Positions 1 through 64,000 of a DNA stretch of 64,000 bases are shown piece after piece. Within the stretch, counting starts at the first letter, position 1. Each line of letters starts with the position of its first letter. The notes beneath the pieces are model-generated. The model was given only the letters and a program-made list of their open reading frames with translations. It was not told where the DNA came from and did not search any database. Source of the DNA: Verrucomicrobiia bacterium (GTDB lineage: Bacteria; Verrucomicrobiota; Verrucomicrobiia; Limisphaerales; Fontisphaeraceae); the NCBI GenBank assembly GCA_026414565.1, contig JAOAIT010000017.1:62001-126000 (forward strand), read 5' to 3'. The position numbers and the translations under genes were made by a program.

Positions 1-458
1 TGGTTTCGGGGCCTTACACGAAGGAGGGCAAGGATGGGGCGGCGTTGTTTGACGAGGTTTTTCCCCCGGAGCAAACCGGCGGAAAAGCCGAGTGGCGACC
101 GGTGACGGCACCGCGCAACGGGGTGGTGGCGCTGGACAAATTGTTGCGGGGAGGCAATGACCGGGTGGCCTATCTCAAGACGCAGATTGTTTCCGAGCAG
201 GAGCAGGAGGCGCTGTTGGAGATGGGCAGTGACGATGGCATCAAAGTGTGGCTCAACGGCAGGGTGGTGCACAGCAACAACGCCGTGCGCCCCTGCACGC
301 CGGGACAGGACAAAAAGAAAATCCGCCTGGTCAAGGGGGTCAATGCGTTGCTGGTCAAAATTACGCAGGGCGGCGGCGAATGGGCCGGGGTGGTGCGCCT
401 GCGGACGGCGGACGGCAAGGACATAGCCAACGTGCTGGTCGGCCCGGCGGCGGAATAA
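1..458 (+). CDS. 3' end of a secreted/surface protein gene with a carbohydrate-binding-like C-terminal domain (5' cut by window)
   Basis: The reading frame is already open at base 3 and runs to TAA at 456-458, so the gene begins before the window. The visible 151 residues form a beta-rich domain with the pattern SDDGIKVWLNG followed by a run ending GVNALLVKI. In Verrucomicrobia and Planctomycetes this kind of module (PA14/galactose-binding-like sandwich) sits at the end of secreted glycoside hydrolases and DUF1080-type proteins. The catalytic part is not visible, so the enzyme class cannot be named. The first internal start (TTG at 45) is not the true start. It is followed by a promoter and a tRNA gene on the same strand. 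Confidence 0.7.
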   Translation, partial: VSGPYTKEGKDGAALFDEVFPPEQTGGKAEWRPVTAPRNGVVALDKLLRGGNDRVAYLKTQIVSEQEQEALLEMGSDDGIKVWLNGRVVHSNNAVRPCTPGQDKKKIRLVKGVNALLVKITQGGGEWAGVVRLRTADGKDIANVLVGPAAE

Positions 459-471
459 TCTGCGCGCGGGA

Positions 472-499
472 TTGACAAAAGCGGCGCCGTGCCTAAGCT
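472..499 (+). promoter_or_regulatory. sigma-70-like promoter of tRNA-Glu
   Basis: TTGACA at 472-477 and TAAGCT at 494-499 are separated by 16 bases. The predicted transcription start lies about 15 bases before the mature tRNA end at 521. The same -35/-10 style recurs before other GC-rich genes in the window (14482, 62975, 63054). Confidence 0.7.
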
Positions 500-520
500 A
501 GGGGGCGACAGGTCGCGGGT

Positions 521-596
521 GGCGCGTTCGTCTATCGGTTCAGGACGCGGCCCTCTCAAGGCCGAAAGATGGGTTCGATTCCCATACGCGCTACCA
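521..596 (+). tRNA. tRNA-Glu (anticodon CTC)
   Basis: The sequence folds as a full cloverleaf. The acceptor strands are 521-527 and 586-592 (six Watson-Crick pairs plus a G-T pair). The anticodon stem is 548-552/560-564 with loop 553-559 and anticodon CTC at 555-557. The T arm contains GGTTCGATTCC. Discriminator A593 is followed by an encoded CCA at 594-596. The body closely resembles bacterial tRNA-Glu. No other tRNA is visible in the window. Confidence 0.95.
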
Positions 597-673
597 GATC
601 ATTTCCGAGATTTTCCCCGCTTAGACTCCTCCGCCACCGGAGCAGGCAGGCCTTTTGCGGCCGGAGGGAGGGG

Positions 674-703
674 AAAAAAAGAGCAGCCCGCGCGGGGCTG
701 CTC
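674..703 (-). terminator. Rho-independent terminator of the LamG protein gene
   Basis: A perfect 9-bp stem (681-689 with 695-703, loop of five) is followed, read on the minus strand, by seven Ts (680-674). It lies 28 bases past the stop of the minus-strand gene ending at 731. It may also act weakly on read-through from the tRNA side, but the T-run is on the minus-strand side. Confidence 0.8.
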
Positions 704-730
704 TGGTGTTGGATAAAGGTGGCGGGCGGC

Positions 731-3700
731 CTACTCTGTGCGCAGGCGGTAGAACTTGCGCGCGGCGTCGGCCGGGATGTTCAGCCGTACCTGGCCGTCC
801 ACTTCCTCGGGGGTTAGGTTGACGCGCATCCACTGCGGGTTGACCAGATCATCGGTGGCTTCCAAGTACACGCCGGGGAGGCCGGCCGGCCAGCGGAAGG
901 TGAGCTGTCCGGCTTCGGTGGCGGTGCTAATCTGCGGCGTGGGCAGGGCCAGCGCGAGGTTGCGCCCGGCCCAGGTGGTTTCGGTCAAGGGTTGCGCATG
1001 CAGGTTGGCCACTTCGCGGGCCACGGGCTGGCTGGCAAAGCTCAGCGCCACCGGGCCGCGGGCGTCGGGCCGGACAGCAAAGGAGACGAGCACCACCTGG
1101 TGCAAGCCGGCGGGGTAGGTTTGGCCGGCCTGCAGAGAGAGCGCCATGCCCACGCGGCCCTGAGCGGCTTGGGCGGGGTTTTGATTCAACACCGCCGAGG
1201 TGCCCGCCGGCGAGACGGCCTGGGCCTGGACAAACGTGAGCTGGGCCGGGTTGAACTGCAGGCTGAAGGTCAGGGCGCTTTCCGTGCCGTTGGCGTGGAG
1301 CATCACGGGCACGGTGACGTTTTTACCCAGGAGCAGCGATGTTTCAGCCACGCTTACAGTGCAGGCGTTGCCATTGGCATTTTTGCCTGCCAGTGCCTGG
1401 CGCACCAGACCCGGCGGGGCAAAATTCGTCGGGCCGCTCACAATGGCCAGCGGGTCCAGACCGGCGGCGTAACGGCCAGCCTGCACCCAGTCGGAGGCGG
1501 TGAGGAGGCCGTTGCCGCCCTCGCTGCGCGGGGCGCAGTCGGCACGCTGGAATTCCGCGCCGGCGGCCGGGGTGTCCAGTGCGGCCACGAAGCGGCCCAC
1601 CTGGACCCAGTCCACCACCGTGACCAGGCGGTCAGGCGCGCCGCGTGGCGCGACATCGGCCTCGTATTCGGTGGGCATCAGATTAATCACCCCGCTGACG
1701 TATTCGGCTTGGAGCACTTGCGCCTGGGCATTGGCCACCTGTTGCGTCAGCGGCGAACTGCTGAAACTCAGGGGGGTGGTGTAAGACCCCGCCATCGGTA
1801 GGGATTGAAAGGTTAACCGCGCTATTTCCTGGGTGCCGACGGGCATGGTCGCGCCGGAAGGCAGGCTGATGGCTACGCCGATGCGGCCCTGGGACAAGAG
1901 GCTGAGATTGGTCAGGAAGGTGGCATTGGTGAGGGAAGGCCCCGGCTCCACCCGCAGCAACTGGAGGCGGCTGGTGCTGACGGTGAGGCTGAACTGCATG
2001 GCGTTTTCCGTTCCGTTCGCCGCGAGGACGATGGGCACTGTGAGTATTGAGCCAGCCATGGTCAAGGCGTTGCTCACGATGAACTTGGGGGGGGGCAACT
2101 GGACAGTGAGTGTGGCCACCGTGCTGGTGGCGGCCCCAAATTCGTTGGTCACCACCACCTGATAAGCGCCCGCCTGCGCCAAGGTGACGGCGCTCAATGT
2201 CAGCATGTCACGGGTGGCTCCCGCCAAGGGTGCGCCATTGAAGTACCACTGGAACGCCATCGGCGGCGAGCCTGAGGCCCTGAGGAGCAGCGTAACACTT
2301 TGCCCCACCAGGACTGTGGAGGATCGCGGCTGTACTGCGATGGTGGGGGGTGATGGCTGCACAGTGACCTGCGCCACCAAGGCGGTGGTCACGCCAAAGG
2401 CATTGCTGGCCACCAGACTATAGCTGCCCGAATCGGTCAGGGCTGCGGCGGAGATGAATAATTCGGCGGAGGTGGGTTCGGTCGTCAGGTTGGTGCCATT
2501 GAGCTGCCACCAAAAACTCATTGGGCGGTTGCCCAGCACAGTGGCAGTCAGGCGCAGCGGATTACGCAGGGCCACGGTAACTTGCTGATTGGTGCCCGCA
2601 ATGGAAGGTGGGATTTCCGGCGGGCATTTGCCCAGGCTGCCCGCCAGGTAAATGCGGCGCACCTCCTCATCAGTTAAGGCACGATTGTACAAAGCGAATT
2701 CGTCCATTTTACCCTTAAAACCATAAAAACCTTGCCTTGATCCCAAATAAATCGGCAGACTGGTGCGTGGTGGCTCAGTCCCGATGAAGGAGCTGTTCAC
2801 GACTTCGCCGTTTATATAGAGCTTTGCTATTCCACTTGACTCCTCGTAAGTTAAAGCGATGTGAGACCACTGGTTCGATTTTATCGCTCCGGCGGGGCTT
2901 GTTAAAATGCGGTCGATCAAATAAGAGTTTTTAAGATTGGCGTACAGCATTCCCGGCACATCCCATGAGCCGTTCATGTTGATCCAGATATGGAGTCCGT
3001 AATTGTAGGGGCTCGAGAATTCAAAAAGTGCTTGTTGAGTAATGGTCTCGTCGGGATTAATCCATCCTTCAATGGTAAGGTTTCGCACGTTTAATTCCGG
3101 CGCAGCAGGAATCGTCACCATTGAGGACCCGCCGGCAAAGCCAAAAGCCTGGCCAACTATTCCATTAGTGTAATAAACGCCATTAGACAGGCTACCGTGG
3201 TGTTTCCCGAGTGCGTCTTCGGCGTTTCCTTCGGCCGCCCACCATGCCACGAGGTTTTCTTGCACGCGCGCGCAAGTGGGTCGGGTCACAGTGAGGTTTG
3301 CGATAATTGCAGAGGTGACTCCGTACTGATTTGCAGCCCAAAGTGAATAAACCCCCTGGTCCTCCGGTTTCAGGTTGTCCAGGTTTAAAAAGAGATTCGT
3401 TGCGCCTGGCAAGTTAGTACCATTGAATTGCCATTGTAGAGTTATGGGGAGAGTGCCGACAACGGTGGCATTGAGAACGATATTATCGCCAATAAACCTG
3501 ATTAAATTGGTGGTTGTTGCCAGGATTCGAGGCGGCGAGGGCGTAAAACACTTGCCGTCAGCTCCCGCCAAATAAATGGCTCTGACTTCATCAGCGCTCA
3601 GGGGACGGTCATAGATGGAGAACTCGTCCATCTTGCCATTGAATCCATAGTATCCATGGCGAGAGCCCAGATGAAGTGGCAGAGCGGTCCATGCCTCGGA

Positions 3701-4312
3701 AGTATCTAGAGTGCTCTGCGCCACCACCACCCCGTTATGATAAATGACTGCACTGCCTGATGTGATGTCAAAAGTCAGCGCCACATGAGACCATTGGTTT
3801 GATCGCAGGATGTTCGGTGGGCTGTAAATCAACCTATCCTCGCCATGCCGGGTTCTTAGATTGGCATAAAGCATTCCGGGAACTTCTGAATACCCATTGA
3901 GGTTGATCCAGAAGTGGAGCCCGTATTGGGATGGTTGTGAGAACTCAACCAGGGCCTGCTGGGTTACAACGTTTCTGGGGAAAATCCAGCCTTCAATAGT
4001 GAAGCTGTTTAGATACAGTGATGGCGAACGAGGTATGTCAATCGAATCATTGCCACCACCCAGTTCAAATGCCTTGCCCACGATGCCTTGAGTATATCCG
4101 GCCGTACCCAATAAGGTTCCATGATTAGTCGAGGCGGCATCGTTGGGGTTGTCTTCAGCTCGCCACCAGCTTTTCATTCCCAAGGGTACGGGTGTGCAAT
4201 CGCTTGCCAGCGTGTTGCATGCAGTGGTTAAAATGAGGGCCGCATATAGTGCCCACACTCCTTTGACAGCGGGGTTTGTTCTCATAATTGGCCTAATTAA
4301 CTGAGTTATCAT
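731..4312 (-). CDS. Secreted LamG/Ig-like protein with two cohesin-like and one dockerin-like region
   Basis: About 1,190 residues. After a signal peptide (hydrophobic run ALYAALILTTAC) come a LamG/concanavalin-like domain, an Ig-like domain, a second LamG domain closely similar to the first, two Ig-like domains, and a cohesin-like beta domain (starting near PKFIVSNALTMAGS). Next is a double Asp-rich segment with two copies of a VDWVQVGRF / SDWVQAGRY helix that resembles a dockerin pair, then a second cohesin-like domain. The tail ends FYRLRTE, a pattern typical of verrucomicrobial exported proteins. Probably a surface glycan-binding or adhesin protein; no catalytic domain is seen. The start is uncertain: ATG at 4312, ATG at 4285 or TTG at 4336. 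A terminator follows at 674-703. Confidence 0.8.
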   Translation of the reverse strand: MITQLIRPIMRTNPAVKGVWALYAALILTTACNTLASDCTPVPLGMKSWWRAEDNPNDAASTNHGTLLGTAGYTQGIVGKAFELGGGNDSIDIPRSPSLYLNSFTIEGWIFPRNVVTQQALVEFSQPSQYGLHFWINLNGYSEVPGMLYANLRTRHGEDRLIYSPPNILRSNQWSHVALTFDITSGSAVIYHNGVVVAQSTLDTSEAWTALPLHLGSRHGYYGFNGKMDEFSIYDRPLSADEVRAIYLAGADGKCFTPSPPRILATTTNLIRFIGDNIVLNATVVGTLPITLQWQFNGTNLPGATNLFLNLDNLKPEDQGVYSLWAANQYGVTSAIIANLTVTRPTCARVQENLVAWWAAEGNAEDALGKHHGSLSNGVYYTNGIVGQAFGFAGGSSMVTIPAAPELNVRNLTIEGWINPDETITQQALFEFSSPYNYGLHIWINMNGSWDVPGMLYANLKNSYLIDRILTSPAGAIKSNQWSHIALTYEESSGIAKLYINGEVVNSSFIGTEPPRTSLPIYLGSRQGFYGFKGKMDEFALYNRALTDEEVRRIYLAGSLGKCPPEIPPSIAGTNQQVTVALRNPLRLTATVLGNRPMSFWWQLNGTNLTTEPTSAELFISAAALTDSGSYSLVASNAFGVTTALVAQVTVQPSPPTIAVQPRSSTVLVGQSVTLLLRASGSPPMAFQWYFNGAPLAGATRDMLTLSAVTLAQAGAYQVVVTNEFGAATSTVATLTVQLPPPKFIVSNALTMAGSILTVPIVLAANGTENAMQFSLTVSTSRLQLLRVEPGPSLTNATFLTNLSLLSQGRIGVAISLPSGATMPVGTQEIARLTFQSLPMAGSYTTPLSFSSSPLTQQVANAQAQVLQAEYVSGVINLMPTEYEADVAPRGAPDRLVTVVDWVQVGRFVAALDTPAAGAEFQRADCAPRSEGGNGLLTASDWVQAGRYAAGLDPLAIVSGPTNFAPPGLVRQALAGKNANGNACTVSVAETSLLLGKNVTVPVMLHANGTESALTFSLQFNPAQLTFVQAQAVSPAGTSAVLNQNPAQAAQGRVGMALSLQAGQTYPAGLHQVVLVSFAVRPDARGPVALSFASQPVAREVANLHAQPLTETTWAGRNLALALPTPQISTATEAGQLTFRWPAGLPGVYLEATDDLVNPQWMRVNLTPEEVDGQVRLNIPADAARKFYRLRTE

Positions 4313-4516
4313 AAGACCTAAGGTTGCTTCGGGCAAGCATTTTTTTAGTATTCAAAATAATAATAAGTCGAATTAGGGTATATGATATATGTGGGGAAAC
4401 AGCTTATCCGTGTGTGGCGCTTTACTGGCGAATATCTTAACAAGCAAGACCAGTGGGGGTGGTTTTCGGCTGAGGGTTGTGATGGCTACCGCGCAGCGAT
4501 AGGAGGGCAGGCAGTG

Positions 4517-5440
4517 TCATTCCTGAATCATGCCGTATTTACCCTGATGCCAATCGCGGATGCCCCGCCAGATGCCGGCCGCATTGGCGGGCTGGCCCAG
4601 CAGCAGGAAGAAGAGCATTTTGAGAGGCAGGACTGCGCCAAGGTGGAGCCAGAGGGTCAAAGGGTAAGGCAGCCCCACGCGATGGGTGTGGAGCACGTAG
4701 AGGTTGTTGCGGGTGCTGTAGCGCAGTTGGAGGCCGCGGTTTTTGGCGAGAGTGGTGGAGGTTTTGTGCCACAGCTTGGCGGTGGGCAGGTACATGACGC
4801 GGTAGCCCGCCTTTTGGATGCGCAGGCAGAAGTCGGAATCCTCGGAATAAAAAACCAGGTCGCTTTTCAAATACCCCAGTTTTTGGGCCAGCTCCGCCCG
4901 CACCATGTAGCCGCAACCGGTGACGAAGACACATTCGCGGGGCTGGTCATAGCGGGGATGATCGCGGCGCTCCCAGCCGAAGTGGCGGGAGTGTCCATGC
5001 CAGCCGATGTGGCCGCCGGCATGCCAGAGGATGTGGGGCCGATCGTGGAAATACACCTTGGAGCCGACGAGGCCCACCTCGGGATGGCGCTCGAGGAAGG
5101 CGACCATTTCGCGCAGGATGGCGCGGTCGAAGAGGACATCGTTGCTGGTGCTGAACAGGTAACGGGCCCCTTGTTGCACGAGCCAGGCCATGCCCTGGCT
5201 GGTGGCATGGGCATAGCCCATGCCGGTGGGATTGGCGATGAGATGGACGCGGGGAAAATCCCGTCGGACCATGTCGGGCGCGCCGTCGGTGGAGCCGTTG
5301 TCCACCACCACGATTTGGAATTGGGGATAGTCTATTTGCAGGCAGGATTCGAGGGTGGCGCGCAGGGTTTCCTTGAGGTTCCAATTGACGATGACCACGC
5401 CGACCGGTGGCAGGGAGGAATGGTGTGAAGAATCAGCCAT
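4517..5440 (-). CDS. Glycosyltransferase family 2
   Basis: 308 residues from ATG at 5440, chosen because the frame upstream would overlap the previous gene by more than 80 bases. It has a GT-A fold: VGVVIVNWN strand, VVVDNGSTDGA nucleotide-binding loop, FSTSNDVLFD at the DXD position, and the acceptor-side GCGYMVRAEL and FYSEDSDFCLR motifs of WbbL/rhamnosyltransferase-like GT2 enzymes. A hydrophobic C-terminal stretch (LPLKMLFFLLLG) probably anchors it to the membrane. It lies 14 bases after another GT2 gene and in line with a methyltransferase, so this is a surface-polysaccharide operon. The sugar donor cannot be read from sequence. Confidence 0.88.
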   Translation of the reverse strand: MADSSHHSSLPPVGVVIVNWNLKETLRATLESCLQIDYPQFQIVVVDNGSTDGAPDMVRRDFPRVHLIANPTGMGYAHATSQGMAWLVQQGARYLFSTSNDVLFDRAILREMVAFLERHPEVGLVGSKVYFHDRPHILWHAGGHIGWHGHSRHFGWERRDHPRYDQPRECVFVTGCGYMVRAELAQKLGYLKSDLVFYSEDSDFCLRIQKAGYRVMYLPTAKLWHKTSTTLAKNRGLQLRYSTRNNLYVLHTHRVGLPYPLTLWLHLGAVLPLKMLFFLLLGQPANAAGIWRGIRDWHQGKYGMIQE

Positions 5441-5453
5441 AGAAAGCTCTGGG

Positions 5454-6371
5454 CTACGTGGTACGGGCAGAGGAAAGTTGAGTCCATTTGTTCGCCAGAG
5501 CCGGCGGAGCGGGTCCCATGCGCCCCAGCCAGCCATCTTTCACGCCTCTGCCCATGGCGTGGAGTTTGGCGGCTTTGTGGGGTTCAAACAGCAGGATTTT
5601 GGCGGTTTCCAGGAGCCACCAGGCCGCATCATGGATGAACCAGCCGGGAAATCGCCGGGCGTGGCGGCGATAGGTGACGATGCGGTTGCGGGCATTGTAA
5701 TAGCGGCGGAGGGGCGAGTGGGCGACGAGGCTGAACTGCAGGCCCAGCCAGCGGTGGGATTGGCGGGAACCCAGGCGGTGCGGCAGCCAGACGTTGCGCG
5801 CTTCCATGATCTGCCAGCCCTGCCGGCGCAAACGCAGACAAAAATCAAAATCCACGTAATCAATGAAAAAAGATTCGTCCATCCAGCCCACGGCCTGAGC
5901 GGCCTGCAAGTTCACGAGGTTGCCGGAGGCCATGGCGACGGGAATTTTCCGCCATGCGGCTGACGCCGGCGATGCAGGTGCGGGCGGGGAGGTTTCTTTG
6001 AGCCAGTAGCGGGGGGCGATGAGCGCCACCTGATGGCGGAAGGGACACATTTGGTGGGCTTCCCACAGTCCCGCAAAATAATGCGGTGGAGGGCGGCTGT
6101 CCTGGTCAAATGTGGCCGCCCAGGCAAACCCGTTGTTCAAGGCGTATTGCAATCCCTGGTTGAAAGCCGCAGCGATCCCCCGGTTTTCCGGATTGGCCAA
6201 CAGCGTGATGCCGGGCTTTTGGAGGGCAGCTTGCAGGCTCGGGGGCCAGGAGGCGAAGGTGCCGTTGTCCACAACTAATACTTCAGCCAACTGTTGGTTC
6301 AGCAGGGAAAGCTGGTCCGTGAGGAGAGAGGAAGGGTGGAAGGTCACCACTATGCCGCAAATACGGATCAT
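5454..6371 (-). CDS. Glycosyltransferase family 2, rhamnosyltransferase (RfbF)-like
   Basis: 305 residues. The start MIRICGIVVTFHPS and the VLVVDNGT loop give the nucleotide-binding half. WAATFDQDSRPPP carries the DQD metal motif typical of RfbF/WbbL-type rhamnosyltransferases, and FIDYVDFDFCLRLR is the ED-type acceptor motif. It is separated by 8 bases from the upstream methyltransferase gene and by 13 from the next GT2 gene, all on the minus strand, so co-transcription is likely. The function inferred is transfer of a deoxyhexose or similar sugar during O-antigen or exopolysaccharide synthesis; the exact substrate is unknown. Confidence 0.88.
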   Translation of the reverse strand: MIRICGIVVTFHPSSLLTDQLSLLNQQLAEVLVVDNGTFASWPPSLQAALQKPGITLLANPENRGIAAAFNQGLQYALNNGFAWAATFDQDSRPPPHYFAGLWEAHQMCPFRHQVALIAPRYWLKETSPPAPASPASAAWRKIPVAMASGNLVNLQAAQAVGWMDESFFIDYVDFDFCLRLRRQGWQIMEARNVWLPHRLGSRQSHRWLGLQFSLVAHSPLRRYYNARNRIVTYRRHARRFPGWFIHDAAWWLLETAKILLFEPHKAAKLHAMGRGVKDGWLGRMGPAPPALANKWTQLSSARTT

Positions 6372-6379
6372 TAAATGTT

Positions 6380-7381
6380 TTAATATTTGGTTGCCAGCAT
6401 CACCAATTCTTCACCTATTTTGGGGTTTTTCCTAAGTTTCAGGGACTCCCAATGCTGGTAGAAAACCGCCTTGATTGCTCGACTAATTTCTGGTGGCCTG
6501 CCAAGGTCCATATCATGGGTGTGCCGAAGAAGCAGCGAAAAACTGACTGAGAAGACGGTCTCAGCATTGGCGGGGGAGGTAACGATCTGAATCTTTTCAA
6601 AGCCCGCCTGCTTTGCACACAAGGCCATGGATGCGGGAGAGAAAATCATCAGGTGACGAGGCTGGTCCAAGCCAAGCCAATGTTGCTTGAACAAGGAATG
6701 GCCCCAGCTTTTTGTATTTGGCGTTACCACAACCAAATGTCCCCCCGGCTTTAGAATGCGCCTGCATTCTCGCAGGGTGTCCACTGGATGGGGGAGGTGT
6801 TCGACAACATGACGCAAAGTAATGGCATCGAATGAATCGTTGGAAAAGTTCGCCTGCTTCAGGTCCCCCAAATGCACTTCAAGTTTGTATTTTTCCCTGG
6901 CAATTTTGACTGCTTGCGGGTCGATTTCTACCCCTTGGACCTGCCATCCGCGCGGTTTCATCTCGTTTAGAAACCGCCCATCACCGCATCCCACATCAAG
7001 GAGACTGCCGGGGGAAACATTTTCCAGATAGAGGCACTGCATTTTTTGCTTGTACTGGGTCAGCCCGGTAAAGATGCCAGCGATGGAATTAAAGGCATGG
7101 TACATGGCCAGGCATATTTTTCGTGCTGTGCTTTCCTGGCTTGACTCGTGAGTGAAGTACGTTTCATAAGCGAGGTGCAAGTCCTCATCCAGGGGCATGG
7201 GGTTCATCCAAATCAGACCGCACTGGGCATTTGGACATTGGGAAAGGCACCATTGGCCAGCAGCGCCAAACAAACGGTCATGCAGGTTTTGATACAAATT
7301 CTCCCCACACTGATGGCAAAGGGGGCAGGTTTCTTGGGGCTTTGCCCGCATAACCTGCCTGGGTTTCGCTGTAACACTCAC
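6380..7381 (-). CDS. Class I SAM-dependent methyltransferase with N-terminal zinc-ribbon
   Basis: 333 residues. The N-terminus has two CxxC-type pairs (CPLCHQCG and later CPNAQC), a putative zinc ribbon. The core is a class I methyltransferase: LLDVGCGDGRFL (motif I, SAM binding), VEIDPQAV (acidic residue for ribose), AITLRHVVEHLPHP, and LKPGGHLVVVTPN. This layout matches the Methyltransf_23 group often found with polysaccharide glycosyltransferases. GTG at 7381 is preferred because a -10-like box ends six bases before it; ATG at 7351 (with AGG nearby) is the alternative. It heads the run of two GT2 genes. Confidence 0.88.
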   Translation of the reverse strand: MSVTAKPRQVMRAKPQETCPLCHQCGENLYQNLHDRLFGAAGQWCLSQCPNAQCGLIWMNPMPLDEDLHLAYETYFTHESSQESTARKICLAMYHAFNSIAGIFTGLTQYKQKMQCLYLENVSPGSLLDVGCGDGRFLNEMKPRGWQVQGVEIDPQAVKIAREKYKLEVHLGDLKQANFSNDSFDAITLRHVVEHLPHPVDTLRECRRILKPGGHLVVVTPNTKSWGHSLFKQHWLGLDQPRHLMIFSPASMALCAKQAGFEKIQIVTSPANAETVFSVSFSLLLRHTHDMDLGRPPEISRAIKAVFYQHWESLKLRKNPKIGEELVMLATKY

Positions 7382-7387
7382 AGGGTG

Positions 7388-7417
7388 TGCGTACCATTAT
7401 TACATGAAATATGTCAA
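7388..7417 (-). promoter_or_regulatory. Promoter of the methyltransferase-glycosyltransferase operon
   Basis: On the minus strand TTGACA (7417-7412) and TACGCA (7393-7388) are 18 bases apart. The -10 box ends six bases before the GTG at 7381, which would give a leaderless message. The spacing is slightly long and the -10 is imperfect. The rest of the 7382-7669 gap holds no gene I can support. Confidence 0.45.
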
Positions 7418-7669
7418 CCATGCGGCAATGAAATGGTCCAAATAAGATCTTGCATCCCATGTGGCATCTGTCCCGGCTCCAAGTTTCTTATCCCCGAAGA
7501 GGGAGAGTTTTTTTTGCTCTGGAAGATGGCCCTCGGCCCAGGACGCGGAAATCCAGTGTCGCAGCAGATGCACCGGGGGTGTGTTTCACGGTAAATCCGG
7601 GGGTGAAGCCTTGAAGGGGCTTTTCCAAGATTGCTTTGGGGGGCGGGGCGGCCTAGAGTGACGCGACTT

Positions 7670-10339
7670 ATGGCAAAGCCAGGCAATGCAGCAACAGAGT
7701 CTTTGGGCGCAGGCGGCCGGTGGGGGGGATGGGGGCTGGCGGGGGGGTGCGTCTTGCTGGTGGTGCTGTTGATTTTTGCGCGCAGCTTCACGTCCGATCA
7801 GGTGATGTTTTCCAATGACGGCCCGCTGGGCGGCATGAGCGCCCGGTTTGTGGAGATGCCGGGCATTTTCTTTGGAGTGTGGAATGATTTGTACTGGGTG
7901 GGGGGGCAGCAACCCAGTGCTTCGCCCACATTTACTTCTTTCATTCTTTACGCCTTCGGTCCGGTAGGCCATTTGAAATGGTATGCGCCGCTGGCGATTT
8001 TGTTTGCCGGTTTGTGCGGGGCGTTTTTTGCGCGGCGGCTGGGGGGCAATGGCGGCGTCATGGCCCTGGCGGGGCTGGCGGCGGCGCTCAACGCCAACTT
8101 TTTCAGCTACGCCTGCTGGGGGCTGGCGGCGCGCCCGCTCACCTTGGGGGTGTTGTTGCTGGGCCTGGCGGCGCTGTGGGGGCCGGAGCGGCGGCACTGG
8201 CTCATCAAGACGGTGCTGGCCGGCTTCACCATCGGGGTGGGGTTGATGGAGAGCTACGACGTGGGGGCGATTTTCAGCCTGTACCTTGCGGCATTCGCAT
8301 TTTTCCTCGCCATCATTGACGCGCCCAAGCCACTGGCCGGGGCGGGGCGCGGGCTGTTGCGGGTGGGTTTGCTGGCGGTGTGCGCGGCGATCATGGCGGC
8401 GCACACGCTTTCCACGCTGATTGGCACGCAAATCAAGGGCGTGGCCGGCATGGAGCAAACGCGGGAAAGCGTGGAGCGTCGCTGGGACGAGGCCACCCAA
8501 TGGAGCCTGCCCAAGGCGGAGACTTTGCGCATACTCATCCCGGGCCTGTATGGCTATCGCATGGACACGCCCGACGGGGGCGCGTATTGGGGCACGGTGG
8601 GGCAGACGCCCGGGTGGGAGGAGCATCGGCAGGGGTGGCCGCGGTACTCCGGGGCGGGCGAGTATGCTGGGGTGTTGGTGGTGTTGGTGGCGGTGTGGGC
8701 GCTGGCGCAGGCCCTGCGGGGGGAGAAGAGCGTGTTTGAGCCACGGGAGCGCAAGATCGTTTTGTTTTGGGCGGTGGCGGCGCTGATTTCGATTCTGCTG
8801 GCGTGGGGGCGGCATGCGCCGTTTTACCGGCTCATCTACGCGCTGCCGTATTTCTCGACCATTCGCAATCCCATCAAGTTCACGCATCCGTTTCACCTAA
8901 GTGTGATTGTGCTGTTCACGCTGGGGCTGGTGGGGGTGTGGCGGGCCTACCTGGCGCGGGCGGCGGCGGGCCGGAGCAGCCTGACCGGGCAGGTGGCGCA
9001 GTGGTGGCGGAATGAGCGGGGGTTTGAGAAGCGCTTTTGCTGGGGCCTGGCGGCGGCGCTGGGGATTAGTGGGGTGGGCTTTTTGATGTTTGCCGCCGGC
9101 CGCAAGGAAAAATTGGAGTGGCTGACCCGTTCCGGTTTTGACGCGCAGACGGCCGCGCAGGTTTTCAGCTCCAGCCTGGGCGAGATTGGCTGGTACTTGT
9201 TGTTTTTGGGGCTGGCCGGCGGGCTGGCGGTGCTGGTGATGAGCCGGGCGCTGAGCGGGCCGCGGGCCGGGTGGGCGTTTGGGTTGGCGCTGGCGGTGCT
9301 GGTGGCCGACATGGCGCGGGCCAATGCGCCGTGGGTCATTTACTACAATTACAAGGAGCGCCTGGCATCTCATCCCGTGCTGGACATTTTGCGCGACAAA
9401 CCGCATGAGCATCGGGTGAAGATTCTGCCCTTCCGCGTGAGCGAAGCGATGGGGCTGTTGCAGCAGGTGTATCAGGTGGAGTGGGCGCAACACCAATTCC
9501 CCTATTTCAACATCCAGACCCTCGACATTGTGCAGGAGCCGCGCCGGGCGGTGGAGAATGTGATGTACCGGGAGGCGTTTGAGGGGACGAATCTGGCGCT
9601 GCTGGGGCGGATGTGGGAGCTGACCAATACCCGTTACCTGTTGGGGATGGCCGGGAATTTGCCGGATTTGCTCAATCAAATGGTGGATCCCCAAAAGCGC
9701 CGGTTCCGCCTGCATACGGCCTTCAACGTGGTGCCCAAGAAAAATGAGGCGCGGCAGTTTAGTGATTTGACCACCGAGATTACCACCAACGGGCCGTTTG
9801 CGCTGATTGAATTCACGGGGGCGCTGCCGCGGGCCAAATTGTATCCGCAATGGCAGGTGGTGCCGGACGGACGGGAGGCGTTGAAGCTGCTGGCCGACTT
9901 GAATTTTGATCCGTGGCAGCGGGTGCTGGTGGAGTCGGCGCCGGCCGGGGTTCAGCCGGCGGCCGAGGGCGGAGCCACGGGCAAGGTGGAGTGGGTGAGT
10001 TACGCGCCCAAGGCCTACACGGTGGAAACGGAGTGCCCGCAACCGGCGGTGTTGCTCATCAACAACAAGCATCATCCGGCGTGGAAGGTGCGGGTGGACG
10101 GCCAGCCGGCGGAGCTGGTGCGGGCCAATTTTTTGATGCAGGGCGTGTTTGTGCCTGCGGGCAAACACCGGGTGGAGCTGCGGTTTGAGCCGCCGGTGAC
10201 GGTGTTTTATGTGAGCCTGGCTTCGTTTGGCGTGGCGCTGGTGCTGTGTGTCTGGCTGCTGCTGGCCGTGCGCCAGCCGGAGCCGGTGCCCGTGCCGGTG
10301 ACGGTGCCAGGCCCGGGGCCGGCGGAGCGGAGAAAGTAA
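7670..10339 (+). CDS. YfhO-like polytopic membrane protein
   Basis: About 889 residues from ATG at 7670 (an upstream TTG at 7631 is less likely). There is a hydrophobic helix soon after the start (GGCVLLVVLLIFA), then many membrane helices through about residue 540, interrupted by short loops with Arg/Trp-rich turns. A C-terminal soluble domain of about 300 residues contains the conserved PAVLLINNKHHPAW and FVPAGKHRVELRFEPP motifs of YfhO-type proteins, followed by a last helix. YfhO proteins are GT-C-like membrane proteins linked to cell-envelope glycosylation in Gram-positives. The role here is inferred only from architecture. A TTGCTT-17-TAGAGT promoter may lie at 7631-7659. The tail is rich in Pro-Val repeats. 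Confidence 0.75.
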   Translation: MAKPGNAATESLGAGGRWGGWGLAGGCVLLVVLLIFARSFTSDQVMFSNDGPLGGMSARFVEMPGIFFGVWNDLYWVGGQQPSASPTFTSFILYAFGPVGHLKWYAPLAILFAGLCGAFFARRLGGNGGVMALAGLAAALNANFFSYACWGLAARPLTLGVLLLGLAALWGPERRHWLIKTVLAGFTIGVGLMESYDVGAIFSLYLAAFAFFLAIIDAPKPLAGAGRGLLRVGLLAVCAAIMAAHTLSTLIGTQIKGVAGMEQTRESVERRWDEATQWSLPKAETLRILIPGLYGYRMDTPDGGAYWGTVGQTPGWEEHRQGWPRYSGAGEYAGVLVVLVAVWALAQALRGEKSVFEPRERKIVLFWAVAALISILLAWGRHAPFYRLIYALPYFSTIRNPIKFTHPFHLSVIVLFTLGLVGVWRAYLARAAAGRSSLTGQVAQWWRNERGFEKRFCWGLAAALGISGVGFLMFAAGRKEKLEWLTRSGFDAQTAAQVFSSSLGEIGWYLLFLGLAGGLAVLVMSRALSGPRAGWAFGLALAVLVADMARANAPWVIYYNYKERLASHPVLDILRDKPHEHRVKILPFRVSEAMGLLQQVYQVEWAQHQFPYFNIQTLDIVQEPRRAVENVMYREAFEGTNLALLGRMWELTNTRYLLGMAGNLPDLLNQMVDPQKRRFRLHTAFNVVPKKNEARQFSDLTTEITTNGPFALIEFTGALPRAKLYPQWQVVPDGREALKLLADLNFDPWQRVLVESAPAGVQPAAEGGATGKVEWVSYAPKAYTVETECPQPAVLLINNKHHPAWKVRVDGQPAELVRANFLMQGVFVPAGKHRVELRFEPPVTVFYVSLASFGVALVLCVWLLLAVRQPEPVPVPVTVPGPGPAERRK

Positions 10340-10352
10340 GGAGGATTAAACC

Positions 10353-11432
10353 ATGAGCGTGCGCATCGGCATTTTGACGGGCGGGGGTGATTGTCCCGGC
10401 TTGAATGCGGTCATCCGGGCGGTGGGCAAATCGGCCACCACCCGCGGTTGGGAGACGCTGGGATTTCGCAACGGTTTTGAGGGCCTGCTGGACAACGATT
10501 ATCGCCTCCTCAACTACAAGGACATGGACGGCCTGCTGCTGCGGGGCGGGACCATCCTGGGGACCACCAACAAGGGGCGGTTTGCCGTGAAGACCGGCCA
10601 CGGCCAGACGCACCGCATTCCGGAGGCCGTGCTGGCCCGCACTCAGGAGAACATCCGGGCGCTGGGTTTGCGGGCGCTGGTGGTGGTGGGGGGCGACGGC
10701 ACGCTGACCATAGCGCAGCAGCTTTTCGAGGCGGGGGTGCCGCTGGTGGGCGTGCCCAAGACGATAGATAATGATTTGGAGGCCACGGCGTTCACGTTCG
10801 GGTTCGACAGCGCGGTGGCGTGCGCCACCGATGCGCTGGACCGGCTGCACACCACCGCGGAAAGCCACAACCGCGTGCTGGTGCTCGAGGTCATGGGCCG
10901 GTATGCAGGCTGGATCGCCATGCATGCGGGCATTGCCGGCGGCGGGGATGTGATTTTGATTCCGGAAATCCCGTTCACCTACGAGAGCATCTGCGCCAAG
11001 ATTGCCGAGCGCGAGGCGCGCGGGAAACATTTCACCCTGGTGGTGGTGGCCGAGGGGGCGCGGCCCAAGGGCGGCGACTTTGTCACCGCGGGCCCGCAGG
11101 AGAGCAATCGCGAGGCGCGGCTGGGCGGCATTGGCGCGGTGGTGGCGGAGGAGATTCAGCGGCGGAGTGGCAAGGAAACCCGCGTGTGCGTGTTGGGCCA
11201 CTTGCAGCGCGGCGGGGGGCCCACGACGTTTGACCGGATGATTTGCACGCAATTTGGCGCCATGGCGGTGCGGCTGATAGCAGAAGAGAAATACGGCTAC
11301 ATGGCGGCGCTGCGGCCGCCGGAGGTGGTGGCGGTGCCCATTCGTGAGGCCATTGGCCGGCTGCGCACGATAGATCCTCGGGGTGAACTGGTGCAAACCG
11401 CCCGCGATTTGGGAATAAGCCTGGGAGATTGA
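10353..11432 (+). CDS. pfkA: 6-phosphofructokinase (group III, ATP type by signature)
   Basis: 359 residues, about the usual family length. It phosphorylates fructose 6-phosphate to fructose 1,6-bisphosphate in glycolysis. ILTGGGDCPGLN is the N-terminal phosphate-binding loop; GGDGT (residues 113-117) and PKTIDNDL (135-142) surround the active site, with Asp139 as catalytic base and MGRYAGW further on. Gly at position 116 (E. coli Gly104) is the residue of ATP-using enzymes, whereas Lys136 (E. coli Gly124) is typical of pyrophosphate-linked and group III enzymes. The Gly/Lys pair is that of group III ATP-PFKs. A strong AAGGAGG lies 8-14 bases before the ATG, and the gene is 13 bases after the YfhO-like gene, so they probably share a transcript. 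Confidence 0.95.
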   Translation: MSVRIGILTGGGDCPGLNAVIRAVGKSATTRGWETLGFRNGFEGLLDNDYRLLNYKDMDGLLLRGGTILGTTNKGRFAVKTGHGQTHRIPEAVLARTQENIRALGLRALVVVGGDGTLTIAQQLFEAGVPLVGVPKTIDNDLEATAFTFGFDSAVACATDALDRLHTTAESHNRVLVLEVMGRYAGWIAMHAGIAGGGDVILIPEIPFTYESICAKIAEREARGKHFTLVVVAEGARPKGGDFVTAGPQESNREARLGGIGAVVAEEIQRRSGKETRVCVLGHLQRGGGPTTFDRMICTQFGAMAVRLIAEEKYGYMAALRPPEVVAVPIREAIGRLRTIDPRGELVQTARDLGISLGD

Positions 11433-11451
11433 TTGCCCGGGACTCCGACGT

Positions 11452-13785
11452 TCAAGGCAGGCGCAGGCGGAAGAAGCGGCGCTCGCTGGGAGCGGTGTCC
11501 ACCCACCGCATGGGCAGTCCCAGGGCCGGCGCCGCAGGGAGCAGCGTCTGCCAGGGGCCATTGACCTGGGCCGCGCCTTCCAGCACCCACAGCCCATTGT
11601 TTCCGCTGCTCCATTCCAGGATCCTCCCGCCGCAGGGGCTGGCATACAGCGCCGTAAAGCGCACGCCGCTGGCGGCCCGGCGGGGATGCGTGCCCGCAAG
11701 GAATTCCTGCCGGTTGGAGGCGCCATCGCCGTCGGCGTCCTGCAACGCATCAGCCGCGCTGAGTGGATTCAAGCCAAACGCCAGCTCATAATCATCTGGC
11801 AGGCCGTCGCCGTCGCTGTCCACCCAGGGCGGCGCGGCCAGGGTGATGCCCGGCGAGTATTCCGAGGTGTTGCCGGCGGCATCGGTGGCGGTGGCGGACA
11901 CGGTGCCCGTGGCGGCCCAGGTGTTGGTGAATCTCACTGTGAACGGCGCCAGGCCGGCGGCATCGGTGACGACGGACGCCTCGCCCAGCCAGAACTGGTT
12001 GGAGGCGGTGGTGAGATAAAAGTCCAGGGTGTAACTCTGCCCGGGGCGCGAGGCCAGTTGCCCGCTGAGGACCAGGGCAAATCGTCCGGTGGCGAGGGTG
12101 AGGACGGGGTAATTTTGCAGGAGATTGGGGCCGTCATCGCCATCGCCGGCATCGTTGGGCGTCGGCCCGTTTGGCCCCAAATCAATGGGCAGACCAGACT
12201 GGCCAAAGATGGCGTTGCCGCGGATGACGTTGCCCACGCCGTAATCATGGATGCGCACGCCGTCGTAATCGGCCATCCGGGCGTAGCCGATGCGGTTGCC
12301 CTCGCCCGGGCCGGTGCCGCCGATGCGGTTGTAACTGGCGTCCAGTTGAATTTCGATGCCATGAAACTGGTTGCCCAGCGGGGTGAGGCCGTCCACCGCC
12401 AGGCCGATGAAATTGCCCTGGATCACATTGCCCGCACTCAAGGGATTGATCAGCGAGATGCCCACCGTCTGATTGCCGCTGATGACATTGCCCGCGCCGA
12501 GCCGGGCGCCGCCGATGGAGTTGGAGGGCGCGTTCAGGAAAATGCCCGGGCCATTGTTGGGCACCGCGCTGCGGCCGGTGGCATCGGTGCCAATGAGATT
12601 GCCCTCCACCCGGTTTTGCGCCGCCGTCAACCCTTGGACGGTGATGCCCGCCACCAGATTGCCGGAGATGAGATTGCCCGCGCCGGGGGTGCTGCCGCCA
12701 ATGATGTTGCGGGGCGCGTTTTCGATGGCCACACCCCATTGGTTGCTGAGGGCCGCCGTGCCCGCGGCATTGACGCCGATGCGGTTGCCGGTGATCACAT
12801 TGCTCACGCTGCCACTGCCGCCCACGTAGATGCCGGCCTCCTGGTTGCCTGCGATAAGGTTGGCGCCCGCCGGCCGGCAATCGCCAAGGACATTGCCCGC
12901 CGCCTGAAACAGCGTCACGCCATCCTGCCGGTTGGGCAGCCTGGCCGTGCCGGTGGCATTGACGCCGATGCGGTTGCCCCACAGGAGGTTGGCATCGGCT
13001 CCGGGGCCGAGCAGGTACACACCGCTTTGTTGATTGCCGGAGATCAGGTTGCCCGCGCCTGCCTCCAGGCCGCCGATTTCATTTTGCGTGGAAGCTGCCA
13101 GGACCACCCCGGACTGCCTGTTGCCCAGCGCCGCCATGCCCGTCACGTCTGTGCCAATATAATTGCCCCGGAGGCGATGCCGTCCGCCCACCGCCCCGGA
13201 GAGGATGATCCCGTTTTCCGTGCAGGCGGAAATGAGGTTGCGCTCTGCGGGCGTCAAACCGCCGATGAGATGGCCGCTGCCGCCCGAGATCCCGATGCCA
13301 TTTTCCCCCATGCCGGCGGCCACCGTGCCCGTGGCATCCGTGCCGATATAATTTCCCTGAATCACACAGCGGGAGACATTTTCCAGCCGTATGCCGTCGC
13401 GGCTGAAGCGGTGGATCACCAGCCCGCGGATTACGCAATCATCCGCCAGCACAAGCAGGCCGTAGGCGTTGCCGGCCTGCACCCCGTCCAGCACAATGAG
13501 GGGCTGCCCGGTGTAACCGGGTTGCGTGGTGCCATCCAGCGTCAGGGTTTCATTGATTTGCGGCAGCGGGCTGAGCGGCGCCAGGCGATGCGGCCCTGCG
13601 CCTGGAATGGCAAACCCAATCTGGTGCGGGCCAGGCTGGTTGTTGGCGTCCGTCATGGCTTGACGCAGGGACCCCGGGCCGCTGTCGTTGGTATGCGTGA
13701 CGGTGAACGTCGCTGCCGGGAGCGAGAGCATCCCCGCCAGCCACGCGCCCAGCCATGCCGCCCGCCCGTAACGTGTGCTTTTCAT
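11452..13785 (-). CDS. Secreted right-handed parallel beta-helix repeat protein
   Basis: 777 residues. The signal peptide is MKSTRYGRAAWLGAWLAGMLSLPAA. About a dozen imperfect coils follow with the pattern NxIGGxxxGAGNLISGN / GNxIGTDATG (residues about 100-520), the hallmark of a long parallel beta-helix seen in exported adhesins and carbohydrate-active proteins. A beta-sandwich domain (about 560-660), a DSDGDGLPD calcium-binding thrombospondin-3-like segment, and a C-terminal domain ending RRFFRLRLP complete it. Catalytic residues are not evident. The start ATG overlaps the stop of the upstream NusG-like gene as ATGA, so translation is coupled and the antiterminator probably controls this gene. 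Confidence 0.85.
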   Translation of the reverse strand: MKSTRYGRAAWLGAWLAGMLSLPAATFTVTHTNDSGPGSLRQAMTDANNQPGPHQIGFAIPGAGPHRLAPLSPLPQINETLTLDGTTQPGYTGQPLIVLDGVQAGNAYGLLVLADDCVIRGLVIHRFSRDGIRLENVSRCVIQGNYIGTDATGTVAAGMGENGIGISGGSGHLIGGLTPAERNLISACTENGIILSGAVGGRHRLRGNYIGTDVTGMAALGNRQSGVVLAASTQNEIGGLEAGAGNLISGNQQSGVYLLGPGADANLLWGNRIGVNATGTARLPNRQDGVTLFQAAGNVLGDCRPAGANLIAGNQEAGIYVGGSGSVSNVITGNRIGVNAAGTAALSNQWGVAIENAPRNIIGGSTPGAGNLISGNLVAGITVQGLTAAQNRVEGNLIGTDATGRSAVPNNGPGIFLNAPSNSIGGARLGAGNVISGNQTVGISLINPLSAGNVIQGNFIGLAVDGLTPLGNQFHGIEIQLDASYNRIGGTGPGEGNRIGYARMADYDGVRIHDYGVGNVIRGNAIFGQSGLPIDLGPNGPTPNDAGDGDDGPNLLQNYPVLTLATGRFALVLSGQLASRPGQSYTLDFYLTTASNQFWLGEASVVTDAAGLAPFTVRFTNTWAATGTVSATATDAAGNTSEYSPGITLAAPPWVDSDGDGLPDDYELAFGLNPLSAADALQDADGDGASNRQEFLAGTHPRRAASGVRFTALYASPCGGRILEWSSGNNGLWVLEGAAQVNGPWQTLLPAAPALGLPMRWVDTAPSERRFFRLRLP

Positions 13786-14381
13786 GCGTTAAAACGGCCG
13801 GCCACCAAATGCCGGGGCGGGCGCTTTTTGAGCAACAATTCCACGGGGATTTCCACGGTCAACTGCCGTCCCAGAAACTCCAGCAGCACCGCCACGCGCT
13901 GCCGGGCGGGAATGACCCGCGTCACCAACCCTTTCAACCCCGCGAAAGCGCCCATCACAATTTCCACCGTGTCCCCCGCTTCCGGCTCGGCGTTGACTTC
14001 GCGCACCTCCTCGGCCCCGAACTCGGCCATCAAGGACGCCATGGTTTCATCGGGCACCATGGGGATGTGCGTGCCGAAATGCACAATGGTTTGCACGCCG
14101 GCGGCGTACCGCACTTGCAGCAAATGCCGCGACAGCTCAAACCGGGCAAACAGATAACCCGGAAACAACGGCTCGGTGACCTGAATCTTTTTGCCCTTGA
14201 ACGGCCGTTGAAACCGGATGCGCGGAAAGAACACCTCCGCCTCCGGGCACAAATGCAGGTGCGCGGCCGCGATGTGCTCATGCTTGGGTTTGGCCTTGAT
14301 GCAGAACCAGTGGCGCCCCCCGGGCAAAGGCGATGCGGCCCCCGGCGCGCCGGCCTGCGGTGTCAACGATTCACTATACAC
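13782..14381 (-). CDS. NusG/RfaH-family transcription antiterminator
   Basis: 199 residues. The NGN domain starts at about residue 24 (HWFCIKAKPKHE), with the typical FFPRIRFQR and LFPGYLFARFEL strands. The KOW segment is GDTVEIVMGAFAGLKGLVTRV (about residues 138-160), close to the family motif. Specialised NusG paralogues such as RfaH, UpxY and LoaP bind RNA polymerase to let it read long surface or secretion operons. This copy is not the housekeeping nusG, which normally sits with secE and rplK; here it is tied to an exported beta-helix gene by a 4-base overlap. It is divergent from the glutathione peroxidase gene. The start (ATG at 14381) is the first in frame. Confidence 0.88.
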   Translation of the reverse strand: MYSESLTPQAGAPGAASPLPGGRHWFCIKAKPKHEHIAAAHLHLCPEAEVFFPRIRFQRPFKGKKIQVTEPLFPGYLFARFELSRHLLQVRYAAGVQTIVHFGTHIPMVPDETMASLMAEFGAEEVREVNAEPEAGDTVEIVMGAFAGLKGLVTRVIPARQRVAVLLEFLGRQLTVEIPVELLLKKRPPRHLVAGRFNA

Positions 14382-14481
14382 CTTATCAAGGTGCGCAAGC
14401 CTCCTCCGCTTGTCAATGCCGGCGGCCCCGCCTGGCGGCGGAAATCGCCTGCACGCCCGGGCGGCGGCGGGCGATTGCCAG

Positions 14482-14509
14482 TTGACGCTTGCAGAAACGG
14501 GGCTAGCTT
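14482..14509 (+). promoter_or_regulatory. Promoter of the glutathione peroxidase gene, probably leaderless
   Basis: TTGACG (14482-14487), 16 bases, TAGCTT (14504-14509). The -10 box ends six bases before the ATG at 14516, so the first transcribed base should be at or next to the start codon. No Shine-Dalgarno sequence is present. Confidence 0.6.
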
Positions 14510-14515
14510 GCAGCG

Positions 14516-15061
14516 ATGAAAATATGGCTTCTCAGCGCAACGATGGCCTTGCTGGGCGCCCACCTGGCCCTGGCCGCCGCGCCCTACGATATTCCCCTCA
14601 AAGATATTGAGGGCAAAGAAACCAGCTTGAAGGCCTACGAAGGCAAGGTGCTGCTGATCGTCAATGTGGCCTCCCGCTGCGGCTATACCCGGCAATACAA
14701 ACCCCTGGAGGCCACCTATCGCAAATACAAAGACCGCGGCCTGGTGGTTCTCGGCTTTCCGAGCAACGACTTCGGCGGCCAGGAGCCGGGCACGCCCGCC
14801 GAAATCAAACAATTCTGCACCACGAAATATGACGTCACCTTTCCCTTGTTTGACAAAATTCAGGTCAAACCCGGCCCCGGCCAACATCCGCTGTATGCCT
14901 GGCTGACCGGCAAGACTTCCCCCTTCCCCGGCCCCATCAAATGGAACTTCAACAAATTCCTCCTCGGACGCGATGGCCGGATCCTGGCGCGCTTTGAGTC
15001 TGGCGATGAACCCGACGGCGAAAAGGTGACCCAGGCCATCGAAGCCGCATTGAAGAAATAA
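14516..15061 (+). CDS. Glutathione peroxidase-like thiol peroxidase, exported
   Basis: 181 residues with a 20-residue signal peptide (MKIWLLSATMALLGAHLALA). The catalytic set of the family is visible: Cys55 in ASRCGYT, Gln89 in FGGQEPG, and Trp143-Asn144 in IKWNFNKFL. The active residue is Cys rather than selenocysteine, and Cys101 in KQFC is placed like the resolving Cys of thioredoxin-dependent members. It therefore probably reduces hydroperoxides in the periplasm with a thioredoxin-like partner. It stands alone between the divergent NusG-like gene and a long gap. Confidence 0.92.
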   Translation: MKIWLLSATMALLGAHLALAAAPYDIPLKDIEGKETSLKAYEGKVLLIVNVASRCGYTRQYKPLEATYRKYKDRGLVVLGFPSNDFGGQEPGTPAEIKQFCTTKYDVTFPLFDKIQVKPGPGQHPLYAWLTGKTSPFPGPIKWNFNKFLLGRDGRILARFESGDEPDGEKVTQAIEAALKK

Positions 15062-15510
15062 AATACTCCCCTAGCCCGGGGAGCCGGAACCAGCTGCACG
15101 GAGAATCAACCGGCCATACTGGCTGTAATCTGCCATTTTCTGGAGAAGCTGGTGAGCGAACCACACAGTGGTTAGTTGGCAGAAGGTATGTGCCCTCCCC
15201 GGGAAGGCACTCTCCACTTTCAAAGTCACAATGGGAAAGTAAACGGGCCAATCATTCGCCCTTTAAAAACAAACGGTTTAGTATTCATTCGGTCCTCGCG
15301 TCGTGACGCTGGATGGCAGCTTCTTTATTTGGTTTCGATTAAATCAGTAATTTCCCTCTGTTCTGTTTTCCTGCGCCACAACAAAAATATTCGTGGGTCG
15401 GTCTGACGCACGCGCGGGCAGATACACGCTATGTGAAAAAAAAGGTTTTGATTAACACCCCCCTCTCGATGAGCATTCTATTCAAGATAAACCCGTAAAT
15501 ACACAACATC
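15062..15510. other. 449-base gene-free leader before the TPS/T6SS block
   Basis: No supported gene. Just after the peroxidase stop, 15066-15083 can form a 6-bp CTCCCC/GGGGAG hairpin without a T-run. A second hairpin at 15190-15210 (GTGCC...GGCAC, with an inner TCC/GGA) lies in the middle. From about 15240 the base composition becomes clearly more AT-rich and stays so. The promoter of the exoprotein gene must lie here or further upstream, but no convincing -35/-10 pair stands out. Confidence 0.5.
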
Positions 15511-18156
15511 ATGAAAGCAATGCGGAGTGGTGGACTTGTGTCGGTTTACCTCCTGGCCAGCCTCGCTTTGACCTCCCACGCGCAAACGCCTCCGTTACCT
15601 GTTCCTGGGACCCCTGGAGATCCTACCATCCAGACAGCGCCTGACGGCAAATCGATGACCGTGACGCCGGGTACGGTGCGCTCGATTTACAATTGGGATT
15701 CATTCAGTATTGGCGCTGACTATTCGGTGCTCTTCAAGGTCTTGCAGCAAGATGCGGCCGTCCTCAATCGCGTCAGCGGGGCGCAGGTTTCGTTGATCAA
15801 TGGGGCGTTGAAATCGGTACTGGCCGCTGACGGGGCAACCGTGGCCGGTCATATCTATCTGATTAATCGCAATGGCATTGTGGTTGGGCCGGGAGGCGCG
15901 ATCAACGCGGGTGCCTTTTATGGATCAACGCTTAACGTTGCGGATGCTGATTTCCAGGCCGGGAGTTCCACGCTGATCTTCGGGCAGGCTCCCACCCCAG
16001 AAAACGATAAGGGAATAAAAGTGCAGGGCTCCATCATGGCCGACGAAGTGGTGCTTTTCTCCCACCGGGTGGAAAACAGCGGTAACATCACCGCGAAAAA
16101 TGGTGCGCGTCTGGCGACGGGCAGCCGGATCGAGTTGCGGGCCGCCGATTCCGAGCGCATCAGTGTGGTCACGGGCGTGGATGAAACTTCCGCGAAAACT
16201 GGAGTGGATAATCAAGGACAGATCAATGCCGCCATTGCCGAACTTAAAGCCGCAGGGGGAAACGTCCTGGGCTTGGCAATTAATAACGGAGGTGCGATCC
16301 GGGCCACGAAACTGGTTAACGAAGGCGGCGAGATTTATTTGCGTGCTACAGATGGAAAGGTGGTCAATTCAGGAGGTTTGAATGCCGCCGGCAGCGGAGC
16401 GGACGGTCAGGGCGGTAAAGTGGTGGTCTCTGCCAAAGAGGTTGAACTGTCGGGAAGCTCTGTGGTGGTGGACGTCTCAGGCCAAGCCAAGGCCGGTACT
16501 GCCACGTTTGACGCTTCAAGTGGCATTCTGGTGAGTCCGCTTGTCAACCCGACTTTCAAAGGGGGCGAACTGACTTTGAAAGCTCCAACTATCAATCTTA
16601 AGAACAGCATCAGTCTCGATGGCAAGTTAACCTTGGACGGAGCAGTCAATCTGGGTGCCGACACGACGTTGAGGGGGGCTTCGGTGGCATTGAGCTCGAC
16701 GGTGGACGGGGGCTATGCGCTGACGGTGGACGGGGCGGCGACGCTGGGGGGCGCGGTGGGGGGTGTGACGAAGCTGACGTCGCTGACGTTGGAGAAGGGG
16801 GCGACGTTGAACGGGGGAGCGGTGAGCACGACGGGGGATCAGACCTACAAGGGGGCGGTGAGCCTGGGGGCGGACACGACGTTGAGGGGGGCAAACCTGG
16901 CGTTCAATTCGACGGTGGCGGGGAACAATTACAATCTGACGTTGGGATTTAGCGGGGGACAGGTGATTAACGGGAATGTTTTGAACGGGGGGACATACAG
17001 CAATTTGCGGAATCTGACGACGGAGAACCAGGGGGTTGCCCGGGTGCAGGGCCAGGTGAGCGTTGCGGGGAGTTTGACATTAAACAATCCGGTGACGCTG
17101 GAAGGGGACACGACGTTGAGCGGGGTGAACCTGGCGTTGAACTCGACGGTGGCGGGGAACAATAACGATTTGACGCTGGCGGGGAGCGGGACGACGACGT
17201 TGGGGGGGAACGTGAGCGGGGTGAAGGTGCTGACGAGCGATGCGGCGGGGACGCTGCGGGTGAACGGGACGGTGGGGGCGAACCGGGTGGTGGCCAATGA
17301 TGGGACGATCCAGTTGCATGGGGGGTTGGTGACGACGGCGGCGGGCAACGGGCAGGACGGCAGCCAGACGTACGCGGGGGCGGTGAGCTTGGGGGCGGAC
17401 ACGACGTTGAGGGGGGCTTCGGTGGCATTGAACTCGACGGTGGACGGGGGCTATGCGCTGACGGTGGACGGGGCGGCGACGCTGGGGGGCGCGGTGGGGG
17501 GGGTGACGAAGCTGACGTCGCTGGCGGTGGGGAAGGGGGCGACGTTGAACGGGGGAGCGGTGAGCACGACGGGGGATCAGACCTACAAGGGGGTGGTGAG
17601 GTTGGGGAAGGACACTATGTTGGTGGCGAATGGGGGAAATTTACATCTTAATAAAGTGGATGGCGAACAGCATACTTTAATTCTAAAAGCATATTATAAG
17701 AATGTGAATGGAGGAATGATATCTCAAAATGAACCTATGACTGTCAATAATTTGGTGGTGTTCAGTGACAATTATCTTGTCGAATATTCTATACGCTTGA
17801 ACTTGGAGAATAATATCATAAATGCTGCTCAAAACTTTGCTGCTGGAATGTTTCAGGGTCATTACCTCATCTTATCTGGGACAAAAGTATACGATTACAA
17901 TATAAAAGCATTTACGGGTGGCAAAGTGGTGGAGAACATCGCAATGTTTGGGGCACCCAGACTGGTACTTCCAATCAAACCGCCCTTGTTGGCCATTGAT
18001 TCCGATCCCAATGTTCAACCACCGCCTGGCATTACCACGCGTAGTTCATGGGTGTTGGCCCAGGAACAATTGGCGGCGGAGCAGCCGAGGCCTGAGAAAA
18101 GCCGTGAAAAGAAAACCGTCAAGGAGCCGCGCAGGCAGACCAATAAGAAGCCTTAA
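15511..18156 (+). CDS. Two-partner secretion exoprotein (TpsA, filamentous-haemagglutinin-like)
   Basis: 881 residues. A signal peptide (VSVYLLASLALTSHA) is followed by a haemagglutinin-activity TPS domain (about residues 35-250) with the family hallmarks NWDSFSIGADYSV, AAVLNRV and INRNGIVVGPGG (NxNGI motif at 119-123). It should be secreted through the outer membrane by the TpsB encoded next. From about residue 375 to 700 the protein is made of repeats around SLGADTTLRGASVALNSTV and LTVDGAATLGGAVGGV, expected to form a beta-helix shaft. The DNA of that part is extremely G-rich and has a near-identical 196-base duplication. The last 180 residues are encoded by AT-richer DNA and end in a Lys/Arg-rich tail. 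No toxin domain is recognised. Confidence 0.88.
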   Translation: MKAMRSGGLVSVYLLASLALTSHAQTPPLPVPGTPGDPTIQTAPDGKSMTVTPGTVRSIYNWDSFSIGADYSVLFKVLQQDAAVLNRVSGAQVSLINGALKSVLAADGATVAGHIYLINRNGIVVGPGGAINAGAFYGSTLNVADADFQAGSSTLIFGQAPTPENDKGIKVQGSIMADEVVLFSHRVENSGNITAKNGARLATGSRIELRAADSERISVVTGVDETSAKTGVDNQGQINAAIAELKAAGGNVLGLAINNGGAIRATKLVNEGGEIYLRATDGKVVNSGGLNAAGSGADGQGGKVVVSAKEVELSGSSVVVDVSGQAKAGTATFDASSGILVSPLVNPTFKGGELTLKAPTINLKNSISLDGKLTLDGAVNLGADTTLRGASVALSSTVDGGYALTVDGAATLGGAVGGVTKLTSLTLEKGATLNGGAVSTTGDQTYKGAVSLGADTTLRGANLAFNSTVAGNNYNLTLGFSGGQVINGNVLNGGTYSNLRNLTTENQGVARVQGQVSVAGSLTLNNPVTLEGDTTLSGVNLALNSTVAGNNNDLTLAGSGTTTLGGNVSGVKVLTSDAAGTLRVNGTVGANRVVANDGTIQLHGGLVTTAAGNGQDGSQTYAGAVSLGADTTLRGASVALNSTVDGGYALTVDGAATLGGAVGGVTKLTSLAVGKGATLNGGAVSTTGDQTYKGVVRLGKDTMLVANGGNLHLNKVDGEQHTLILKAYYKNVNGGMISQNEPMTVNNLVVFSDNYLVEYSIRLNLENNIINAAQNFAAGMFQGHYLILSGTKVYDYNIKAFTGGKVVENIAMFGAPRLVLPIKPPLLAIDSDPNVQPPPGITTRSSWVLAQEQLAAEQPRPEKSREKKTVKEPRRQTNKKP
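16660..16855 (+). repeat. 196-base intragenic direct repeat, copy 1
   Basis: Starts GACACGACGTTGAGGGGGGC and ends ACCTACAAGGGGG. It matches 17398-17593 base for base except for a few substitutions, with no length difference. It encodes one shaft unit of the TpsA protein. Confidence 0.9.
17398..17593 (+). repeat. 196-base intragenic direct repeat, copy 2
   Basis: Second copy of the 16660-16855 unit. Shorter related units (GGACACGACGTTGAG... followed by GGCGTTGAACTCGACGGTGG) occur at about 16876 and 17107. Both long copies contain G-runs separated by short spacers (for example 16745-16763 and 17483-17500) that could form G-quadruplexes. Confidence 0.9.
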
Positions 18157-18235
18157 ACCGGGCCGCTAAAGTAAAAGATGGCATAACTTGGCAGAACCGA
18201 TGGAAAATAATTAAACAGGAAAGGGACCAACAGCC

Positions 18236-19954
18236 ATGCGGAAAATGATGATCCACATTGCGGCTTTGTTAATGGCCGGCGTCATGATGGCCTGTGGGCA
18301 GACCACCCAGGAACCGTCCATCGTGGCAAGTCTTCGCGGTCTGGTGATTGTTCCGGATCCGCAAATGATCAATCGGTTGGGGGTCAGTAATGTCACCGGA
18401 CTTCAGATTCGTGGGCCGGCCTTTTTGGATAACAATGAATTCCGATCTTTGATAACCCCGTACTTGAACAAAGAGCTTTCCGAAACCAGCCTGAGGGAGC
18501 TGCAGGTCAAAGTGATTAAATACTGTGCCAGCAAGGGTTACCGGGTGGTGGATGTGTATTATCCGGATGATCAACGCATCGTTAATGGCACGGTGCAAAT
18601 GGCCGTGGTGCTAGGCAAGGTGGGCAAGGTTACGGTCAAGAACGAGGGCAAGAAATGGTATAGTGACCAGTTCATTTTGCGGCGGCTGGGTCTACGGGAG
18701 GGGGAAAATTTGAGTTATCCACAACTAGTGGAGCGCCTCGAGCGCCTAAGCCAGCAGCCGGATTTTAGGGATGTGACGCTGAAACTCAGTGCGGCCTCGG
18801 ATTTTCTGGAAGTGACGAACAAACTCACCCAGGGGAATCTGGGTTACGCCGATGTGCAGGTGGAGGTGCGTGATCGTTTTCCCCTGCGACCTTATTTAGG
18901 GTATGACAATTATGGAACCAAAGCTTTGGGAAAGGACCGGCTGAATGCGGGGATCACTTGGGCTTACCCCTTCTTGCTGGATCACAGCTTGGACTATCGT
19001 TACACCACTGATGTTGAGCTTGATCTTTTTGAATCACATGTCTTGACGTACTTGGTTTCCCTGCCTTGGGGGCACAGGCTTAGTTTGCTGGGATGTTATG
19101 CCTCGTTTGAACCGGATTGGGCGGCGTTGGGAAGTCCAGCGATTTATTCGAAAGGCAGCTATTACCAGCTTTCTGCCCGATATAATGCATCCATGCCCAA
19201 GTTGGGTAATTATCGCCACGAGTTAAGTGTTGGGTTCGATTTTCGCAGGTTGGACAGTTCGCTGCTCTTCTCCAGCGCCCCCTTGCCTTCGACGCCAATA
19301 GGTGTGGGTCAGTTTGCTTTTGGCTATCGAGGTGTACTGCCTGATTCGCTGGGCCAGACCACCCTGGGCGTTGAAGCGTGGTACAGTCCGGGGGGATTGG
19401 TTCATCGCAACACGGATGGGGATTATGATGCTGCTCGGGGGGGGAGCTCTGCGGATTATGTCTATGGGCAACTGGAAGCGGAGCGGGTATTCAAACTACC
19501 GGCCGGTTTTTCGCTGGCGGCGCATGGGGTTTACCAGTACACGCCGCAACGGTTGACCTATAGCGAAATGTTCGGTGTAGGCGGTTACGCCACCGTGCGC
19601 GGTTATGACGAGCGTTATGCGATTGGTGATACGGGTTATTTCATCCGAACGGAGTTGCGCTCACCAGTTTTTCGGCGGTCAAGCCCATTGGGCAAAAACA
19701 GAGTGGACGGGTTGCAGGTCTATGCCTTTTTTGACCATGGTGAGACATCCATCAATAAGCCTCAAGTGACGGATCAAGATCCGCATGTGACCATGCAATC
19801 TGTGGGTGGGGGCTTGCGCATGAATTTACATCGCAATTTTGAACTTCGATTTGAGGCCGGTTACCAGTTGAAAATTGATGATGAAATACGAAGGCGTGTG
19901 GAGATTTCTGACCAAGATTACGGCTTTCATTTAACCGCTCGACTCCTGTTTTGA
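18236..19954 (+). CDS. ShlB/FhaC/HecB-family outer-membrane transporter (TpsB)
   Basis: 572 residues, the normal TpsB length. A signal peptide precedes two POTRA-type domains (about 50-130 and 130-205, with LRELQVKVIKYCASKGY and LVERLERLSQQPDF). The 16-stranded barrel contains the conserved VRGY motif (about 454-457) on loop 6 and ends in Phe, as needed for assembly by BAM. It should secrete the TpsA protein encoded 79 bases upstream. The leader ends MMACGQ, which looks slightly like a lipobox, but a lipid anchor would be unusual for this family. The stop overlaps a possible TTG start of the next gene, linking this pair to the T6SS genes. Confidence 0.93.
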   Translation: MRKMMIHIAALLMAGVMMACGQTTQEPSIVASLRGLVIVPDPQMINRLGVSNVTGLQIRGPAFLDNNEFRSLITPYLNKELSETSLRELQVKVIKYCASKGYRVVDVYYPDDQRIVNGTVQMAVVLGKVGKVTVKNEGKKWYSDQFILRRLGLREGENLSYPQLVERLERLSQQPDFRDVTLKLSAASDFLEVTNKLTQGNLGYADVQVEVRDRFPLRPYLGYDNYGTKALGKDRLNAGITWAYPFLLDHSLDYRYTTDVELDLFESHVLTYLVSLPWGHRLSLLGCYASFEPDWAALGSPAIYSKGSYYQLSARYNASMPKLGNYRHELSVGFDFRRLDSSLLFSSAPLPSTPIGVGQFAFGYRGVLPDSLGQTTLGVEAWYSPGGLVHRNTDGDYDAARGGSSADYVYGQLEAERVFKLPAGFSLAAHGVYQYTPQRLTYSEMFGVGGYATVRGYDERYAIGDTGYFIRTELRSPVFRRSSPLGKNRVDGLQVYAFFDHGETSINKPQVTDQDPHVTMQSVGGGLRMNLHRNFELRFEAGYQLKIDDEIRRRVEISDQDYGFHLTARLLF

Positions 19955-21099
19955 TCACCTACACAAAAGAAACATCATGGGCAGCTGCCATGAGCCTTTA
20001 TCTCAGGCAAGTGTTCCCACAATGGGTCGGCTTGCCGGAAGGAGAGCGACAACAGGCGGTACAGGAACTTATTTTAAGCTCACTTGAGGGATTATCAGCG
20101 GACGCCAGGCGTCCCTACCTGTTAGCTTTGTTGGAGGAGTTTCCCGTCTGGTCTGAGACAGATTTTGAGCCGCGGCAGCCTGCGGCAACAACTTTTACTT
20201 CCCATGCTTCTGCCGGCGTGGAAGCTGTTGTTGAGATGATGGAAAGGGGCCAGATGAGCTCATCCAATTGTCAGCGAATCGCCGCTGTACTGGAGAAACT
20301 GGGGATGGGCAACCGTGTTCGAACTGATCCCAGCTCCGTGGTGGATGAAGCCTTGCTACTGTTGCAAGAAAAACGAGTCGAGGCAGCCAAATGCCGCCAG
20401 ATGGCCGCCGAACTGGAGAAGCAGGGATTGCTCAGCCGGGTGCCTCAGGACCCTGAATCCTTGGTTAATCAGCTTGTAACGTGGAAGAATCAAGGTCTGA
20501 TCGATGCTAACCGAAGAAAAAAACTTTGTCAGCAATTGGAGGCAGCCGGTTTCTTGGACCGTCCTGCTACCCCATCTACAGGGATACCAACGGCATATCG
20601 TTTAAGTGTTTCCTTTGCCATCTGGTTGGACATCTATTTGCGGGAGCTGTGGAAGCAATATGTGAATCATTTGCCCATGCCAGGGGTGGAAGGTCTGGCT
20701 GAGGCCCTTAAGGGGGTTGAAGAGGGGGATTCTGGCAGCGATTGTCGAGATTCATTCAAACGCTGCATGCTTATTTTGCTTTCAATGCTGCACTATGGGG
20801 CAAGCGATGACCTCCTGCCGGATAAATGCTTGGTCAAGAAGTTGGCCGCAAAATTGCGTCCAGAGGTTATTGAAGAGGCGGCGGGACGGAGCATGTTTCA
20901 ACAGGCGGCTGCCAATTGGAGCAAGTACACGGAAATTTACGAGGAGGAGCTGGGTAACCTTGGCGCAACACACAACATGTTCAAAGTCTGTGTTTCCGAA
21001 TACCTCCAAAGACAAGGCAACTCGCCCCAAGTGCAGGCGAGAATAGCCGAGTTGGTCAATCATTGGTTGACCAAGATTAACTCAACCTCGCAAGCATAA
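19951..21099 (+). CDS. T6SS-associated helical-repeat protein, possibly TagH C-domain-like
   Basis: 382 residues from TTG at 19951 (overlapping the tpsB stop) or 369 from ATG at 19990; neither has a good ribosome site. Residues about 84-206 are three tandem helical repeats of about 40 residues, each with the core (Q/K)C(R/Q)xxAAxLEKxG(L/M)xxRV. The C-terminal part (WSKYTEIYEEELGNL, then a short helical end) resembles the helical C-terminal domain of T6SS FHA proteins (TagH), but no FHA domain is present. It lies four bases before tssK, so a T6SS role is likely. I do not recognise the whole protein. Confidence 0.6.
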   Translation: MITYTKETSWAAAMSLYLRQVFPQWVGLPEGERQQAVQELILSSLEGLSADARRPYLLALLEEFPVWSETDFEPRQPAATTFTSHASAGVEAVVEMMERGQMSSSNCQRIAAVLEKLGMGNRVRTDPSSVVDEALLLLQEKRVEAAKCRQMAAELEKQGLLSRVPQDPESLVNQLVTWKNQGLIDANRRKKLCQQLEAAGFLDRPATPSTGIPTAYRLSVSFAIWLDIYLRELWKQYVNHLPMPGVEGLAEALKGVEEGDSGSDCRDSFKRCMLILLSMLHYGASDDLLPDKCLVKKLAAKLRPEVIEEAAGRSMFQQAAANWSKYTEIYEEELGNLGATHNMFKVCVSEYLQRQGNSPQVQARIAELVNHWLTKINSTSQA

Positions 21100-21103
21100 C
21101 CCC

Positions 21104-22516
21104 ATGCGACAGATCATTCACTGGCGGGAGGGTTTGTTTTTGCAACAGCACCACTTGCAGATTCAACAGCGTATGGTGGTGGAGGGGATGAATGATTTAA
21201 GGCTGAGGGGCCACTTGCATCCCTATGGTGTCATTGAAGCTTCAATTTCTTATGATCATTTACGAGACCGAAAACTGCGAATGGAGCGACTGAAGGCTAT
21301 TTTGCGCAGCGGCCTGGAGGTACATTACCCGGGCAACTTGGAGATGGATCCGGCGGAGCGCGATATCGCCGCTGAGTTTGCAAGGAGTGAGCAAGGTTTA
21401 CTGGTTTACCTCGGTGTGCCCCACTGGCATGCAGACGCACAGAACACCGTGGGCGAAAAGGAGGAAGTGGATTCCCGCAGCAGCATAAGGTACAAGGTTC
21501 GCAGTGACACATTTGCTGATGAAAACGATGGGAAATCCGTTCAGCCCATAGAAATGTTAAAGATTCGCGGGCGCTTGTTTATCGAAGGGGAGAACATGGA
21601 TAATTGGGAGGTGCTTCCCCTTTGCCGCATCGCGCGAGACCCCATCCAAGGTTGGCCAATGGAAGACCTGCATTACGCCCCTCCCTGTGTGCAGATGCGT
21701 GGCTCGATGAACTTGTACCGGCTGGTGGAGGATTTGATGGAGCAAATCTTGGCGACGCGCAAGCACTTATATGAAGTAATTGTGGCTCGGGAGGTGCCGG
21801 CCGCGGAGAAGAGTGAACGTTTGATGCGCTTTCAGACGTTGAACCGGCTTGGTGCCAAGTTTCGTGCTTGGCTCTACGAAGACCGCCGCCTTGGCGGTCA
21901 TTTGCTGGCTTTAATTCATCCTTACGAGTGCTATCTTGAGCTGGCTGAACTGATGGCAGAAATGGCGGTTTTTAATCTTGACCGGGACTGGCTGGAATTC
22001 CTGAAAGTTTCTTACCGCCATGAAGACCCTTACCCGGCTTTTCGGGAGCTCAATGACGCCATCCGAGCCATGCTTCCGTTGAGCCGGGACACGTGCATGG
22101 AGCTGACATTCAGCGACGCCGGAAAAGCCATGGGATTGCGCGTTTTGAGCGTTTCCCTGCATCCAGAACATATCGCTAAGCCGAATGGCTGGTACCTGGC
22201 ATTGGAATCGAACTTGGAGACCACGGCTCTGGCAAATTTTGTTTTGAATCCCGCGCTATTCAAAGTCATGGCCGGAAGTTCCCGAAACAAGCTGGTGGGT
22301 GGAATCCCGTTGGAGACGCAAAGATACACACCGGCATTACCATTTAGAAACGATTTGAGCTACTTTCGACTGGACATCAGTCGGAACCAGGCGGAATGGG
22401 AGCTGGTACGCAAAGAGCGGGAACTTATCCTGCTATACAACCCGACGAAGTTCAACATGGGCGAAACCCGCTTCAAACTAGTGATGACGGTGCCTGTTGG
22501 CAACGAAGGTTTATGA
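21104..22516 (+). CDS. tssK: T6SS baseplate protein TssK
   Basis: 470 residues. The N-terminal shell domain begins with the family signature HWREGLFLQQHHLQIQQ. TssK trimers link the baseplate to the TssL-TssM membrane complex, with the C-terminal head binding TssL. Length and N-terminal motif fit. Its stop shares ATGA with tssL, and it follows the helical-repeat gene by four bases, so it belongs to one long operon. Confidence 0.95.
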   Translation: MRQIIHWREGLFLQQHHLQIQQRMVVEGMNDLRLRGHLHPYGVIEASISYDHLRDRKLRMERLKAILRSGLEVHYPGNLEMDPAERDIAAEFARSEQGLLVYLGVPHWHADAQNTVGEKEEVDSRSSIRYKVRSDTFADENDGKSVQPIEMLKIRGRLFIEGENMDNWEVLPLCRIARDPIQGWPMEDLHYAPPCVQMRGSMNLYRLVEDLMEQILATRKHLYEVIVAREVPAAEKSERLMRFQTLNRLGAKFRAWLYEDRRLGGHLLALIHPYECYLELAELMAEMAVFNLDRDWLEFLKVSYRHEDPYPAFRELNDAIRAMLPLSRDTCMELTFSDAGKAMGLRVLSVSLHPEHIAKPNGWYLALESNLETTALANFVLNPALFKVMAGSSRNKLVGGIPLETQRYTPALPFRNDLSYFRLDISRNQAEWELVRKERELILLYNPTKFNMGETRFKLVMTVPVGNEGL

Positions 22517-23256
22517 TTTTATACCGCCATTGTGAGCCGCTGTTTGCACGGATTGCAGAAGTTTACCGGGCGGTAGCAATCGGCCAGCCGGTTAAGGCTG
22601 ACATCGTCCGGGCCAATCTCGTGGACACCATCCTCGCTTTACGCGGGAAAGCGGATAGAGATTCTGTTTTAGCTCGTCTCTGGAACAAGATTGAAGCCCC
22701 ACTGGTGTGGTTTTCTGACGGGATGATATTAGCCCTGCCGCGAGATTCATCAAACAACTTTATGGGCGAATGGCGCCCCATTGCATTTGAATGGACCTAT
22801 TTGGATCAACCTCCGCAGAACCTCGTGGGTGACGAGGCGTTTATTGAGCGCTTGGACAACTTGCTAAATTCCAATGATCCTGACGCACCGGAATTGATGG
22901 CGGTTTATTATGCCTGTTTGGGGATGGGATATTGTGGGCGATTCCGGGGAATGCCCGACCAAGACCAACAAATCAATCGCCGCCTAACTGGCCTTGAAGG
23001 CCGACTCAAACAAAGCCGGTTTGGCCAATACTGGCTCCACGATGTCGGCAAGAAAATATGCGAGGGACCTCCTTGCGAGGCATATTATTGCGATACTCGA
23101 GCATTGCCTCCGCCGGAGGCAACCCGTTATGCCTTTTATGTGGCCTCTTTTGTTTTCCTCAGTCTGGTTATCTTGGCTTGTTACACCTTGGTATATTACA
23201 AGTCATCCGATGAGATACGGGGTGCCTTGAAATTAATCCTCCAATCGCAGCGGTGA
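22513..23256 (+). CDS. tssL: T6SS inner-membrane protein TssL (DotU/IcmH family)
   Basis: 247 residues from the ATG at 22513 that overlaps the tssK stop; a GAAGG ribosome site precedes it. The cytoplasmic helical domain shows LFARIAEVYRAV, YYACLGMGYCGRF and the charged turn typical of DotU proteins. One C-terminal membrane helix (YAFYVASFVFLSLVILACYTLVYY, about 208-231) anchors it, and nothing follows, so it has no peptidoglycan-binding extension. Anchoring to the wall must therefore be done by another protein. Confidence 0.93.
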   Translation: MILYRHCEPLFARIAEVYRAVAIGQPVKADIVRANLVDTILALRGKADRDSVLARLWNKIEAPLVWFSDGMILALPRDSSNNFMGEWRPIAFEWTYLDQPPQNLVGDEAFIERLDNLLNSNDPDAPELMAVYYACLGMGYCGRFRGMPDQDQQINRRLTGLEGRLKQSRFGQYWLHDVGKKICEGPPCEAYYCDTRALPPPEATRYAFYVASFVFLSLVILACYTLVYYKSSDEIRGALKLILQSQR

Positions 23257-26200
23257 CTTTCAGGATCATGGCAGATAAAACCACAAGCATACCTGAACCG
23301 GCAAGGTGGGCACTTGGTGCCATCGGTGTAACTGTGCCGGTGGGGGCGGCGGCGTGGTGGGGATGGAAGACGGCATTATTGGCGCTTGGTATCGTCTTAT
23401 TACTAGGACTGTTAATTTTTGGAGCATATTGGATTTATTGCCGCGCTCGCCTCCGTCGCAAGGCGAAGATTGATGAGGAATTAATAGGTGTTATTTGGGA
23501 AAAACTCAGGGAGGGGTTAAAAACCATTGGCAAGAAACAGCTCGACTTTCATCGCGGGGGTGAATTGCCATGGTACCTGGTAATTGGAATGCCGGCCTCG
23601 GGCAAGACCATGCTGCTGGCCAACAGCGGCGTTTTGGTAGAGCAGCTTAATCCATGGCGAGAAGAACAGGATGGCTCAAAAGAGCTTGGCTTTAGAGGTG
23701 ATGGCGGTACGAAAGGAATGAATTTCCTTTTTGCCAAATTTGGCAAAAGTAAGTATGCTGTGATATTGGACACAGCCGGAGCGCTGTTGATGGGACACGG
23801 CACGCAAAAGTCCTCCATGGATAGTGAGGGAGGAGCCAAAGGGGGTGCCGATCCTGAGGACTCACTTAAATCGGAAACATGGAGTGATTTTCTCCGGAAA
23901 CTTAAAAAGGCTCACCCTCGTGTGCCGATCAACGGCCTCTTGCTTTTTGTCCCGGTCGATTACCTTGCTTCCTCCTCCTTGGAACAAATTCGAATCAATG
24001 CCGGTCTGATTGGGAAGCGTATCAATGAGTTGCGTGACGAATTGGGAATCCGTTTTCCTCTGTACTTGATTGTATCCAAGTGTGATTTAATGGTGGGATT
24101 CCGGGAGTTTACTCAACGGCTTTATACTGAGTCAAACCACAGTGCCGCACCACCTGAGGATCGGCTGGAGGACCAGATATTCGGTTGGTCGTATCACCCG
24201 GAGAACGAAGATTTGGACAAGCAGGTGGACGAGAATGACGTTGACAAATGGGTGGAAGGAGTAGCGGAAAGGGTTCATACTCGCCTGGTAAGTTGGTTTC
24301 GAAATCCGGCAAACCCTATCAATGGCGTGCGCGGGGCGCATGATTATGATGCGATCTTTGCATTGCCCCAGGCCTTACGAGATCTGGCTCCTAAACTGCG
24401 TGAGTATCTAAATAAATTATTGGAGATGGAGGATATTTCAGAAAAGCCGGTATTCTTTCGTGGATTCTACTTCACCTCAGCATTACGCCAAAATACGGTG
24501 TTTGACGTGGTGCTTGCCCGCAGCCTAAATGTAAGTTTGGACGAATTGCGAATCCGCTATGCCAAGGCCACGGGTGACGTGGACCAAAACGAAGCAGGAA
24601 ACCGTGCCTATTTTATCCAGCATTTGTTCACCCGCAAAATATTTCCGGAACGCTTGCTGGTGACAGATGCTTCAAATATTAAGCGCCTTAAACGTAACCG
24701 CCTGATTGCGGCCATGTCCATTAGCGTTGGAGCGCTACTCCTGCTGCTCGGCATCGCCTGGCATGCCCAAAAACAATTTAAGTATACCTTGGGAACTGAA
24801 CGCGATTATTGGAATGTAGGCGCCAACTGGGCAACAAGCAGTTACTGGCCTCCCATCATAGTACAGTCACCGGGTGGGCAACAATATCGTTATGCTGGGG
24901 CCGATATTATTAAAGAAATTGGAACTTCGTTGGAAGACTACCACGTAAAAATATTCGATATTAGTACGACAAACTTAAAGATTCCTCCAGTATTCAAATT
25001 GGCTCATTGGTTTGTTGATGATTTTTCCGAAGACCGTAGAAATGCACAGCGAATAATATTTGAGCGCAGTCTCGTATTTCCACTAGTGATTGGCGTTCGC
25101 AAAAAGATGGAATCTGATCCCGGGGCCGTTATTGAAATCTCTCCCCATGATTGGACATCCAGCCTCACACGGGCCTTGACCGCTTTGCTCGATTTGGAAA
25201 AATATGGCCAATATTCTGCACACGTCACGAACGGATCTGAATATATTAATGCCTTTAATTATTACTTGGCGATAACCAACCCGGTCAGTAGCAATATAGT
25301 ACGGGTTTGGAATGGGGTTTATGGAGGCAGGCCGCCACGCACGGGCGCGGAGTGGCACTGGCCTCCAAAAGGATTAGCAAAAGGAGCAACTAATCTGGCG
25401 GATTACCCATCCATTAATAATGGGTTGCGGTTATTGCTGAACAATGTGACTAATAATTTAAGTGCAGCAACGACCAATCTTCATCGGTTAAAGACTCTTC
25501 AAAATATGCTTATTGCATATGCCACTAATGAAACTGGATATCTGAGTTCGGTAGGAACGGGGGATTATTCTACAATAAATTTAGCATGGCTATCCTTGAG
25601 CAATTGCTTCTCAAATCTGGATAATAATGAGGCGGCTAAATATTCCGACCAAGCCCTGAATATGGCGTATGAAAGTATAAGTAGTAATGCATTCTTAAAG
25701 ACCAGTGAAGACTTGAATAAGTTGTTGAAGCCAATAAAAGCCGCTGGAGATAGTATGCCCATCGGAAATGAGATCACTCAAAAAGTGGCGCAAGCTCTCC
25801 AGGATATTAAAAGGCGAGCCGAAATAATGGATAAGGAATTTTTGGAGCGCACAACAAATTACGCCTTGGATAGCAATATTCTGACGAACCGGTCATATTA
25901 TCGCAGGTTTGAATTATACAAAGTTGTAATGGGTGCCAGTCAATCTCCGGTTCCGTCAGGTCTTGAATATCGCGATTTGGTAGGCAAGGAATGGCAACCT
26001 TTACTGCAAAAGGCCTCGAATCACGTAAACATCTTGGCGACATATTCTAGCCAATATTCAGGACCTTTAAGCAACAACGTAAACGAACTGGTGGTGTATA
26101 TATCCCGCTATTATAATACCAATTTGTTCAACATGGTGGTGGATGAATACTGCCGGGCAGCTAGACAGTTATTAACCAATAGAAATATTATGACATTAAA

Positions 26201-26954
26201 CAATATAACAAATATAGCAACGGAGTTAATAAATATAGATAAAGACATCTCAGCAGGAAAGAGGATGGATGTAATCAGTAATTGGCACAAAATATTTGAC
26301 GAAATCACAAATTCCATCGCACAGAAGCGAAGGGAATTAGGAAGTAATATTGTAACTCATATAAATAATAAATATACCGCCATATATAATAGTAATTTGC
26401 TGGCGAACCCAACAGCATGGAATGGACTTGAAGAAATACAACCGTGGCTTACAAATCAAATGATTTGTATGTTATTGAAGGCATCTTTACACAGTGGCCT
26501 TAGAGATCACATGGTTACGAATATAAATAGAATGATTAGGTTCCGGGATGCTATAATAGATATAGATGAAGGAAAAGTTAGAACGGTAAAGGAATGTACC
26601 TATATTCCTATTATCAAAGATGGTTGGTTGGACTACTATAAATATAATTGGATTAGGATAGGTAATAATGATAAAAATGAGTATCGCACCGATTTAACCA
26701 ATAAAATAGATGATATAATAATAACAAATGGTTTTACTGTCAGTGTAATAGAGAAAGACAATGGGGCCACAAATACCCTGACTCATAATATATTCAAAAT
26801 GCTTGCTGAGTACTGCGAGCCTGGAAGTGGGGGTGCCGTATGGGAGGTTCAATATAGTATGCCTAAGATAAAACAAAAAATTAAGTTAAATATCGAACTG
26901 TATAAACCTTTACCTAAAACCAATGAATGGCCGCCGGTCGTGTTGGAATGGTGA
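23253..26954 (+). CDS. tssM: T6SS inner-membrane protein TssM (IcmF family)
   Basis: 1,233 residues from GTG at 23253 (GTGA overlap with tssL) or ATG at 23268. Two membrane helices (about 23-36 and 41-61) precede a cytoplasmic NTPase-like domain with an intact Walker A (GMPASGKT, 112-119), LDTAGALL as the switch region and SKCD as the G4 motif. A third helix (AMSISVGALLLLLGIAW, about 486-502) leads to a periplasmic domain of some 730 residues that should contact the TssJ lipoprotein and TssL. The last third is encoded by very AT-rich DNA with Asn-rich, low-complexity-like sequence, and looks far diverged from usual TssM. Confidence 0.93.
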   Translation: MTFRIMADKTTSIPEPARWALGAIGVTVPVGAAAWWGWKTALLALGIVLLLGLLIFGAYWIYCRARLRRKAKIDEELIGVIWEKLREGLKTIGKKQLDFHRGGELPWYLVIGMPASGKTMLLANSGVLVEQLNPWREEQDGSKELGFRGDGGTKGMNFLFAKFGKSKYAVILDTAGALLMGHGTQKSSMDSEGGAKGGADPEDSLKSETWSDFLRKLKKAHPRVPINGLLLFVPVDYLASSSLEQIRINAGLIGKRINELRDELGIRFPLYLIVSKCDLMVGFREFTQRLYTESNHSAAPPEDRLEDQIFGWSYHPENEDLDKQVDENDVDKWVEGVAERVHTRLVSWFRNPANPINGVRGAHDYDAIFALPQALRDLAPKLREYLNKLLEMEDISEKPVFFRGFYFTSALRQNTVFDVVLARSLNVSLDELRIRYAKATGDVDQNEAGNRAYFIQHLFTRKIFPERLLVTDASNIKRLKRNRLIAAMSISVGALLLLLGIAWHAQKQFKYTLGTERDYWNVGANWATSSYWPPIIVQSPGGQQYRYAGADIIKEIGTSLEDYHVKIFDISTTNLKIPPVFKLAHWFVDDFSEDRRNAQRIIFERSLVFPLVIGVRKKMESDPGAVIEISPHDWTSSLTRALTALLDLEKYGQYSAHVTNGSEYINAFNYYLAITNPVSSNIVRVWNGVYGGRPPRTGAEWHWPPKGLAKGATNLADYPSINNGLRLLLNNVTNNLSAATTNLHRLKTLQNMLIAYATNETGYLSSVGTGDYSTINLAWLSLSNCFSNLDNNEAAKYSDQALNMAYESISSNAFLKTSEDLNKLLKPIKAAGDSMPIGNEITQKVAQALQDIKRRAEIMDKEFLERTTNYALDSNILTNRSYYRRFELYKVVMGASQSPVPSGLEYRDLVGKEWQPLLQKASNHVNILATYSSQYSGPLSNNVNELVVYISRYYNTNLFNMVVDEYCRAARQLLTNRNIMTLNNITNIATELINIDKDISAGKRMDVISNWHKIFDEITNSIAQKRRELGSNIVTHINNKYTAIYNSNLLANPTAWNGLEEIQPWLTNQMICMLLKASLHSGLRDHMVTNINRMIRFRDAIIDIDEGKVRTVKECTYIPIIKDGWLDYYKYNWIRIGNNDKNEYRTDLTNKIDDIIITNGFTVSVIEKDNGATNTLTHNIFKMLAEYCEPGSGGAVWEVQYSMPKIKQKIKLNIELYKPLPKTNEWPPVVLEW

Positions 26955-29900
26955 CATATATGGCACATCCAATCCCAACATCGAACATTATTCGTGAGCA
27001 TTTAACCCGGATTGCAGCGGGAAAAAAGAGAGAATTGTTGCTGGGGCTATTTGGAAAGCATCCAGCATGGGAAGACCATATACCATCATATTTAAGGCCC
27101 CCGGAACTCGAGACCGTTGACAGGCTATTGGATTCAGGGGTTGTTGGAAATATAGATAACCGGTGGGGCCTTAATTTGGAATATTTTATTGCTGCTCGGA
27201 AATCATTGGTAGTGGGTGGAATATTTCCGTGCATTGATGGCTCCATTGAGCGTCGTGCACAAAAACCATTGATTATTGCTGCCTATTCCTCTGGATTGCC
27301 AAGGGACTATGTATTTGAACAAGTATTACCGCGACTGAGAGGATTCCATCGAACGGTGATTCCACGAGTTAAGCAGGAAGAGGTTGAATCGCATCCGTTA
27401 TATGGTTGGGTGTTAAAAACCAACCCGCAAGTTCGGTGCTTTCCCTTAAACCGAAAGGAATATGGCACTGTTGCTATAACTCAGGAGGAGGTTTGTAAAG
27501 CACATGCTGAACTGCAGGCAGAGTTTAATAACATGATACGCTCGTTGCCGGAAGAGGTGTTTTACACCGGTGTCGAGCAAAAAACATTGGAACAGTTTTT
27601 TAATAGGTCAGATTGGGATCCTAATCGCGCAAAGCTTGAGCATGTATTAGCTGATTTATGGGAAAACGCACGATTAGCAGGCGTGACACCGGGGCGGGGT
27701 GTGCGCGTGCCGCTGGGCATACAAACATTAGATACGGATATTAAGATATGGGCTGCGCTACTTGACAAAATAATAGGCGAAGAATATGGTTATACTATAA
27801 TAGTCGCACCAGAAGACAGCTGGATCGGCCTCTTTTCAGGCTCCGAAATCAGTGTCCCTCAGGTACGAACAATAAAGGCGCCCATAGCTACTTGGCCATA
27901 TTTTGTACAAGCCGGTAAAAATCAAACCCCCGATTGTCGAGCTGCTGTTATTCAGGCGATTACCGCAACTGCTCCATTTTTGGCGGCAGAGTATAATTCA
28001 GGAGATGTAAGATGTACCTACGTTAAAGAGGAGGTCATCATTGATAGCGCGTCGGACAAAAAAGTTAATAAGGCTGGCATTGATGGTGGGGTTATTCCTG
28101 CTAACGCCATTAAAGATGTAATGGAGAATAATGGCGAGGTGGACCAGCCCCAACCCAAAAGCAATATTATTTATCAGCCGACAAGCGAGCCCCTTGCTGC
28201 CGTTGGGAAAGGCGTCCCTCAACTCCATAAAATCGGGGTGGCAGGCAATCAAGGAGTAATTGATAATACTCACACTCATATAGAATCCTCGTCGGCGATT
28301 CACTCAAGACTTCAACAGGTAAATGCTCCCAGTCGGAGAATTCTATCAATTAAAGACCTGTTCTGTATTTTAGATAAGAATACACGCCCAAACATTATTA
28401 TAAAGATTCTTTCCATTATTCTTTTCGGATTAGCAGTATTGTTTGTATGTTTGCCTGGTTACAAACGACCAGAATTGCAGGCGAAAATAAAAAGGACTTC
28501 TGGAGAAACTGATAGCAATAGTACCCAGTTTGCGGCTAAGGTGCAAATGCCGGGTATTAATAAGGGGAAGGTAGATGGTAGGCCAAATCTTCCACCAGCG
28601 ATTCGTGTGAATACAACCAATATTATGCTTCAAGCTGGTGGAAGCACCAACATTCTCGTTTTACTTGAGGATGAGGACACACCAGTTGATTCAGTAGTAT
28701 TATCGGAAGTATCGGTTGACATGGGTGGCCTGCACATTCGAACTAATCAAATATTGCAGAACCAGTGGAGAATTACGTTGACAGCTGATAAGACCATCGG
28801 TAACCAAAGGGCAATCATGAGGCTTGGAGCATCAGATGGACAAACCAATACGTTAGACAAGTATTATATAACAGTAGTAAAGCCGCCAGTTGACCTGGTG
28901 GCAGGAAGTCAACAAGTAATTGCCTATCCAGGCTATCGTCATTCCTTAATTCTTCAAGGCATGGGAGACCCCGACGTGCCATTAAAATACCGGATATTAA
29001 GTTTGCCAAAGCATGGCAAAGTAGCACCGGTTGAGGGAATTATGAACAATGGTGCGGCCAAACTAGAATATCTCACATCTCCGGGGCCAAGCATGGACGA
29101 GTTAACGTTTGTAGTGTATCAAGGCGATAAGACCTCAGCGATTGGGAACGTAGCAATTCAAATTACGAACATCATGCCACTGAAAATCAGCTGGCCTGGT
29201 TCAGCAAAAATAGCGCTCCTGGTCGGCCAGTCAAGAAATTTCGATATTCAAATAACAAAGGCTCCAATTGTGAAAAATGTGGAATGGCAAGTTGAGTCCA
29301 AGCCCAAGGGGATGGTACGCGCCGCAGTCGAAACGAAAGAACAGGCGGCTCTTCTTGATTTGGAAGCCTTGCCTGGCAGCGGTGGTCATACTGTGGAGTT
29401 GACTATTAAAGTTCTTGGGGATGGCGGCGCATGCGGTGATGTCTGCAAGATTTTGCTGGTGGTTCAAAATACCAATTCTTTGCCTATGACATCATCATTG
29501 GTTAAGGAAAAGGTTTTCCGGATTAACACTGAAAACGGCATTCAGGTCGAATTCGAGATGGTGTGGGTTGCTGGCCTGCCCGGTGGGGGTGATTGGGATG
29601 AGAGTCACCGGGGAGGGGGCTGGGTTGGCAAATATGAAGTCAACCAGACCCAGTACGAGGCGTACACTAGCAGTCGGAATATGACAAATCCCAGCAGCGC
29701 GGGCAGAGAGTTCTTTAAAGAAATTAATAAGTCATGGAGCGGAAAGTTGCCTGTTGAAAATGTGACATTTAACGAAGCGGTCTCTTTTTGTGATTTTCTA
29801 AATCAAGCGACGGATAATGGGCGGGAGCGCAAGGGATGGGTTTTTAGACTGCCAACGGTTGAACAGTGGAAGCATATGTTTAACACAGCCTACCCACAAT

Positions 29901-30214
29901 ACCAGCAGGGCAAATTTATTGCTTCCACCAACCATGTGCTTTCGGTGTTTATACAGGCCGAAACAATGCATAAACACCCACTTGAAACAGGAGAGTTGCG
30001 TGATCATAATCCTCTTGGGATACAAGATCTGATTGGGAATGTCTGGGAATGGTGTGTGGCCAACGAAACAAACGCCGTCTGTTATGGTGGTGGTTTCGAT
30101 ACTGTGAATGCCAACGTTATTCCTTTCAGCACGCGCTCTACGAGTCGAACACATCGGTTAAAAAACGTGGGCTTTCGTGTCCTGATTGTTCCTGCTCAAA
30201 GAAACAGTTCATAA
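26948..30214 (+). CDS. TagF-like - membrane helix - Ig-like - FGE-like fusion protein
   Basis: About 1,088 residues; starts at 26927, 26948 and 26960 are all possible. Residues about 35-250 (from ATG 26927) resemble the cytoplasmic TagF regulator: LLLGLFGKHPAWEDHI, FPCIDGSIERRAQKPLIIAA, LPRDYVFEQVLPRL. A linker of about 200 residues follows, then one membrane helix (about 489-510). Next come periplasmic Ig/cadherin-like repeats (about 535-870) and a C-terminal formylglycine-generating-enzyme fold (about 877-1088: WVAGLPGGGDW, FRLPTVEQWKH, NVWEWC, GFRVL). The Cys-Arg step of active FGEs reads Ser-Thr-Arg here, so catalysis is unlikely. This joins a cytoplasmic repressor of T6SS firing to a periplasmic sensor in one chain. 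It sits between tssM and tssA. Confidence 0.8.
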   Translation: MVTYMAHPIPTSNIIREHLTRIAAGKKRELLLGLFGKHPAWEDHIPSYLRPPELETVDRLLDSGVVGNIDNRWGLNLEYFIAARKSLVVGGIFPCIDGSIERRAQKPLIIAAYSSGLPRDYVFEQVLPRLRGFHRTVIPRVKQEEVESHPLYGWVLKTNPQVRCFPLNRKEYGTVAITQEEVCKAHAELQAEFNNMIRSLPEEVFYTGVEQKTLEQFFNRSDWDPNRAKLEHVLADLWENARLAGVTPGRGVRVPLGIQTLDTDIKIWAALLDKIIGEEYGYTIIVAPEDSWIGLFSGSEISVPQVRTIKAPIATWPYFVQAGKNQTPDCRAAVIQAITATAPFLAAEYNSGDVRCTYVKEEVIIDSASDKKVNKAGIDGGVIPANAIKDVMENNGEVDQPQPKSNIIYQPTSEPLAAVGKGVPQLHKIGVAGNQGVIDNTHTHIESSSAIHSRLQQVNAPSRRILSIKDLFCILDKNTRPNIIIKILSIILFGLAVLFVCLPGYKRPELQAKIKRTSGETDSNSTQFAAKVQMPGINKGKVDGRPNLPPAIRVNTTNIMLQAGGSTNILVLLEDEDTPVDSVVLSEVSVDMGGLHIRTNQILQNQWRITLTADKTIGNQRAIMRLGASDGQTNTLDKYYITVVKPPVDLVAGSQQVIAYPGYRHSLILQGMGDPDVPLKYRILSLPKHGKVAPVEGIMNNGAAKLEYLTSPGPSMDELTFVVYQGDKTSAIGNVAIQITNIMPLKISWPGSAKIALLVGQSRNFDIQITKAPIVKNVEWQVESKPKGMVRAAVETKEQAALLDLEALPGSGGHTVELTIKVLGDGGACGDVCKILLVVQNTNSLPMTSSLVKEKVFRINTENGIQVEFEMVWVAGLPGGGDWDESHRGGGWVGKYEVNQTQYEAYTSSRNMTNPSSAGREFFKEINKSWSGKLPVENVTFNEAVSFCDFLNQATDNGRERKGWVFRLPTVEQWKHMFNTAYPQYQQGKFIASTNHVLSVFIQAETMHKHPLETGELRDHNPLGIQDLIGNVWEWCVANETNAVCYGGGFDTVNANVIPFSTRSTSRTHRLKNVGFRVLIVPAQRNSS

Positions 30215-30234
30215 ATCAATATCGAGCACTTGCC

Positions 30235-31515
30235 ATGCAGGAAAACGAGAAACTTGGATTAATTGAGCCAATCAGCCTAGAATCTCCGTGTGGGGTGGAC
30301 CTCCGGTATGACCCAGAGGCTGAATTTGACGTATTGGAATCCATGCTAACACCCGCAGCAGGTGCCGACCCTAATTGGGAAGAAATTCGGGAACGGGCAC
30401 TTGCCACGCTGGCGCGAGGCAAAGACCTTCGGGTTATGATCATCCTTGCAACGGCATCCTTGAAAACCGAAGGCCTTGGGGGATTCAATGACTGTCTGGA
30501 GGTAATGGGGGAATGGCTTGAGCGATACTGGGAGAATCTACATCCGATTCTTGACGAGGCTGAGAAGGCCGGCAAGATTGAGCCACGGCGTTGCGGCATT
30601 TTGGAGAATTTAGCCTTAATACCGGGAGAGCCTTATCAGATCGTTTACCGCTTGCGTGAATTACCTCTGATAGGGAAAATAAGCATGGATATGGTGTCTC
30701 TGGCCTTGGGGGATCGAGCTTACGAGGTGGCCGTGCCGGAAGAACAGCGCATGCGGCTTGATGAAATTAAAGCTGTGATACAAACTACACCTTTGTCAAT
30801 TGTGGAACAAATCTTGAATCAATGTAACCGGGGACTGCATCTTTTAGGGAGAATAAGACAACAGTTGGAGAAGCACCGTGTTCAGGAGCGCTTTTTGCCG
30901 CGATTCACCCCTTTGGAATCAGTATTGCAGGAGGTCGTAGCCTTTTTCAGCCCTTTTATAACGGCTACTACGAGTGACATAGATCAGATTGTTAAGTTAA
31001 CAAAGAACATGGAGAAGGTATTGCCAGAGATTGAGCAATACCATACTCGCCTAGGCCAGGTTTTGGAAGCCGTGGAGGCGCTCATCCCTGCGCCGCCGGG
31101 TTCCGGTCTTGAGCAATCAAATCTCCTTTTAAGAAGCCAAAATGTTTATAAGCGTCTGAAGGATACAGCTCATACCGCAGGCAAACTACCACCGGAATTA
31201 GTAAAGACAGCGCTTGGGAGGTTGGAGGAATTCCAACGTGTAAGTCGTTCAATGGAAACAGTGTCCATATCAATCACGAAGGTTCAGAGTCGTCATGATG
31301 CGGAACACCTTTTAGAAGCTGTGGGTGATTATTACCGACAGCAGGAACCTTCCAGCCCGTTGCCAATGCTGTTGTCACGTGCCAGGCGGTGGTCGAGAAT
31401 GTCATTTCGGGATATTCTCCTAGACTTGGAACTGGGGGAGGCGGCCATGGGGAGGGTTGATAGCGTGCTCCGGCCAGAAAAATCACGGGCTGAGAATCCT
31501 GAGAATCAGCCCTAA
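30235..31515 (+). CDS. tssA: T6SS cap/assembly protein TssA
   Basis: 426 residues from ATG at 30235, 20 bases after the fusion gene; upstream in-frame starts would overlap that gene. The N-terminal ImpA domain is clear: ISLESPCGVDLRYDPEAEF, ATASLKTEGLGGFNDCL, WENLHP. The C-terminus has YYRQQEPSSPLPMLLSRARRW, the conserved end of short TssA proteins. TssA rings initiate and cap sheath growth. Confidence 0.93.
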   Translation: MQENEKLGLIEPISLESPCGVDLRYDPEAEFDVLESMLTPAAGADPNWEEIRERALATLARGKDLRVMIILATASLKTEGLGGFNDCLEVMGEWLERYWENLHPILDEAEKAGKIEPRRCGILENLALIPGEPYQIVYRLRELPLIGKISMDMVSLALGDRAYEVAVPEEQRMRLDEIKAVIQTTPLSIVEQILNQCNRGLHLLGRIRQQLEKHRVQERFLPRFTPLESVLQEVVAFFSPFITATTSDIDQIVKLTKNMEKVLPEIEQYHTRLGQVLEAVEALIPAPPGSGLEQSNLLLRSQNVYKRLKDTAHTAGKLPPELVKTALGRLEEFQRVSRSMETVSISITKVQSRHDAEHLLEAVGDYYRQQEPSSPLPMLLSRARRWSRMSFRDILLDLELGEAAMGRVDSVLRPEKSRAENPENQP

Positions 31516-31844
31516 CACGTAAATATAACGGGTGTGATGAGTCTACTATTTAATTGACAAAGCGACGTGATTATGGTTATTTTACTGAAGGAAATCATGC
31601 AGCTCAAGCGTGCCAGAGGGCGTTCATTATGGGAAGGGCCTGCCCCGAAGGGGCTGGCGAGCAAGTTGCTGACTTTTGTCAATCTGATTTCCTGTTTTAC
31701 TTGGCCAGATTTGAAAACGCTTATTTGGTGGTCCCGTACCATGAGCTTTGAAAACACTGGAAAAGAAACAACAGCCACCGCCAAACTAGTGCGCCTAGAA
31801 AATTTCCCACATACCAGCCAACCTAACCTTCATCATAATAAATT
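31516..31844. other. 329-base gap between tssA and tssB
   Basis: Three overlapping short reading frames cross it (31554-31751 and 31567-31860 on plus, 31512-31784 on minus), none with a recognisable protein or ribosome site. It contains a strong hairpin (listed separately). In an operon this tightly packed, a gap of this size suggests regulation of the sheath genes or a decayed gene. Confidence 0.5.
31638..31658. promoter_or_regulatory. GC-rich hairpin upstream of tssB
   Basis: GCC-T-GCCCC-GAA-GGGGC-T-GGC: eight pairs around one T-T mismatch with a three-base loop, 187 bases before tssB. No T-run follows on either strand, so it is not a simple terminator. It may be an mRNA processing or stability element. 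Confidence 0.45.
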
Positions 31845-32342
31845 ATGCCACTTACCATAGCTGAATTCATCAAACGAAATCGCCCACCACGGGTTCACAT
31901 TCAGTATAAGCCCGATATTAACGGGCCGGTGTTGGTGGATTTGCCGTTCGTTCTAGGTGTGATGGCAAACCTGACGGGCGAGGCATCGGAAACTCACCTA
32001 GTAGAGGACGAGAAACGCAAGTTTATCGAAATTGATAAAGATAATTTTGAGACGGTTCTCAAAAAAACAGCGCCCAAGGTCTGCCTCAAAGTGGATAATA
32101 AACTGGGTGGAAGTGACTCAAGGCTCGCTGTGGAGCTCACATTCAAAAAGATGGACGACTTTTCGCCTGCCGCTATAGCTCAAGCTGTACCAGAGCTTAA
32201 GGCCATCTATGATAAGCGGCAAGCACTTAACGAAATTAAAAATTCTCCCCACAGAATCAAAAAGGTCGTGGCAGGACTGACTAAAAAGGATAATGCTACA
32301 CAAATCGGCCCCATGCTCAATAGGCCGGTTTCGGGAAAATAA
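31845..32342 (+). CDS. tssB: T6SS sheath small subunit TssB (VipA/ImpB)
   Basis: 165 residues, normal length. Motifs: RVHIQYKP at the start, LPFVLGVMANLTG, RKFIEIDKDNFETVL, and LTFKKMDDFSPAAIAQAVPEL. It pairs with TssC to form the contractile sheath. A 49-base gap separates it from tssC. Confidence 0.96.
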   Translation: MPLTIAEFIKRNRPPRVHIQYKPDINGPVLVDLPFVLGVMANLTGEASETHLVEDEKRKFIEIDKDNFETVLKKTAPKVCLKVDNKLGGSDSRLAVELTFKKMDDFSPAAIAQAVPELKAIYDKRQALNEIKNSPHRIKKVVAGLTKKDNATQIGPMLNRPVSGK

Positions 32343-32391
32343 ACGAGCTTATTATGGCAGCAACGTTAAACTCATAAAGTATTAATGTCTT

Positions 32392-33849
32392 ATGTGTGCC
32401 GCTGAGAATTTTAATTTGGAGCGAGCAGTGGAAACAGTCACCGCGTTAGGCCCCGAGGCCTTCCTTGGGGTTGAGGAGCTAGTTCAACGGGTGACAGAGG
32501 GATCTCCCAACGTCATCGAGGGTGACTTGGATCGCACTTTGGAAAACATGATCGCCGAATTAGATACCAAATTAACCGATCAAATAAATGAGATTTTGCA
32601 CAATCCCAAATTGCAAGAATTGGAAGCTACATGGAGGGGTTTGTATTTTTTAGTCATGAATGCTGAGACTGATGCCTCTTTACGCATACAAGTACTAAAT
32701 GCCACAAAGGAGGAGCTGGCCGAAGTATTCGACAGGTATCCAGGTGCCAAGTGGGATCAGAGCCCTCTTTTTAAAATGATTTACGGTCCCTTGGACACTC
32801 ACGGTGGGAAACCATTCGGGTGCCTGATTGGAGACTACTACTTTTCACATTCGCCGACCGACGTTTCTGTGTTGAAGGGAATGATGCAGATAAGCGCGGC
32901 CGCCATGGCGCCATTCATCAGCGGAGTATCGCCAGAGCTTTTCGGCTTGGAAAGCTGGCAGCAGATAGATGAAATATCGGACATGGCCAAGCTCCTTGAA
33001 GGGAAGAAATACGCCGGATGGCGTTCGCTGAGAGAAAACGAGGATGCTCGTTTTCTGGGGCTGACCGGACCGCGGTTTCTAGCACGGCTTCCCTATGGCA
33101 AGAGCACCAGACCGGTCTCGGAATTTGATTTCGAGGAGGAAGTGGATGGCAAAGACCACAGCAAGTACCTTTGGGCGAATTCGGCTTATGCATTTGGATA
33201 TTGCATTGCCCGAGCCTACAAAATCAGTGGGTGGCCTGCAAGAATATGGGGACCCAATACGGAAGATGGCATGGGAGGTAAACTTGAGGGTTTACCTACC
33301 CATACCTTCCCTACCGATGATGGGGATGTTGATCTAAAGTGTCCGACGGAGGTGGCGATTGGTGCGCGCAGAGCCAAAGAGTTCGATACGTGTGGCTTAA
33401 TTCCTTTATGCCACTGGAAAGATGCAGACCATGCCTCCTTCATGGGAGCACATTCTTTGCAAAAGGTTCAGAAATACCAGAATCAAGATGACCAGGAAAA
33501 TGCGGAGCTATCAGCGAGGTTAAGTTATCTGATGACAGCCAGTCGGTTCGGACATTATCTGAAGCAAATAATAACTGAAGAGATTGGCACCTTTAAATCG
33601 CGAGAGGATATGCAGAATCTGCTCACCAACTGGATTCGCCAGTATGTATGTGCTGATCCAGGGTCCGCTTCCGCGATTGCAAAAGCCAGACAACCATTGG
33701 CGGCGGCGGAGGTTGAGGTACAAGAAGTCAAAGGTGCTCCAGGATATTATACAGCCAAGTTTTCTCTGCGACCACATTATCAGCTTGAAAGTGTAAATAC
33801 CGACATAAGTTTGGTTGCCAGGGTCCCATCGGCTCGCCAGAGTACATGA
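32392..33849 (+). CDS. tssC: T6SS sheath large subunit TssC (VipB/ImpC)
   Basis: 485 residues. Signatures include LQELEATWRGLYFLV, GCLIGDYYFSHSPTDVSVL, WRSLRENEDARFLGLTGPRFLARLPYG and the C-terminal YYTAKFSLRPHYQLE. Together with TssB it builds the sheath that ClpV disassembles. The start ATG at 32392 lacks an obvious Shine-Dalgarno sequence, as is common in this locus. Confidence 0.96.
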   Translation: MCAAENFNLERAVETVTALGPEAFLGVEELVQRVTEGSPNVIEGDLDRTLENMIAELDTKLTDQINEILHNPKLQELEATWRGLYFLVMNAETDASLRIQVLNATKEELAEVFDRYPGAKWDQSPLFKMIYGPLDTHGGKPFGCLIGDYYFSHSPTDVSVLKGMMQISAAAMAPFISGVSPELFGLESWQQIDEISDMAKLLEGKKYAGWRSLRENEDARFLGLTGPRFLARLPYGKSTRPVSEFDFEEEVDGKDHSKYLWANSAYAFGYCIARAYKISGWPARIWGPNTEDGMGGKLEGLPTHTFPTDDGDVDLKCPTEVAIGARRAKEFDTCGLIPLCHWKDADHASFMGAHSLQKVQKYQNQDDQENAELSARLSYLMTASRFGHYLKQIITEEIGTFKSREDMQNLLTNWIRQYVCADPGSASAIAKARQPLAAAEVEVQEVKGAPGYYTAKFSLRPHYQLESVNTDISLVARVPSARQST

Positions 33850-33932
33850 GGAGTTGATTGCTAAACAAACACATTTGTAATAAAACAGAAGGGTGCAAGC
33901 AGGACCATTGCACTCAAACCAGATCCTAAAAA

Positions 33933-33958
33933 TTGAGAACCGGGTCCGGGTTTCTCAA
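33933..33958. promoter_or_regulatory. Hairpin in the hcp leader
   Basis: TTGAGAA (33933-33939) pairs with TTCTCAA (33952-33958), and a CCGG/CCGG pairing is possible inside. It lies 16 bases before the hcp start. Hcp is usually the most abundant T6SS product, so a 5' stabilising or processing hairpin is plausible; this role is inferred. Confidence 0.45.
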
Positions 33959-33974
33959 AAAACCGAGATTAGTT

Positions 33975-34469
33975 ATGGCGACAAATTATTTCCTTCAAGT
34001 TAAAGGAATCACGGGCGAGTGCACCGACAAAAAGCACAAGGATTGGATGGAAGTCATAGAATACCAGCATGGAGTTGTTCAGGAATCCGGGGCGACTCAA
34101 GCCGCCACCGGAGCCCACTCCACTGGTAGGGGTCAACACGAAAACCTTAAGATCATCAAATACCTCGACAAAAGCAGTCCCAATCTGGCCCTGTATTGCT
34201 CCAAAGGGCAGCACATCGATGAAGTAAAATTGGAATTGAACAAAATGATAAACGGCAAGCAATGTCCCTACATGGAATACAAGCTGTCGAAAGTATTGAT
34301 TACTTCGGTCAAACCGCGCGGAGTGACGGTCAACAATGACAGTTTGCCCACTGAAGAGGTGACATTCCGTTACAATAAAATTGAGTGGACGTATACGGCC
34401 TATGACGACAAAGGGAACACTGCGGGCAAGACTACAGCATCTTGGGATTTAACCGCGAACGAGGGCTGA
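33975..34469 (+). CDS. hcp: T6SS tube protein Hcp (TssD)
   Basis: 164 residues from ATG at 33975; the frame extends to 33933 but that would place coding sequence across the leader hairpin. The family start NYFLQVKGITGECTDKKHKDWMEVIEYQHGV is clear, with later FRYNKIEWTYTAYDDKG. Hexameric rings stack inside the TssBC sheath and carry small effectors. No extended C-terminal effector domain is present. It is flanked on both sides by gaps of over 110 bases containing hairpins, unlike the rest of the operon. Confidence 0.95.
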   Translation: MATNYFLQVKGITGECTDKKHKDWMEVIEYQHGVVQESGATQAATGAHSTGRGQHENLKIIKYLDKSSPNLALYCSKGQHIDEVKLELNKMINGKQCPYMEYKLSKVLITSVKPRGVTVNNDSLPTEEVTFRYNKIEWTYTAYDDKGNTAGKTTASWDLTANEG

Positions 34470-34495
34470 TGAAAATGTAAAAATATGCCAATAAG

Positions 34496-34541
34496 GACGC
34501 CACCGCTGTCATAATCAATTTAAAAGGGCACCGGTGGAGTC
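34496..34541. promoter_or_regulatory. Long-loop hairpin between hcp and tagJ
   Basis: 34496-34505 pairs with 34532-34541 (nine pairs, one G-A mismatch) around a 26-base loop, 26 bases past the hcp stop. There is no T-run. It could protect the hcp 3' end and uncouple hcp levels from the genes that follow. Confidence 0.4.
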
Positions 34542-34587
34542 GCATTGGCCCATAATCAGATCCAGGAGGATAAGGTATGGAGATATT

Positions 34588-35379
34588 ATGACTTACCAGG
34601 AGCATCTCTCAGAAAATGATCTGATCGGTGCAGTAACCTGCCTGCAGGCGCAGATCAAGAGTAACCCAGGTGACACATTACTTCGCCAGGTTTTATTCCA
34701 GTGTCTGTGCTTGCAGGCTAAGTGGGATCAAGCAGTTGCCCAGCTGGATGTTCTGCAATCGTTGAGCCACGAATGGCAAAATAGGAGTGTGATATTTCAA
34801 GGTATAATTGAAAGTGAAAAAGCACGTGAGCGGGTTTTTCAAGGAATGCACAGCATTCCCTTATATGGCGCAGCTGAATATTGTAGCCGGTCATGGATTG
34901 CAGGATGCGAGAGATTAACCCAAGGTAAATATGATGAGGTTAGCACCTTTTATGAACAAGGATTATCCTCTTGGCCGCAATTTAAATATAAAATCAACGA
35001 CCAACATAGTTCATGGTTCAGCGATGCTGATACTCGAGTTGGGCCTTTCATTGAGGCCTTCCTCCAGACACGTTACTATTGGATTCCGAATTATAGGCTC
35101 AAAATGGTCATATTTTCACCTGTTGAACGTCTCCACGACCTTGTTTGGCGGCGCGCCGAGTTTTGGTTAGCTGATGGACTGCACACACATGGTTTTGTCC
35201 CAGTTCGTTATCCGGGGGCATCTTTAGCATGGTCTGGTAAACTTTTAATGTCGGGCCATACAGAATGGGAAACGGTGGGGGAGAAGTGGCTGATTGGCAT
35301 GGGCCAGCGCTTATGGATGACGGATTGGGGTGACCAGGCTTTTTTAGAGGTACATAAAGTCGAACAGGTTAACACCTAA
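34588..35379 (+). CDS. tagJ: T6SS accessory protein TagJ/ImpE family
   Basis: 263 residues from ATG at 34588, with GGAG five bases upstream and an AGGAGG a little further back. The N-terminal half is TPR-like (NDLIGAVTCLQAQIKSNPGD, LRQVLFQCLCLQAKWDQAVAQLDVL). The C-terminal half has the ImpE pattern WFSDADTRVGPFIEAF, YYWIPNYRLKMVIF, LHDLVWRRAEF. TagJ binds the TssB side of the sheath in systems that have it and helps ClpV-mediated recycling. Confidence 0.88.
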   Translation: MTYQEHLSENDLIGAVTCLQAQIKSNPGDTLLRQVLFQCLCLQAKWDQAVAQLDVLQSLSHEWQNRSVIFQGIIESEKARERVFQGMHSIPLYGAAEYCSRSWIAGCERLTQGKYDEVSTFYEQGLSSWPQFKYKINDQHSSWFSDADTRVGPFIEAFLQTRYYWIPNYRLKMVIFSPVERLHDLVWRRAEFWLADGLHTHGFVPVRYPGASLAWSGKLLMSGHTEWETVGEKWLIGMGQRLWMTDWGDQAFLEVHKVEQVNT

Positions 35380-35386
35380 AAACAAA

Positions 35387-35869
35387 ATGAGGCCAACTTC
35401 CACTTTGCCTTGCCTATTTGAGCGCATATGTTCCGGGGAAAGTGCCAGTGCCAAAGGTGGCATCCACTCACGGTTGGTTTCAATTAGCCAGTATCGTAAA
35501 TCAGTACTGGAGGATTTAAGGAACCTGTTGGGAAACTGTGCGATATTGAAAGATGAGGAGGCCGCATCCTACCCTGAAAGTGCGTGCTCGGTCTTGAATT
35601 ATGGCATTCGTTTCGCATGGGGATCCAACATGGGGCTTCAAGAAATGCCTGCATTGGAATATCATATTAAAGACCTGCTGCTGATATATGAACCACGTTT
35701 TGACCGAGCTTCCTTGAAAGTGACAGCGAGACCTCAAGCAGAACGTCCAGATTCTGTAGCTTTGGAGATTGAAGCGCAATTGTGGTGCCATCCTGTGCCT
35801 GAATATTTAAAATATGAAACCCGATTAGATCTAAATGTAGGAGTGTTTGTTTTTAATAACTTAGGATGA
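35387..35869 (+). CDS. tssE: T6SS baseplate wedge protein TssE (gp25-like)
   Basis: 160 residues. The gp25/lysozyme-like fold is recognised from FERICSGE, YRKSVLEDLRNLLGNC, SVLNYGIRF and the ending in which a charged strand (EPRFDRASLKVTA) precedes IEAQLW. It starts seven bases after tagJ and shares ATGA with tssF. Confidence 0.9.
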   Translation: MRPTSTLPCLFERICSGESASAKGGIHSRLVSISQYRKSVLEDLRNLLGNCAILKDEEAASYPESACSVLNYGIRFAWGSNMGLQEMPALEYHIKDLLLIYEPRFDRASLKVTARPQAERPDSVALEIEAQLWCHPVPEYLKYETRLDLNVGVFVFNNLG

Positions 35870-37767
35870 AAAACCGTCGGCAACAACTTTTGCGTTGCTA
35901 CGAGGAAGAATTGAATTTCCTGCGGCATCGAGCGGCAGAATTTGCCTCGCAAAACCCAAAAGCCGCTGCTAGACTGTTTCTTTCCGCTGATCCCAGCATT
36001 TCCTGCCCTGACCCTCATGTTGAGCGGCTTCTTGAGGGGGTGGCCTATTTAACGGCTCGTGTGCGTTTGAAATTCGAATCCGAATTTCCTCGTTTCACTC
36101 AGGCCTTGCTGGAATCTATTTATCCTTATTACTTGTGCCCTTTGCCATCTATGACAATCGTAGAGTTTGTGCCCAAGTATGCCGAGGTTCCCCCGCAAGG
36201 ATATAAGATACCGCGGCACACGGAATTACGAGAGCTGCTCCGCGGAGACGAGGAACGAGTCACCCCTTGTCTTTTTCGTACTGGCCATGCAGTTGATGTC
36301 AGGCCTATCCAACCTCCAGAGTGCCACTATTATTCTCAAAGGCTTGCCGATTTGCGTCTCCCTGATGGCCTAAATATTCATGCAGCCATTCGTATCCGGC
36401 TTCGCACTCAAGGAAGCGTGGCCTTCAACGAACTGGAATTAGACCGTTTGAGCTTCTATATTCATGCTGACCCATCACTGGCGGGTGTACTCTACGAGGA
36501 GATAATGGCTCACCTTTCACACGTGGTGGTGCAGGTGGCGGGAGACCGGAGAGAGACCCTTGGGCTTTTGCCATCGAGATGTGTGAGACCAGTGGGTTTT
36601 GACCGGGAGCAGGCCTTGTTACTGCAAGATTCGAGGTGTTTCGATGGTTACCGTCTGCTTCAAGAGTACTTTGCATTTCCCCAGCGATACATGTTTTTTG
36701 AACTGGAAGGACTTAATCCGATGTTGGAAAAGGTCCATGGGGACGCTATGGAAATCGTTTTAGGATTTGACCGTGATAACCGAGTCTTGGATCGGCGGCT
36801 CATTCCTAACGGCTTAAGACTTTTTTGCACGCCCGCGGTAAATCTGTTTCCCCTCTGGTGCGACCAGATTGAATTGACCGATCGCTTCCATGAGTTTGCG
36901 ATATTGCCCGATCGGACAAGGCCTTTGGATTATGAAGTCCATTCGGTTGAATGTGTTGTGGGGTTGGATGACACGGGAACGGAAGCGCGACGTTTTTCGC
37001 CATTTTATCAAAATCGGGATACGGGGCCAGGCGGCGCATATTTTACAGTTCATCGCCGGCAGCGGCTGCTTACTGACCAGGAGCAACGCACCGGCCAGCA
37101 CCCTGCTTATCTGGGGTGCGATGCCTTTCTCTCATTGGTGGATGAGAATGCAGTGCCGCTGGCATCTCGATATCATGGAAATGCTGTGCGTTCACTCAGG
37201 CGCTTGCGAGTCCGGGCCTGGTGCACAAACCGGCATCTTCCCGCATACATGGCTGAGCCCAGGCGATTTGATTTGTTTGGAGGTCCTTTGGAATCCATAC
37301 ACTGCCTTGAAAGACCAACCCTGCCCTATCCATCCTTTGCGGAAGGCGAATTTGCCTGGCGCCTAATTGGGCATTTGGGGGTAAATTACCAAAGCCTGCT
37401 CTCAAGTAATGATTCAGGGGTTGGTGCACTGAAAAAACTATTAAAGCTCTATGCCTACACCGAAGATGGAGAATCGCCGGTCGAAATTGAACACCTGAGA
37501 AAAATCGAGGTCGATTATGTAACCCATCGCGTTCCAACCAAGGGCCCGGTGCCCTTCGCATTTGCGCGTGGTTTACTGATTAAAATGGATGTTGACGATC
37601 ACAAAGGCGGCGGGTTTGGAATGTTTTTGCTTGGTGCGGTATTAGAGCGCTTTTTCGCGAAATATGCATCTGTAAATTCCTTTACCCAACTCGTATTAAC
37701 CAGCGACGAGGGAAACACATTGAGGAAAACATGGCCGCCACGTTCAGGAGCCCGAGAGATCGTTTGA
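35866..37767 (+). CDS. tssF: T6SS baseplate protein TssF
   Basis: 633 residues. The N-terminus is classic for TssF/VasA: LLRCYEEELNFLRHRAAEFA, DPHVERLLEGVAYLTARV, RFTQALLESIYPYYLCPLPSM. Two TssF chains and one TssG form the baseplate wedge around VgrG. The ATG overlaps the tssE stop and the 3' end overlaps tssG by 37 bases. Confidence 0.95.
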   Translation: MKNRRQQLLRCYEEELNFLRHRAAEFASQNPKAAARLFLSADPSISCPDPHVERLLEGVAYLTARVRLKFESEFPRFTQALLESIYPYYLCPLPSMTIVEFVPKYAEVPPQGYKIPRHTELRELLRGDEERVTPCLFRTGHAVDVRPIQPPECHYYSQRLADLRLPDGLNIHAAIRIRLRTQGSVAFNELELDRLSFYIHADPSLAGVLYEEIMAHLSHVVVQVAGDRRETLGLLPSRCVRPVGFDREQALLLQDSRCFDGYRLLQEYFAFPQRYMFFELEGLNPMLEKVHGDAMEIVLGFDRDNRVLDRRLIPNGLRLFCTPAVNLFPLWCDQIELTDRFHEFAILPDRTRPLDYEVHSVECVVGLDDTGTEARRFSPFYQNRDTGPGGAYFTVHRRQRLLTDQEQRTGQHPAYLGCDAFLSLVDENAVPLASRYHGNAVRSLRRLRVRAWCTNRHLPAYMAEPRRFDLFGGPLESIHCLERPTLPYPSFAEGEFAWRLIGHLGVNYQSLLSSNDSGVGALKKLLKLYAYTEDGESPVEIEHLRKIEVDYVTHRVPTKGPVPFAFARGLLIKMDVDDHKGGGFGMFLLGAVLERFFAKYASVNSFTQLVLTSDEGNTLRKTWPPRSGAREIV

Positions 37768-38807
37768 TTGAAGACATGGCGCACAGGTATTACAGCTTTG
37801 ATTTTTTCCAAGCTGTAAGGTTACTGGAAAACGCCTACCCTGAGTTCCCACGGGTGGGGTATTCGCTACTGCCGAGGGAAGACGTGGTACGTTTCGGTCA
37901 GCGGGCATTTGTCGTGTTTGCCCCTTCATCAATTCAGGATTTTGTACGGGGTAACGTTGTGGATCCAGTAAATCAACCGCATCGAATGTATGTTTATTTT
38001 TTCGGATTAATTGGCCCGAACGGTCCCATGCCAGAATTCCTCACTCAGGCTGTGTTGGACCGACGGCGATATCCAAATTGCGATTCAGCGCCGGGCGATT
38101 TTCTCGACGTATTAACGCACCGGCTTTGTTCCTTCTTCTACCGTGCTTGGGCTAGCAATCAAAAAACAGTGGATTTTGAACGATCAAGCGGAAGAAGCTT
38201 CTCCTTTTACTTCTCGTCATTGCTAGGGGCGAGTCGTGCTGCCGCAGGGAAGGAGGACTATGAGATATCTTCTGAGGACAAAAACGGCGCCATTCGGGAG
38301 TATTCCCAATATTATTACCTCGGGCATTTAATATCATATTCGCGCCCGCTTGAGGGACTGGTCGCAATACTGGCCGATTTTTTTGGCTGCAAGGTCAAGG
38401 TGCAAGAATTTATTGGGCGTTGGCTGCCCTTGCCGGAGAATTCAGTATGTCGGCTCGGGCAAAGTCCAGGGTCTGGAAGTTTGGGCATCAACCTTATTGC
38501 AGGTTGCCGGGTCTGGGAATGCCAGCAGACCATTCGTCTTCAATTTGGACCACTCAGATTAGTTCAGTATTTACGAATGCTTCCCGGTACTGACTCATTT
38601 AAAAGGTTGCGCGCCTGGGTAACCTTTTATTTGGGTTATGAAATTCGGTGTGAACTTAATTTATTATTGAGCGCCGACCAAGTTCCGAAAATAGAACTTG
38701 GAAATGGGGCACGCGTCGGTCTCACGACGTGGATAAGGAGTCGTGAAATGGAGCGAGACGTCGATGATTTATGTGTGGAATTGAGTGTATGTGACTTTTC
38801 CGACTAA
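37731..38807 (+). CDS. tssG: T6SS baseplate protein TssG
   Basis: 358 residues. Family markers are FDFFQAVRLLE, VVRFGQRAFVVF, YVYFFGLIGPNGPMPEFLTQ and LDVLTHRLCSFFYRAW. It begins inside the end of tssF and ends nine bases before clpV. Confidence 0.95.
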   Translation: MAATFRSPRDRLIEDMAHRYYSFDFFQAVRLLENAYPEFPRVGYSLLPREDVVRFGQRAFVVFAPSSIQDFVRGNVVDPVNQPHRMYVYFFGLIGPNGPMPEFLTQAVLDRRRYPNCDSAPGDFLDVLTHRLCSFFYRAWASNQKTVDFERSSGRSFSFYFSSLLGASRAAAGKEDYEISSEDKNGAIREYSQYYYLGHLISYSRPLEGLVAILADFFGCKVKVQEFIGRWLPLPENSVCRLGQSPGSGSLGINLIAGCRVWECQQTIRLQFGPLRLVQYLRMLPGTDSFKRLRAWVTFYLGYEIRCELNLLLSADQVPKIELGNGARVGLTTWIRSREMERDVDDLCVELSVCDFSD

Positions 38808-38816
38808 TAATAAATT

Positions 38817-41582
38817 ATGGCCGAAATCGAGCTAGCATCTTTGTTTGGTAAACTAACGGTACTGGGTTACCGGGAACTGACAAATGCTTGGCAGTATGCA
38901 TTCCATCGTGGAGACCAGTCTGTCGAGCTGGTACATTGGCTCCATCAAATATACATGGGGGAGGACTCCGATTTACATCGAGTAGCGCGCCATTTTAGCA
39001 TGGATTGCGCGCGTTTGATGAAAGACCTGACTCGTGCGTTGCCCGAAAAGAAGCGAGCCAGTTCCGGCAATCCTGGATTTTCCCCGCAAGTGGAGGAAGC
39101 CGTCGAACGGGGTTGGGTTTATGCAACCTTGCTTTTTAAGGAAACTCGGATTCGCACAGGTTGTTTGATGGTGGCCATTTTAAGAACACGCAATCTCAGG
39201 GAGACATTGTGGAATTTGTCAGACCAGTTTAAACGAATTAAATGCGACGAACTAAGTGATGATTATGGAAAAATATTAAGCGACTCACCCGAAGCCACGA
39301 TGGACTCCATGGAAGGAGGAGCTTTGTTGGGGGATATGTCAGGCGTTGTCTCCGCAGCAGCAAATGGTATAGACCTCTTTAAGGAAGGCAAAACAGCAAA
39401 TAAGGAAGGAGTAGATGGAGTGGTGCCCGTTGGTCCTGGATCCGCTCAGGCGCCGCGACGAAGCGCACTTCAGAAATTTACTGTAGATTTAACTGAAAAG
39501 GCAAAGAATGGGGAATTAGACCCGGTGATCGGCCGCGAAACTGAAATCCGACAAATTATGGACATCCTAATGCGTCGGCGTCAGAATAACCCCATTTTGA
39601 CAGGCGAGGCTGGAGTAGGGAAAACAGCCGTTGTAGAGGGATTTGCACTCAAGATTGCCGCGGGTGAGGTGCCGCCAGCCTTGCGTGATGTTTCTCTAAA
39701 GATGTTGGATTTGGGTCTCCTCCAAGCGGGTGCAAGTGTGAAGGGAGAGTTTGAAAATCGCGTCCGGCAATTAATTGATGAGGTCAAGGCATCTCCCAAA
39801 CCTGTTATCTTGTTTATTGATGAAGCACACATGTTGATCGGGGCTGGGGGGGCGGCTGGCCAAGGTGATGCGGCTAATCTTTTTAAACCTGCATTGGCGC
39901 GTGGTACTTTGAGGACGATCGCTGCTACCACTTGGGCTGAATATAAAAAGTATTTTGAAAAAGACCCAGCGTTAACCCGGCGTTTCCAAGTAGTCAAAGT
40001 AGAGGAGCCTGATGAGAATAAGGCCATAGCGATGCTGCATGGGCTAAAGGAGGTTATGGAGCGGCATCACAACGTCCAAATCTTGAATTCCGCCTTTGAA
40101 GCGGCAGTAAAGCTTTCCCACCGTTACCTTCCCTCGCGGCAATTACCTGACAAAGCCATCAGCCTTCTCGATACTGCTGCCGCTCGGGTTTCTATAAGTC
40201 AGCATGCCATCCCTCCTGAAGTAGAACAATGCCGCATAGAGATAAAAGAATTAGTCAAGCAACAAGAGATTCTACAGCGTGAATACGCGTTTGGGGTAAA
40301 CCACGAGAAGCGGTTGAAGGAAAACGAAATCAAGCTTTCTGTTTTAAGGCAGCAACTGGAGGAAAAGGAGGCTGCGTGGTCCAAAGAGCGAGAGATAGTT
40401 GGCCAAATATTGGAAGTGCGGAAAACATTATTACTAAAAAAGACCTCAAGTGCCGACCATGGCCAAAGGGTTGGCAGCGACGACCGGCAATTGGCAGAGT
40501 TGCGGGACAAACTAACTATCCAGGAGGCCTTACTCAAAACCGTGCGCAGAGAGGTTCCTTTGGTCATGGATTCAGTAGACGAGCAGTCAGTGGCATGCGT
40601 TTTGTCGGATTGGACTGGGATTCCTGTGGGGCGAATGGTAAAGAATGAAATAGAAGCTGTTTTACATTTGGTTGATGCGTTGGAGACTCGGATTATTGGT
40701 CAACGTTTTGCCCTAGAAACCATTGCTAAACGCATTCAGACTGCCCGAGCGGGGCTAGATAATCCAAATCGCCCGATTGGAGTCTTCTTGTTGGTTGGTA
40801 CGAGCGGAGTTGGCAAGACGGAAACGGCGCTGGCTTTGGGCGAAGCCCTTTACGGAGGTGAGCACAACGTCATTACCATCAATATGAGTGAATTTCAAGA
40901 GGCCCATACGGTATCCACCTTAAAAGGTGCACCGCCGGGGTATGTCGGATATGGGGAAGGGGGCGTGTTAACTGAAGCCGTGCGCCGGCGACCTTATAGC
41001 ATTGTGCTTTTGGATGAGGTTGAGAAGGCTCATCCCGACGTGTATGAAATCTTCTTTCAGGTTTTTGACAAGGGCTGGATGGAAGATGGGGAGGGCCGCT
41101 ACATCGACTTTAAAAACACCATTATATTGCTGACCACCAACGTGGGTAGCGAACAGATTCATAATTTATGCAAGGATCCCGAATTGTGCCCCGACGCCGA
41201 AGGATTGGCAAAAGCATTGCGCCCTATTTTACTCAAGACATTTCCAGCAGCTTTGCTCGGCCGAGTGGTGACTGTTCCGTACTTTCCCTTAAGCGACTCA
41301 ATTCTGAAAAAAATTGTACGTCTCCAGTTGGATCGTATTATAAAGCGTACAGCAGAAAACAAAAATATTGCCGTGGAATACGATGACAAAGTTGTAGATT
41401 TGATTGCTTGTCGATGCACCGAAGTGGAAAGCGGGGGACGAATGGTTGATGCAATATTAACCAACACACTGCTACCAGCCATTAGCCGCGAATTCTTAAT
41501 CCGATTGGGAGCCGGACGCTCACTCAGTAAGGTTAAAATTAGCGCGGATAACACCGACTTTTGTTATGAATATATTGATTGA
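38817..41582 (+). CDS. clpV: T6SS sheath-recycling AAA+ ATPase ClpV (TssH)
   Basis: 921 residues. The N-domain (about 1-160) is followed by two AAA+ modules. D1 has GEAGVGKT (about 263-270) and LFIDEAHML (about 331-339). D2 has GTSGVGKTE (about 661-669) and VLLDEVEKAHPD (about 730-741). A ClpV-type middle coiled coil lies between (about 470-590). The enzyme pulls on contracted TssB/TssC sheaths. The N-domain is more divergent than the ATPase parts and is followed by a low-complexity linker. Both Walker motifs are intact, so it should be active. Confidence 0.95.
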   Translation: MAEIELASLFGKLTVLGYRELTNAWQYAFHRGDQSVELVHWLHQIYMGEDSDLHRVARHFSMDCARLMKDLTRALPEKKRASSGNPGFSPQVEEAVERGWVYATLLFKETRIRTGCLMVAILRTRNLRETLWNLSDQFKRIKCDELSDDYGKILSDSPEATMDSMEGGALLGDMSGVVSAAANGIDLFKEGKTANKEGVDGVVPVGPGSAQAPRRSALQKFTVDLTEKAKNGELDPVIGRETEIRQIMDILMRRRQNNPILTGEAGVGKTAVVEGFALKIAAGEVPPALRDVSLKMLDLGLLQAGASVKGEFENRVRQLIDEVKASPKPVILFIDEAHMLIGAGGAAGQGDAANLFKPALARGTLRTIAATTWAEYKKYFEKDPALTRRFQVVKVEEPDENKAIAMLHGLKEVMERHHNVQILNSAFEAAVKLSHRYLPSRQLPDKAISLLDTAAARVSISQHAIPPEVEQCRIEIKELVKQQEILQREYAFGVNHEKRLKENEIKLSVLRQQLEEKEAAWSKEREIVGQILEVRKTLLLKKTSSADHGQRVGSDDRQLAELRDKLTIQEALLKTVRREVPLVMDSVDEQSVACVLSDWTGIPVGRMVKNEIEAVLHLVDALETRIIGQRFALETIAKRIQTARAGLDNPNRPIGVFLLVGTSGVGKTETALALGEALYGGEHNVITINMSEFQEAHTVSTLKGAPPGYVGYGEGGVLTEAVRRRPYSIVLLDEVEKAHPDVYEIFFQVFDKGWMEDGEGRYIDFKNTIILLTTNVGSEQIHNLCKDPELCPDAEGLAKALRPILLKTFPAALLGRVVTVPYFPLSDSILKKIVRLQLDRIIKRTAENKNIAVEYDDKVVDLIACRCTEVESGGRMVDAILTNTLLPAISREFLIRLGAGRSLSKVKISADNTDFCYEYID

Positions 41583-41631
41583 ACACTATGGATTCATTTT
41601 ATAATAGTCCTCAATAGAGCCAAAGGCAGGC

Positions 41632-42453
41632 ATGAGCAGGCCCTTCAAACGAAGCAGGGGACCCCTTGGTATCGGAACAGGCGCGCCAAGGGGGGCTGAG
41701 GTCTTTCCAATCGGTATTAGTGGCGGGTGTGCCTCCGTCCTTTGGAGAATACGTGATGCACATTTCAAAAGATTATATCCTTATCCCCACGGCTTACCTT
41801 CTAGTGGGGAGACCTTGACGAACTTCCTGCCAAAAGAAATACTTTTAAGTGAGCCCGAGGCTCTGGAGTGCGTGAAAATGGCATTTTGGGGCAGAAAGGG
41901 CGAAGCCTCGAACAGCGGACGGTGGAAGTTGTTGGCTGTTTACGAAATCAGTACTGGCAATCTGCGGGCGGTTCTCTTGCTCCCAAACCGACCTGATGAA
42001 TGGCGGGTAGTACTCGCTTATAGCGGAGCCATATCTAAGGTGCGTAATATGGTAAGTAACATAACTGGATGGCTCAGTGAAAGAGAATTAATGGTTTCGA
42101 CTGTACAGCCCTATTTGATAGCATCCAAACTGGCACTTTATTTCAAGCTGAAATATGGCAAACGGTTGGTCTTGGCTGGTTATTCGGAGGGTAGCCAGCT
42201 TGCCCAGTTTGCCAGTGCTTGTACTAATGTTCCTGGAGTGGGAATTAATTCCGCGCAGCTCCCTGAAGCGATACGCAGGTATCTCCAGCAGTACACCACG
42301 CTCCATGGGTCAGGACGTTTTCTGTTGTATAACCGCGGAATTGCGTATACCCAAGAGGATGCTAACAAACAAATGGACGCATTCATCAACATTTCCCAAC
42401 TGGTTTATTTATGCGAGCTACTCAACACAGCGTCATGTGTTTCCGAAATTTGA
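41632..42453 (+). CDS. Lipase-like protein with GxSxG box, candidate T6SS effector
   Basis: 273 residues between clpV and vgrG. The strand-turn-helix LVLAGYSEGSQLAQFASA carries a GxSxG nucleophile elbow (Ser185), and GVGINSAQLPEAIRRYL follows as in class 3 lipase and Mbeg1-like hydrolases. LLAVYEISTGNLRAVLLL and WRVVLAYSGAISKVRNMVSNI occupy the place of the usual FRGT strand. His and Asp of the triad cannot be assigned with certainty. There is no signal peptide, as expected for a T6SS cargo. It could be a Tle-type phospholipase effector; alternatively it is an inactive hydrolase with a structural role. No immunity gene is obvious next to it. Confidence 0.6.
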   Translation: MSRPFKRSRGPLGIGTGAPRGAEVFPIGISGGCASVLWRIRDAHFKRLYPYPHGLPSSGETLTNFLPKEILLSEPEALECVKMAFWGRKGEASNSGRWKLLAVYEISTGNLRAVLLLPNRPDEWRVVLAYSGAISKVRNMVSNITGWLSERELMVSTVQPYLIASKLALYFKLKYGKRLVLAGYSEGSQLAQFASACTNVPGVGINSAQLPEAIRRYLQQYTTLHGSGRFLLYNRGIAYTQEDANKQMDAFINISQLVYLCELLNTASCVSEI

Positions 42454-42551
42454 CTCAATCTATGGGCTGTCCTAAGTTGAAAAAAATGAATGCGCATCGG
42501 GCAGAGCAAGCACCACACCATTCAAGTGTAAAATAAGCCAATTGAGATCTT

Positions 42552-44552
42552 ATGCCAGCCAAACAAGAGCATCGCCTGCTGGCGCTGGGCACCCCCTTGG
42601 GACCTAATGTACTTTTGGTTCAACGTCTGGTAGGCTCGGAAACCCTTGGTCGGCTTTCGATATTCCATTTGGATCTGCTAAGCGAGCAGGCCGGTATCAG
42701 CTTTGATGCCATTGTAGGACAAAATGTCACTCTCCGAATGGAGGTGAATAAGGGTCGCACCCGGTATATTAATGGATATGTGGCACACTTTTCACAGTCG
42801 GGTCAGATAGGAAGCTACTTCCGTTACCAGGCGACAGTAGTTCCCTGGCTTTGGTTCCTTACACGGACATCTGATTGCAGGATATTTCAGGAAATAAGTG
42901 TTCCGAATATTATCAAAACCATTTTTCGTGAAAAGGGATTCACGGATTTCCGTGATCAATTAACCAGGTCATACCCACCACTGAATTATTGTGTACAGTA
43001 CCGTGAATCGGATTTTAATTTTGTCAGCCGCCTGATGGAACAGGAGGGAATATATTATTTCTTTGAGCACCAAGAGGGCAAGCATGTGTTGGTTCTTGCC
43101 GATGCCATGAGCTGCCATGCATCCATTCCCGGTTATTCAAAAATAATGTTTCGCCCTCCCTCTTCCATGGCGCGCGATCAGGAGACTATTAATGATTGGA
43201 TCATCGATCAAGAAGTGCAGTCTGGTGTTTATATATTGAATGATTACGATTTCACCAAGCCCCGCAGCAATTTGGTGGCCAAGGCTGAGATGACTCGGGC
43301 ACATCCATTTTCCAAGCTGGCGGTCTATGACTATCCCGGTGGTTATGAACAGTATGCCAGTGGCCAGGCATATTCGCGAGTCCGGCTCGAGGAATTGCAG
43401 GCTTTGCGTAAGGTATGCCGGGGACAAACGACGGTTCGTGGCTTGGCGGCGGGCTACAAGTTTGCGTTGGTGGATCATCCAAGAATGGACCAAAATCGCA
43501 ATTATTTGGTAGTCTCAACCAGCTTCCAGGCTGTATCGGATACGTTTGAATCAAACGAACTGGGGAATCTAGGTGATTTCTTTAATGGCAATTTTACCGC
43601 CATTCCAATTGAAGAAGTCTTTCGCCCGGCTCGACTCACTGCGAAGCCAATTATCCAAGGGCCCCAAACCGCGTTGGTGGTGGGGCCGAAAGGGGAGGAA
43701 ATCCATACCGACGCATACGGACGGGTAAAAGTTCAATTCCATTGGGACCGCTATGGCCAGGCAGATGAAAAGTCATCATGTTGGGTGCGAGTATCTCAAA
43801 ATTGGGCTGGAAAAAAGTGGGGCTCAGTTTACATCCCACGCATTGGCCAGGAGGTAATCGTTGAATTTTTAGAAGGTGACCCAGATAAACCAATAGTAAC
43901 TGGGTGCGTATACAATGCTGATGCCATGCCTCCTTATGAACTTCCAGCGGAGAAAACCAAGTGTACATTAAAGAGTAGCAGTTCCAAAGGTGGCAATGGT
44001 TTTAACGAAATACGGTTCGAGGACAAAAAGGGAAAGGAACAATTGTTTGTACACGCGCAACGTAATTATGACATCCAGGTCAGACAAGACCGTATTGAGA
44101 CGATTGGGAGAAACAGGCATTTAATTGTCAAAGGGCACAAGCTAGAGAGGATTAATGGAAACCGTCACGAGATCATTGGCAAATCTCACTATGAAAATAT
44201 TGATCAAGATCACCACGTTGAAATTGGTGGTGAACAGGCGGTTTTGATTCGGGGCGCAAAGAGCCTGACTGTTGATGGCAATGTGACGGAGGTATTCCAG
44301 GCCAATCACTCGGAAGAGGTCTGGTCTGATTATTATCTTGTCGCCGACAACCTGGTGCTTGAGGCCAATTCCAACATCACAATCAGAGTCGGCGACTCAT
44401 TTATTGCCATCGAAAAAGGAGGAATTCGTATTTCAAGTCCAGGACAGATTGCTATCGAAGCAGGTGCGAATGTCTCGGTTAAGGGTAACATGGCCACAAT
44501 TAAGGGGCGTGGATTGGTGGTAATTCAGGGAGGATTGGTCAAAATAAACTAG
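42552..44552 (+). CDS. vgrG: T6SS spike protein VgrG (TssI)
   Basis: 666 residues. The gp27-like base (PNIIKTIFREKGFTDF, YCVQYRESDFNFVSRLMEQEGIYYFFEH) leads into the gp5 OB-fold (DAYGRVKVQFHWDRYG at about 382, CWVRVSQNWAGKKWGSVYIPRIGQEVIVEFLEGDPDKPIVTG). A repetitive beta-prism needle follows (IETIGRNRH, HEIIGKSHYENID and similar). It stops after the needle, so there is no fused effector domain; cargo must bind through adaptors, PAAR or Hcp. A DUF2345-type end is not clear. It is preceded by a 98-base gap. Confidence 0.95.
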   Translation: MPAKQEHRLLALGTPLGPNVLLVQRLVGSETLGRLSIFHLDLLSEQAGISFDAIVGQNVTLRMEVNKGRTRYINGYVAHFSQSGQIGSYFRYQATVVPWLWFLTRTSDCRIFQEISVPNIIKTIFREKGFTDFRDQLTRSYPPLNYCVQYRESDFNFVSRLMEQEGIYYFFEHQEGKHVLVLADAMSCHASIPGYSKIMFRPPSSMARDQETINDWIIDQEVQSGVYILNDYDFTKPRSNLVAKAEMTRAHPFSKLAVYDYPGGYEQYASGQAYSRVRLEELQALRKVCRGQTTVRGLAAGYKFALVDHPRMDQNRNYLVVSTSFQAVSDTFESNELGNLGDFFNGNFTAIPIEEVFRPARLTAKPIIQGPQTALVVGPKGEEIHTDAYGRVKVQFHWDRYGQADEKSSCWVRVSQNWAGKKWGSVYIPRIGQEVIVEFLEGDPDKPIVTGCVYNADAMPPYELPAEKTKCTLKSSSSKGGNGFNEIRFEDKKGKEQLFVHAQRNYDIQVRQDRIETIGRNRHLIVKGHKLERINGNRHEIIGKSHYENIDQDHHVEIGGEQAVLIRGAKSLTVDGNVTEVFQANHSEEVWSDYYLVADNLVLEANSNITIRVGDSFIAIEKGGIRISSPGQIAIEAGANVSVKGNMATIKGRGLVVIQGGLVKIN

Positions 44553-44559
44553 CTTATAT

Positions 44560-45972
44560 ATGAATCCCAAACGCGGACGCGCACACAAAGTTGTCCGGCC
44601 AAAGCGGCCCACAATGGCGGGGTTGGCTGATACGGCTGATCCTGGTGGTGTAACAGTAGTGGATAAATCTCCCGTGAGGCGCCGCTCGGAGTGTTTGGGT
44701 ACCTCCGATGTTTTGGAGTACCAGGCAGGTGGTTCAGGGCCGATACCTTCAGATTTGTTTGCCTTCCCTCCACCAGTACCCCAGATGGAATCCGAAAAGC
44801 CTTGCGGAATTGGAATATTCAAGGTCACATGTCAACATAAGAAGGGAGGTAAAAATCGCGAGCCAAATGAATGCGGGGTGTTACAAGTGGTGCCAGAATG
44901 CCAGTCCAATATTAGCTTGGATGTGACATTTTGTGAAAAATTTCATTTTGCAGGCAGTAAAGCATGGGGGGGTAACGAGGAGATTTACATGGAGGTCAAG
45001 AGCAAAGACGGCCAGCCGGTCAACCGCAAGCAGACCTGTTTGACAAATGGCGTACCACCTAGTGAAAGTATGTGGAAGAATGGCGCCAAGCGCACAGAGG
45101 TGGTGCCCGCTCCAATTAATAATGATTTATGGCTGATTGATGCTGATCCGGATATCTACATGGCATATGGTCGCGGCTGTGATGATGTATACCATGCAGT
45201 TCGAATTGAAGTATTTCCCAGTCAGCAATATCAACTAGATTTTGATTTGGATTCTATTGATGATCTTGCTGATGACATAAACAAAGACTTGAAAAAACTA
45301 TGCACTTATACTTTCGGTATTATAGAAATATTTCCACAGATTGCGCCAGCGGCTGGCAGTTGTGATGTCAAGTGGGGCTGGGCCGAGAATGACGATTGGC
45401 GGGTATTTCACTTAGTGGAGGTTAATGCCGCTCTTCGGCCCATGTGTGGCGTTAGCCTCGAGATCCTGCTTAGCTTGGTAACATTAGTTGCTGCCAAGGT
45501 GGGAATACCTCCGGTATTCACGAAAAATGTCATTCGCAAATATTTAGCTGATATTTATCTTCAAGTGGGTATTGGCGTATCAACATTTCTTGAAGGCAGT
45601 ATAACCGGGAAATTCTTCCGTCATGGAAAGGATGAACTAAGCGGCAGCGTGCGGATTGGCGCCGAGGGTAATGTAACAGTCACTCTATGTGCCCGTATTG
45701 GCCACGAGTCCGTTGTTTCAGTCCAAGTTGAGGGGGGCGGAGAAACGGGTTTGAGCGGTCAGAATGAGTTAGAATTGAATAAAGATGGGCTCTTTTTATC
45801 TCCTAAGATTGAGATTGGCGGGCTTGAGGTATTTGTTGGGGTTGAACTAAAAGCATTCAAGTTCGAAATACTTTCCGGAGAGTTGAGATGGCAGATATTC
45901 GAGCCTTTCCAAGTATTTCCAAACCCTAATAGGCCCTTTGAACCTTACCGGCTATGTGGAAAGGACCGTTAA
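44560..45972 (+). CDS. Unknown VgrG-linked protein, candidate effector or adaptor
   Basis: 470 residues starting eight bases after vgrG. The first 80 residues are basic then proline-rich (LFAFPPPVPQM). Residues about 82-200 are Cys-rich beta segments (CGIGIFKVTCQHKK, CGVLQVVPECQ, DVTFCEKF). The second half is mostly beta strands with regular alternation (SITGKFFRHGKDELSGSVRIGAEG, GLEVFVGVELKAFKFEI), like a small barrel or sandwich. There is a hydrophobic stretch at LEILLSLVTLVAAKVGIP. I recognise no family. Position directly after vgrG argues for a cargo loaded on the spike or an adaptor. Confidence 0.6.
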   Translation: MNPKRGRAHKVVRPKRPTMAGLADTADPGGVTVVDKSPVRRRSECLGTSDVLEYQAGGSGPIPSDLFAFPPPVPQMESEKPCGIGIFKVTCQHKKGGKNREPNECGVLQVVPECQSNISLDVTFCEKFHFAGSKAWGGNEEIYMEVKSKDGQPVNRKQTCLTNGVPPSESMWKNGAKRTEVVPAPINNDLWLIDADPDIYMAYGRGCDDVYHAVRIEVFPSQQYQLDFDLDSIDDLADDINKDLKKLCTYTFGIIEIFPQIAPAAGSCDVKWGWAENDDWRVFHLVEVNAALRPMCGVSLEILLSLVTLVAAKVGIPPVFTKNVIRKYLADIYLQVGIGVSTFLEGSITGKFFRHGKDELSGSVRIGAEGNVTVTLCARIGHESVVSVQVEGGGETGLSGQNELELNKDGLFLSPKIEIGGLEVFVGVELKAFKFEILSGELRWQIFEPFQVFPNPNRPFEPYRLCGKDR

Positions 45973-46000
45973 CAAAAACTTGGAGCTAGATAATAAAAAT

Positions 46001-46780
46001 ATGCCTGGCACCTCTTACACCTGCTTATATGTTGAATTAAAACATTTGATGGCTTATATTAAGTTGAATGGCGCTCCTTTATATCGCGACCCAAATGGAG
46101 TAGGGCTTAAGTCGGTTCGAACTGTAAATGAATGGATAATGCCCGGCAAAAACCAAATTAGTACATTCTGGCATTGGCCCACGGAAGTGGCATATAAACC
46201 GGGTATTGCGAGAGCTAATGTTTCAGTATTTGTATCTGATCCTGAGTCAACCATACCCAAGCCGTTGCACATCCTAGCCCAACATCGATGGCCGATGCCT
46301 GACAAACCAGAGGCGTACCCATACGAATCCAGTTCAATATTCGAATTGCCTGGGAATCCTCCTACTCGCTTGTGGGTTGACGCTGAACCTTTGCCCGATA
46401 AGTTGTCCCCCAGGGATAGGCAGACCGCCCTGTTGTTGGTGGAGCAGTTGGCTGACGCCATAGAACGTCAAAACCTGGATGATATTATGGTATTGGTTGA
46501 CTATAAAATCCGTGAGGACGCTTTAGCTAACGGTCATGATCTGGAGCATTTACGCCAGAGCATGCGTGAGCAATATCAATTTGTTCTAGAAGAGCCAGGG
46601 CTAAAACGGCAGGTCTTACCGGCTGATTCATTAAATTGTATGGTCATAGGTGGAAACAAACTGGCACGTGTGCAGCAGGCTAATTGGGAGGAGGCGCTGA
46701 TATATCACTCCGAGTCCTGCCGTTTTAAATTTGATATCTATGTTGCGAAGATTGAAGGAAAATGGCTAATTGTCCGTTAG
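46001..46780 (+). CDS. Unknown protein with NTF2-like C-terminal half, VgrG/PAAR-linked
   Basis: 259 residues from ATG at 46001; a longer frame from 45938 would overlap the previous gene. The N-terminal part is beta-rich (LYVELKHLMAYIKLNGAPLY, ARANVSVFV). The C-terminal 110 residues (VEQLADAIERQNLDDIMVLVDYKIREDA, then strands ending IYVAKIEGKWLIVR) have the helix-plus-sheet order of SnoaL/NTF2-like domains. It could be an immunity protein or chaperone for the protein encoded upstream, but this is inferred only from position. Confidence 0.55.
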   Translation: MPGTSYTCLYVELKHLMAYIKLNGAPLYRDPNGVGLKSVRTVNEWIMPGKNQISTFWHWPTEVAYKPGIARANVSVFVSDPESTIPKPLHILAQHRWPMPDKPEAYPYESSSIFELPGNPPTRLWVDAEPLPDKLSPRDRQTALLLVEQLADAIERQNLDDIMVLVDYKIREDALANGHDLEHLRQSMREQYQFVLEEPGLKRQVLPADSLNCMVIGGNKLARVQQANWEEALIYHSESCRFKFDIYVAKIEGKWLIVR

Positions 46781-46808
46781 ATAGAACTCCGCCCTATTCA
46801 TTCACGTT

Positions 46809-47138
46809 ATGCCCCCAGCTGCGAGAATTGGAGATATGCACACATGTCCGATGGTGAACCCGGGTGCACCGCCTATTCCACACGTTGGAGGACCAATAAC
46901 GGGCCCCGGCGTTGCCAACGTGCTTATTGGTGGCCGTCCTGCTGCCTGTCAGGGAGATATGTGCCTTTGCGTGGGGCCACCCGACACTATAATTCGAGGT
47001 TCAACTACCGTTTTAATTGGAAACAGGATGGCCGCCCGAATGGGAGATAATACTGCCCATGGTGGGGCCATTGTGAGCGGTTGTCCAACGGTATTGATTG
47101 GAAATGCAGCGGGAGCGACTGGCGGCAGAGCCGCTTAG
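46809..47138 (+). CDS. PAAR-domain spike tip protein
   Basis: 109 residues, a stand-alone PAAR domain. MPPAARIGDMHTCPM and the repeats GVANVLIGGRPAACQGD, IIRGSTTVLIGNRMAARMGD and CPTVLIGNAAGA are the beta-cone motifs; His and Cys residues for the zinc site are present. It sharpens the VgrG spike. There is no C-terminal toxin extension. Confidence 0.95.
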   Translation: MPPAARIGDMHTCPMVNPGAPPIPHVGGPITGPGVANVLIGGRPAACQGDMCLCVGPPDTIIRGSTTVLIGNRMAARMGDNTAHGGAIVSGCPTVLIGNAAGATGGRAA

Positions 47139-47540
47139 GCCATGATAAAAGGGACGGATGATTAGAGGGAAGCATTTGTTTGTAAAGTGCCATTTGCCCT
47201 GAGCAAACTGCTTTAAGAGAGGTCTCATTTTTGGACGGAAATTAAAAAAATAGCCGAGAAATATGGTCAAGCCTTATTGTGAAGAGCTGGGAGGGTCCTC
47301 TCGGTAGGGTGGACCGTACCCAAGCTTACGATGCTTTCCCTCATTTGTTTGTAGATGAGTCAAATGGATCAACTATGAAAATGGAATGCTCTGGCGGTCT
47401 GCAGCGCAGGCAACATGCTTGGGCGTACGGTTGGGAAGATTGCACAAACAACCTAGAATAACGGGTGTGCCCATGAATTCAATTAGCTAAAATACCCACC
47501 ATTTGGCCTATGCAAGAAGTGACTCTTGATATGACTTAAA
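47139..47540. other. 402-base gap after the PAAR gene
   Basis: No gene with recognisable features. A 60-codon frame at 47279-47461 (GTG start) has no ribosome site or known motif and I would not call it. The position, directly after PAAR, is where effector/immunity genes are often gained and lost, so this may be the remnant of one. Confidence 0.5.
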
Positions 47541-48275
47541 ATGGTTGCTTCAGCAGCAGAAAATTCTGAATCATTGCCTGATTGGGGCTACTTAAGCCCC
47601 ACAGCCCGAAAGATTGCAAAGCTGGGCCGGACGCCCTGTGAGCAGGCTAGGGCACTCAATCAGCAGCAGCTTTCGTATGACGCAGTTAAGGCACTGGCGT
47701 ATGGTTTGCCGGAACAAAAGGCCGTTACGTGGGCATGTGCCAGTGCGGAAAGAGTGGCGAATCCCGCCAACACTGCCGATGGGGAAGCACTCCACGCGGC
47801 CAAGCAATGGGCGATGAATCCGACCCCCGAGGGGCAAAAGGCTGCCGCCGAAGCTGCTGCGAAAACCGGTTTTCAGACGCCCGCCGCTTGGGCGGCGCAA
47901 AGTGCGGCGTGGGCTGGTTCTGGTGCTGGATTAACTGCCCAAGCGGTTGTAGGGGCGGTGATGCTGGCTGCCGCGCAGGCTGGCAAACCAATTCCAGCCA
48001 GTGGAGGAATCTTACCTCCTTCGCCAAGCCTAAAAGCACCCGCGATAGACCCTGGCTTGGTGACGGATATGAAAATGCCGGTTCAAAAATTGCCGGCGAC
48101 CAGCTTAACTGAGATTTCACAAGTGCCCGATATGGGGCCTGATGGTTTAAGCCTGACGCTGGAACAACGGAGAGAGATGGCAAAGAATGTTGAACCATTT
48201 CTAGATTTAGGTTGCGATGTAGGGCAGGGCAAAGGTCCTTGGGGTTCGTCCGGCCTCATGGGTGGATTACCCTGA
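47541..48275 (+). CDS. DUF6931-like T6SS-associated protein
   Basis: 244 residues. The central region fits my memory of the DUF6931 pattern: ALAYGLPEQKAVTWACASAERVA, then AAKQWAMNPTPEGQKAAAEAAAKTGFQTPAAWAAQSAAWAGSG. Members of this family sit in T6SS loci near VgrG/PAAR and have no known activity. The protein is rich in Ala and helical, with a Pro-rich stretch before a short C-terminal tail. No signal peptide. Confidence 0.65.
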   Translation: MVASAAENSESLPDWGYLSPTARKIAKLGRTPCEQARALNQQQLSYDAVKALAYGLPEQKAVTWACASAERVANPANTADGEALHAAKQWAMNPTPEGQKAAAEAAAKTGFQTPAAWAAQSAAWAGSGAGLTAQAVVGAVMLAAAQAGKPIPASGGILPPSPSLKAPAIDPGLVTDMKMPVQKLPATSLTEISQVPDMGPDGLSLTLEQRREMAKNVEPFLDLGCDVGQGKGPWGSSGLMGGLP

Positions 48276-48285
48276 CCAAAATCTG

Positions 48286-48411
48286 ATGGCTAAGAAACGA
48301 CGCTCTTTTTCACAGATGGTGAATATTGGACAGAAGTTTCTGCTGCGGGACCTGCAGCTTGAGAAGCGGCTAATATTTGAGCTTGACAGTGGCCTTCAAT
48401 TGCTTCACTAG
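48286..48411 (+). CDS. Small basic protein of 41 residues, uncertain
   Basis: ATG at 48286 to TAG at 48409-48411, ten bases after the DUF6931-like gene. The sequence starts MAKKRRSFSQMVNIGQKFLL and ends in a hydrophobic/acidic helix (LIFELDSGLQLLH). It could be an amphipathic helix protein translated with its upstream neighbour. Evidence is only spacing and composition. Confidence 0.35.
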   Translation: MAKKRRSFSQMVNIGQKFLLRDLQLEKRLIFELDSGLQLLH

Positions 48412-48451
48412 GGAATTTAGGCTAATCAAAATAACATTAAAAATCAAAAAT

Positions 48452-48964
48452 ATGAAAAAATTAATGAGTTGGGCAGTCATTTGCCTAAACATGGCCTTGG
48501 TCGCCATTTTCACCGGCGGTTGCGCGAGGGCTCCCAAACCTAAACCGCTTAATGTATGCATTTTGAAGAAAAATGTGGGGCAAATTGAGGTTGACCTGGT
48601 GGCAGTCCCTTTGGCCATGGTTGAAAAGGTGCAATCCATGAACGTTGACGAATGGTTTGACAATCCCAAGGGATTGCGGCAAACCTTTAAGGAGAAAGGG
48701 CTGCTTCGTGAACTGAAGTTGCCTGAGGGGGAAAAGTTTCAATTGCGCTCACAAGATCCTGAGTGGGGTAAATGGATCAGGAATTATGGAGTCACCCACC
48801 TAGTCATATTGGCAGACTTGAATCGACAGGTGGTAAAGAAAAATATGCAAAGCGATATTCGCATGTCTATTATTGACCTGCGAAATCCAGCATACAAAAA
48901 GGCAGAGTTGATCAATGTCGAAGTTGTGCGTGATGCGGCTGCGCTGATTACGACGCAAAGATAA
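48452..48964 (+). CDS. tssJ: T6SS lipoprotein, TssJ-like
   Basis: 170 residues from ATG at 48452. A lipoprotein signal is clear (MKKLMSW...IFTGGC, with Cys24 as lipidation site), so it should sit in the outer membrane facing the periplasm. VDLVAVPLAMVEKVQSMNVDEWF, then WGKWIRNYGVTHLVILADL, match the layout of the divergent TssJ type in which the chain ends in a conserved LVILADL strand. It is the only lipoprotein in the locus, and TssJ is otherwise missing, which supports the call. It lies far from tssKLM, at the other end of the cluster. Confidence 0.75.
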   Translation: MKKLMSWAVICLNMALVAIFTGGCARAPKPKPLNVCILKKNVGQIEVDLVAVPLAMVEKVQSMNVDEWFDNPKGLRQTFKEKGLLRELKLPEGEKFQLRSQDPEWGKWIRNYGVTHLVILADLNRQVVKKNMQSDIRMSIIDLRNPAYKKAELINVEVVRDAAALITTQR

Positions 48965-49003
48965 CCCATAGATTTTGTCGGCTGCAAAGGCCATAGCAAC
49001 TGC

Positions 49004-49735
49004 GTGCGCGATTTGTTTGAACCATACATCATATCCAAGGAGGTGCCTGAGGGCTTCGAGGTATTTCACCGTGACGATCACGGGAGACAAAATCGTTTAT
49101 TATTACGTTTTGCAATTCGGTCGCAGCAGTTACCTCAAGGTTTGAAAGCGGGTGAGACCGAGGCGGAACGAGTCATTGAGGCCATCAAGTGTCAGCAGAA
49201 GGTAGTTTTGCTGGGGGCAAAGCACCTGGCCCCAATATATTACTTCCATGAAGACGAGCGTGGCATCTGGTACGTAACTGACCGGTTTCGCGGCACGGTA
49301 GAGGACTGGGTTACCTCCGGCTGCAATCACACGCGTATTTATACTGTGGTCTCGGATGTTCTCGCTGGCCTCAGCGAATTAATGAGGAAATCGAGTCCAC
49401 CCCGCGGACATGGGAACCTACAGACCAGCACTGTTTTTTATCAGCGGGGAACTTGGCTAAAACGTGAGCGTTATGTCTTGTCGGATCTAAAGCCACTGCC
49501 TGCACATGCTAATATGGATGATGTGATAGGCAATGACTTGCAGGCATTGGCTAAAATAATTTATCTTCTTATAAAAGGCCAGCCGCTTCCTGACGAATCC
49601 TTAAATCCGGAAGAGGAGTGGAGTTCACTCAGCGACCTGCGTAAAAGGCGTTTCACCAAAGCTCAGGCGTTGCATTGGTTCCAAAAGTGCAATCAACTTT
49701 GCAACCATGGCTACCACCAATCAACAACGGCTTGA
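49004..49735 (+). CDS. Degenerate protein kinase-like protein (PpkA cytoplasmic half)
   Basis: 243 residues from GTG at 49004. The layout is that of a Ser/Thr kinase: LAPIYYFHEDERGIWYVTDRF as the hinge region, VVSDVLAGLSELM as helix E, GHGNLQTSTVFYQ where the catalytic loop HRDLxxxN should be, and VLSDLKPL where DFG should be. The catalytic Asp of HRD is replaced and no Gly-rich loop or VAIK lysine is seen. It is therefore most likely a pseudokinase. It overlaps by 29 bases the following membrane/FGE-like gene, and together they look like a PpkA cut in two. Confidence 0.6.
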   Translation: MRDLFEPYIISKEVPEGFEVFHRDDHGRQNRLLLRFAIRSQQLPQGLKAGETEAERVIEAIKCQQKVVLLGAKHLAPIYYFHEDERGIWYVTDRFRGTVEDWVTSGCNHTRIYTVVSDVLAGLSELMRKSSPPRGHGNLQTSTVFYQRGTWLKRERYVLSDLKPLPAHANMDDVIGNDLQALAKIIYLLIKGQPLPDESLNPEEEWSSLSDLRKRRFTKAQALHWFQKCNQLCNHGYHQSTTA

Positions 49736-52529
49736 GCAGTTTGCTCGCCAGTATAAGCCTCGCTGGTCTTATAATACGCTCCCTATACTAGGCGGCGCAA
49801 TCGGCCTCTTGTTGTTTGGGTGCATTTTCTGGATTTTCTTAACTGATGTTCGGTTCCAAGTCCATCCACCGCTTATGACTGTTGTTTCGGGGGAGCAGGT
49901 AAATTTTCGATGTGAAGTAAAGGGGCTGCTAGTTAACAGTGAAGTCCTACAGATTAAGTTTCCCAACGAAGCGGAAACCGACTTCGGCGTTCTAACAACA
50001 AACAGGAAACTATGTCGGATCATTTATGATTGTGTGTTTAAGGCTCCGAATTATCCTCCTGGCCGCCACAAATATCGCATTGAGTGCAAGAAGGGAAAAA
50101 GAATGGTAGGTTCACAGACAGTTGAGATTGAAGTGATGGGAGTGGCAGCGCTTGAATTTGTTGGCTTGGCTGACCTATATGAGCTTACCGAAGGGGCAAG
50201 CCATGAAATATCATTCAAGATCCGCAGGCGAGATTCCAAAATGCTGCAGATTAGCAATATTTCCATTAGTTTTTTCACCAACCTCTACCTGGAAACGAAA
50301 ACAGCCTCACCGATCCTTATTGATGGATATTCACTTCAGTTAACTAACATTATTCGTCCAAGAGCCGGATGCTTTACAAATGTGGAGGAATATCAGATCC
50401 CGATATGCGTTATCCATGGGGAGGGCACATACTCAAATATCCTGCGTGTAAGGGTGAGCCCAGCCATTGCGCTACAAAAGCTGAATAATATAACCGCATT
50501 AGAGGGAGAAACACTAGATATAAGTATCATGGTAAAATCGGAATTAAAGAACCTATCATACGAAATAGTCCAACAACCAAAACGTGGTATTATTGCTGAC
50601 AAGACTGGCCGTGTTGTTAATGGTCTCATAAATATTAGATACCACAGTCCTATATATTCTTCGGATATGTGTGACAGTTTTTGCATCAGGGCGTTTGATT
50701 CAAATTGCACTTCAGGAACTGAGTGTTTAAATGTGATTATAAAAAGTAACAAGCCACCAAGGATGGTCAATCATACAATTCCAAGAGAAATAAAAGTCAA
50801 CGAGACTAAACAATTCCACATCGAGCTGGAGGATGAACGGGTTATAAATAAAACGAATCTTACATGGCAAGTTAATTCATTCCAAATTAATGAAATATAC
50901 GACTCAGGTGAAATCCAAAAAAATAAATATTATTTTTTATTAACCGCTCCATCAAGGGCAGGTGAGCACTGGCTTCGGTTTATAATCGATGATGGAGTGT
51001 GGAGGACAACAAATAATATGCCTATATGGGTCACAGACACGCAAGTCATAACTATCCCTGATAATGTCAAAGTTGTTGAGAATGGTAGTACAAATATAAT
51101 ATTCTCTATTATGCATTCGGATGGAAATAAAATGACAGATTACGAAATAGAGCTTGAGAACAATGATACAAAGGAATACAGGGCAGTAACTCATGGCAAT
51201 AGAGAGGTCACCATAAATGGAAAAGAAATGGGGACAAATATTCTTTCTGTACACGTAAGAAATGGCAACACATCATTGACCTCAATGGTGACTATCGCTG
51301 TCGTGCCATGGATCGTTGCATCCAATGCAACAACAACCGTACTTGCAGGAGAAAGTAGTGTAATAAAGATATCGGTTGGAAGCAGTCGAACCAATGGTCT
51401 TGTTTATGAGTTAATCGGGGAGACAAAATTGGGCAACTTTGAAACTAATGGAAACTTCAATTTGGAAGGAAATATAGCAGAAATTCCTTATAACGCTAAA
51501 AAGGATATGTGGGGATATGAGAATATTTCATGGAGAGCAAAAGGATACGGAAACACCTCCGAATTGGCACGCATTTCAATCAAAGTTGAAAAAAATGAAC
51601 GTCCAATAATCATTAATGCTACCACGAATGTTTTTTTAATAATGGATTCGCTAATCGAAACAAACCTTCCAGTGACATTCAATGATGACCAACAGAAAAT
51701 TTTTAATACCAACGTCATCACACAACCGGAGGGCATCTGCTCGGCAAAGCTTTCGTTTGACAATGGAGAGAGAAATGTAGTAATTAACGCTTTGGCTGCT
51801 GGAGATGCAAAGGTAATAATAACAGCCTCAGATGGAGTATGGTCGGCAACAAATATAATATTCGTAACGGTAAAGCAAACGGAGCCCAAGGAAAGCCGGT
51901 ATTTAGATTCCTTATGGACAAATGAAATTGGCATGATATTCGTATGGGTGGACGGGTTGCCAGGGGGAGGCAAATGGGATGATATAAAGACTAATGGGGC
52001 ATGGGTTGGTAAAGCAAAGGTAACGTATGAGCAGTATAAGAAGGGTATAGAGCTATTAAAGAAGGTTATCGGTGGGGAGGCCATCCCTGTTTTGCCTGCT
52101 CAAATTAAGAACCCATCACAACTGACGAACACCTACGAGAAAGTTGAGAATAATGCTGTGCATAATATAAGTCCTATAGACGCGGCACAATATTGTGCTA
52201 TCCTTAACACGAATATACCACCCAGAGATCTTCAATGGAAATATGATTTATTAAATACAACACAGGCCCAGTGGTGTGGGATTGCAGTGAGGGGAAGGGA
52301 GGACAATATAACGAACATTAAAAATCAGAATAGGACGACAATAAATCTAGAAGGAATTGATGCCTGGCCCTTCGAGTGGCTACATAAAATCAACGCCTAT
52401 TCAGAGAAAGGTAAGTTAAGTTATCGGTGGACCCGAGTCAATCCTAATAATAGTGAGTACACCCTAGGAGGTGGTATGGCAAACACCAACGCAGGTATGC
52501 GGTTGGTTATTCTACCTATGCCCAAGTAG
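49707..52529 (+). CDS. Membrane-anchored Ig-like/FGE-like protein (PpkA periplasmic half)
   Basis: 940 residues. A short cytoplasmic N-terminus, one membrane helix (LPILGGAIGLLLFGCIFWIFLTD, 26-48), a long array of Ig/cadherin-like domains (about 50-730), then a reduced FGE-fold domain (about 740-940: MIFVWVDGLPGGGKWDDI, GAWVGKAKVTYEQYKKGI, WCGIAVRGRE, ending GMRLVIL). The start and end motifs are shared with the TagF-fusion protein at 26948-30214, so the two probably come from one ancestral sensor part. The usual Cys pair for formylglycine chemistry is absent. DNA is AT-rich. It runs tail to tail into the minus-strand gene with an 18-base overlap. Confidence 0.7.
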   Translation: MATTNQQRLEQFARQYKPRWSYNTLPILGGAIGLLLFGCIFWIFLTDVRFQVHPPLMTVVSGEQVNFRCEVKGLLVNSEVLQIKFPNEAETDFGVLTTNRKLCRIIYDCVFKAPNYPPGRHKYRIECKKGKRMVGSQTVEIEVMGVAALEFVGLADLYELTEGASHEISFKIRRRDSKMLQISNISISFFTNLYLETKTASPILIDGYSLQLTNIIRPRAGCFTNVEEYQIPICVIHGEGTYSNILRVRVSPAIALQKLNNITALEGETLDISIMVKSELKNLSYEIVQQPKRGIIADKTGRVVNGLINIRYHSPIYSSDMCDSFCIRAFDSNCTSGTECLNVIIKSNKPPRMVNHTIPREIKVNETKQFHIELEDERVINKTNLTWQVNSFQINEIYDSGEIQKNKYYFLLTAPSRAGEHWLRFIIDDGVWRTTNNMPIWVTDTQVITIPDNVKVVENGSTNIIFSIMHSDGNKMTDYEIELENNDTKEYRAVTHGNREVTINGKEMGTNILSVHVRNGNTSLTSMVTIAVVPWIVASNATTTVLAGESSVIKISVGSSRTNGLVYELIGETKLGNFETNGNFNLEGNIAEIPYNAKKDMWGYENISWRAKGYGNTSELARISIKVEKNERPIIINATTNVFLIMDSLIETNLPVTFNDDQQKIFNTNVITQPEGICSAKLSFDNGERNVVINALAAGDAKVIITASDGVWSATNIIFVTVKQTEPKESRYLDSLWTNEIGMIFVWVDGLPGGGKWDDIKTNGAWVGKAKVTYEQYKKGIELLKKVIGGEAIPVLPAQIKNPSQLTNTYEKVENNAVHNISPIDAAQYCAILNTNIPPRDLQWKYDLLNTTQAQWCGIAVRGREDNITNIKNQNRTTINLEGIDAWPFEWLHKINAYSEKGKLSYRWTRVNPNNSEYTLGGGMANTNAGMRLVILPMPK

Positions 52530-54548
52530 GGCCGTAATCGCTTGGTGTACCTCGCGATTTAGCGTCCAATCATTCAAAAGTAGCCTTCGGGTGTCGGTCA
52601 TAATCTTGTCCAAATCTTCCAATGGTTGGCGATAGATAAGTTCCGGAGCTTCTATGTCACCATCACCAAAGTCGCGGGCATAACTTTCTGGAACTAAACC
52701 GGGAAACAATCGCAAAGCCAAAGCAAGACATCGTGACCATAGCTTTAGAGGCGTGGCATTCGCTGCGTCAGCAATATCAAGTTCGTTTACAAGAAGACGA
52801 TGCGGGCCCAGCGTCGAGAGCCAGCGTAACCCCCCTGTTGAGCTCTCAGGGTGTGATGAATTTCGTTCCTCCTCCAGCAAGTGGTGGATTCGTTGAGACA
52901 ATTCTAGTGGGCGGCTAATATTTTTGGATACTTCCTCCGCAAGGTTGTGCAGGTGCTCAAGTGTGGAGAATAAAGAATGGCTATCGTGTGCCAGCAGGCA
53001 CCGAAGGCACAAGAGGCCACAGGCGTATAAGTCGTAGCCGCTGCCGAGGTTGGGAAGAAGCCGAATGCGTGCCTGAGGGAAGAAACTGCCCCCTGGCTTG
53101 CCCAGAAGCTTCTCCCATTCAATGGCCAATGACTGAGGTTTGGACGTAACTTGATAAGACCAATGTCCTGTCGTGGCAGTGGGGGCACACAAATCAATAT
53201 CGGCTAACAAGTTTAGTTTGCGGTTGTTGGCGGACAACGTGAGAAAGAGCAGGTCGCGAGAAGATGAAGAGATTGGTTTTTCTGGCAATCTTAACACACC
53301 TTCCACAACGCATTTGCCGTCGTGAGCTCGCTTTTCAAAATTCACCACGGAAAAGGAGCCCATGCCGCTGTAAACGGAACCAATGTCTGCCGGAACAAAA
53401 TCGCTGGCATCTACAACTCCAGTGCGAATAAAATGCTTAATCGCGGCATCTCCAATTTTGATAATGCGGGCCTGGCCCGCCCTCGCCAGGGTCACGTGGG
53501 CTGTCCAGGCAAGAGGCAGGCCAGTATTGACGGAGTTAAGCCCTAACCTGAGGCTGTTCAAGGAGATATTAAGAAATGGCGCTCCCATGATACGCGTTGC
53601 GTCATGAAATATTCTTAGGGCGGAGGCCATTACGCAGAGCTTGAGGTAAAGTACTTCGATGAGGTGTGTCGGGGTGTTTGGTTGATGTAAAAAAGCATGG
53701 CTGACACCCCAGCGGGTTTGCTTTGGCATTGATGATTGACCGGCATTTAGCGACGCACTGCATTCGGGTTGTGAAATAACATCAACTCCTTCGGTCAGAT
53801 GGGCTGCCGTTGGTACAGCGAGTTTTAACGCATTGTAATCCGGTAAGTCCGGAAGTTTGCCTGATAAAAAATCAAGGTAATGTTCAAGGGCCACCCCTCT
53901 CAATAAGCGACAGAACATGAACCCTCCTTGCGGATTAAAGGGTACAAAATCGGCCGCAATTAACTGGGAGGTGTATTGGATTTGTGGATGAACATTTCCA
54001 CCCTCTTCCAAAGCTAAAAATACTGGTTCCTCTCCTTTGCCTGGGACGTACATAAATCGCTCAAGCGAATGGTCAAACTCCGGCAGCCCCGCTTGCTTGA
54101 GCAGTTGGTTGTCCACGCAGAGGCTCCATGGCTTTCCGGTTTCGGCATCTTGAATATACTGCAAGCGCCTTGTTTGTGGTGAGAACCATATGCCGGGAGG
54201 GTGAACTGTTTCAAAACCGGTTTCGATTACGCTAGCGGGGTCCAATTGCTTAAAAGTTTTGAAAACGTTCTGCCATTGTTCATCCAGCAACCGATTGTTC
54301 AAATTGCAGGCCAGGTATTCCGGCATGTCTTGAACACGGCTGACATATTGAACCCAAACCTCCAAGAAGCTGAGAATCCTTCCGGCTCGATCGGTCTGGC
54401 AGCCAAGGTAGCAGAATCCATCCATGCACTCGCGCAGCTTGAAAAAATACTCGCCTGAATCATCTGGCTGTTTTCGCACCAATACGCATACCCGCAGGGG
54501 ATGGTAGGCCCACTCCGCTACCAATGGAACTGCTTCCCAGTCATTCAT
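52512..54548 (-). CDS. Large kinase-like protein of unknown function at the end of the T6SS locus
   Basis: 678 residues on the opposite strand to the T6SS operon. There is no signal peptide or membrane helix. The region around YLKLCVMASALRIFHDATRIMGAPFLNISLNSLRLGL resembles a kinase C-lobe start (helix E, then the place of the catalytic loop), and SGYDLYACGLLCLRCLLA resembles helix F with its DxYxxG signature. The catalytic Asp and DFG are missing. I call it a possible pseudokinase with an N-terminal domain I do not recognise. The start ATG overlaps the stop of the next gene as ATGA. Confidence 0.5.
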   Translation of the reverse strand: MNDWEAVPLVAEWAYHPLRVCVLVRKQPDDSGEYFFKLRECMDGFCYLGCQTDRAGRILSFLEVWVQYVSRVQDMPEYLACNLNNRLLDEQWQNVFKTFKQLDPASVIETGFETVHPPGIWFSPQTRRLQYIQDAETGKPWSLCVDNQLLKQAGLPEFDHSLERFMYVPGKGEEPVFLALEEGGNVHPQIQYTSQLIAADFVPFNPQGGFMFCRLLRGVALEHYLDFLSGKLPDLPDYNALKLAVPTAAHLTEGVDVISQPECSASLNAGQSSMPKQTRWGVSHAFLHQPNTPTHLIEVLYLKLCVMASALRIFHDATRIMGAPFLNISLNSLRLGLNSVNTGLPLAWTAHVTLARAGQARIIKIGDAAIKHFIRTGVVDASDFVPADIGSVYSGMGSFSVVNFEKRAHDGKCVVEGVLRLPEKPISSSSRDLLFLTLSANNRKLNLLADIDLCAPTATTGHWSYQVTSKPQSLAIEWEKLLGKPGGSFFPQARIRLLPNLGSGYDLYACGLLCLRCLLAHDSHSLFSTLEHLHNLAEEVSKNISRPLELSQRIHHLLEEERNSSHPESSTGGLRWLSTLGPHRLLVNELDIADAANATPLKLWSRCLALALRLFPGLVPESYARDFGDGDIEAPELIYRQPLEDLDKIMTDTRRLLLNDWTLNREVHQAITALLGHR

Positions 54549-55300
54549 ACTGCTAGTCTAATCAATAACACAAGTAAATCTTTGACCACAGCCATCTGCG
54601 ATAAGGTTATTTTTGAAGTGGATAATTTGTGCTTTTGTGTTGAGGTGGCCACCAGCGCAGAATGGATTTCGCTTGTGGATTCCGCACACCGTGAAGGGGC
54701 CGGGCCATTACCAACAATAAAAACTGATTTGAAAAAGACTTGATGTTGGTAATTCGGCGACGGTGTAAACCCAAATGGACTCACCCACCTTCTGGCCGGG
54801 TTTGGCAAGCGTGGCGGTTGATTATAAACCGATGCTTGGAATGGTTGAAAGAGCCTGTTGGTGGCAGGACGGAGCGGGAATCGGCGCGTTTCTTGCTGCC
54901 AATTCAAATTAGAGGCTGGCTCTTCCTTTGGAGGCAAATTAGTCGCCTGGAGCACTTGTGGCTGAGACCGCAGAGTCAAGTCTGTTTGGTTTACGCTGGT
55001 ACTTCCAAGGCCATGGAGCGGTGTTTGGGTAACAGCCTGCAGCCGGATGTTTTTTGCTGCGACATCCAACCTGTTTTTAAGGTGATAGGGGCGCAGTGGA
55101 TGAGCTCGCCCGAATGATGTCAGCGTTTGTCTCGTCTCACGTGATGCAGTCCTCCACGCTCTCTTCCACAAATAATGGGCCACAAGAACACGCGCTACCC
55201 TGCGAAAAAAAGACGGTGTTCCAGTTTGTAAGCTATATTGAGGCTCTTGCGCCCCTATTGGCGGAAAAATTGGAAAGGCCTTGGATGGGTGAAAAGCCAT
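54545..55300 (-). CDS. Hypothetical protein coupled to the kinase-like gene
   Basis: 251 residues, basic and rich in Pro, Gln, Arg and Ser, with no membrane helix, signal peptide or known motif. The evidence for a real gene is that the frame is open over 756 bases at moderate GC and that its TGA overlaps the next ATG (ATGA). Against it, the composition is odd and short plus-strand frames (54501-54743, 55096-55323) look as protein-like. It may be a disordered regulator or a spurious frame. Confidence 0.4.
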   Translation of the reverse strand: MAFHPSKAFPIFPPIGAQEPQYSLQTGTPSFFRRVARVLVAHYLWKRAWRTASRETRQTLTSFGRAHPLRPYHLKNRLDVAAKNIRLQAVTQTPLHGLGSTSVNQTDLTLRSQPQVLQATNLPPKEEPASNLNWQQETRRFPLRPATNRLFQPFQASVYNQPPRLPNPARRWVSPFGFTPSPNYQHQVFFKSVFIVGNGPAPSRCAESTSEIHSALVATSTQKHKLSTSKITLSQMAVVKDLLVLLIRLAV

Positions 55301-56004
55301 TTTTAAGAAACATTGATTCTTAGCACCACGGCGACGCTTGTGTTGTAATTTCAGCGATATCTTCAGAAAAAGGCTTAAAAGAAGTTAAATCCTTGATTCG
55401 AAGGTTAACCGGTAACGCTTGGCTTTCGGGTCATGGCTGTCATGGCCGTTCATGATTTTCCGGTTTGTTAAAAACAACGGTACATTTACACCCCTATGTC
55501 TAACATTAAGCCCATTAACGTGTCCACGAAATAAATTAGAACTTCAGCGGCGATGACCTTTATCATGTGGTGCTTGGAATTTGCAAGGGGGGCAGTTATT
55601 ACAGTCGAAAAAGGAGGACCGTCCATGGTTACCAGCCATTTTTTCATAGAATTTGCTTAGCAAAGCGAAAGCATGGGAATTGCAGATTATCCTGCTGCGG
55701 CTGGTGCCCGGTACAAACCGGCGGCTCCTTTACTGGGGGGCTTTAAATTCGGAGCAGCCAAATCAAAGCTACAATTCTATTATATCGGTTTTAGGTGTCA
55801 ATCTGCTTTAGCTCGGCCGTTTTTTCGACTTTTTCCTCATGCTTTCTCCTCCAAGGGGTTTTATTACATCGTAATTAATTTGGTAGGAGGGGGGAATTGG
55901 GGGTTGACTGGTGGGGTGGGCGACGGGAGAATGGTGTTTCAAGCTGGAAGTTCAGGCAGGGCCGCCGAGGGGGCGGTTTGCAGCGCCGCAGGAGCAGCGA
56001 TTGT
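55301..56004. other. 704-base gap at the right edge of the low-GC block
   Basis: No gene I can support; frames crossing it lack motifs. Composition is AT-rich up to about 55890 and then turns GC-rich within a few dozen bases, which marks the right boundary of the block. No integrase, inverted repeat or tRNA end is visible here. The promoter of the GpgS-like gene is probably near 55860-55990 but is not clear. Confidence 0.5.
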
Positions 56005-57228
56005 ATGGCTGATTTTTTTCAAACAGGCGCCATCGCCACGTTGCACCGGCTGGGGACGCCCAATCTCCACCGGTTGGAAAGTGAGCTGCGGCAGTTCGCG
56101 GAGGAGTCGCCCATGGCGCTGGTGCTGCCGTGTCATATTCGGGAGGTGGGGACGCGGGCGCTGCGCATCATCGCGCGCGAGCTGCGGAATGTGAATTATT
56201 TGCGGCAGGTGGTGGTGGGGATTGACGGCGCCACGCGGCGGCGGGACTGGCTGCGGGCGCGGCGTTTTTTCGCGCAACTGCCGCAGAAGCCGGTGCTCTT
56301 GTGGAATGACGGGCCCCGGATGCAGGGGCTGCTGGCGCGGCTGGAGGATGCGGAGCTGTCGATCGGCCCGACGGGGAAGGGGCGCAATGTGTGGCTGTGT
56401 TTTGGCTATGTGCTGGCCAGCGAGCAGGCGGCGATGGTGGCGCTGCATGATTGTGATATTCTCACGTATTCGCGGGAGCTGCTGGCGCGGTTGTGTTATC
56501 CGGTGGCGCATCCGAGTTTGGGCTTCGATTTTTGCAAGGGCTATTATGCGCGGGTGAGTGACCGGCTGAACGGGCGGGTGATGCGGCTGCTGGTGACTCC
56601 GTTGTTGCGGGCGCTCAAGAGCATTCTTGGCCCCCATCCGTTTCTGGTGTATCTGGACACGTTCCGGTATCCGCTGGCGGGCGAGATGGCCCTGGATTTG
56701 GATTTGTGCCGGCGGGTGCGGATTCCGTATGACTGGGCGCTGGAAATTGGGATGTTGGCGGAGGTGTTTCGGAATTCCGCGCCGCGGGCCATCTGCCAGT
56801 CGGAGCTGTGCGATAATTATGATCACAAGCACCAGGAGTTGTCGCCGCGCGACGAGGACAAGGGGCTGAACAAGATGGCGGTGGACATCGTGAAGTCGCT
56901 TTACCGGCGCATGGCGGCCGAGGGGATCAAATTGGATGCCGGCCTGTTTGATACGCTGCTGAGCGCCTACATGCGGCAGGCGGAGGACAGCCTGCGGTTT
57001 TACGCGGCGGATTCGGCGCTCAACGGTCTGGAATATCCGCGCCATGAGGAGGAGAAGGCGGTGGCCATGTTTGTGCGCAGCATACGGGTGGCCACCGAGG
57101 CGTTTCAGCGCGATCCGCTCTGGTCGCCGCTCATTCCGAATTGGAATCGGGTCATGTCGGCGCTGCCGAATTTTTTGGAGGAATTGCGGCAGGCGGTGCA
57201 GCAGGACAATGACGAGCCGGCGTCTTGA
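56005..57228 (+). CDS. GpgS-like glycosyltransferase (glucosyl-3-phosphoglycerate synthase type)
   Basis: 407 residues from ATG at 56005 with GGAG ten bases upstream. The GT-A features are ALVLPCHI at the start, VVVGIDGAT as nucleotide loop, MVALHDCDILTY with the DCD metal motif, and LALEIGMLAEV-type acceptor motif (DWALEIGMLAEVFRN), as in GT81 GpgS/MpgS relatives. Those enzymes make glucosyl- or mannosyl-3-phosphoglycerate, precursors of compatible solutes or of cell-envelope sugars. The phosphatase partner is not in the window. It stands alone and is convergent with the folD run. Confidence 0.8.
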   Translation: MADFFQTGAIATLHRLGTPNLHRLESELRQFAEESPMALVLPCHIREVGTRALRIIARELRNVNYLRQVVVGIDGATRRRDWLRARRFFAQLPQKPVLLWNDGPRMQGLLARLEDAELSIGPTGKGRNVWLCFGYVLASEQAAMVALHDCDILTYSRELLARLCYPVAHPSLGFDFCKGYYARVSDRLNGRVMRLLVTPLLRALKSILGPHPFLVYLDTFRYPLAGEMALDLDLCRRVRIPYDWALEIGMLAEVFRNSAPRAICQSELCDNYDHKHQELSPRDEDKGLNKMAVDIVKSLYRRMAAEGIKLDAGLFDTLLSAYMRQAEDSLRFYAADSALNGLEYPRHEEEKAVAMFVRSIRVATEAFQRDPLWSPLIPNWNRVMSALPNFLEELRQAVQQDNDEPAS

Positions 57229-57297
57229 GCGCGGCCGCTCCGCGACGGGTGGTGGAGGGGGCGGATGTGGGGCGCGGCGGGAGGCTGGCCGTGGGGC

Positions 57298-57753
57298 TCA
57301 GCTTTCCGCCGGGGGCATGCCGGGAGCGGCGGCGGGGCCGCCGGGGCCCTGGCTTTGCGGGGGGAGCACCACCAGGTTGACGGGGTAGCGAATTTTCATC
57401 ACGTCGTCCACCAGCACTTCCACAAAATAGGTGCCGGGGAGGTTGAAGGTGACGTTGGGGAGGACGGCGATGTTGATGGCGTGGCCGTTGGGGTGGGACA
57501 ATTCGAAGAGCACTTCGCGTTTGGCCAGGACGGTGGCCTGGTCGGGGGCCACCAGGCGCAGGGTTTCGCGGAAGCGGCCGAGGCCGGCCGTCCAGCGGTT
57601 GAAGAAGATGACGCGGCCGGCGGTGACGGGGAGGGCGGGAACGACGATGGCGTTGATGACGCCCACGAGGATGAAGTTGCCGTTGGCCTCCTGCCGGATG
57701 TCTTCACACAGGAGGGAGCATTGCAGGTCGGGGAGGATGCGCGTGGGTTCCAT
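57298..57753 (-). CDS. Conserved hypothetical protein, DUF6941-like
   Basis: 151 residues. The start MEPTRILPDLQCSLLCEDIRQEANGNFILVGVINAIVVP fits a widespread family (I think DUF6941) with the pattern LLCEDIRxExxGKxxLVGV. Two more beta halves follow (VIFFNRWTAGLGRFRETLRLVAPD; YFVEVLVDDVMKIRYPVNLVV) and a Gly/Pro/Ala tail. No enzymatic residues are evident. It lies 36 bases after folD and probably shares its message. Confidence 0.65.
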   Translation of the reverse strand: MEPTRILPDLQCSLLCEDIRQEANGNFILVGVINAIVVPALPVTAGRVIFFNRWTAGLGRFRETLRLVAPDQATVLAKREVLFELSHPNGHAINIAVLPNVTFNLPGTYFVEVLVDDVMKIRYPVNLVVLPPQSQGPGGPAAAPGMPPAES

Positions 57754-57789
57754 GATTTATTTCAAAAGCAGCCAGGGAGGGGGTTGAGG

Positions 57790-58674
57790 TTATTGGGCGG
57801 CGGCCATTTCGGCGGCGCGGACGGTGTTTTGCATGAGGACGGCAATGGTCATGGGCCCCACGCCGCCGGGGTTGGGGGTGATGCGTCCGGCCAGGGGTTG
57901 GACGGCGGGAAAGTCCACATCGCCCACCAGGCGGGTGCCGTCTTTGGCGGTGGGATCGGGGATGCGATTGACGCCCACATCAATCACCACGGCGCCGGGT
58001 TTGACCATGTCGGCCTTGACGAAGAGCGGCACGCCGATGGCGGCGATGAGGATGTCGGCCCGGCGGCAATGGCTGGCGATGTCGCGGGTGCGCGAGTGGC
58101 AAAGGGTGACGGTGCTGTTGGCGTGGGGGGCTTTTTGGCAGAGGATGGCGGCCATGGGTTTGCCGACGATCTCCCCGCGGCCGAGGATGACGACTTCGGC
58201 GCCGTCAGTTGGGATTTGGGAGCGGATCAACAATTCCTGGATGCCGGCGGGGGTGCAGGGGCGGAAGCCGGTGGTGTCGCCCAGCATCAACTTGCCGACG
58301 TTGACGGGGTGGAAGCCGTCCACGTCTTTGTGGGGGGCCACGGCGGCGTAGATCACCTGATGGCGGATGTGTTTGGGCAGGGGGGCCTGGACGAGGATGC
58401 CGTGGACGGCGGGATCGCCGTTCAACTGCTGCAGCAGCGCGAGCAACTGGGCCTCGGTGGTGGTTTCCGGCAGGACATGGGTGACCGAGCGAATGCCCAG
58501 GCGCTCGCTCATGCGGGCTTTCATGCCCACATAAACCCGCGAGGCCGGGTCTTCGCCCACGCGGACAAAGACCAGGCCGGGCTGCACGCCGCGGGTCTTG
58601 AGGGCGGCGACGCGGGCGGCGGTTTCCTGATGCAACTGTTCCGCGATGGCACGGCCGTCAATCAGATTGGTCAT
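57790..58674 (-). CDS. folD: Bifunctional methylenetetrahydrofolate dehydrogenase / methenyltetrahydrofolate cyclohydrolase FolD
   Basis: 294 residues. It interconverts methylene-, methenyl- and formyl-tetrahydrofolate in the cytoplasm. Family motifs are visible: SRVYVGMKARMSERLGI with the active-site Lys, VQAPLPKHI, DVDGFHPVNVGKL, PCTPAGIQELL, GRGEIVGKPMAAIL for NADP binding, and DVGVNRI with the C-terminal PGGVGPMTIAVLMQNTV. The sequence is complete. It is 21 bases after the SH3 protein gene. Confidence 0.96.
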   Translation of the reverse strand: MTNLIDGRAIAEQLHQETAARVAALKTRGVQPGLVFVRVGEDPASRVYVGMKARMSERLGIRSVTHVLPETTTEAQLLALLQQLNGDPAVHGILVQAPLPKHIRHQVIYAAVAPHKDVDGFHPVNVGKLMLGDTTGFRPCTPAGIQELLIRSQIPTDGAEVVILGRGEIVGKPMAAILCQKAPHANSTVTLCHSRTRDIASHCRRADILIAAIGVPLFVKADMVKPGAVVIDVGVNRIPDPTAKDGTRLVGDVDFPAVQPLAGRITPNPGGVGPMTIAVLMQNTVRAAEMAAAQ

Positions 58675-58695
58675 AGCGGCAAAAGGGGGCCGGGA

Positions 58696-59733
58696 TTACT
58701 CGACGGGCTGGATGTCTTCCGGCTTTTGGATGCGGAGGACGGGCGTGTTGGGCCAGCGGCGGTCCAAGCCTTCCTCGCCGGTGACCAACACGCGTTTGTC
58801 GCGGTACTGGCCGAGCACGATGTTGGTGGTGGCGGGGTGGAGGTAGTTGATGACTTTGCGGGTGTCGAGCGACTCGAGCACGTACCAACTGGGGGCGTTG
58901 AGGTGGACGGTGTAACGGACCAGGCCTTCGCGGGTGACGATGCGCCGCGGGGCGGCTTCCACTTCCACCACCAGATTGGTCGCCGGGCCGGTGGGGGGCA
59001 CGCGATAGCCGCGAATCTTGGCGAGGTTGCGCTCCTTGGCTTCCGCTTCTTCCTTGATCAAGTCCGGCAGGGGCGCCGGCGGGGTCACCGTGGTGGGCGG
59101 ATTGGTGATCACCGGGGGCGTAATGACCACCACGGTGGGCGGTGGCGAGGTGGCCGGAGGGGTGACCACCGGGGGCGGCGTGACCACGGGAGGCGGGGTG
59201 GGCTCCACCGGGGCCGGGGGGGTGACTGCGACGGGCGGGGGCGCCGGGGCGGTGAAATACTCCGCGGCCACGTAGCCAAAACTGCCCATGGGCGGGGCGA
59301 TCTGCAGCCATTCATCCTTCTGGCGGATGAGCTTGAGTTTTTCGCCGCGTTCCACGCGCCCCACGATGCTAAAGTTCTCGCCCGGGCCGCTGCGGACGTT
59401 GAGGCGGGCGGCGTTGACGGTCATTTTGTTGGTGTCCACAAACTGTTTGTGCACCCACACGGGCACGGTGGGCGGCAGGGCGATTTTCAACCAGTTGGTG
59501 GAGTCGCCTGCCTTGGGTTTGTCCACGCGCACGACCTCGAGCACGGTAACGCGGTCGCCGGTGTTCAACTGGCCCAGCACTTCACTGGTGGTGGAGGGCT
59601 GGCCGCGGACGTTGATGCGGTCGGTGCGGGCGGTGCGAATGTCCGGGTCGCGGGCGGTATCAGCCCGCAGGGCGGGGGCGGACAAAGCCAGCAGGAGCAG
59701 ACCGCTGAGGAAAAAGCGTGATGAGCGTTTCAT
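58696..59733 (-). CDS. Exported SH3b-domain protein with Pro-rich linker
   Basis: 345 residues from ATG at 59733, which shares ATGA with the rluB stop. The signal peptide is FFLSGLLLLALSAPALRA. Two bacterial SH3 domains follow (about 30-95 with INVRGQPSTTSEVLGQL, and 105-160 with LNVRSGPGENFSIVGRV), then a low-complexity linker of Pro/Thr/Val repeats (about 165-235). The conserved C-terminal domain (SWYVLESLDTRKVINYLHP) ends near TPVLRIQKPE. SH3b domains usually bind cell-wall peptides, so a wall-linked periplasmic role is likely. Confidence 0.82.
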   Translation of the reverse strand: MKRSSRFFLSGLLLLALSAPALRADTARDPDIRTARTDRINVRGQPSTTSEVLGQLNTGDRVTVLEVVRVDKPKAGDSTNWLKIALPPTVPVWVHKQFVDTNKMTVNAARLNVRSGPGENFSIVGRVERGEKLKLIRQKDEWLQIAPPMGSFGYVAAEYFTAPAPPPVAVTPPAPVEPTPPPVVTPPPVVTPPATSPPPTVVVITPPVITNPPTTVTPPAPLPDLIKEEAEAKERNLAKIRGYRVPPTGPATNLVVEVEAAPRRIVTREGLVRYTVHLNAPSWYVLESLDTRKVINYLHPATTNIVLGQYRDKRVLVTGEEGLDRRWPNTPVLRIQKPEDIQPVE

Positions 59734-60449
59734 ATCGTTGCCTGGGCAAGTAGAGAGCGAATCTCGGCGGGTGTCAACATCCGCCATTTGCCGGGGGGCA
59801 GCTCCCCCAGTTTGAGGGGGCCGATTTGCACCCGCGCCAGCCGCTCGATGGACCAGCCCAGCCGGGCCAGCAGGCGGCGGATTTCCCGGTTTTTTCCTTC
59901 GTTGAGTTCAATTTCCAGCAGGCTGTGGCGCTGGTGGGCCTCGAGCACGCGGGCGCGGTGGGCCCGCAAAACCTGGCCGGCATCGCGCACGCCGCGGGTC
60001 AGTTGGGCCGGCAAATCGTAGGGCACCCGCCCCTCCACCAGCACGTGGTACTTTTTGAGCACGCCGTAACGGGGATGGGTCAGGCGCAGGCAAAACTCGC
60101 CGTCATTGGTCAGGAGCATCAACCCCTCGCTGTCCCGGTCCAGCCGGCCCACCGGATACAGGTGCCGCCACTCGGGCGGCAGCAGGGCAAAAACGGTGCG
60201 GCGGTTTTCGGGGTCCTGGCGTGTGCAGAGGTAGCCGGGCGGCTTGTGCAGCGCCACATGCAGCTTGCGGCGGGGCCGTACGGGCTGGCCATCCACTGTG
60301 ACCTGAGCCACGGCGGGGTCCACGCGGGCTCCCAGCTCGCGCACCACCACGCCATTGACCGCGACGCGGCCCTCCAGGATGATGGCCTCACTGGCGCGCC
60401 GCGAGGCCACGCCGGCATCGGCCAGCCATTTTTGCAGACGCACCAGCAT
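59730..60449 (-). CDS. rluB: Ribosomal large subunit pseudouridine synthase RluB/RsuA family
   Basis: 239 residues. An S4 RNA-binding domain (LQKWLADAGVASRRASEAIILEGRVAVNG) is followed by the catalytic domain with VGRLDRDSEGLMLLTNDG, where the first Asp is the active-site residue. The downstream LNEGKNREIRRLLARLG motif is the family's second block. It makes pseudouridine in 23S rRNA (or 16S, as the subfamilies are close). It is the first gene of a run with the SH3 protein, folD and the DUF6941-like gene. Confidence 0.93.
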   Translation of the reverse strand: MLVRLQKWLADAGVASRRASEAIILEGRVAVNGVVVRELGARVDPAVAQVTVDGQPVRPRRKLHVALHKPPGYLCTRQDPENRRTVFALLPPEWRHLYPVGRLDRDSEGLMLLTNDGEFCLRLTHPRYGVLKKYHVLVEGRVPYDLPAQLTRGVRDAGQVLRAHRARVLEAHQRHSLLEIELNEGKNREIRRLLARLGWSIERLARVQIGPLKLGELPPGKWRMLTPAEIRSLLAQATI

Positions 60450-60454
60450 TGGTT

Positions 60455-60471
60455 AAAAGCGGCACCGCCGC
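60455..60471 (-). terminator. Possible short terminator after the small basic protein gene
   Basis: On the minus strand GCGGC (60471-60467), loop of three, GCCGC (60463-60459), then TTTT. It is 60 bases past the small basic protein stop and just before rluB. The stem is only five pairs and the T-run is short, so it may be leaky. Confidence 0.35.
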
Positions 60472-60531
60472 CGCCCGGCAGCCTGTAGGGCCAACGGGCC
60501 GTGGAGCGGCTCTGAGCCGGCAAGATGCCGC

Positions 60532-60687
60532 TTAGACCGGCGGCTTGGTCTTGCGCAGACCGGTGACGCGGTCGCCTTCCTTCCATTGACCGCGTTTTTT
60601 GAGCAATTCCACCCGCTCGTAGCGTTTGAGCACATTGCGTTTGGCGCCGGTGGTGGCGGCGGCGCGCAGACTTCGATGTTGCGACAT
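60532..60687 (-). CDS. Small basic protein (Verrucomicrobia/Chlamydia/Planctomycetes family)
   Basis: 51 residues: MSQHRSLRAAATTGAKRNVL at the start and GQWKEGDRVTGLRKTKPPV at the end. This matches from memory a small basic family confined to the PVC phyla (I recall a TIGRFAM model, TIGR04137). It is very basic and thought to be ribosome or RNA linked, which is not shown. The function here is therefore unknown, but it is the strongest taxonomic marker in the window. It is too short for usual gene thresholds. Confidence 0.88.
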   Translation of the reverse strand: MSQHRSLRAAATTGAKRNVLKRYERVELLKKRGQWKEGDRVTGLRKTKPPV

Positions 60688-60755
60688 AAAATCTTAATCC
60701 ATCGGTTCAATCGTGGCCTGCCCGGCCCCCTGCGGCCCCTGGCAAGCGGGGGGCG

Positions 60756-60785
60756 TTTGTAGCACAACTGACTTTGCCCTGCCAA
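60756..60785 (-). promoter_or_regulatory. Possible promoter of the small basic protein gene
   Basis: On the minus strand TTGGCA (60785-60780), 18 bases, TACAAA (60761-60756). The predicted leader is about 65 bases. The spacing is one base long and both boxes have one or two mismatches. Confidence 0.4.
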
Positions 60786-60924
60786 CGGATATTTTGCAAG
60801 GGAACGCAAGCCCTTAACGCCCCCTGCCCAAGATTTCTCCCGGCCGGAAACCGCTTTTGCTCTGCGGAAGCTTTGCCGGCCAGCCGCGGGGGACATGCAG
60901 GGAGTTGCCTGATTTAAATACTAA

Positions 60925-62079
60925 TTAATAGGCGGCTTCGAGGATGGCGAGGCGTTCCTGCGGCGTCAGGGGGAGCGGATTGGCCTTCATGCTGCTGGCC
61001 TGGGCGGCTTTTTCAGATATTTCCGCGAAATGCTCCGGCCTCAGGCCGTAAGTGCGCAGCGGGGGGATGCCCAGGTCGCGGCAAAGCTCCTGGACCCAGC
61101 GGATGCCGTCCTCGGCTTCGGCGGCGGGATTTTGGGTGAGCAGGCGGGCGACGATTTGGTAGCGGGCGCGGACAGCACGCTGCGGGGCGCGCGTGTCGGC
61201 CGCCTGCAAATTGATCCGCATGACGTGCGGCAGCAGGGCGGCGCAAACCGCGCCATGGGGAGCGGCGAAGCTGCCGCCCAGGGGCGCCGCAAAACCGTGA
61301 ACGGCGCCCAACCCGGCGTTGGCCAGGGCCATGCCGCTGAACAGACTGGCCAGGGCCATGTCCGTGCGGGCGTCCAAATCCTGGCCGTGCGCAAAGGCGC
61401 GGCGCAAGGCGCGCCCCACCCGCCGCAGTCCTTCTTCACATAACGCATCCACCAGGGGATTGGCGCGGCAGGAAACGTAAGGTTCAATCAGTTGGGTCAG
61501 GGCATCCATGCCCGTGGTGGCGGTGAGGGAAGGCGGCAGGTCGCGCGTCAGCTCTGGATCCACCACGGCCACGCGGGCCAGCAATAGGGGACTGCGCAGG
61601 CTGACTTTGACGCGGTGCTCCGGCGAGGCCAGCACGGCGTTGCGCGTCACCTCCGTGCCCGTCCCCGCGGTGGTGGGGATGGCCAGAAACGGGGCGGGCG
61701 GGACGGTGAGCGGCTGCCCACGGCCAATTACCTCCAAATAATCCAGCAACTCGCCGGGGTTGGTCATCAGGGCGGCGATGGCTTTGCCGGCGTCCAACGC
61801 GCTGCCGCCGCCGAAGCTGAGGACCACCTCGGCGCCGGCCGCGCGCGCAGCGGCCGCGCCCTGACGCACATGGTCCACCGTCGGCTCGCCCGCCACGGGG
61901 AAGAAGGTGCAGGTCATGCCGGCGGCCTGCAACAGGTGTTGCAACGGCTCCGCGCGCTCGGGATGGGCGCCGGTCACCACCAGCGCCTGCCGGCCCCAGG
62001 CCCTGGCCAGCGGGGCGGCTTCGCCCAGGCAACCGCAGCCGAAGAGAATCCGCCCGGCGGTGGCAAACTCAAAGCGCAT
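60925..62079 (-). CDS. Iron-type (group III) alcohol dehydrogenase
   Basis: 384 residues from MRFEFATAGRILFG (ATG at 62079; ATG 62094 would overlap the previous gene). GGGSALDAGKA is the NAD-binding loop and PTTAGTGTEVTRNAV the family block. Metal ligands appear as Asp192, His261 and His275, but the usual fourth ligand (His in DALTHAIE) is Gln196 (DALTQLIE), as in one subfamily. It probably oxidises or reduces a small alcohol or aldehyde with NAD(P). It follows the LsrG-like gene by one base. Confidence 0.9.
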   Translation of the reverse strand: MRFEFATAGRILFGCGCLGEAAPLARAWGRQALVVTGAHPERAEPLQHLLQAAGMTCTFFPVAGEPTVDHVRQGAAAARAAGAEVVLSFGGGSALDAGKAIAALMTNPGELLDYLEVIGRGQPLTVPPAPFLAIPTTAGTGTEVTRNAVLASPEHRVKVSLRSPLLLARVAVVDPELTRDLPPSLTATTGMDALTQLIEPYVSCRANPLVDALCEEGLRRVGRALRRAFAHGQDLDARTDMALASLFSGMALANAGLGAVHGFAAPLGGSFAAPHGAVCAALLPHVMRINLQAADTRAPQRAVRARYQIVARLLTQNPAAEAEDGIRWVQELCRDLGIPPLRTYGLRPEHFAEISEKAAQASSMKANPLPLTPQERLAILEAAY

Positions 62080-62080
62080 G

Positions 62081-62392
62081 TTACCAGCCGCCATCGGCCG
62101 GGAAGAGGTTGGCGTATTTCACGCTGGAGCGCGGCGTGGCCATCATGGGCGCCACGGTGTCGCGCCAGAGGGCGTAATGCGCGGTGGCCTTGTGGGCGGC
62201 AGGGGCCTCGGGTGTGCGATAGACCTCGACAAGGACAAAGCGGGTGGGGTCATCGGCTTGTTGCACCACATCGAAACGCGCGATGCCCGGCTCCTGCAGG
62301 CTGGCACGGGCATTGGCGAGGGTGGCCTCCTTGAAGGCCTCCACGCATTCCGGTTTGACGTGGACGTGCACGTGAACGACGAGCAGACTCAT
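62081..62392 (-). CDS. Antibiotic-biosynthesis-monooxygenase-fold protein, LsrG-like
   Basis: 103 residues. A ferredoxin-like ABM fold with [40 protein letters not shown] and [25 protein letters not shown], close in length and pattern to LsrG, the isomerase that processes phospho-AI-2. No other lsr gene is nearby, so an AI-2 role is only a possibility. It is translated just ahead of the iron alcohol dehydrogenase, which suggests the two act on one small metabolite. Confidence 0.8.
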
Positions 62393-62425
62393 GGCGTGAG
62401 GACAGGATGAGCTTTGCGTGCCGGA

Positions 62426-62968
62426 TTAATACATGATGGCGTGGGCGACATCTTGCGCGGCGGCCTCGCCGGCCAGTTGCCGCACCAGTTCCAGTCCAAA
62501 CTCCAGCGCCGTGCCCGCCCCGCGCGAGGTGATGACGGGGCCGTCCACCACCACTTTCTCCGCCGCCAGGGCCTGGGGCAGCTCGGCGTGCACGGAGAAA
62601 TGCGCCGTGAACCGCCGGCCGTCCAGCAGGCCGGCATCGGCCAGCACGGTGGGGGCGGCGCAAATGGCGGCTACCGGCTTGCCGTCCGCCACGAACTGCC
62701 GCGCCAGCCGGGCGGGGCGGCCATCGGCGCGGAGGCCTTTGACCCCCGGGCCGCCGGGGATGAACAGCAAATCAAAGGACTGCCCCTCCACGTCCGCCAG
62801 GGCGGCATCGGCGCGCACGGTGACATGGCAGCGGCCGGTGACCCACGGCTCGCCGGTCAGCGAAGCCACCACCACCTCGATGCCGGCTCGGCGCAAGAGG
62901 TCCACCGGGGTGAGCGTTTCGATTTCCTCAAAGCCCGGCCCCAAGAGGCATAACACGCGTTTGGACAT
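62426..62968 (-). CDS. DJ-1/PfpI (ThiJ) family protein
   Basis: 180 residues. The nucleophile elbow AAICAAP has Cys103 and the N-terminal Glu15 (GFEEIE) is in place to lower its pKa, as in DJ-1/YajL. FIPGGPG is the third conserved block. Members act as redox-sensitive stress proteins or glyoxalase/deglycase-type enzymes. The gene heads the run with the LsrG-like and dehydrogenase genes. Confidence 0.92.
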   Translation of the reverse strand: MSKRVLCLLGPGFEEIETLTPVDLLRRAGIEVVVASLTGEPWVTGRCHVTVRADAALADVEGQSFDLLFIPGGPGVKGLRADGRPARLARQFVADGKPVAAICAAPTVLADAGLLDGRRFTAHFSVHAELPQALAAEKVVVDGPVITSRGAGTALEFGLELVRQLAGEAAAQDVAHAIMY

Positions 62969-62974
62969 GGCCCC

Positions 62975-63002
62975 AGCATAATGAAATCTGCGCCGCTGGC
63001 AA
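62975..63002 (-). promoter_or_regulatory. Promoter of the DJ-1 gene, probably leaderless
   Basis: On the minus strand TTGCCA (63002-62997), 16 bases, TATGCT (62980-62975), then six bases to the ATG at 62968. Same geometry as the promoter at 14482-14509. Confidence 0.55.
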
Positions 63003-63053
63003 TGGCCCAGAAAGAGGGGCCTGGCCGGCTGGCCTTGCCGTCAAAGGGCATGA

Positions 63054-63082
63054 TTGACGCCGCCGCGGCCAACGTCTAAGTT
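63054..63082 (+). promoter_or_regulatory. Promoter of the isomerase-like gene
   Basis: TTGACG (63054-63059), 17 bases, TAAGTT (63077-63082). The leader to ATG 63107 is about 18 bases, A-rich, without a clear Shine-Dalgarno sequence. Confidence 0.6.
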
Positions 63083-63106
63083 GAAGAGCACAAAAACAAA
63101 ACATAC

Positions 63107-63991
63107 ATGACTATGAAAATCTCCCGCCGCAATGCTCTGAATCGCGCCGCCGGAGCCGCCCTGGTGGCTGCCGCCGCGCCAGCCCTGCTGCCGGTTTCGG
63201 CCGCCGACGCCCCCGCCAAACTCAAGGGCAACATCCGGCACAGCGTCTCGAAGTGGTGCTATGGCAAAATTCCGCTGGAGGAGTTCTGCGTGGCGGTGAA
63301 GGCCATGGGCATCGAATCGGTGGAGCTGCTCGGCGAAAGCGAATGGCCCACGGTGGTGAAACACGGCCTCACCTGCGCCATGTGCAACGGCCCGGACAGC
63401 ATTGGTTACGGCTGGAATCGCGTGGAGCATCATGACAAGCTCCTGGCCGGTTTCGAGCAGGCCATTCCCAAGGTGGCCCAGTATGGCTTCCCCAACATCA
63501 TCACCTTCTCCGGCAACCGGGTGGGCAAAAACTACAAGGTCAGCGACGAGGAAGGTTTGGAAAACTGCGTCAAAGGTTTGAAGCGGCTGATGCCGATTGC
63601 CGAGAAACACAAGGTCACCGTGGTGCTCGAGCTGCTCAACAGCAAGGTCAATCACAAGGATTACATGGCCGATCACACCGCGTGGGGCGTGGAGCTGTGC
63701 AAGCGGGTAGGCTCCGAGCGGCTCAAACTGCTCTATGACATCTACCACATGCAGATCATGGAGGGCGACATCATCCGCACCATCCAGACCTGTCACCAGT
63801 ATTTCGCGCATTACCACACCGGCGGCAATCCGGGGCGCAACGAGATAGATGAGACGCAGGAGCTGAATTATCCGGCGATCATGAAGGCCATTGCGGCCAC
63901 CGGTTACAAGGGCTTCGTGGGCCAGGAATTTGTGCCCAAGCGGGATCCGCTGGCCTCCCTGCGCCAGGCCATCCAAATCTGCGATGTCTAA
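63107..63991 (+). CDS. Tat-exported TIM-barrel isomerase, hydroxypyruvate isomerase-like
   Basis: 294 residues. The N-terminus has a twin-arginine leader (KISRRNALNRAAGAALVAAAAPALLPVSAA). The mature part is an AP-endonuclease-2/xylose-isomerase-like TIM barrel with ELLGESEW, VVLELLNSKVNH, LKLLYDIYHMQIMEGD, HYHTGGNPGRNEID and GFVGQEFVP, giving Glu, Asp, His and Glu metal ligands in the usual order. The closest named relatives I know are hydroxypyruvate isomerases. Export through Tat suggests folding with its metal in the cytoplasm. It ends nine bases before the window end. Confidence 0.88.
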   Translation: MTMKISRRNALNRAAGAALVAAAAPALLPVSAADAPAKLKGNIRHSVSKWCYGKIPLEEFCVAVKAMGIESVELLGESEWPTVVKHGLTCAMCNGPDSIGYGWNRVEHHDKLLAGFEQAIPKVAQYGFPNIITFSGNRVGKNYKVSDEEGLENCVKGLKRLMPIAEKHKVTVVLELLNSKVNHKDYMADHTAWGVELCKRVGSERLKLLYDIYHMQIMEGDIIRTIQTCHQYFAHYHTGGNPGRNEIDETQELNYPAIMKAIAATGYKGFVGQEFVPKRDPLASLRQAIQICDV

Positions 63992-64000
63992 TCCCCCTAG

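What the first reader, a model, noticed from the sequence alone, without database searches (positions are those of the whole stretch)
26948..30214. One-chain fusion of TagF-like regulator, membrane helix, Ig-like repeats and FGE-like sensor
TagF normally is a free cytoplasmic repressor of T6SS assembly, and FGE-fold domains occur on PpkA/periplasmic sensors. Here they are joined across the inner membrane, which would transmit an outside signal directly to the repressor without a kinase. The FGE part lacks the catalytic Cys-Arg step, so it is more likely a ligand binder. I know of no described T6SS regulator with this architecture.
Basis: partly seen in the sequence, partly recalled or inferred. 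Interest (0 to 1): 0.85.

Follow-up and report, generated by a model that had tools for sequence, protein, structure and literature searches.

The report
Membrane-anchored TagF sensor of type VI secretion
In this bacterium, and in relatives from two phyla, the protein that normally floats in the cell and holds back a toxin-injecting harpoon (TagF) is built into a membrane receptor with an outside sensing domain, and it comes with a matching receptor that carries a kinase that looks dead, so the harpoon may be switched by direct receptor contact instead of phosphorylation.

Summary
Window 26948-30214 is one intact 1088-residue ORF whose start overlaps the tssM stop, inside a near-complete T6SS cluster. 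Residues 25-341 fold as TagF: the only significant PDB match is TagF of Acinetobacter baylyi (E 1.4e-7, Z 14.5), followed by P. aeruginosa TagF. One transmembrane helix follows (483-501), then a low-confidence beta-sandwich region, then an FGE-fold domain (PvdO Z 16.3) without the catalytic cysteine pair.

It is not a one-off. Among 55 related loci in Verrucomicrobiota and Planctomycetota, 18 more carry TagF-TM-FGE (two with a weak helix) and five carry TagF-TM with other ectodomains. tssM almost always lies upstream. In two loci TagF is unfused and followed by a secreted FGE protein.

All 18 genomes searched encode one kinase-fold protein, normally joined to its own TM, ectodomain and FGE; 17 of 18 lack the catalytic Asp. 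In the window it is split (49004-49735, 49707-52529). No FHA gene lies on the T6SS contig in any of 11 genomes where this can be read.

Best reading: paired FGE receptors, one ending in TagF, one in a pseudokinase, gate T6SS assembly at TssM/TssL without phosphorylation. Anatomy shown; mechanism inferred.

The parts
26948..30214 (+). Whole gene: TagF domain - TM - beta ectodomain - FGE domain, 1088 aa
27020..27970 (+). TagF-fold domain, residues 25-341; GK at residues 36-37, D97, R103
27971..28393 (+). Cytoplasmic linker of about 140 residues (roughly 20-70 in relatives)
28394..28450 (+). Single transmembrane helix, residues 483-501
   Evidence: same place in relatives
28643..29416 (+). All-beta region, probably Ig/cadherin-like sandwiches, residues 566-823 (low confidence)
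   Evidence: partly homologous to the ectodomain at 49707-52529
29495..30202 (+). FGE/PvdO-fold domain without catalytic cysteines, residues 850-1085
23253..26954 (+). tssM (IcmF), directly upstream, overlaps the TagF start
22513..23256 (+). tssL (DotU)
21104..22516 (+). tssK
30235..31515 (+). tssA (ImpA_N), directly downstream
31845..44552 (+). tssB, tssC, hcp, impE/tagJ, tssE, tssF, tssG, tssH (ClpV-like AAA), vgrG
49004..49735 (+). Partner, cytoplasmic half: protein-kinase fold with HGN in place of HRD (predicted pseudokinase)
49707..52529 (+). Partner, outer half: TM - beta ectodomain - degenerate FGE domain, 940 aa, separate frame

Best explanation
The gene encodes a membrane-anchored TagF. 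The TagF domain sits in the cytoplasm beside the TssL/TssM base, where TagF proteins are known to block T6SS assembly. The helix joins it to a periplasmic stalk ending in a ligand- or partner-binding FGE fold that is not an enzyme. In the same cluster a second receptor carries a related ectodomain, but inside it ends in a kinase fold that lacks the catalytic Asp. I propose that the two receptors pair through their ectodomains and that an envelope signal changes the pairing, which exposes or hides the TagF domain at the TssM/TssL complex, with no phosphorylation step. Shown: anatomy, TagF and FGE folds, loss of FGE and kinase catalytic residues, recurrence in two phyla, one kinase-fold partner per genome searched, close tie to T6SS, no FHA gene in the clusters that can be judged. 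Inferred: orientation, repression, pairing, signal, direction of switching.
For: TagF fold. 24 of 56 relatives reach TagF_N sub-threshold, best 1.2e-4, while no other family matches more than one member. tssM ends next to TagF in nearly all loci with upstream DNA, as in Serratia, where TagF is thought to act on the membrane complex and possibly TssM (PMC6082577; PMC10482370). GK and SxDxxxR, needed for TagF repression (PMC5995506), are conserved in the family. Co-occurrence with T6SS in 293 genomes: 16 shared of 17 TagF-like and 19 T6SS-positive, Fisher p 2e-22. Unfused pair in L100/L104: TagF followed by a secreted FGE protein. Partner in 18 of 18 genomes, FGE at its C-terminus in all 16 that could be read and are not split; kinase fold E 5.6e-12 with HRD replaced. 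Ectodomains of the two receptors are homologous (E 1e-9 in the window; down to 1e-61 in relatives). No FHA on the T6SS contig of 11 of 13 genomes (the other two have fragmented clusters). N-in orientation by positive charges, 14 against 3.
Against: No experiment exists. The window copy is very divergent (end branch 4.8), has Cys for the conserved Ser and a 2-residue insertion before the conserved Arg, and the DxW motif of TagF is not seen in the family. In the two best-studied systems TagF acts through Fha, which could here be an unlinked FHA protein (every genome has 5-8). Own partners are not each other's closest ectodomains (first in 4 of 16), so tight co-evolution is not shown. TagF without FGE, or with no TM at all, is common in relatives. 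The window's own charge pattern around the helix is ambiguous.
Confidence: 0.5

Rival explanations
1. Structural collar. The paired FGE proteins are fixed parts of the T6SS membrane complex, forming a periplasmic scaffold around TssM in place of the lipoprotein TssJ, as FGE-fold PorK/GldK forms the T9SS ring; the TagF domain only docks them.
For: TssJ (PF12790) is not found in 13 of 13 genomes tested, with E. coli as positive control. PorK matches the FGE domain at Z 13.9; weak GldK model hits. The TagF-like gene is nearly as constant as the sheath protein in the order surveyed. Ectodomains are PEGA, TPR or beta repeats.
Against: Several T6SS-positive relatives have TagF with no TM or ectodomain, so the collar would be dispensable. 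PvdO and FGE match at equal or better Z, so PorK similarity is only the common fold. TagF domains studied so far repress; they are not structural parts.
Confidence: 0.25
2. Ordinary threonine-phosphorylation pathway with shuffled domains. The partner kinase is active by an unusual route, an unlinked FHA protein is its substrate, and anchored TagF is only the usual antagonist held at the membrane.
For: Partners keep the position of the glycine-rich loop and mostly the beta-3 Lys and an Asp at the DFG position; one of 18 has HGD; the profile also matches PpkA (2.3e-5). FHA proteins occur elsewhere in each genome.
Against: Catalytic Asp is N, E, A or R in 17 of 18 and DFG is replaced. No FHA in the clusters that can be judged. 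No phosphatase found among the window's cluster genes scanned.
Confidence: 0.15
3. The TagF part is a relic. The window copy has drifted and the protein now serves only as an FGE-bearing adhesin or sensor unrelated to T6SS control.
For: End branch 4.8 in the tree; Ser to Cys and an insertion in the key loop.
Against: Open frame, invariant residues kept, operon position kept, fold predicted well; relatives are not degraded.
Confidence: 0.07

Closest known systems
TagF (PA0076 of P. aeruginosa H1-T6SS; SMDB11_2256 of Serratia marcescens)
   Same: Fold, gene position after tssM (Serratia), GK and SxDxxxR motif in the family
   Different: Known ones are soluble and alone; here anchored in the membrane with an ectodomain. 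DxW motif not recognised; no Fha gene beside it
TagF-PppA fusion of Agrobacterium tumefaciens (PMC5995506)
   Same: TagF as N-terminal domain of a fusion protein
   Different: There fused to a cytoplasmic phosphatase; here to a TM and periplasmic FGE domain
TagQRST-PpkA-PppA-Fha threonine phosphorylation pathway
   Same: Periplasmic input to the T6SS, a kinase-fold membrane receptor, TagF. TagR itself is, from my own knowledge and not tested here, an FGE-fold protein
   Different: FGE is fused to both receptors, the kinase lacks its catalytic Asp, no Fha in the cluster, no TagQ/S/T recognised
RtkS-PpkA input of S. marcescens (PMC6082577)
   Same: Periplasmic domain feeding a membrane kinase that antagonises TagF
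   Different: RtkS is reported as unrelated to known signalling folds; here TagF itself has the periplasmic domain
FGE/PvdO/PorK fold proteins
   Same: Fold of the C-terminal 235 residues
   Different: No catalytic cysteine pair; anchored to a T6SS regulator domain

Membership tests
TagF | TagF fold | tested here: met
   9t0n E 1.4e-7, Z 14.5; 6iz8 and 2qnu Z 9.2; next fold 5.9
TagF | Match to a TagF sequence model above the curated cut-off (PF09867, TIGR03373) | tested here: inconclusive
   Window copy has no hit; 24 of 56 relatives hit TagF_N below cut-off, best 1.2e-4; TIGR03373 E 0.003 for the G011 copy
TagF | Encoded beside tssM in a T6SS cluster | tested here: met
TagF | Residues needed for Fha binding: GK and SxDxxxR | tested here: met
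   Kept across the family; window keeps GK, D and R, has C for S and a 2-residue insertion
TagF | DxW motif | tested here: inconclusive
   Not recognised in the alignment; not checked by structure superposition
TagF | Soluble cytoplasmic protein | tested here: not met
   One TM and a large ectodomain; so filed as a TagF-domain receptor, not as a TagF
TagF | Represses T6SS assembly | not testable with these tools
   needs genetics
Formylglycine-generating enzyme | FGE fold | tested here: met
   Pfam 1.2e-13; PvdO Z 16.3
Formylglycine-generating enzyme | Catalytic cysteine pair C-x4-C | tested here: not met
   Absent in the window and in all other FGE domains checked
PpkA (partner gene) | Protein kinase fold, TM, ectodomain | tested here: met
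   Profile of 18 domains: StkP 5.6e-12, PpkA 2.3e-5; TM and FGE in relatives; in the window on two ORFs
PpkA (partner gene) | Catalytic HRD aspartate | tested here: not met
   HGN in the window; N, E, A or R in 17 of 18, D in one
Threonine phosphorylation pathway | FHA-domain protein encoded with the T6SS | tested here: not met
   None on the window's contig nor on the T6SS contig of the other 10 genomes where the cluster can be judged; FHA proteins exist elsewhere

The most novel reading that the evidence does not exclude
Verrucomicrobiota and Planctomycetota control their T6SS with a phosphorylation-free transmembrane switch: two receptors with homologous FGE-tipped ectodomains, one delivering the TagF repressor and one a pseudokinase, form a sensor that directly opens or closes the TssM/TssL base.
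Probability: 0.4. Interest if true: 0.85.

Novelty: new variant of a known kind. Interest (0 to 1): 0.72.

Why it matters
How an envelope signal reaches the T6SS is an open question: the signals behind TagQRST and RtkS are poorly understood, and so is the control of TagF. Here evolution has put the outside sensor and the repressor on one chain, which makes the question directly testable: the ligand of one ectodomain, the binding site of one TagF domain, and whether a pseudokinase can replace PpkA. It also gives a first picture of T6SS regulation in two phyla where I found no literature on it.

Tried and rejected
Artefact or chance fusion: rejected, the order recurs in 18 other loci of two phyla. 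Pfam and NCBIfam alone miss the window's TagF domain, and PF09867 finds nothing in the own genome (with no control ringing, so uninformative); the fold was needed. Profile searches of PDB sequences with the TagF-like alignments found nothing real. phmmer of the FGE part against the PDB: nothing. Search of genome contigs with the full protein failed; the alignment worked, but its pattern L[AGC][ALG]FGKHP[AG] biases the loci to that motif. Weak hits in G435 and G338 turned out to be unrelated proteins; those in G514, G488, G575 and G581 were not inspected. Foldseek on the whole ectodomain ranked beta-sandwich repeats first; FGE appeared only in the second look. Own-partner co-evolution of ectodomains: the permutation result is confounded by phylogeny, own partner first in only 4 of 16, so not claimed. 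Single origin of the fusion: not decided (9 changes on the tree, at least 2 forced). Some records named as cyanobacteria (L068, L077) group with planctomycetes and are probably misnamed bins.

Full report
Observation. The ORF at 26948-30214 is real: ATG at 26948 overlaps the tssM stop (ATGgTGA), 1088 codons follow without a stop, and tssA begins 20 bases later. It lies between tssK-tssL-tssM and tssA-B-C-hcp-impE-E-F-G-H with vgrG, so the cluster is nearly complete; TssJ was not found.

The N-terminal domain is TagF. Sequence models do not see it in the window copy. I therefore collected relatives: a protein search in the same order and class and a profile search in the phylum gave ten sequences with the core L-x-x-FGKHP-x-W-x-DH and, further on, SSDGKGRxxYP. 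A model built on these matches exactly one PDB fold with significance, TagF of A. baylyi, and the second-look aligner ranks the three TagF structures first, well clear of longin/DENN folds. A scan of public genomes with the profile gave 49 more loci. Of 56 aligned domains, 24 reach Pfam TagF_N below its cut-off and no other family matches more than one. The residues that Lin et al. (PMC5995506) found necessary for TagF to bind Fha and repress, GK and S..D...R, stand in the same order and spacing; the window copy keeps G, K, D and R but has Cys for Ser and two extra residues.

Membrane pass and ectodomain. Residues 483-501 form the only strong hydrophobic segment. In 22 fusions with a clear helix the N-terminal flank carries more positive charge in 14 and less in 3, which favours TagF inside; the window alone is ambiguous. 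Outside lies an all-beta stretch, modelled with low confidence, then a well-modelled FGE fold. The cysteine pair of FGE is absent in the window and in every other FGE domain checked.

How common. Eighteen further loci have TagF, a membrane segment and FGE on one chain, in Verrucomicrobiota (for example G008, G011, Pedosphaera) and Planctomycetota (Phycisphaerales); in two of them (L069, L074) the helix is weak and looks like an internal signal sequence. Five have TagF-TM with other ectodomains, and the rest are short or unassigned. In L100 and L104 TagF is alone and the very next gene encodes a secreted FGE protein: the same two parts, unfused. In the window's order, 17 of 293 genomes carry the domain and 19 carry the T6SS sheath gene; 16 are shared (Fisher p 2e-22). 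Fourteen of those 17 have a membrane segment just after TagF, five of them with FGE.

The partner. Beside the fusion of G011 lies a gene for a kinase-like domain, TM, PEGA repeats and FGE. Its window relative is 49004-49735, followed by a TM-FGE ORF at 49707-52529. Searched in 18 genomes (17 with the fusion, one with the unfused pair), this kinase-like family was found once in each, joined to FGE in all 16 cases that can be read and are not split (L141 is cut by its contig end). A profile of the 18 domains matches protein kinases in the PDB (StkP 5.6e-12, PpkA 2.3e-5), with HRD replaced by HG followed by N, E, A, R or, once, D. The two ectodomains are homologous within genomes. An FHA domain, the usual third party, is absent from the T6SS contig in 11 of 13 genomes; for the other two (G008, G011) the cluster is fragmented and nothing can be said beyond the contigs at hand.

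Mechanism. TagF blocks T6SS assembly, through Fha in P. aeruginosa and A. tumefaciens (PMC5995506) and at the membrane complex, possibly TssM, in S. marcescens (PMC6082577, PMC10482370). With no Fha beside it and tssM next to it, the second target is the more likely here. Putting the repressor and a periplasmic binder on one chain, with a homologous receptor carrying a kinase fold without its catalytic Asp, suggests a direct conformational switch. This is an inference from anatomy. The main rival is a structural collar: TssJ is missing in all 13 genomes tested, and FGE-fold PorK builds a periplasmic ring in another secretion system (fold match; the ring role is established knowledge).

Known or new. 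All parts belong to known folds, and TagF has been seen fused before, to PppA. An anchored TagF receptor and its pseudokinase twin are not in the papers I could search; subscription journals and preprints are mostly not held, so this is not proof. I rate it a new variant of a known kind.

Noticed in passing
window 49690-49760: The partner receptor is one ORF in the relatives read but split in the window: pseudokinase ORF ends at 49735, TM-FGE ORF starts at ATG 49707 in another frame, 29-base overlap. A true split, a frameshift or a sequence error.
   Followed up: partly
window 15511-19954: A two-partner secretion pair (TPS-domain exoprotein and ShlB-type transporter) directly precedes the T6SS cluster; ShlB-type genes also lie directly after TagF in all ten relatives scanned. 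A recurrent T6SS/TPS neighbourhood without a known reason.
   Followed up: partly
L165, L166 (G261, G290): TagF-TM followed by long ectodomains without an FGE hit (ORFs of about 1450-1630 aa), a further type of anchored TagF.
   Followed up: no
13 genomes with this TagF family: TssJ (PF12790) not detected in any, although E. coli rings as control.
   Followed up: partly
window 26948-27970: After TagF structures, the nearest folds are eukaryotic longin/DENN domains (folliculin, C9orf72, VAMP7), suggesting that TagF has a longin-like core.
   Followed up: no
window 52512-54548 (-) and 54545-55300 (-): Two unnamed ORFs without Pfam hits at the end of the T6SS region, converging on the partner receptor.
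   Followed up: no
window 47541-48275: DUF6931 protein (E 4e-21) between vgrG and the partner receptor.
   Followed up: no
window 19951-21099: Unnamed ORF just before tssK, with similarly placed ORFs in G011 (L050:4232-5461) and G008 (L049:8117-9106, reverse strand); a possible lineage-specific T6SS component.
   Followed up: no
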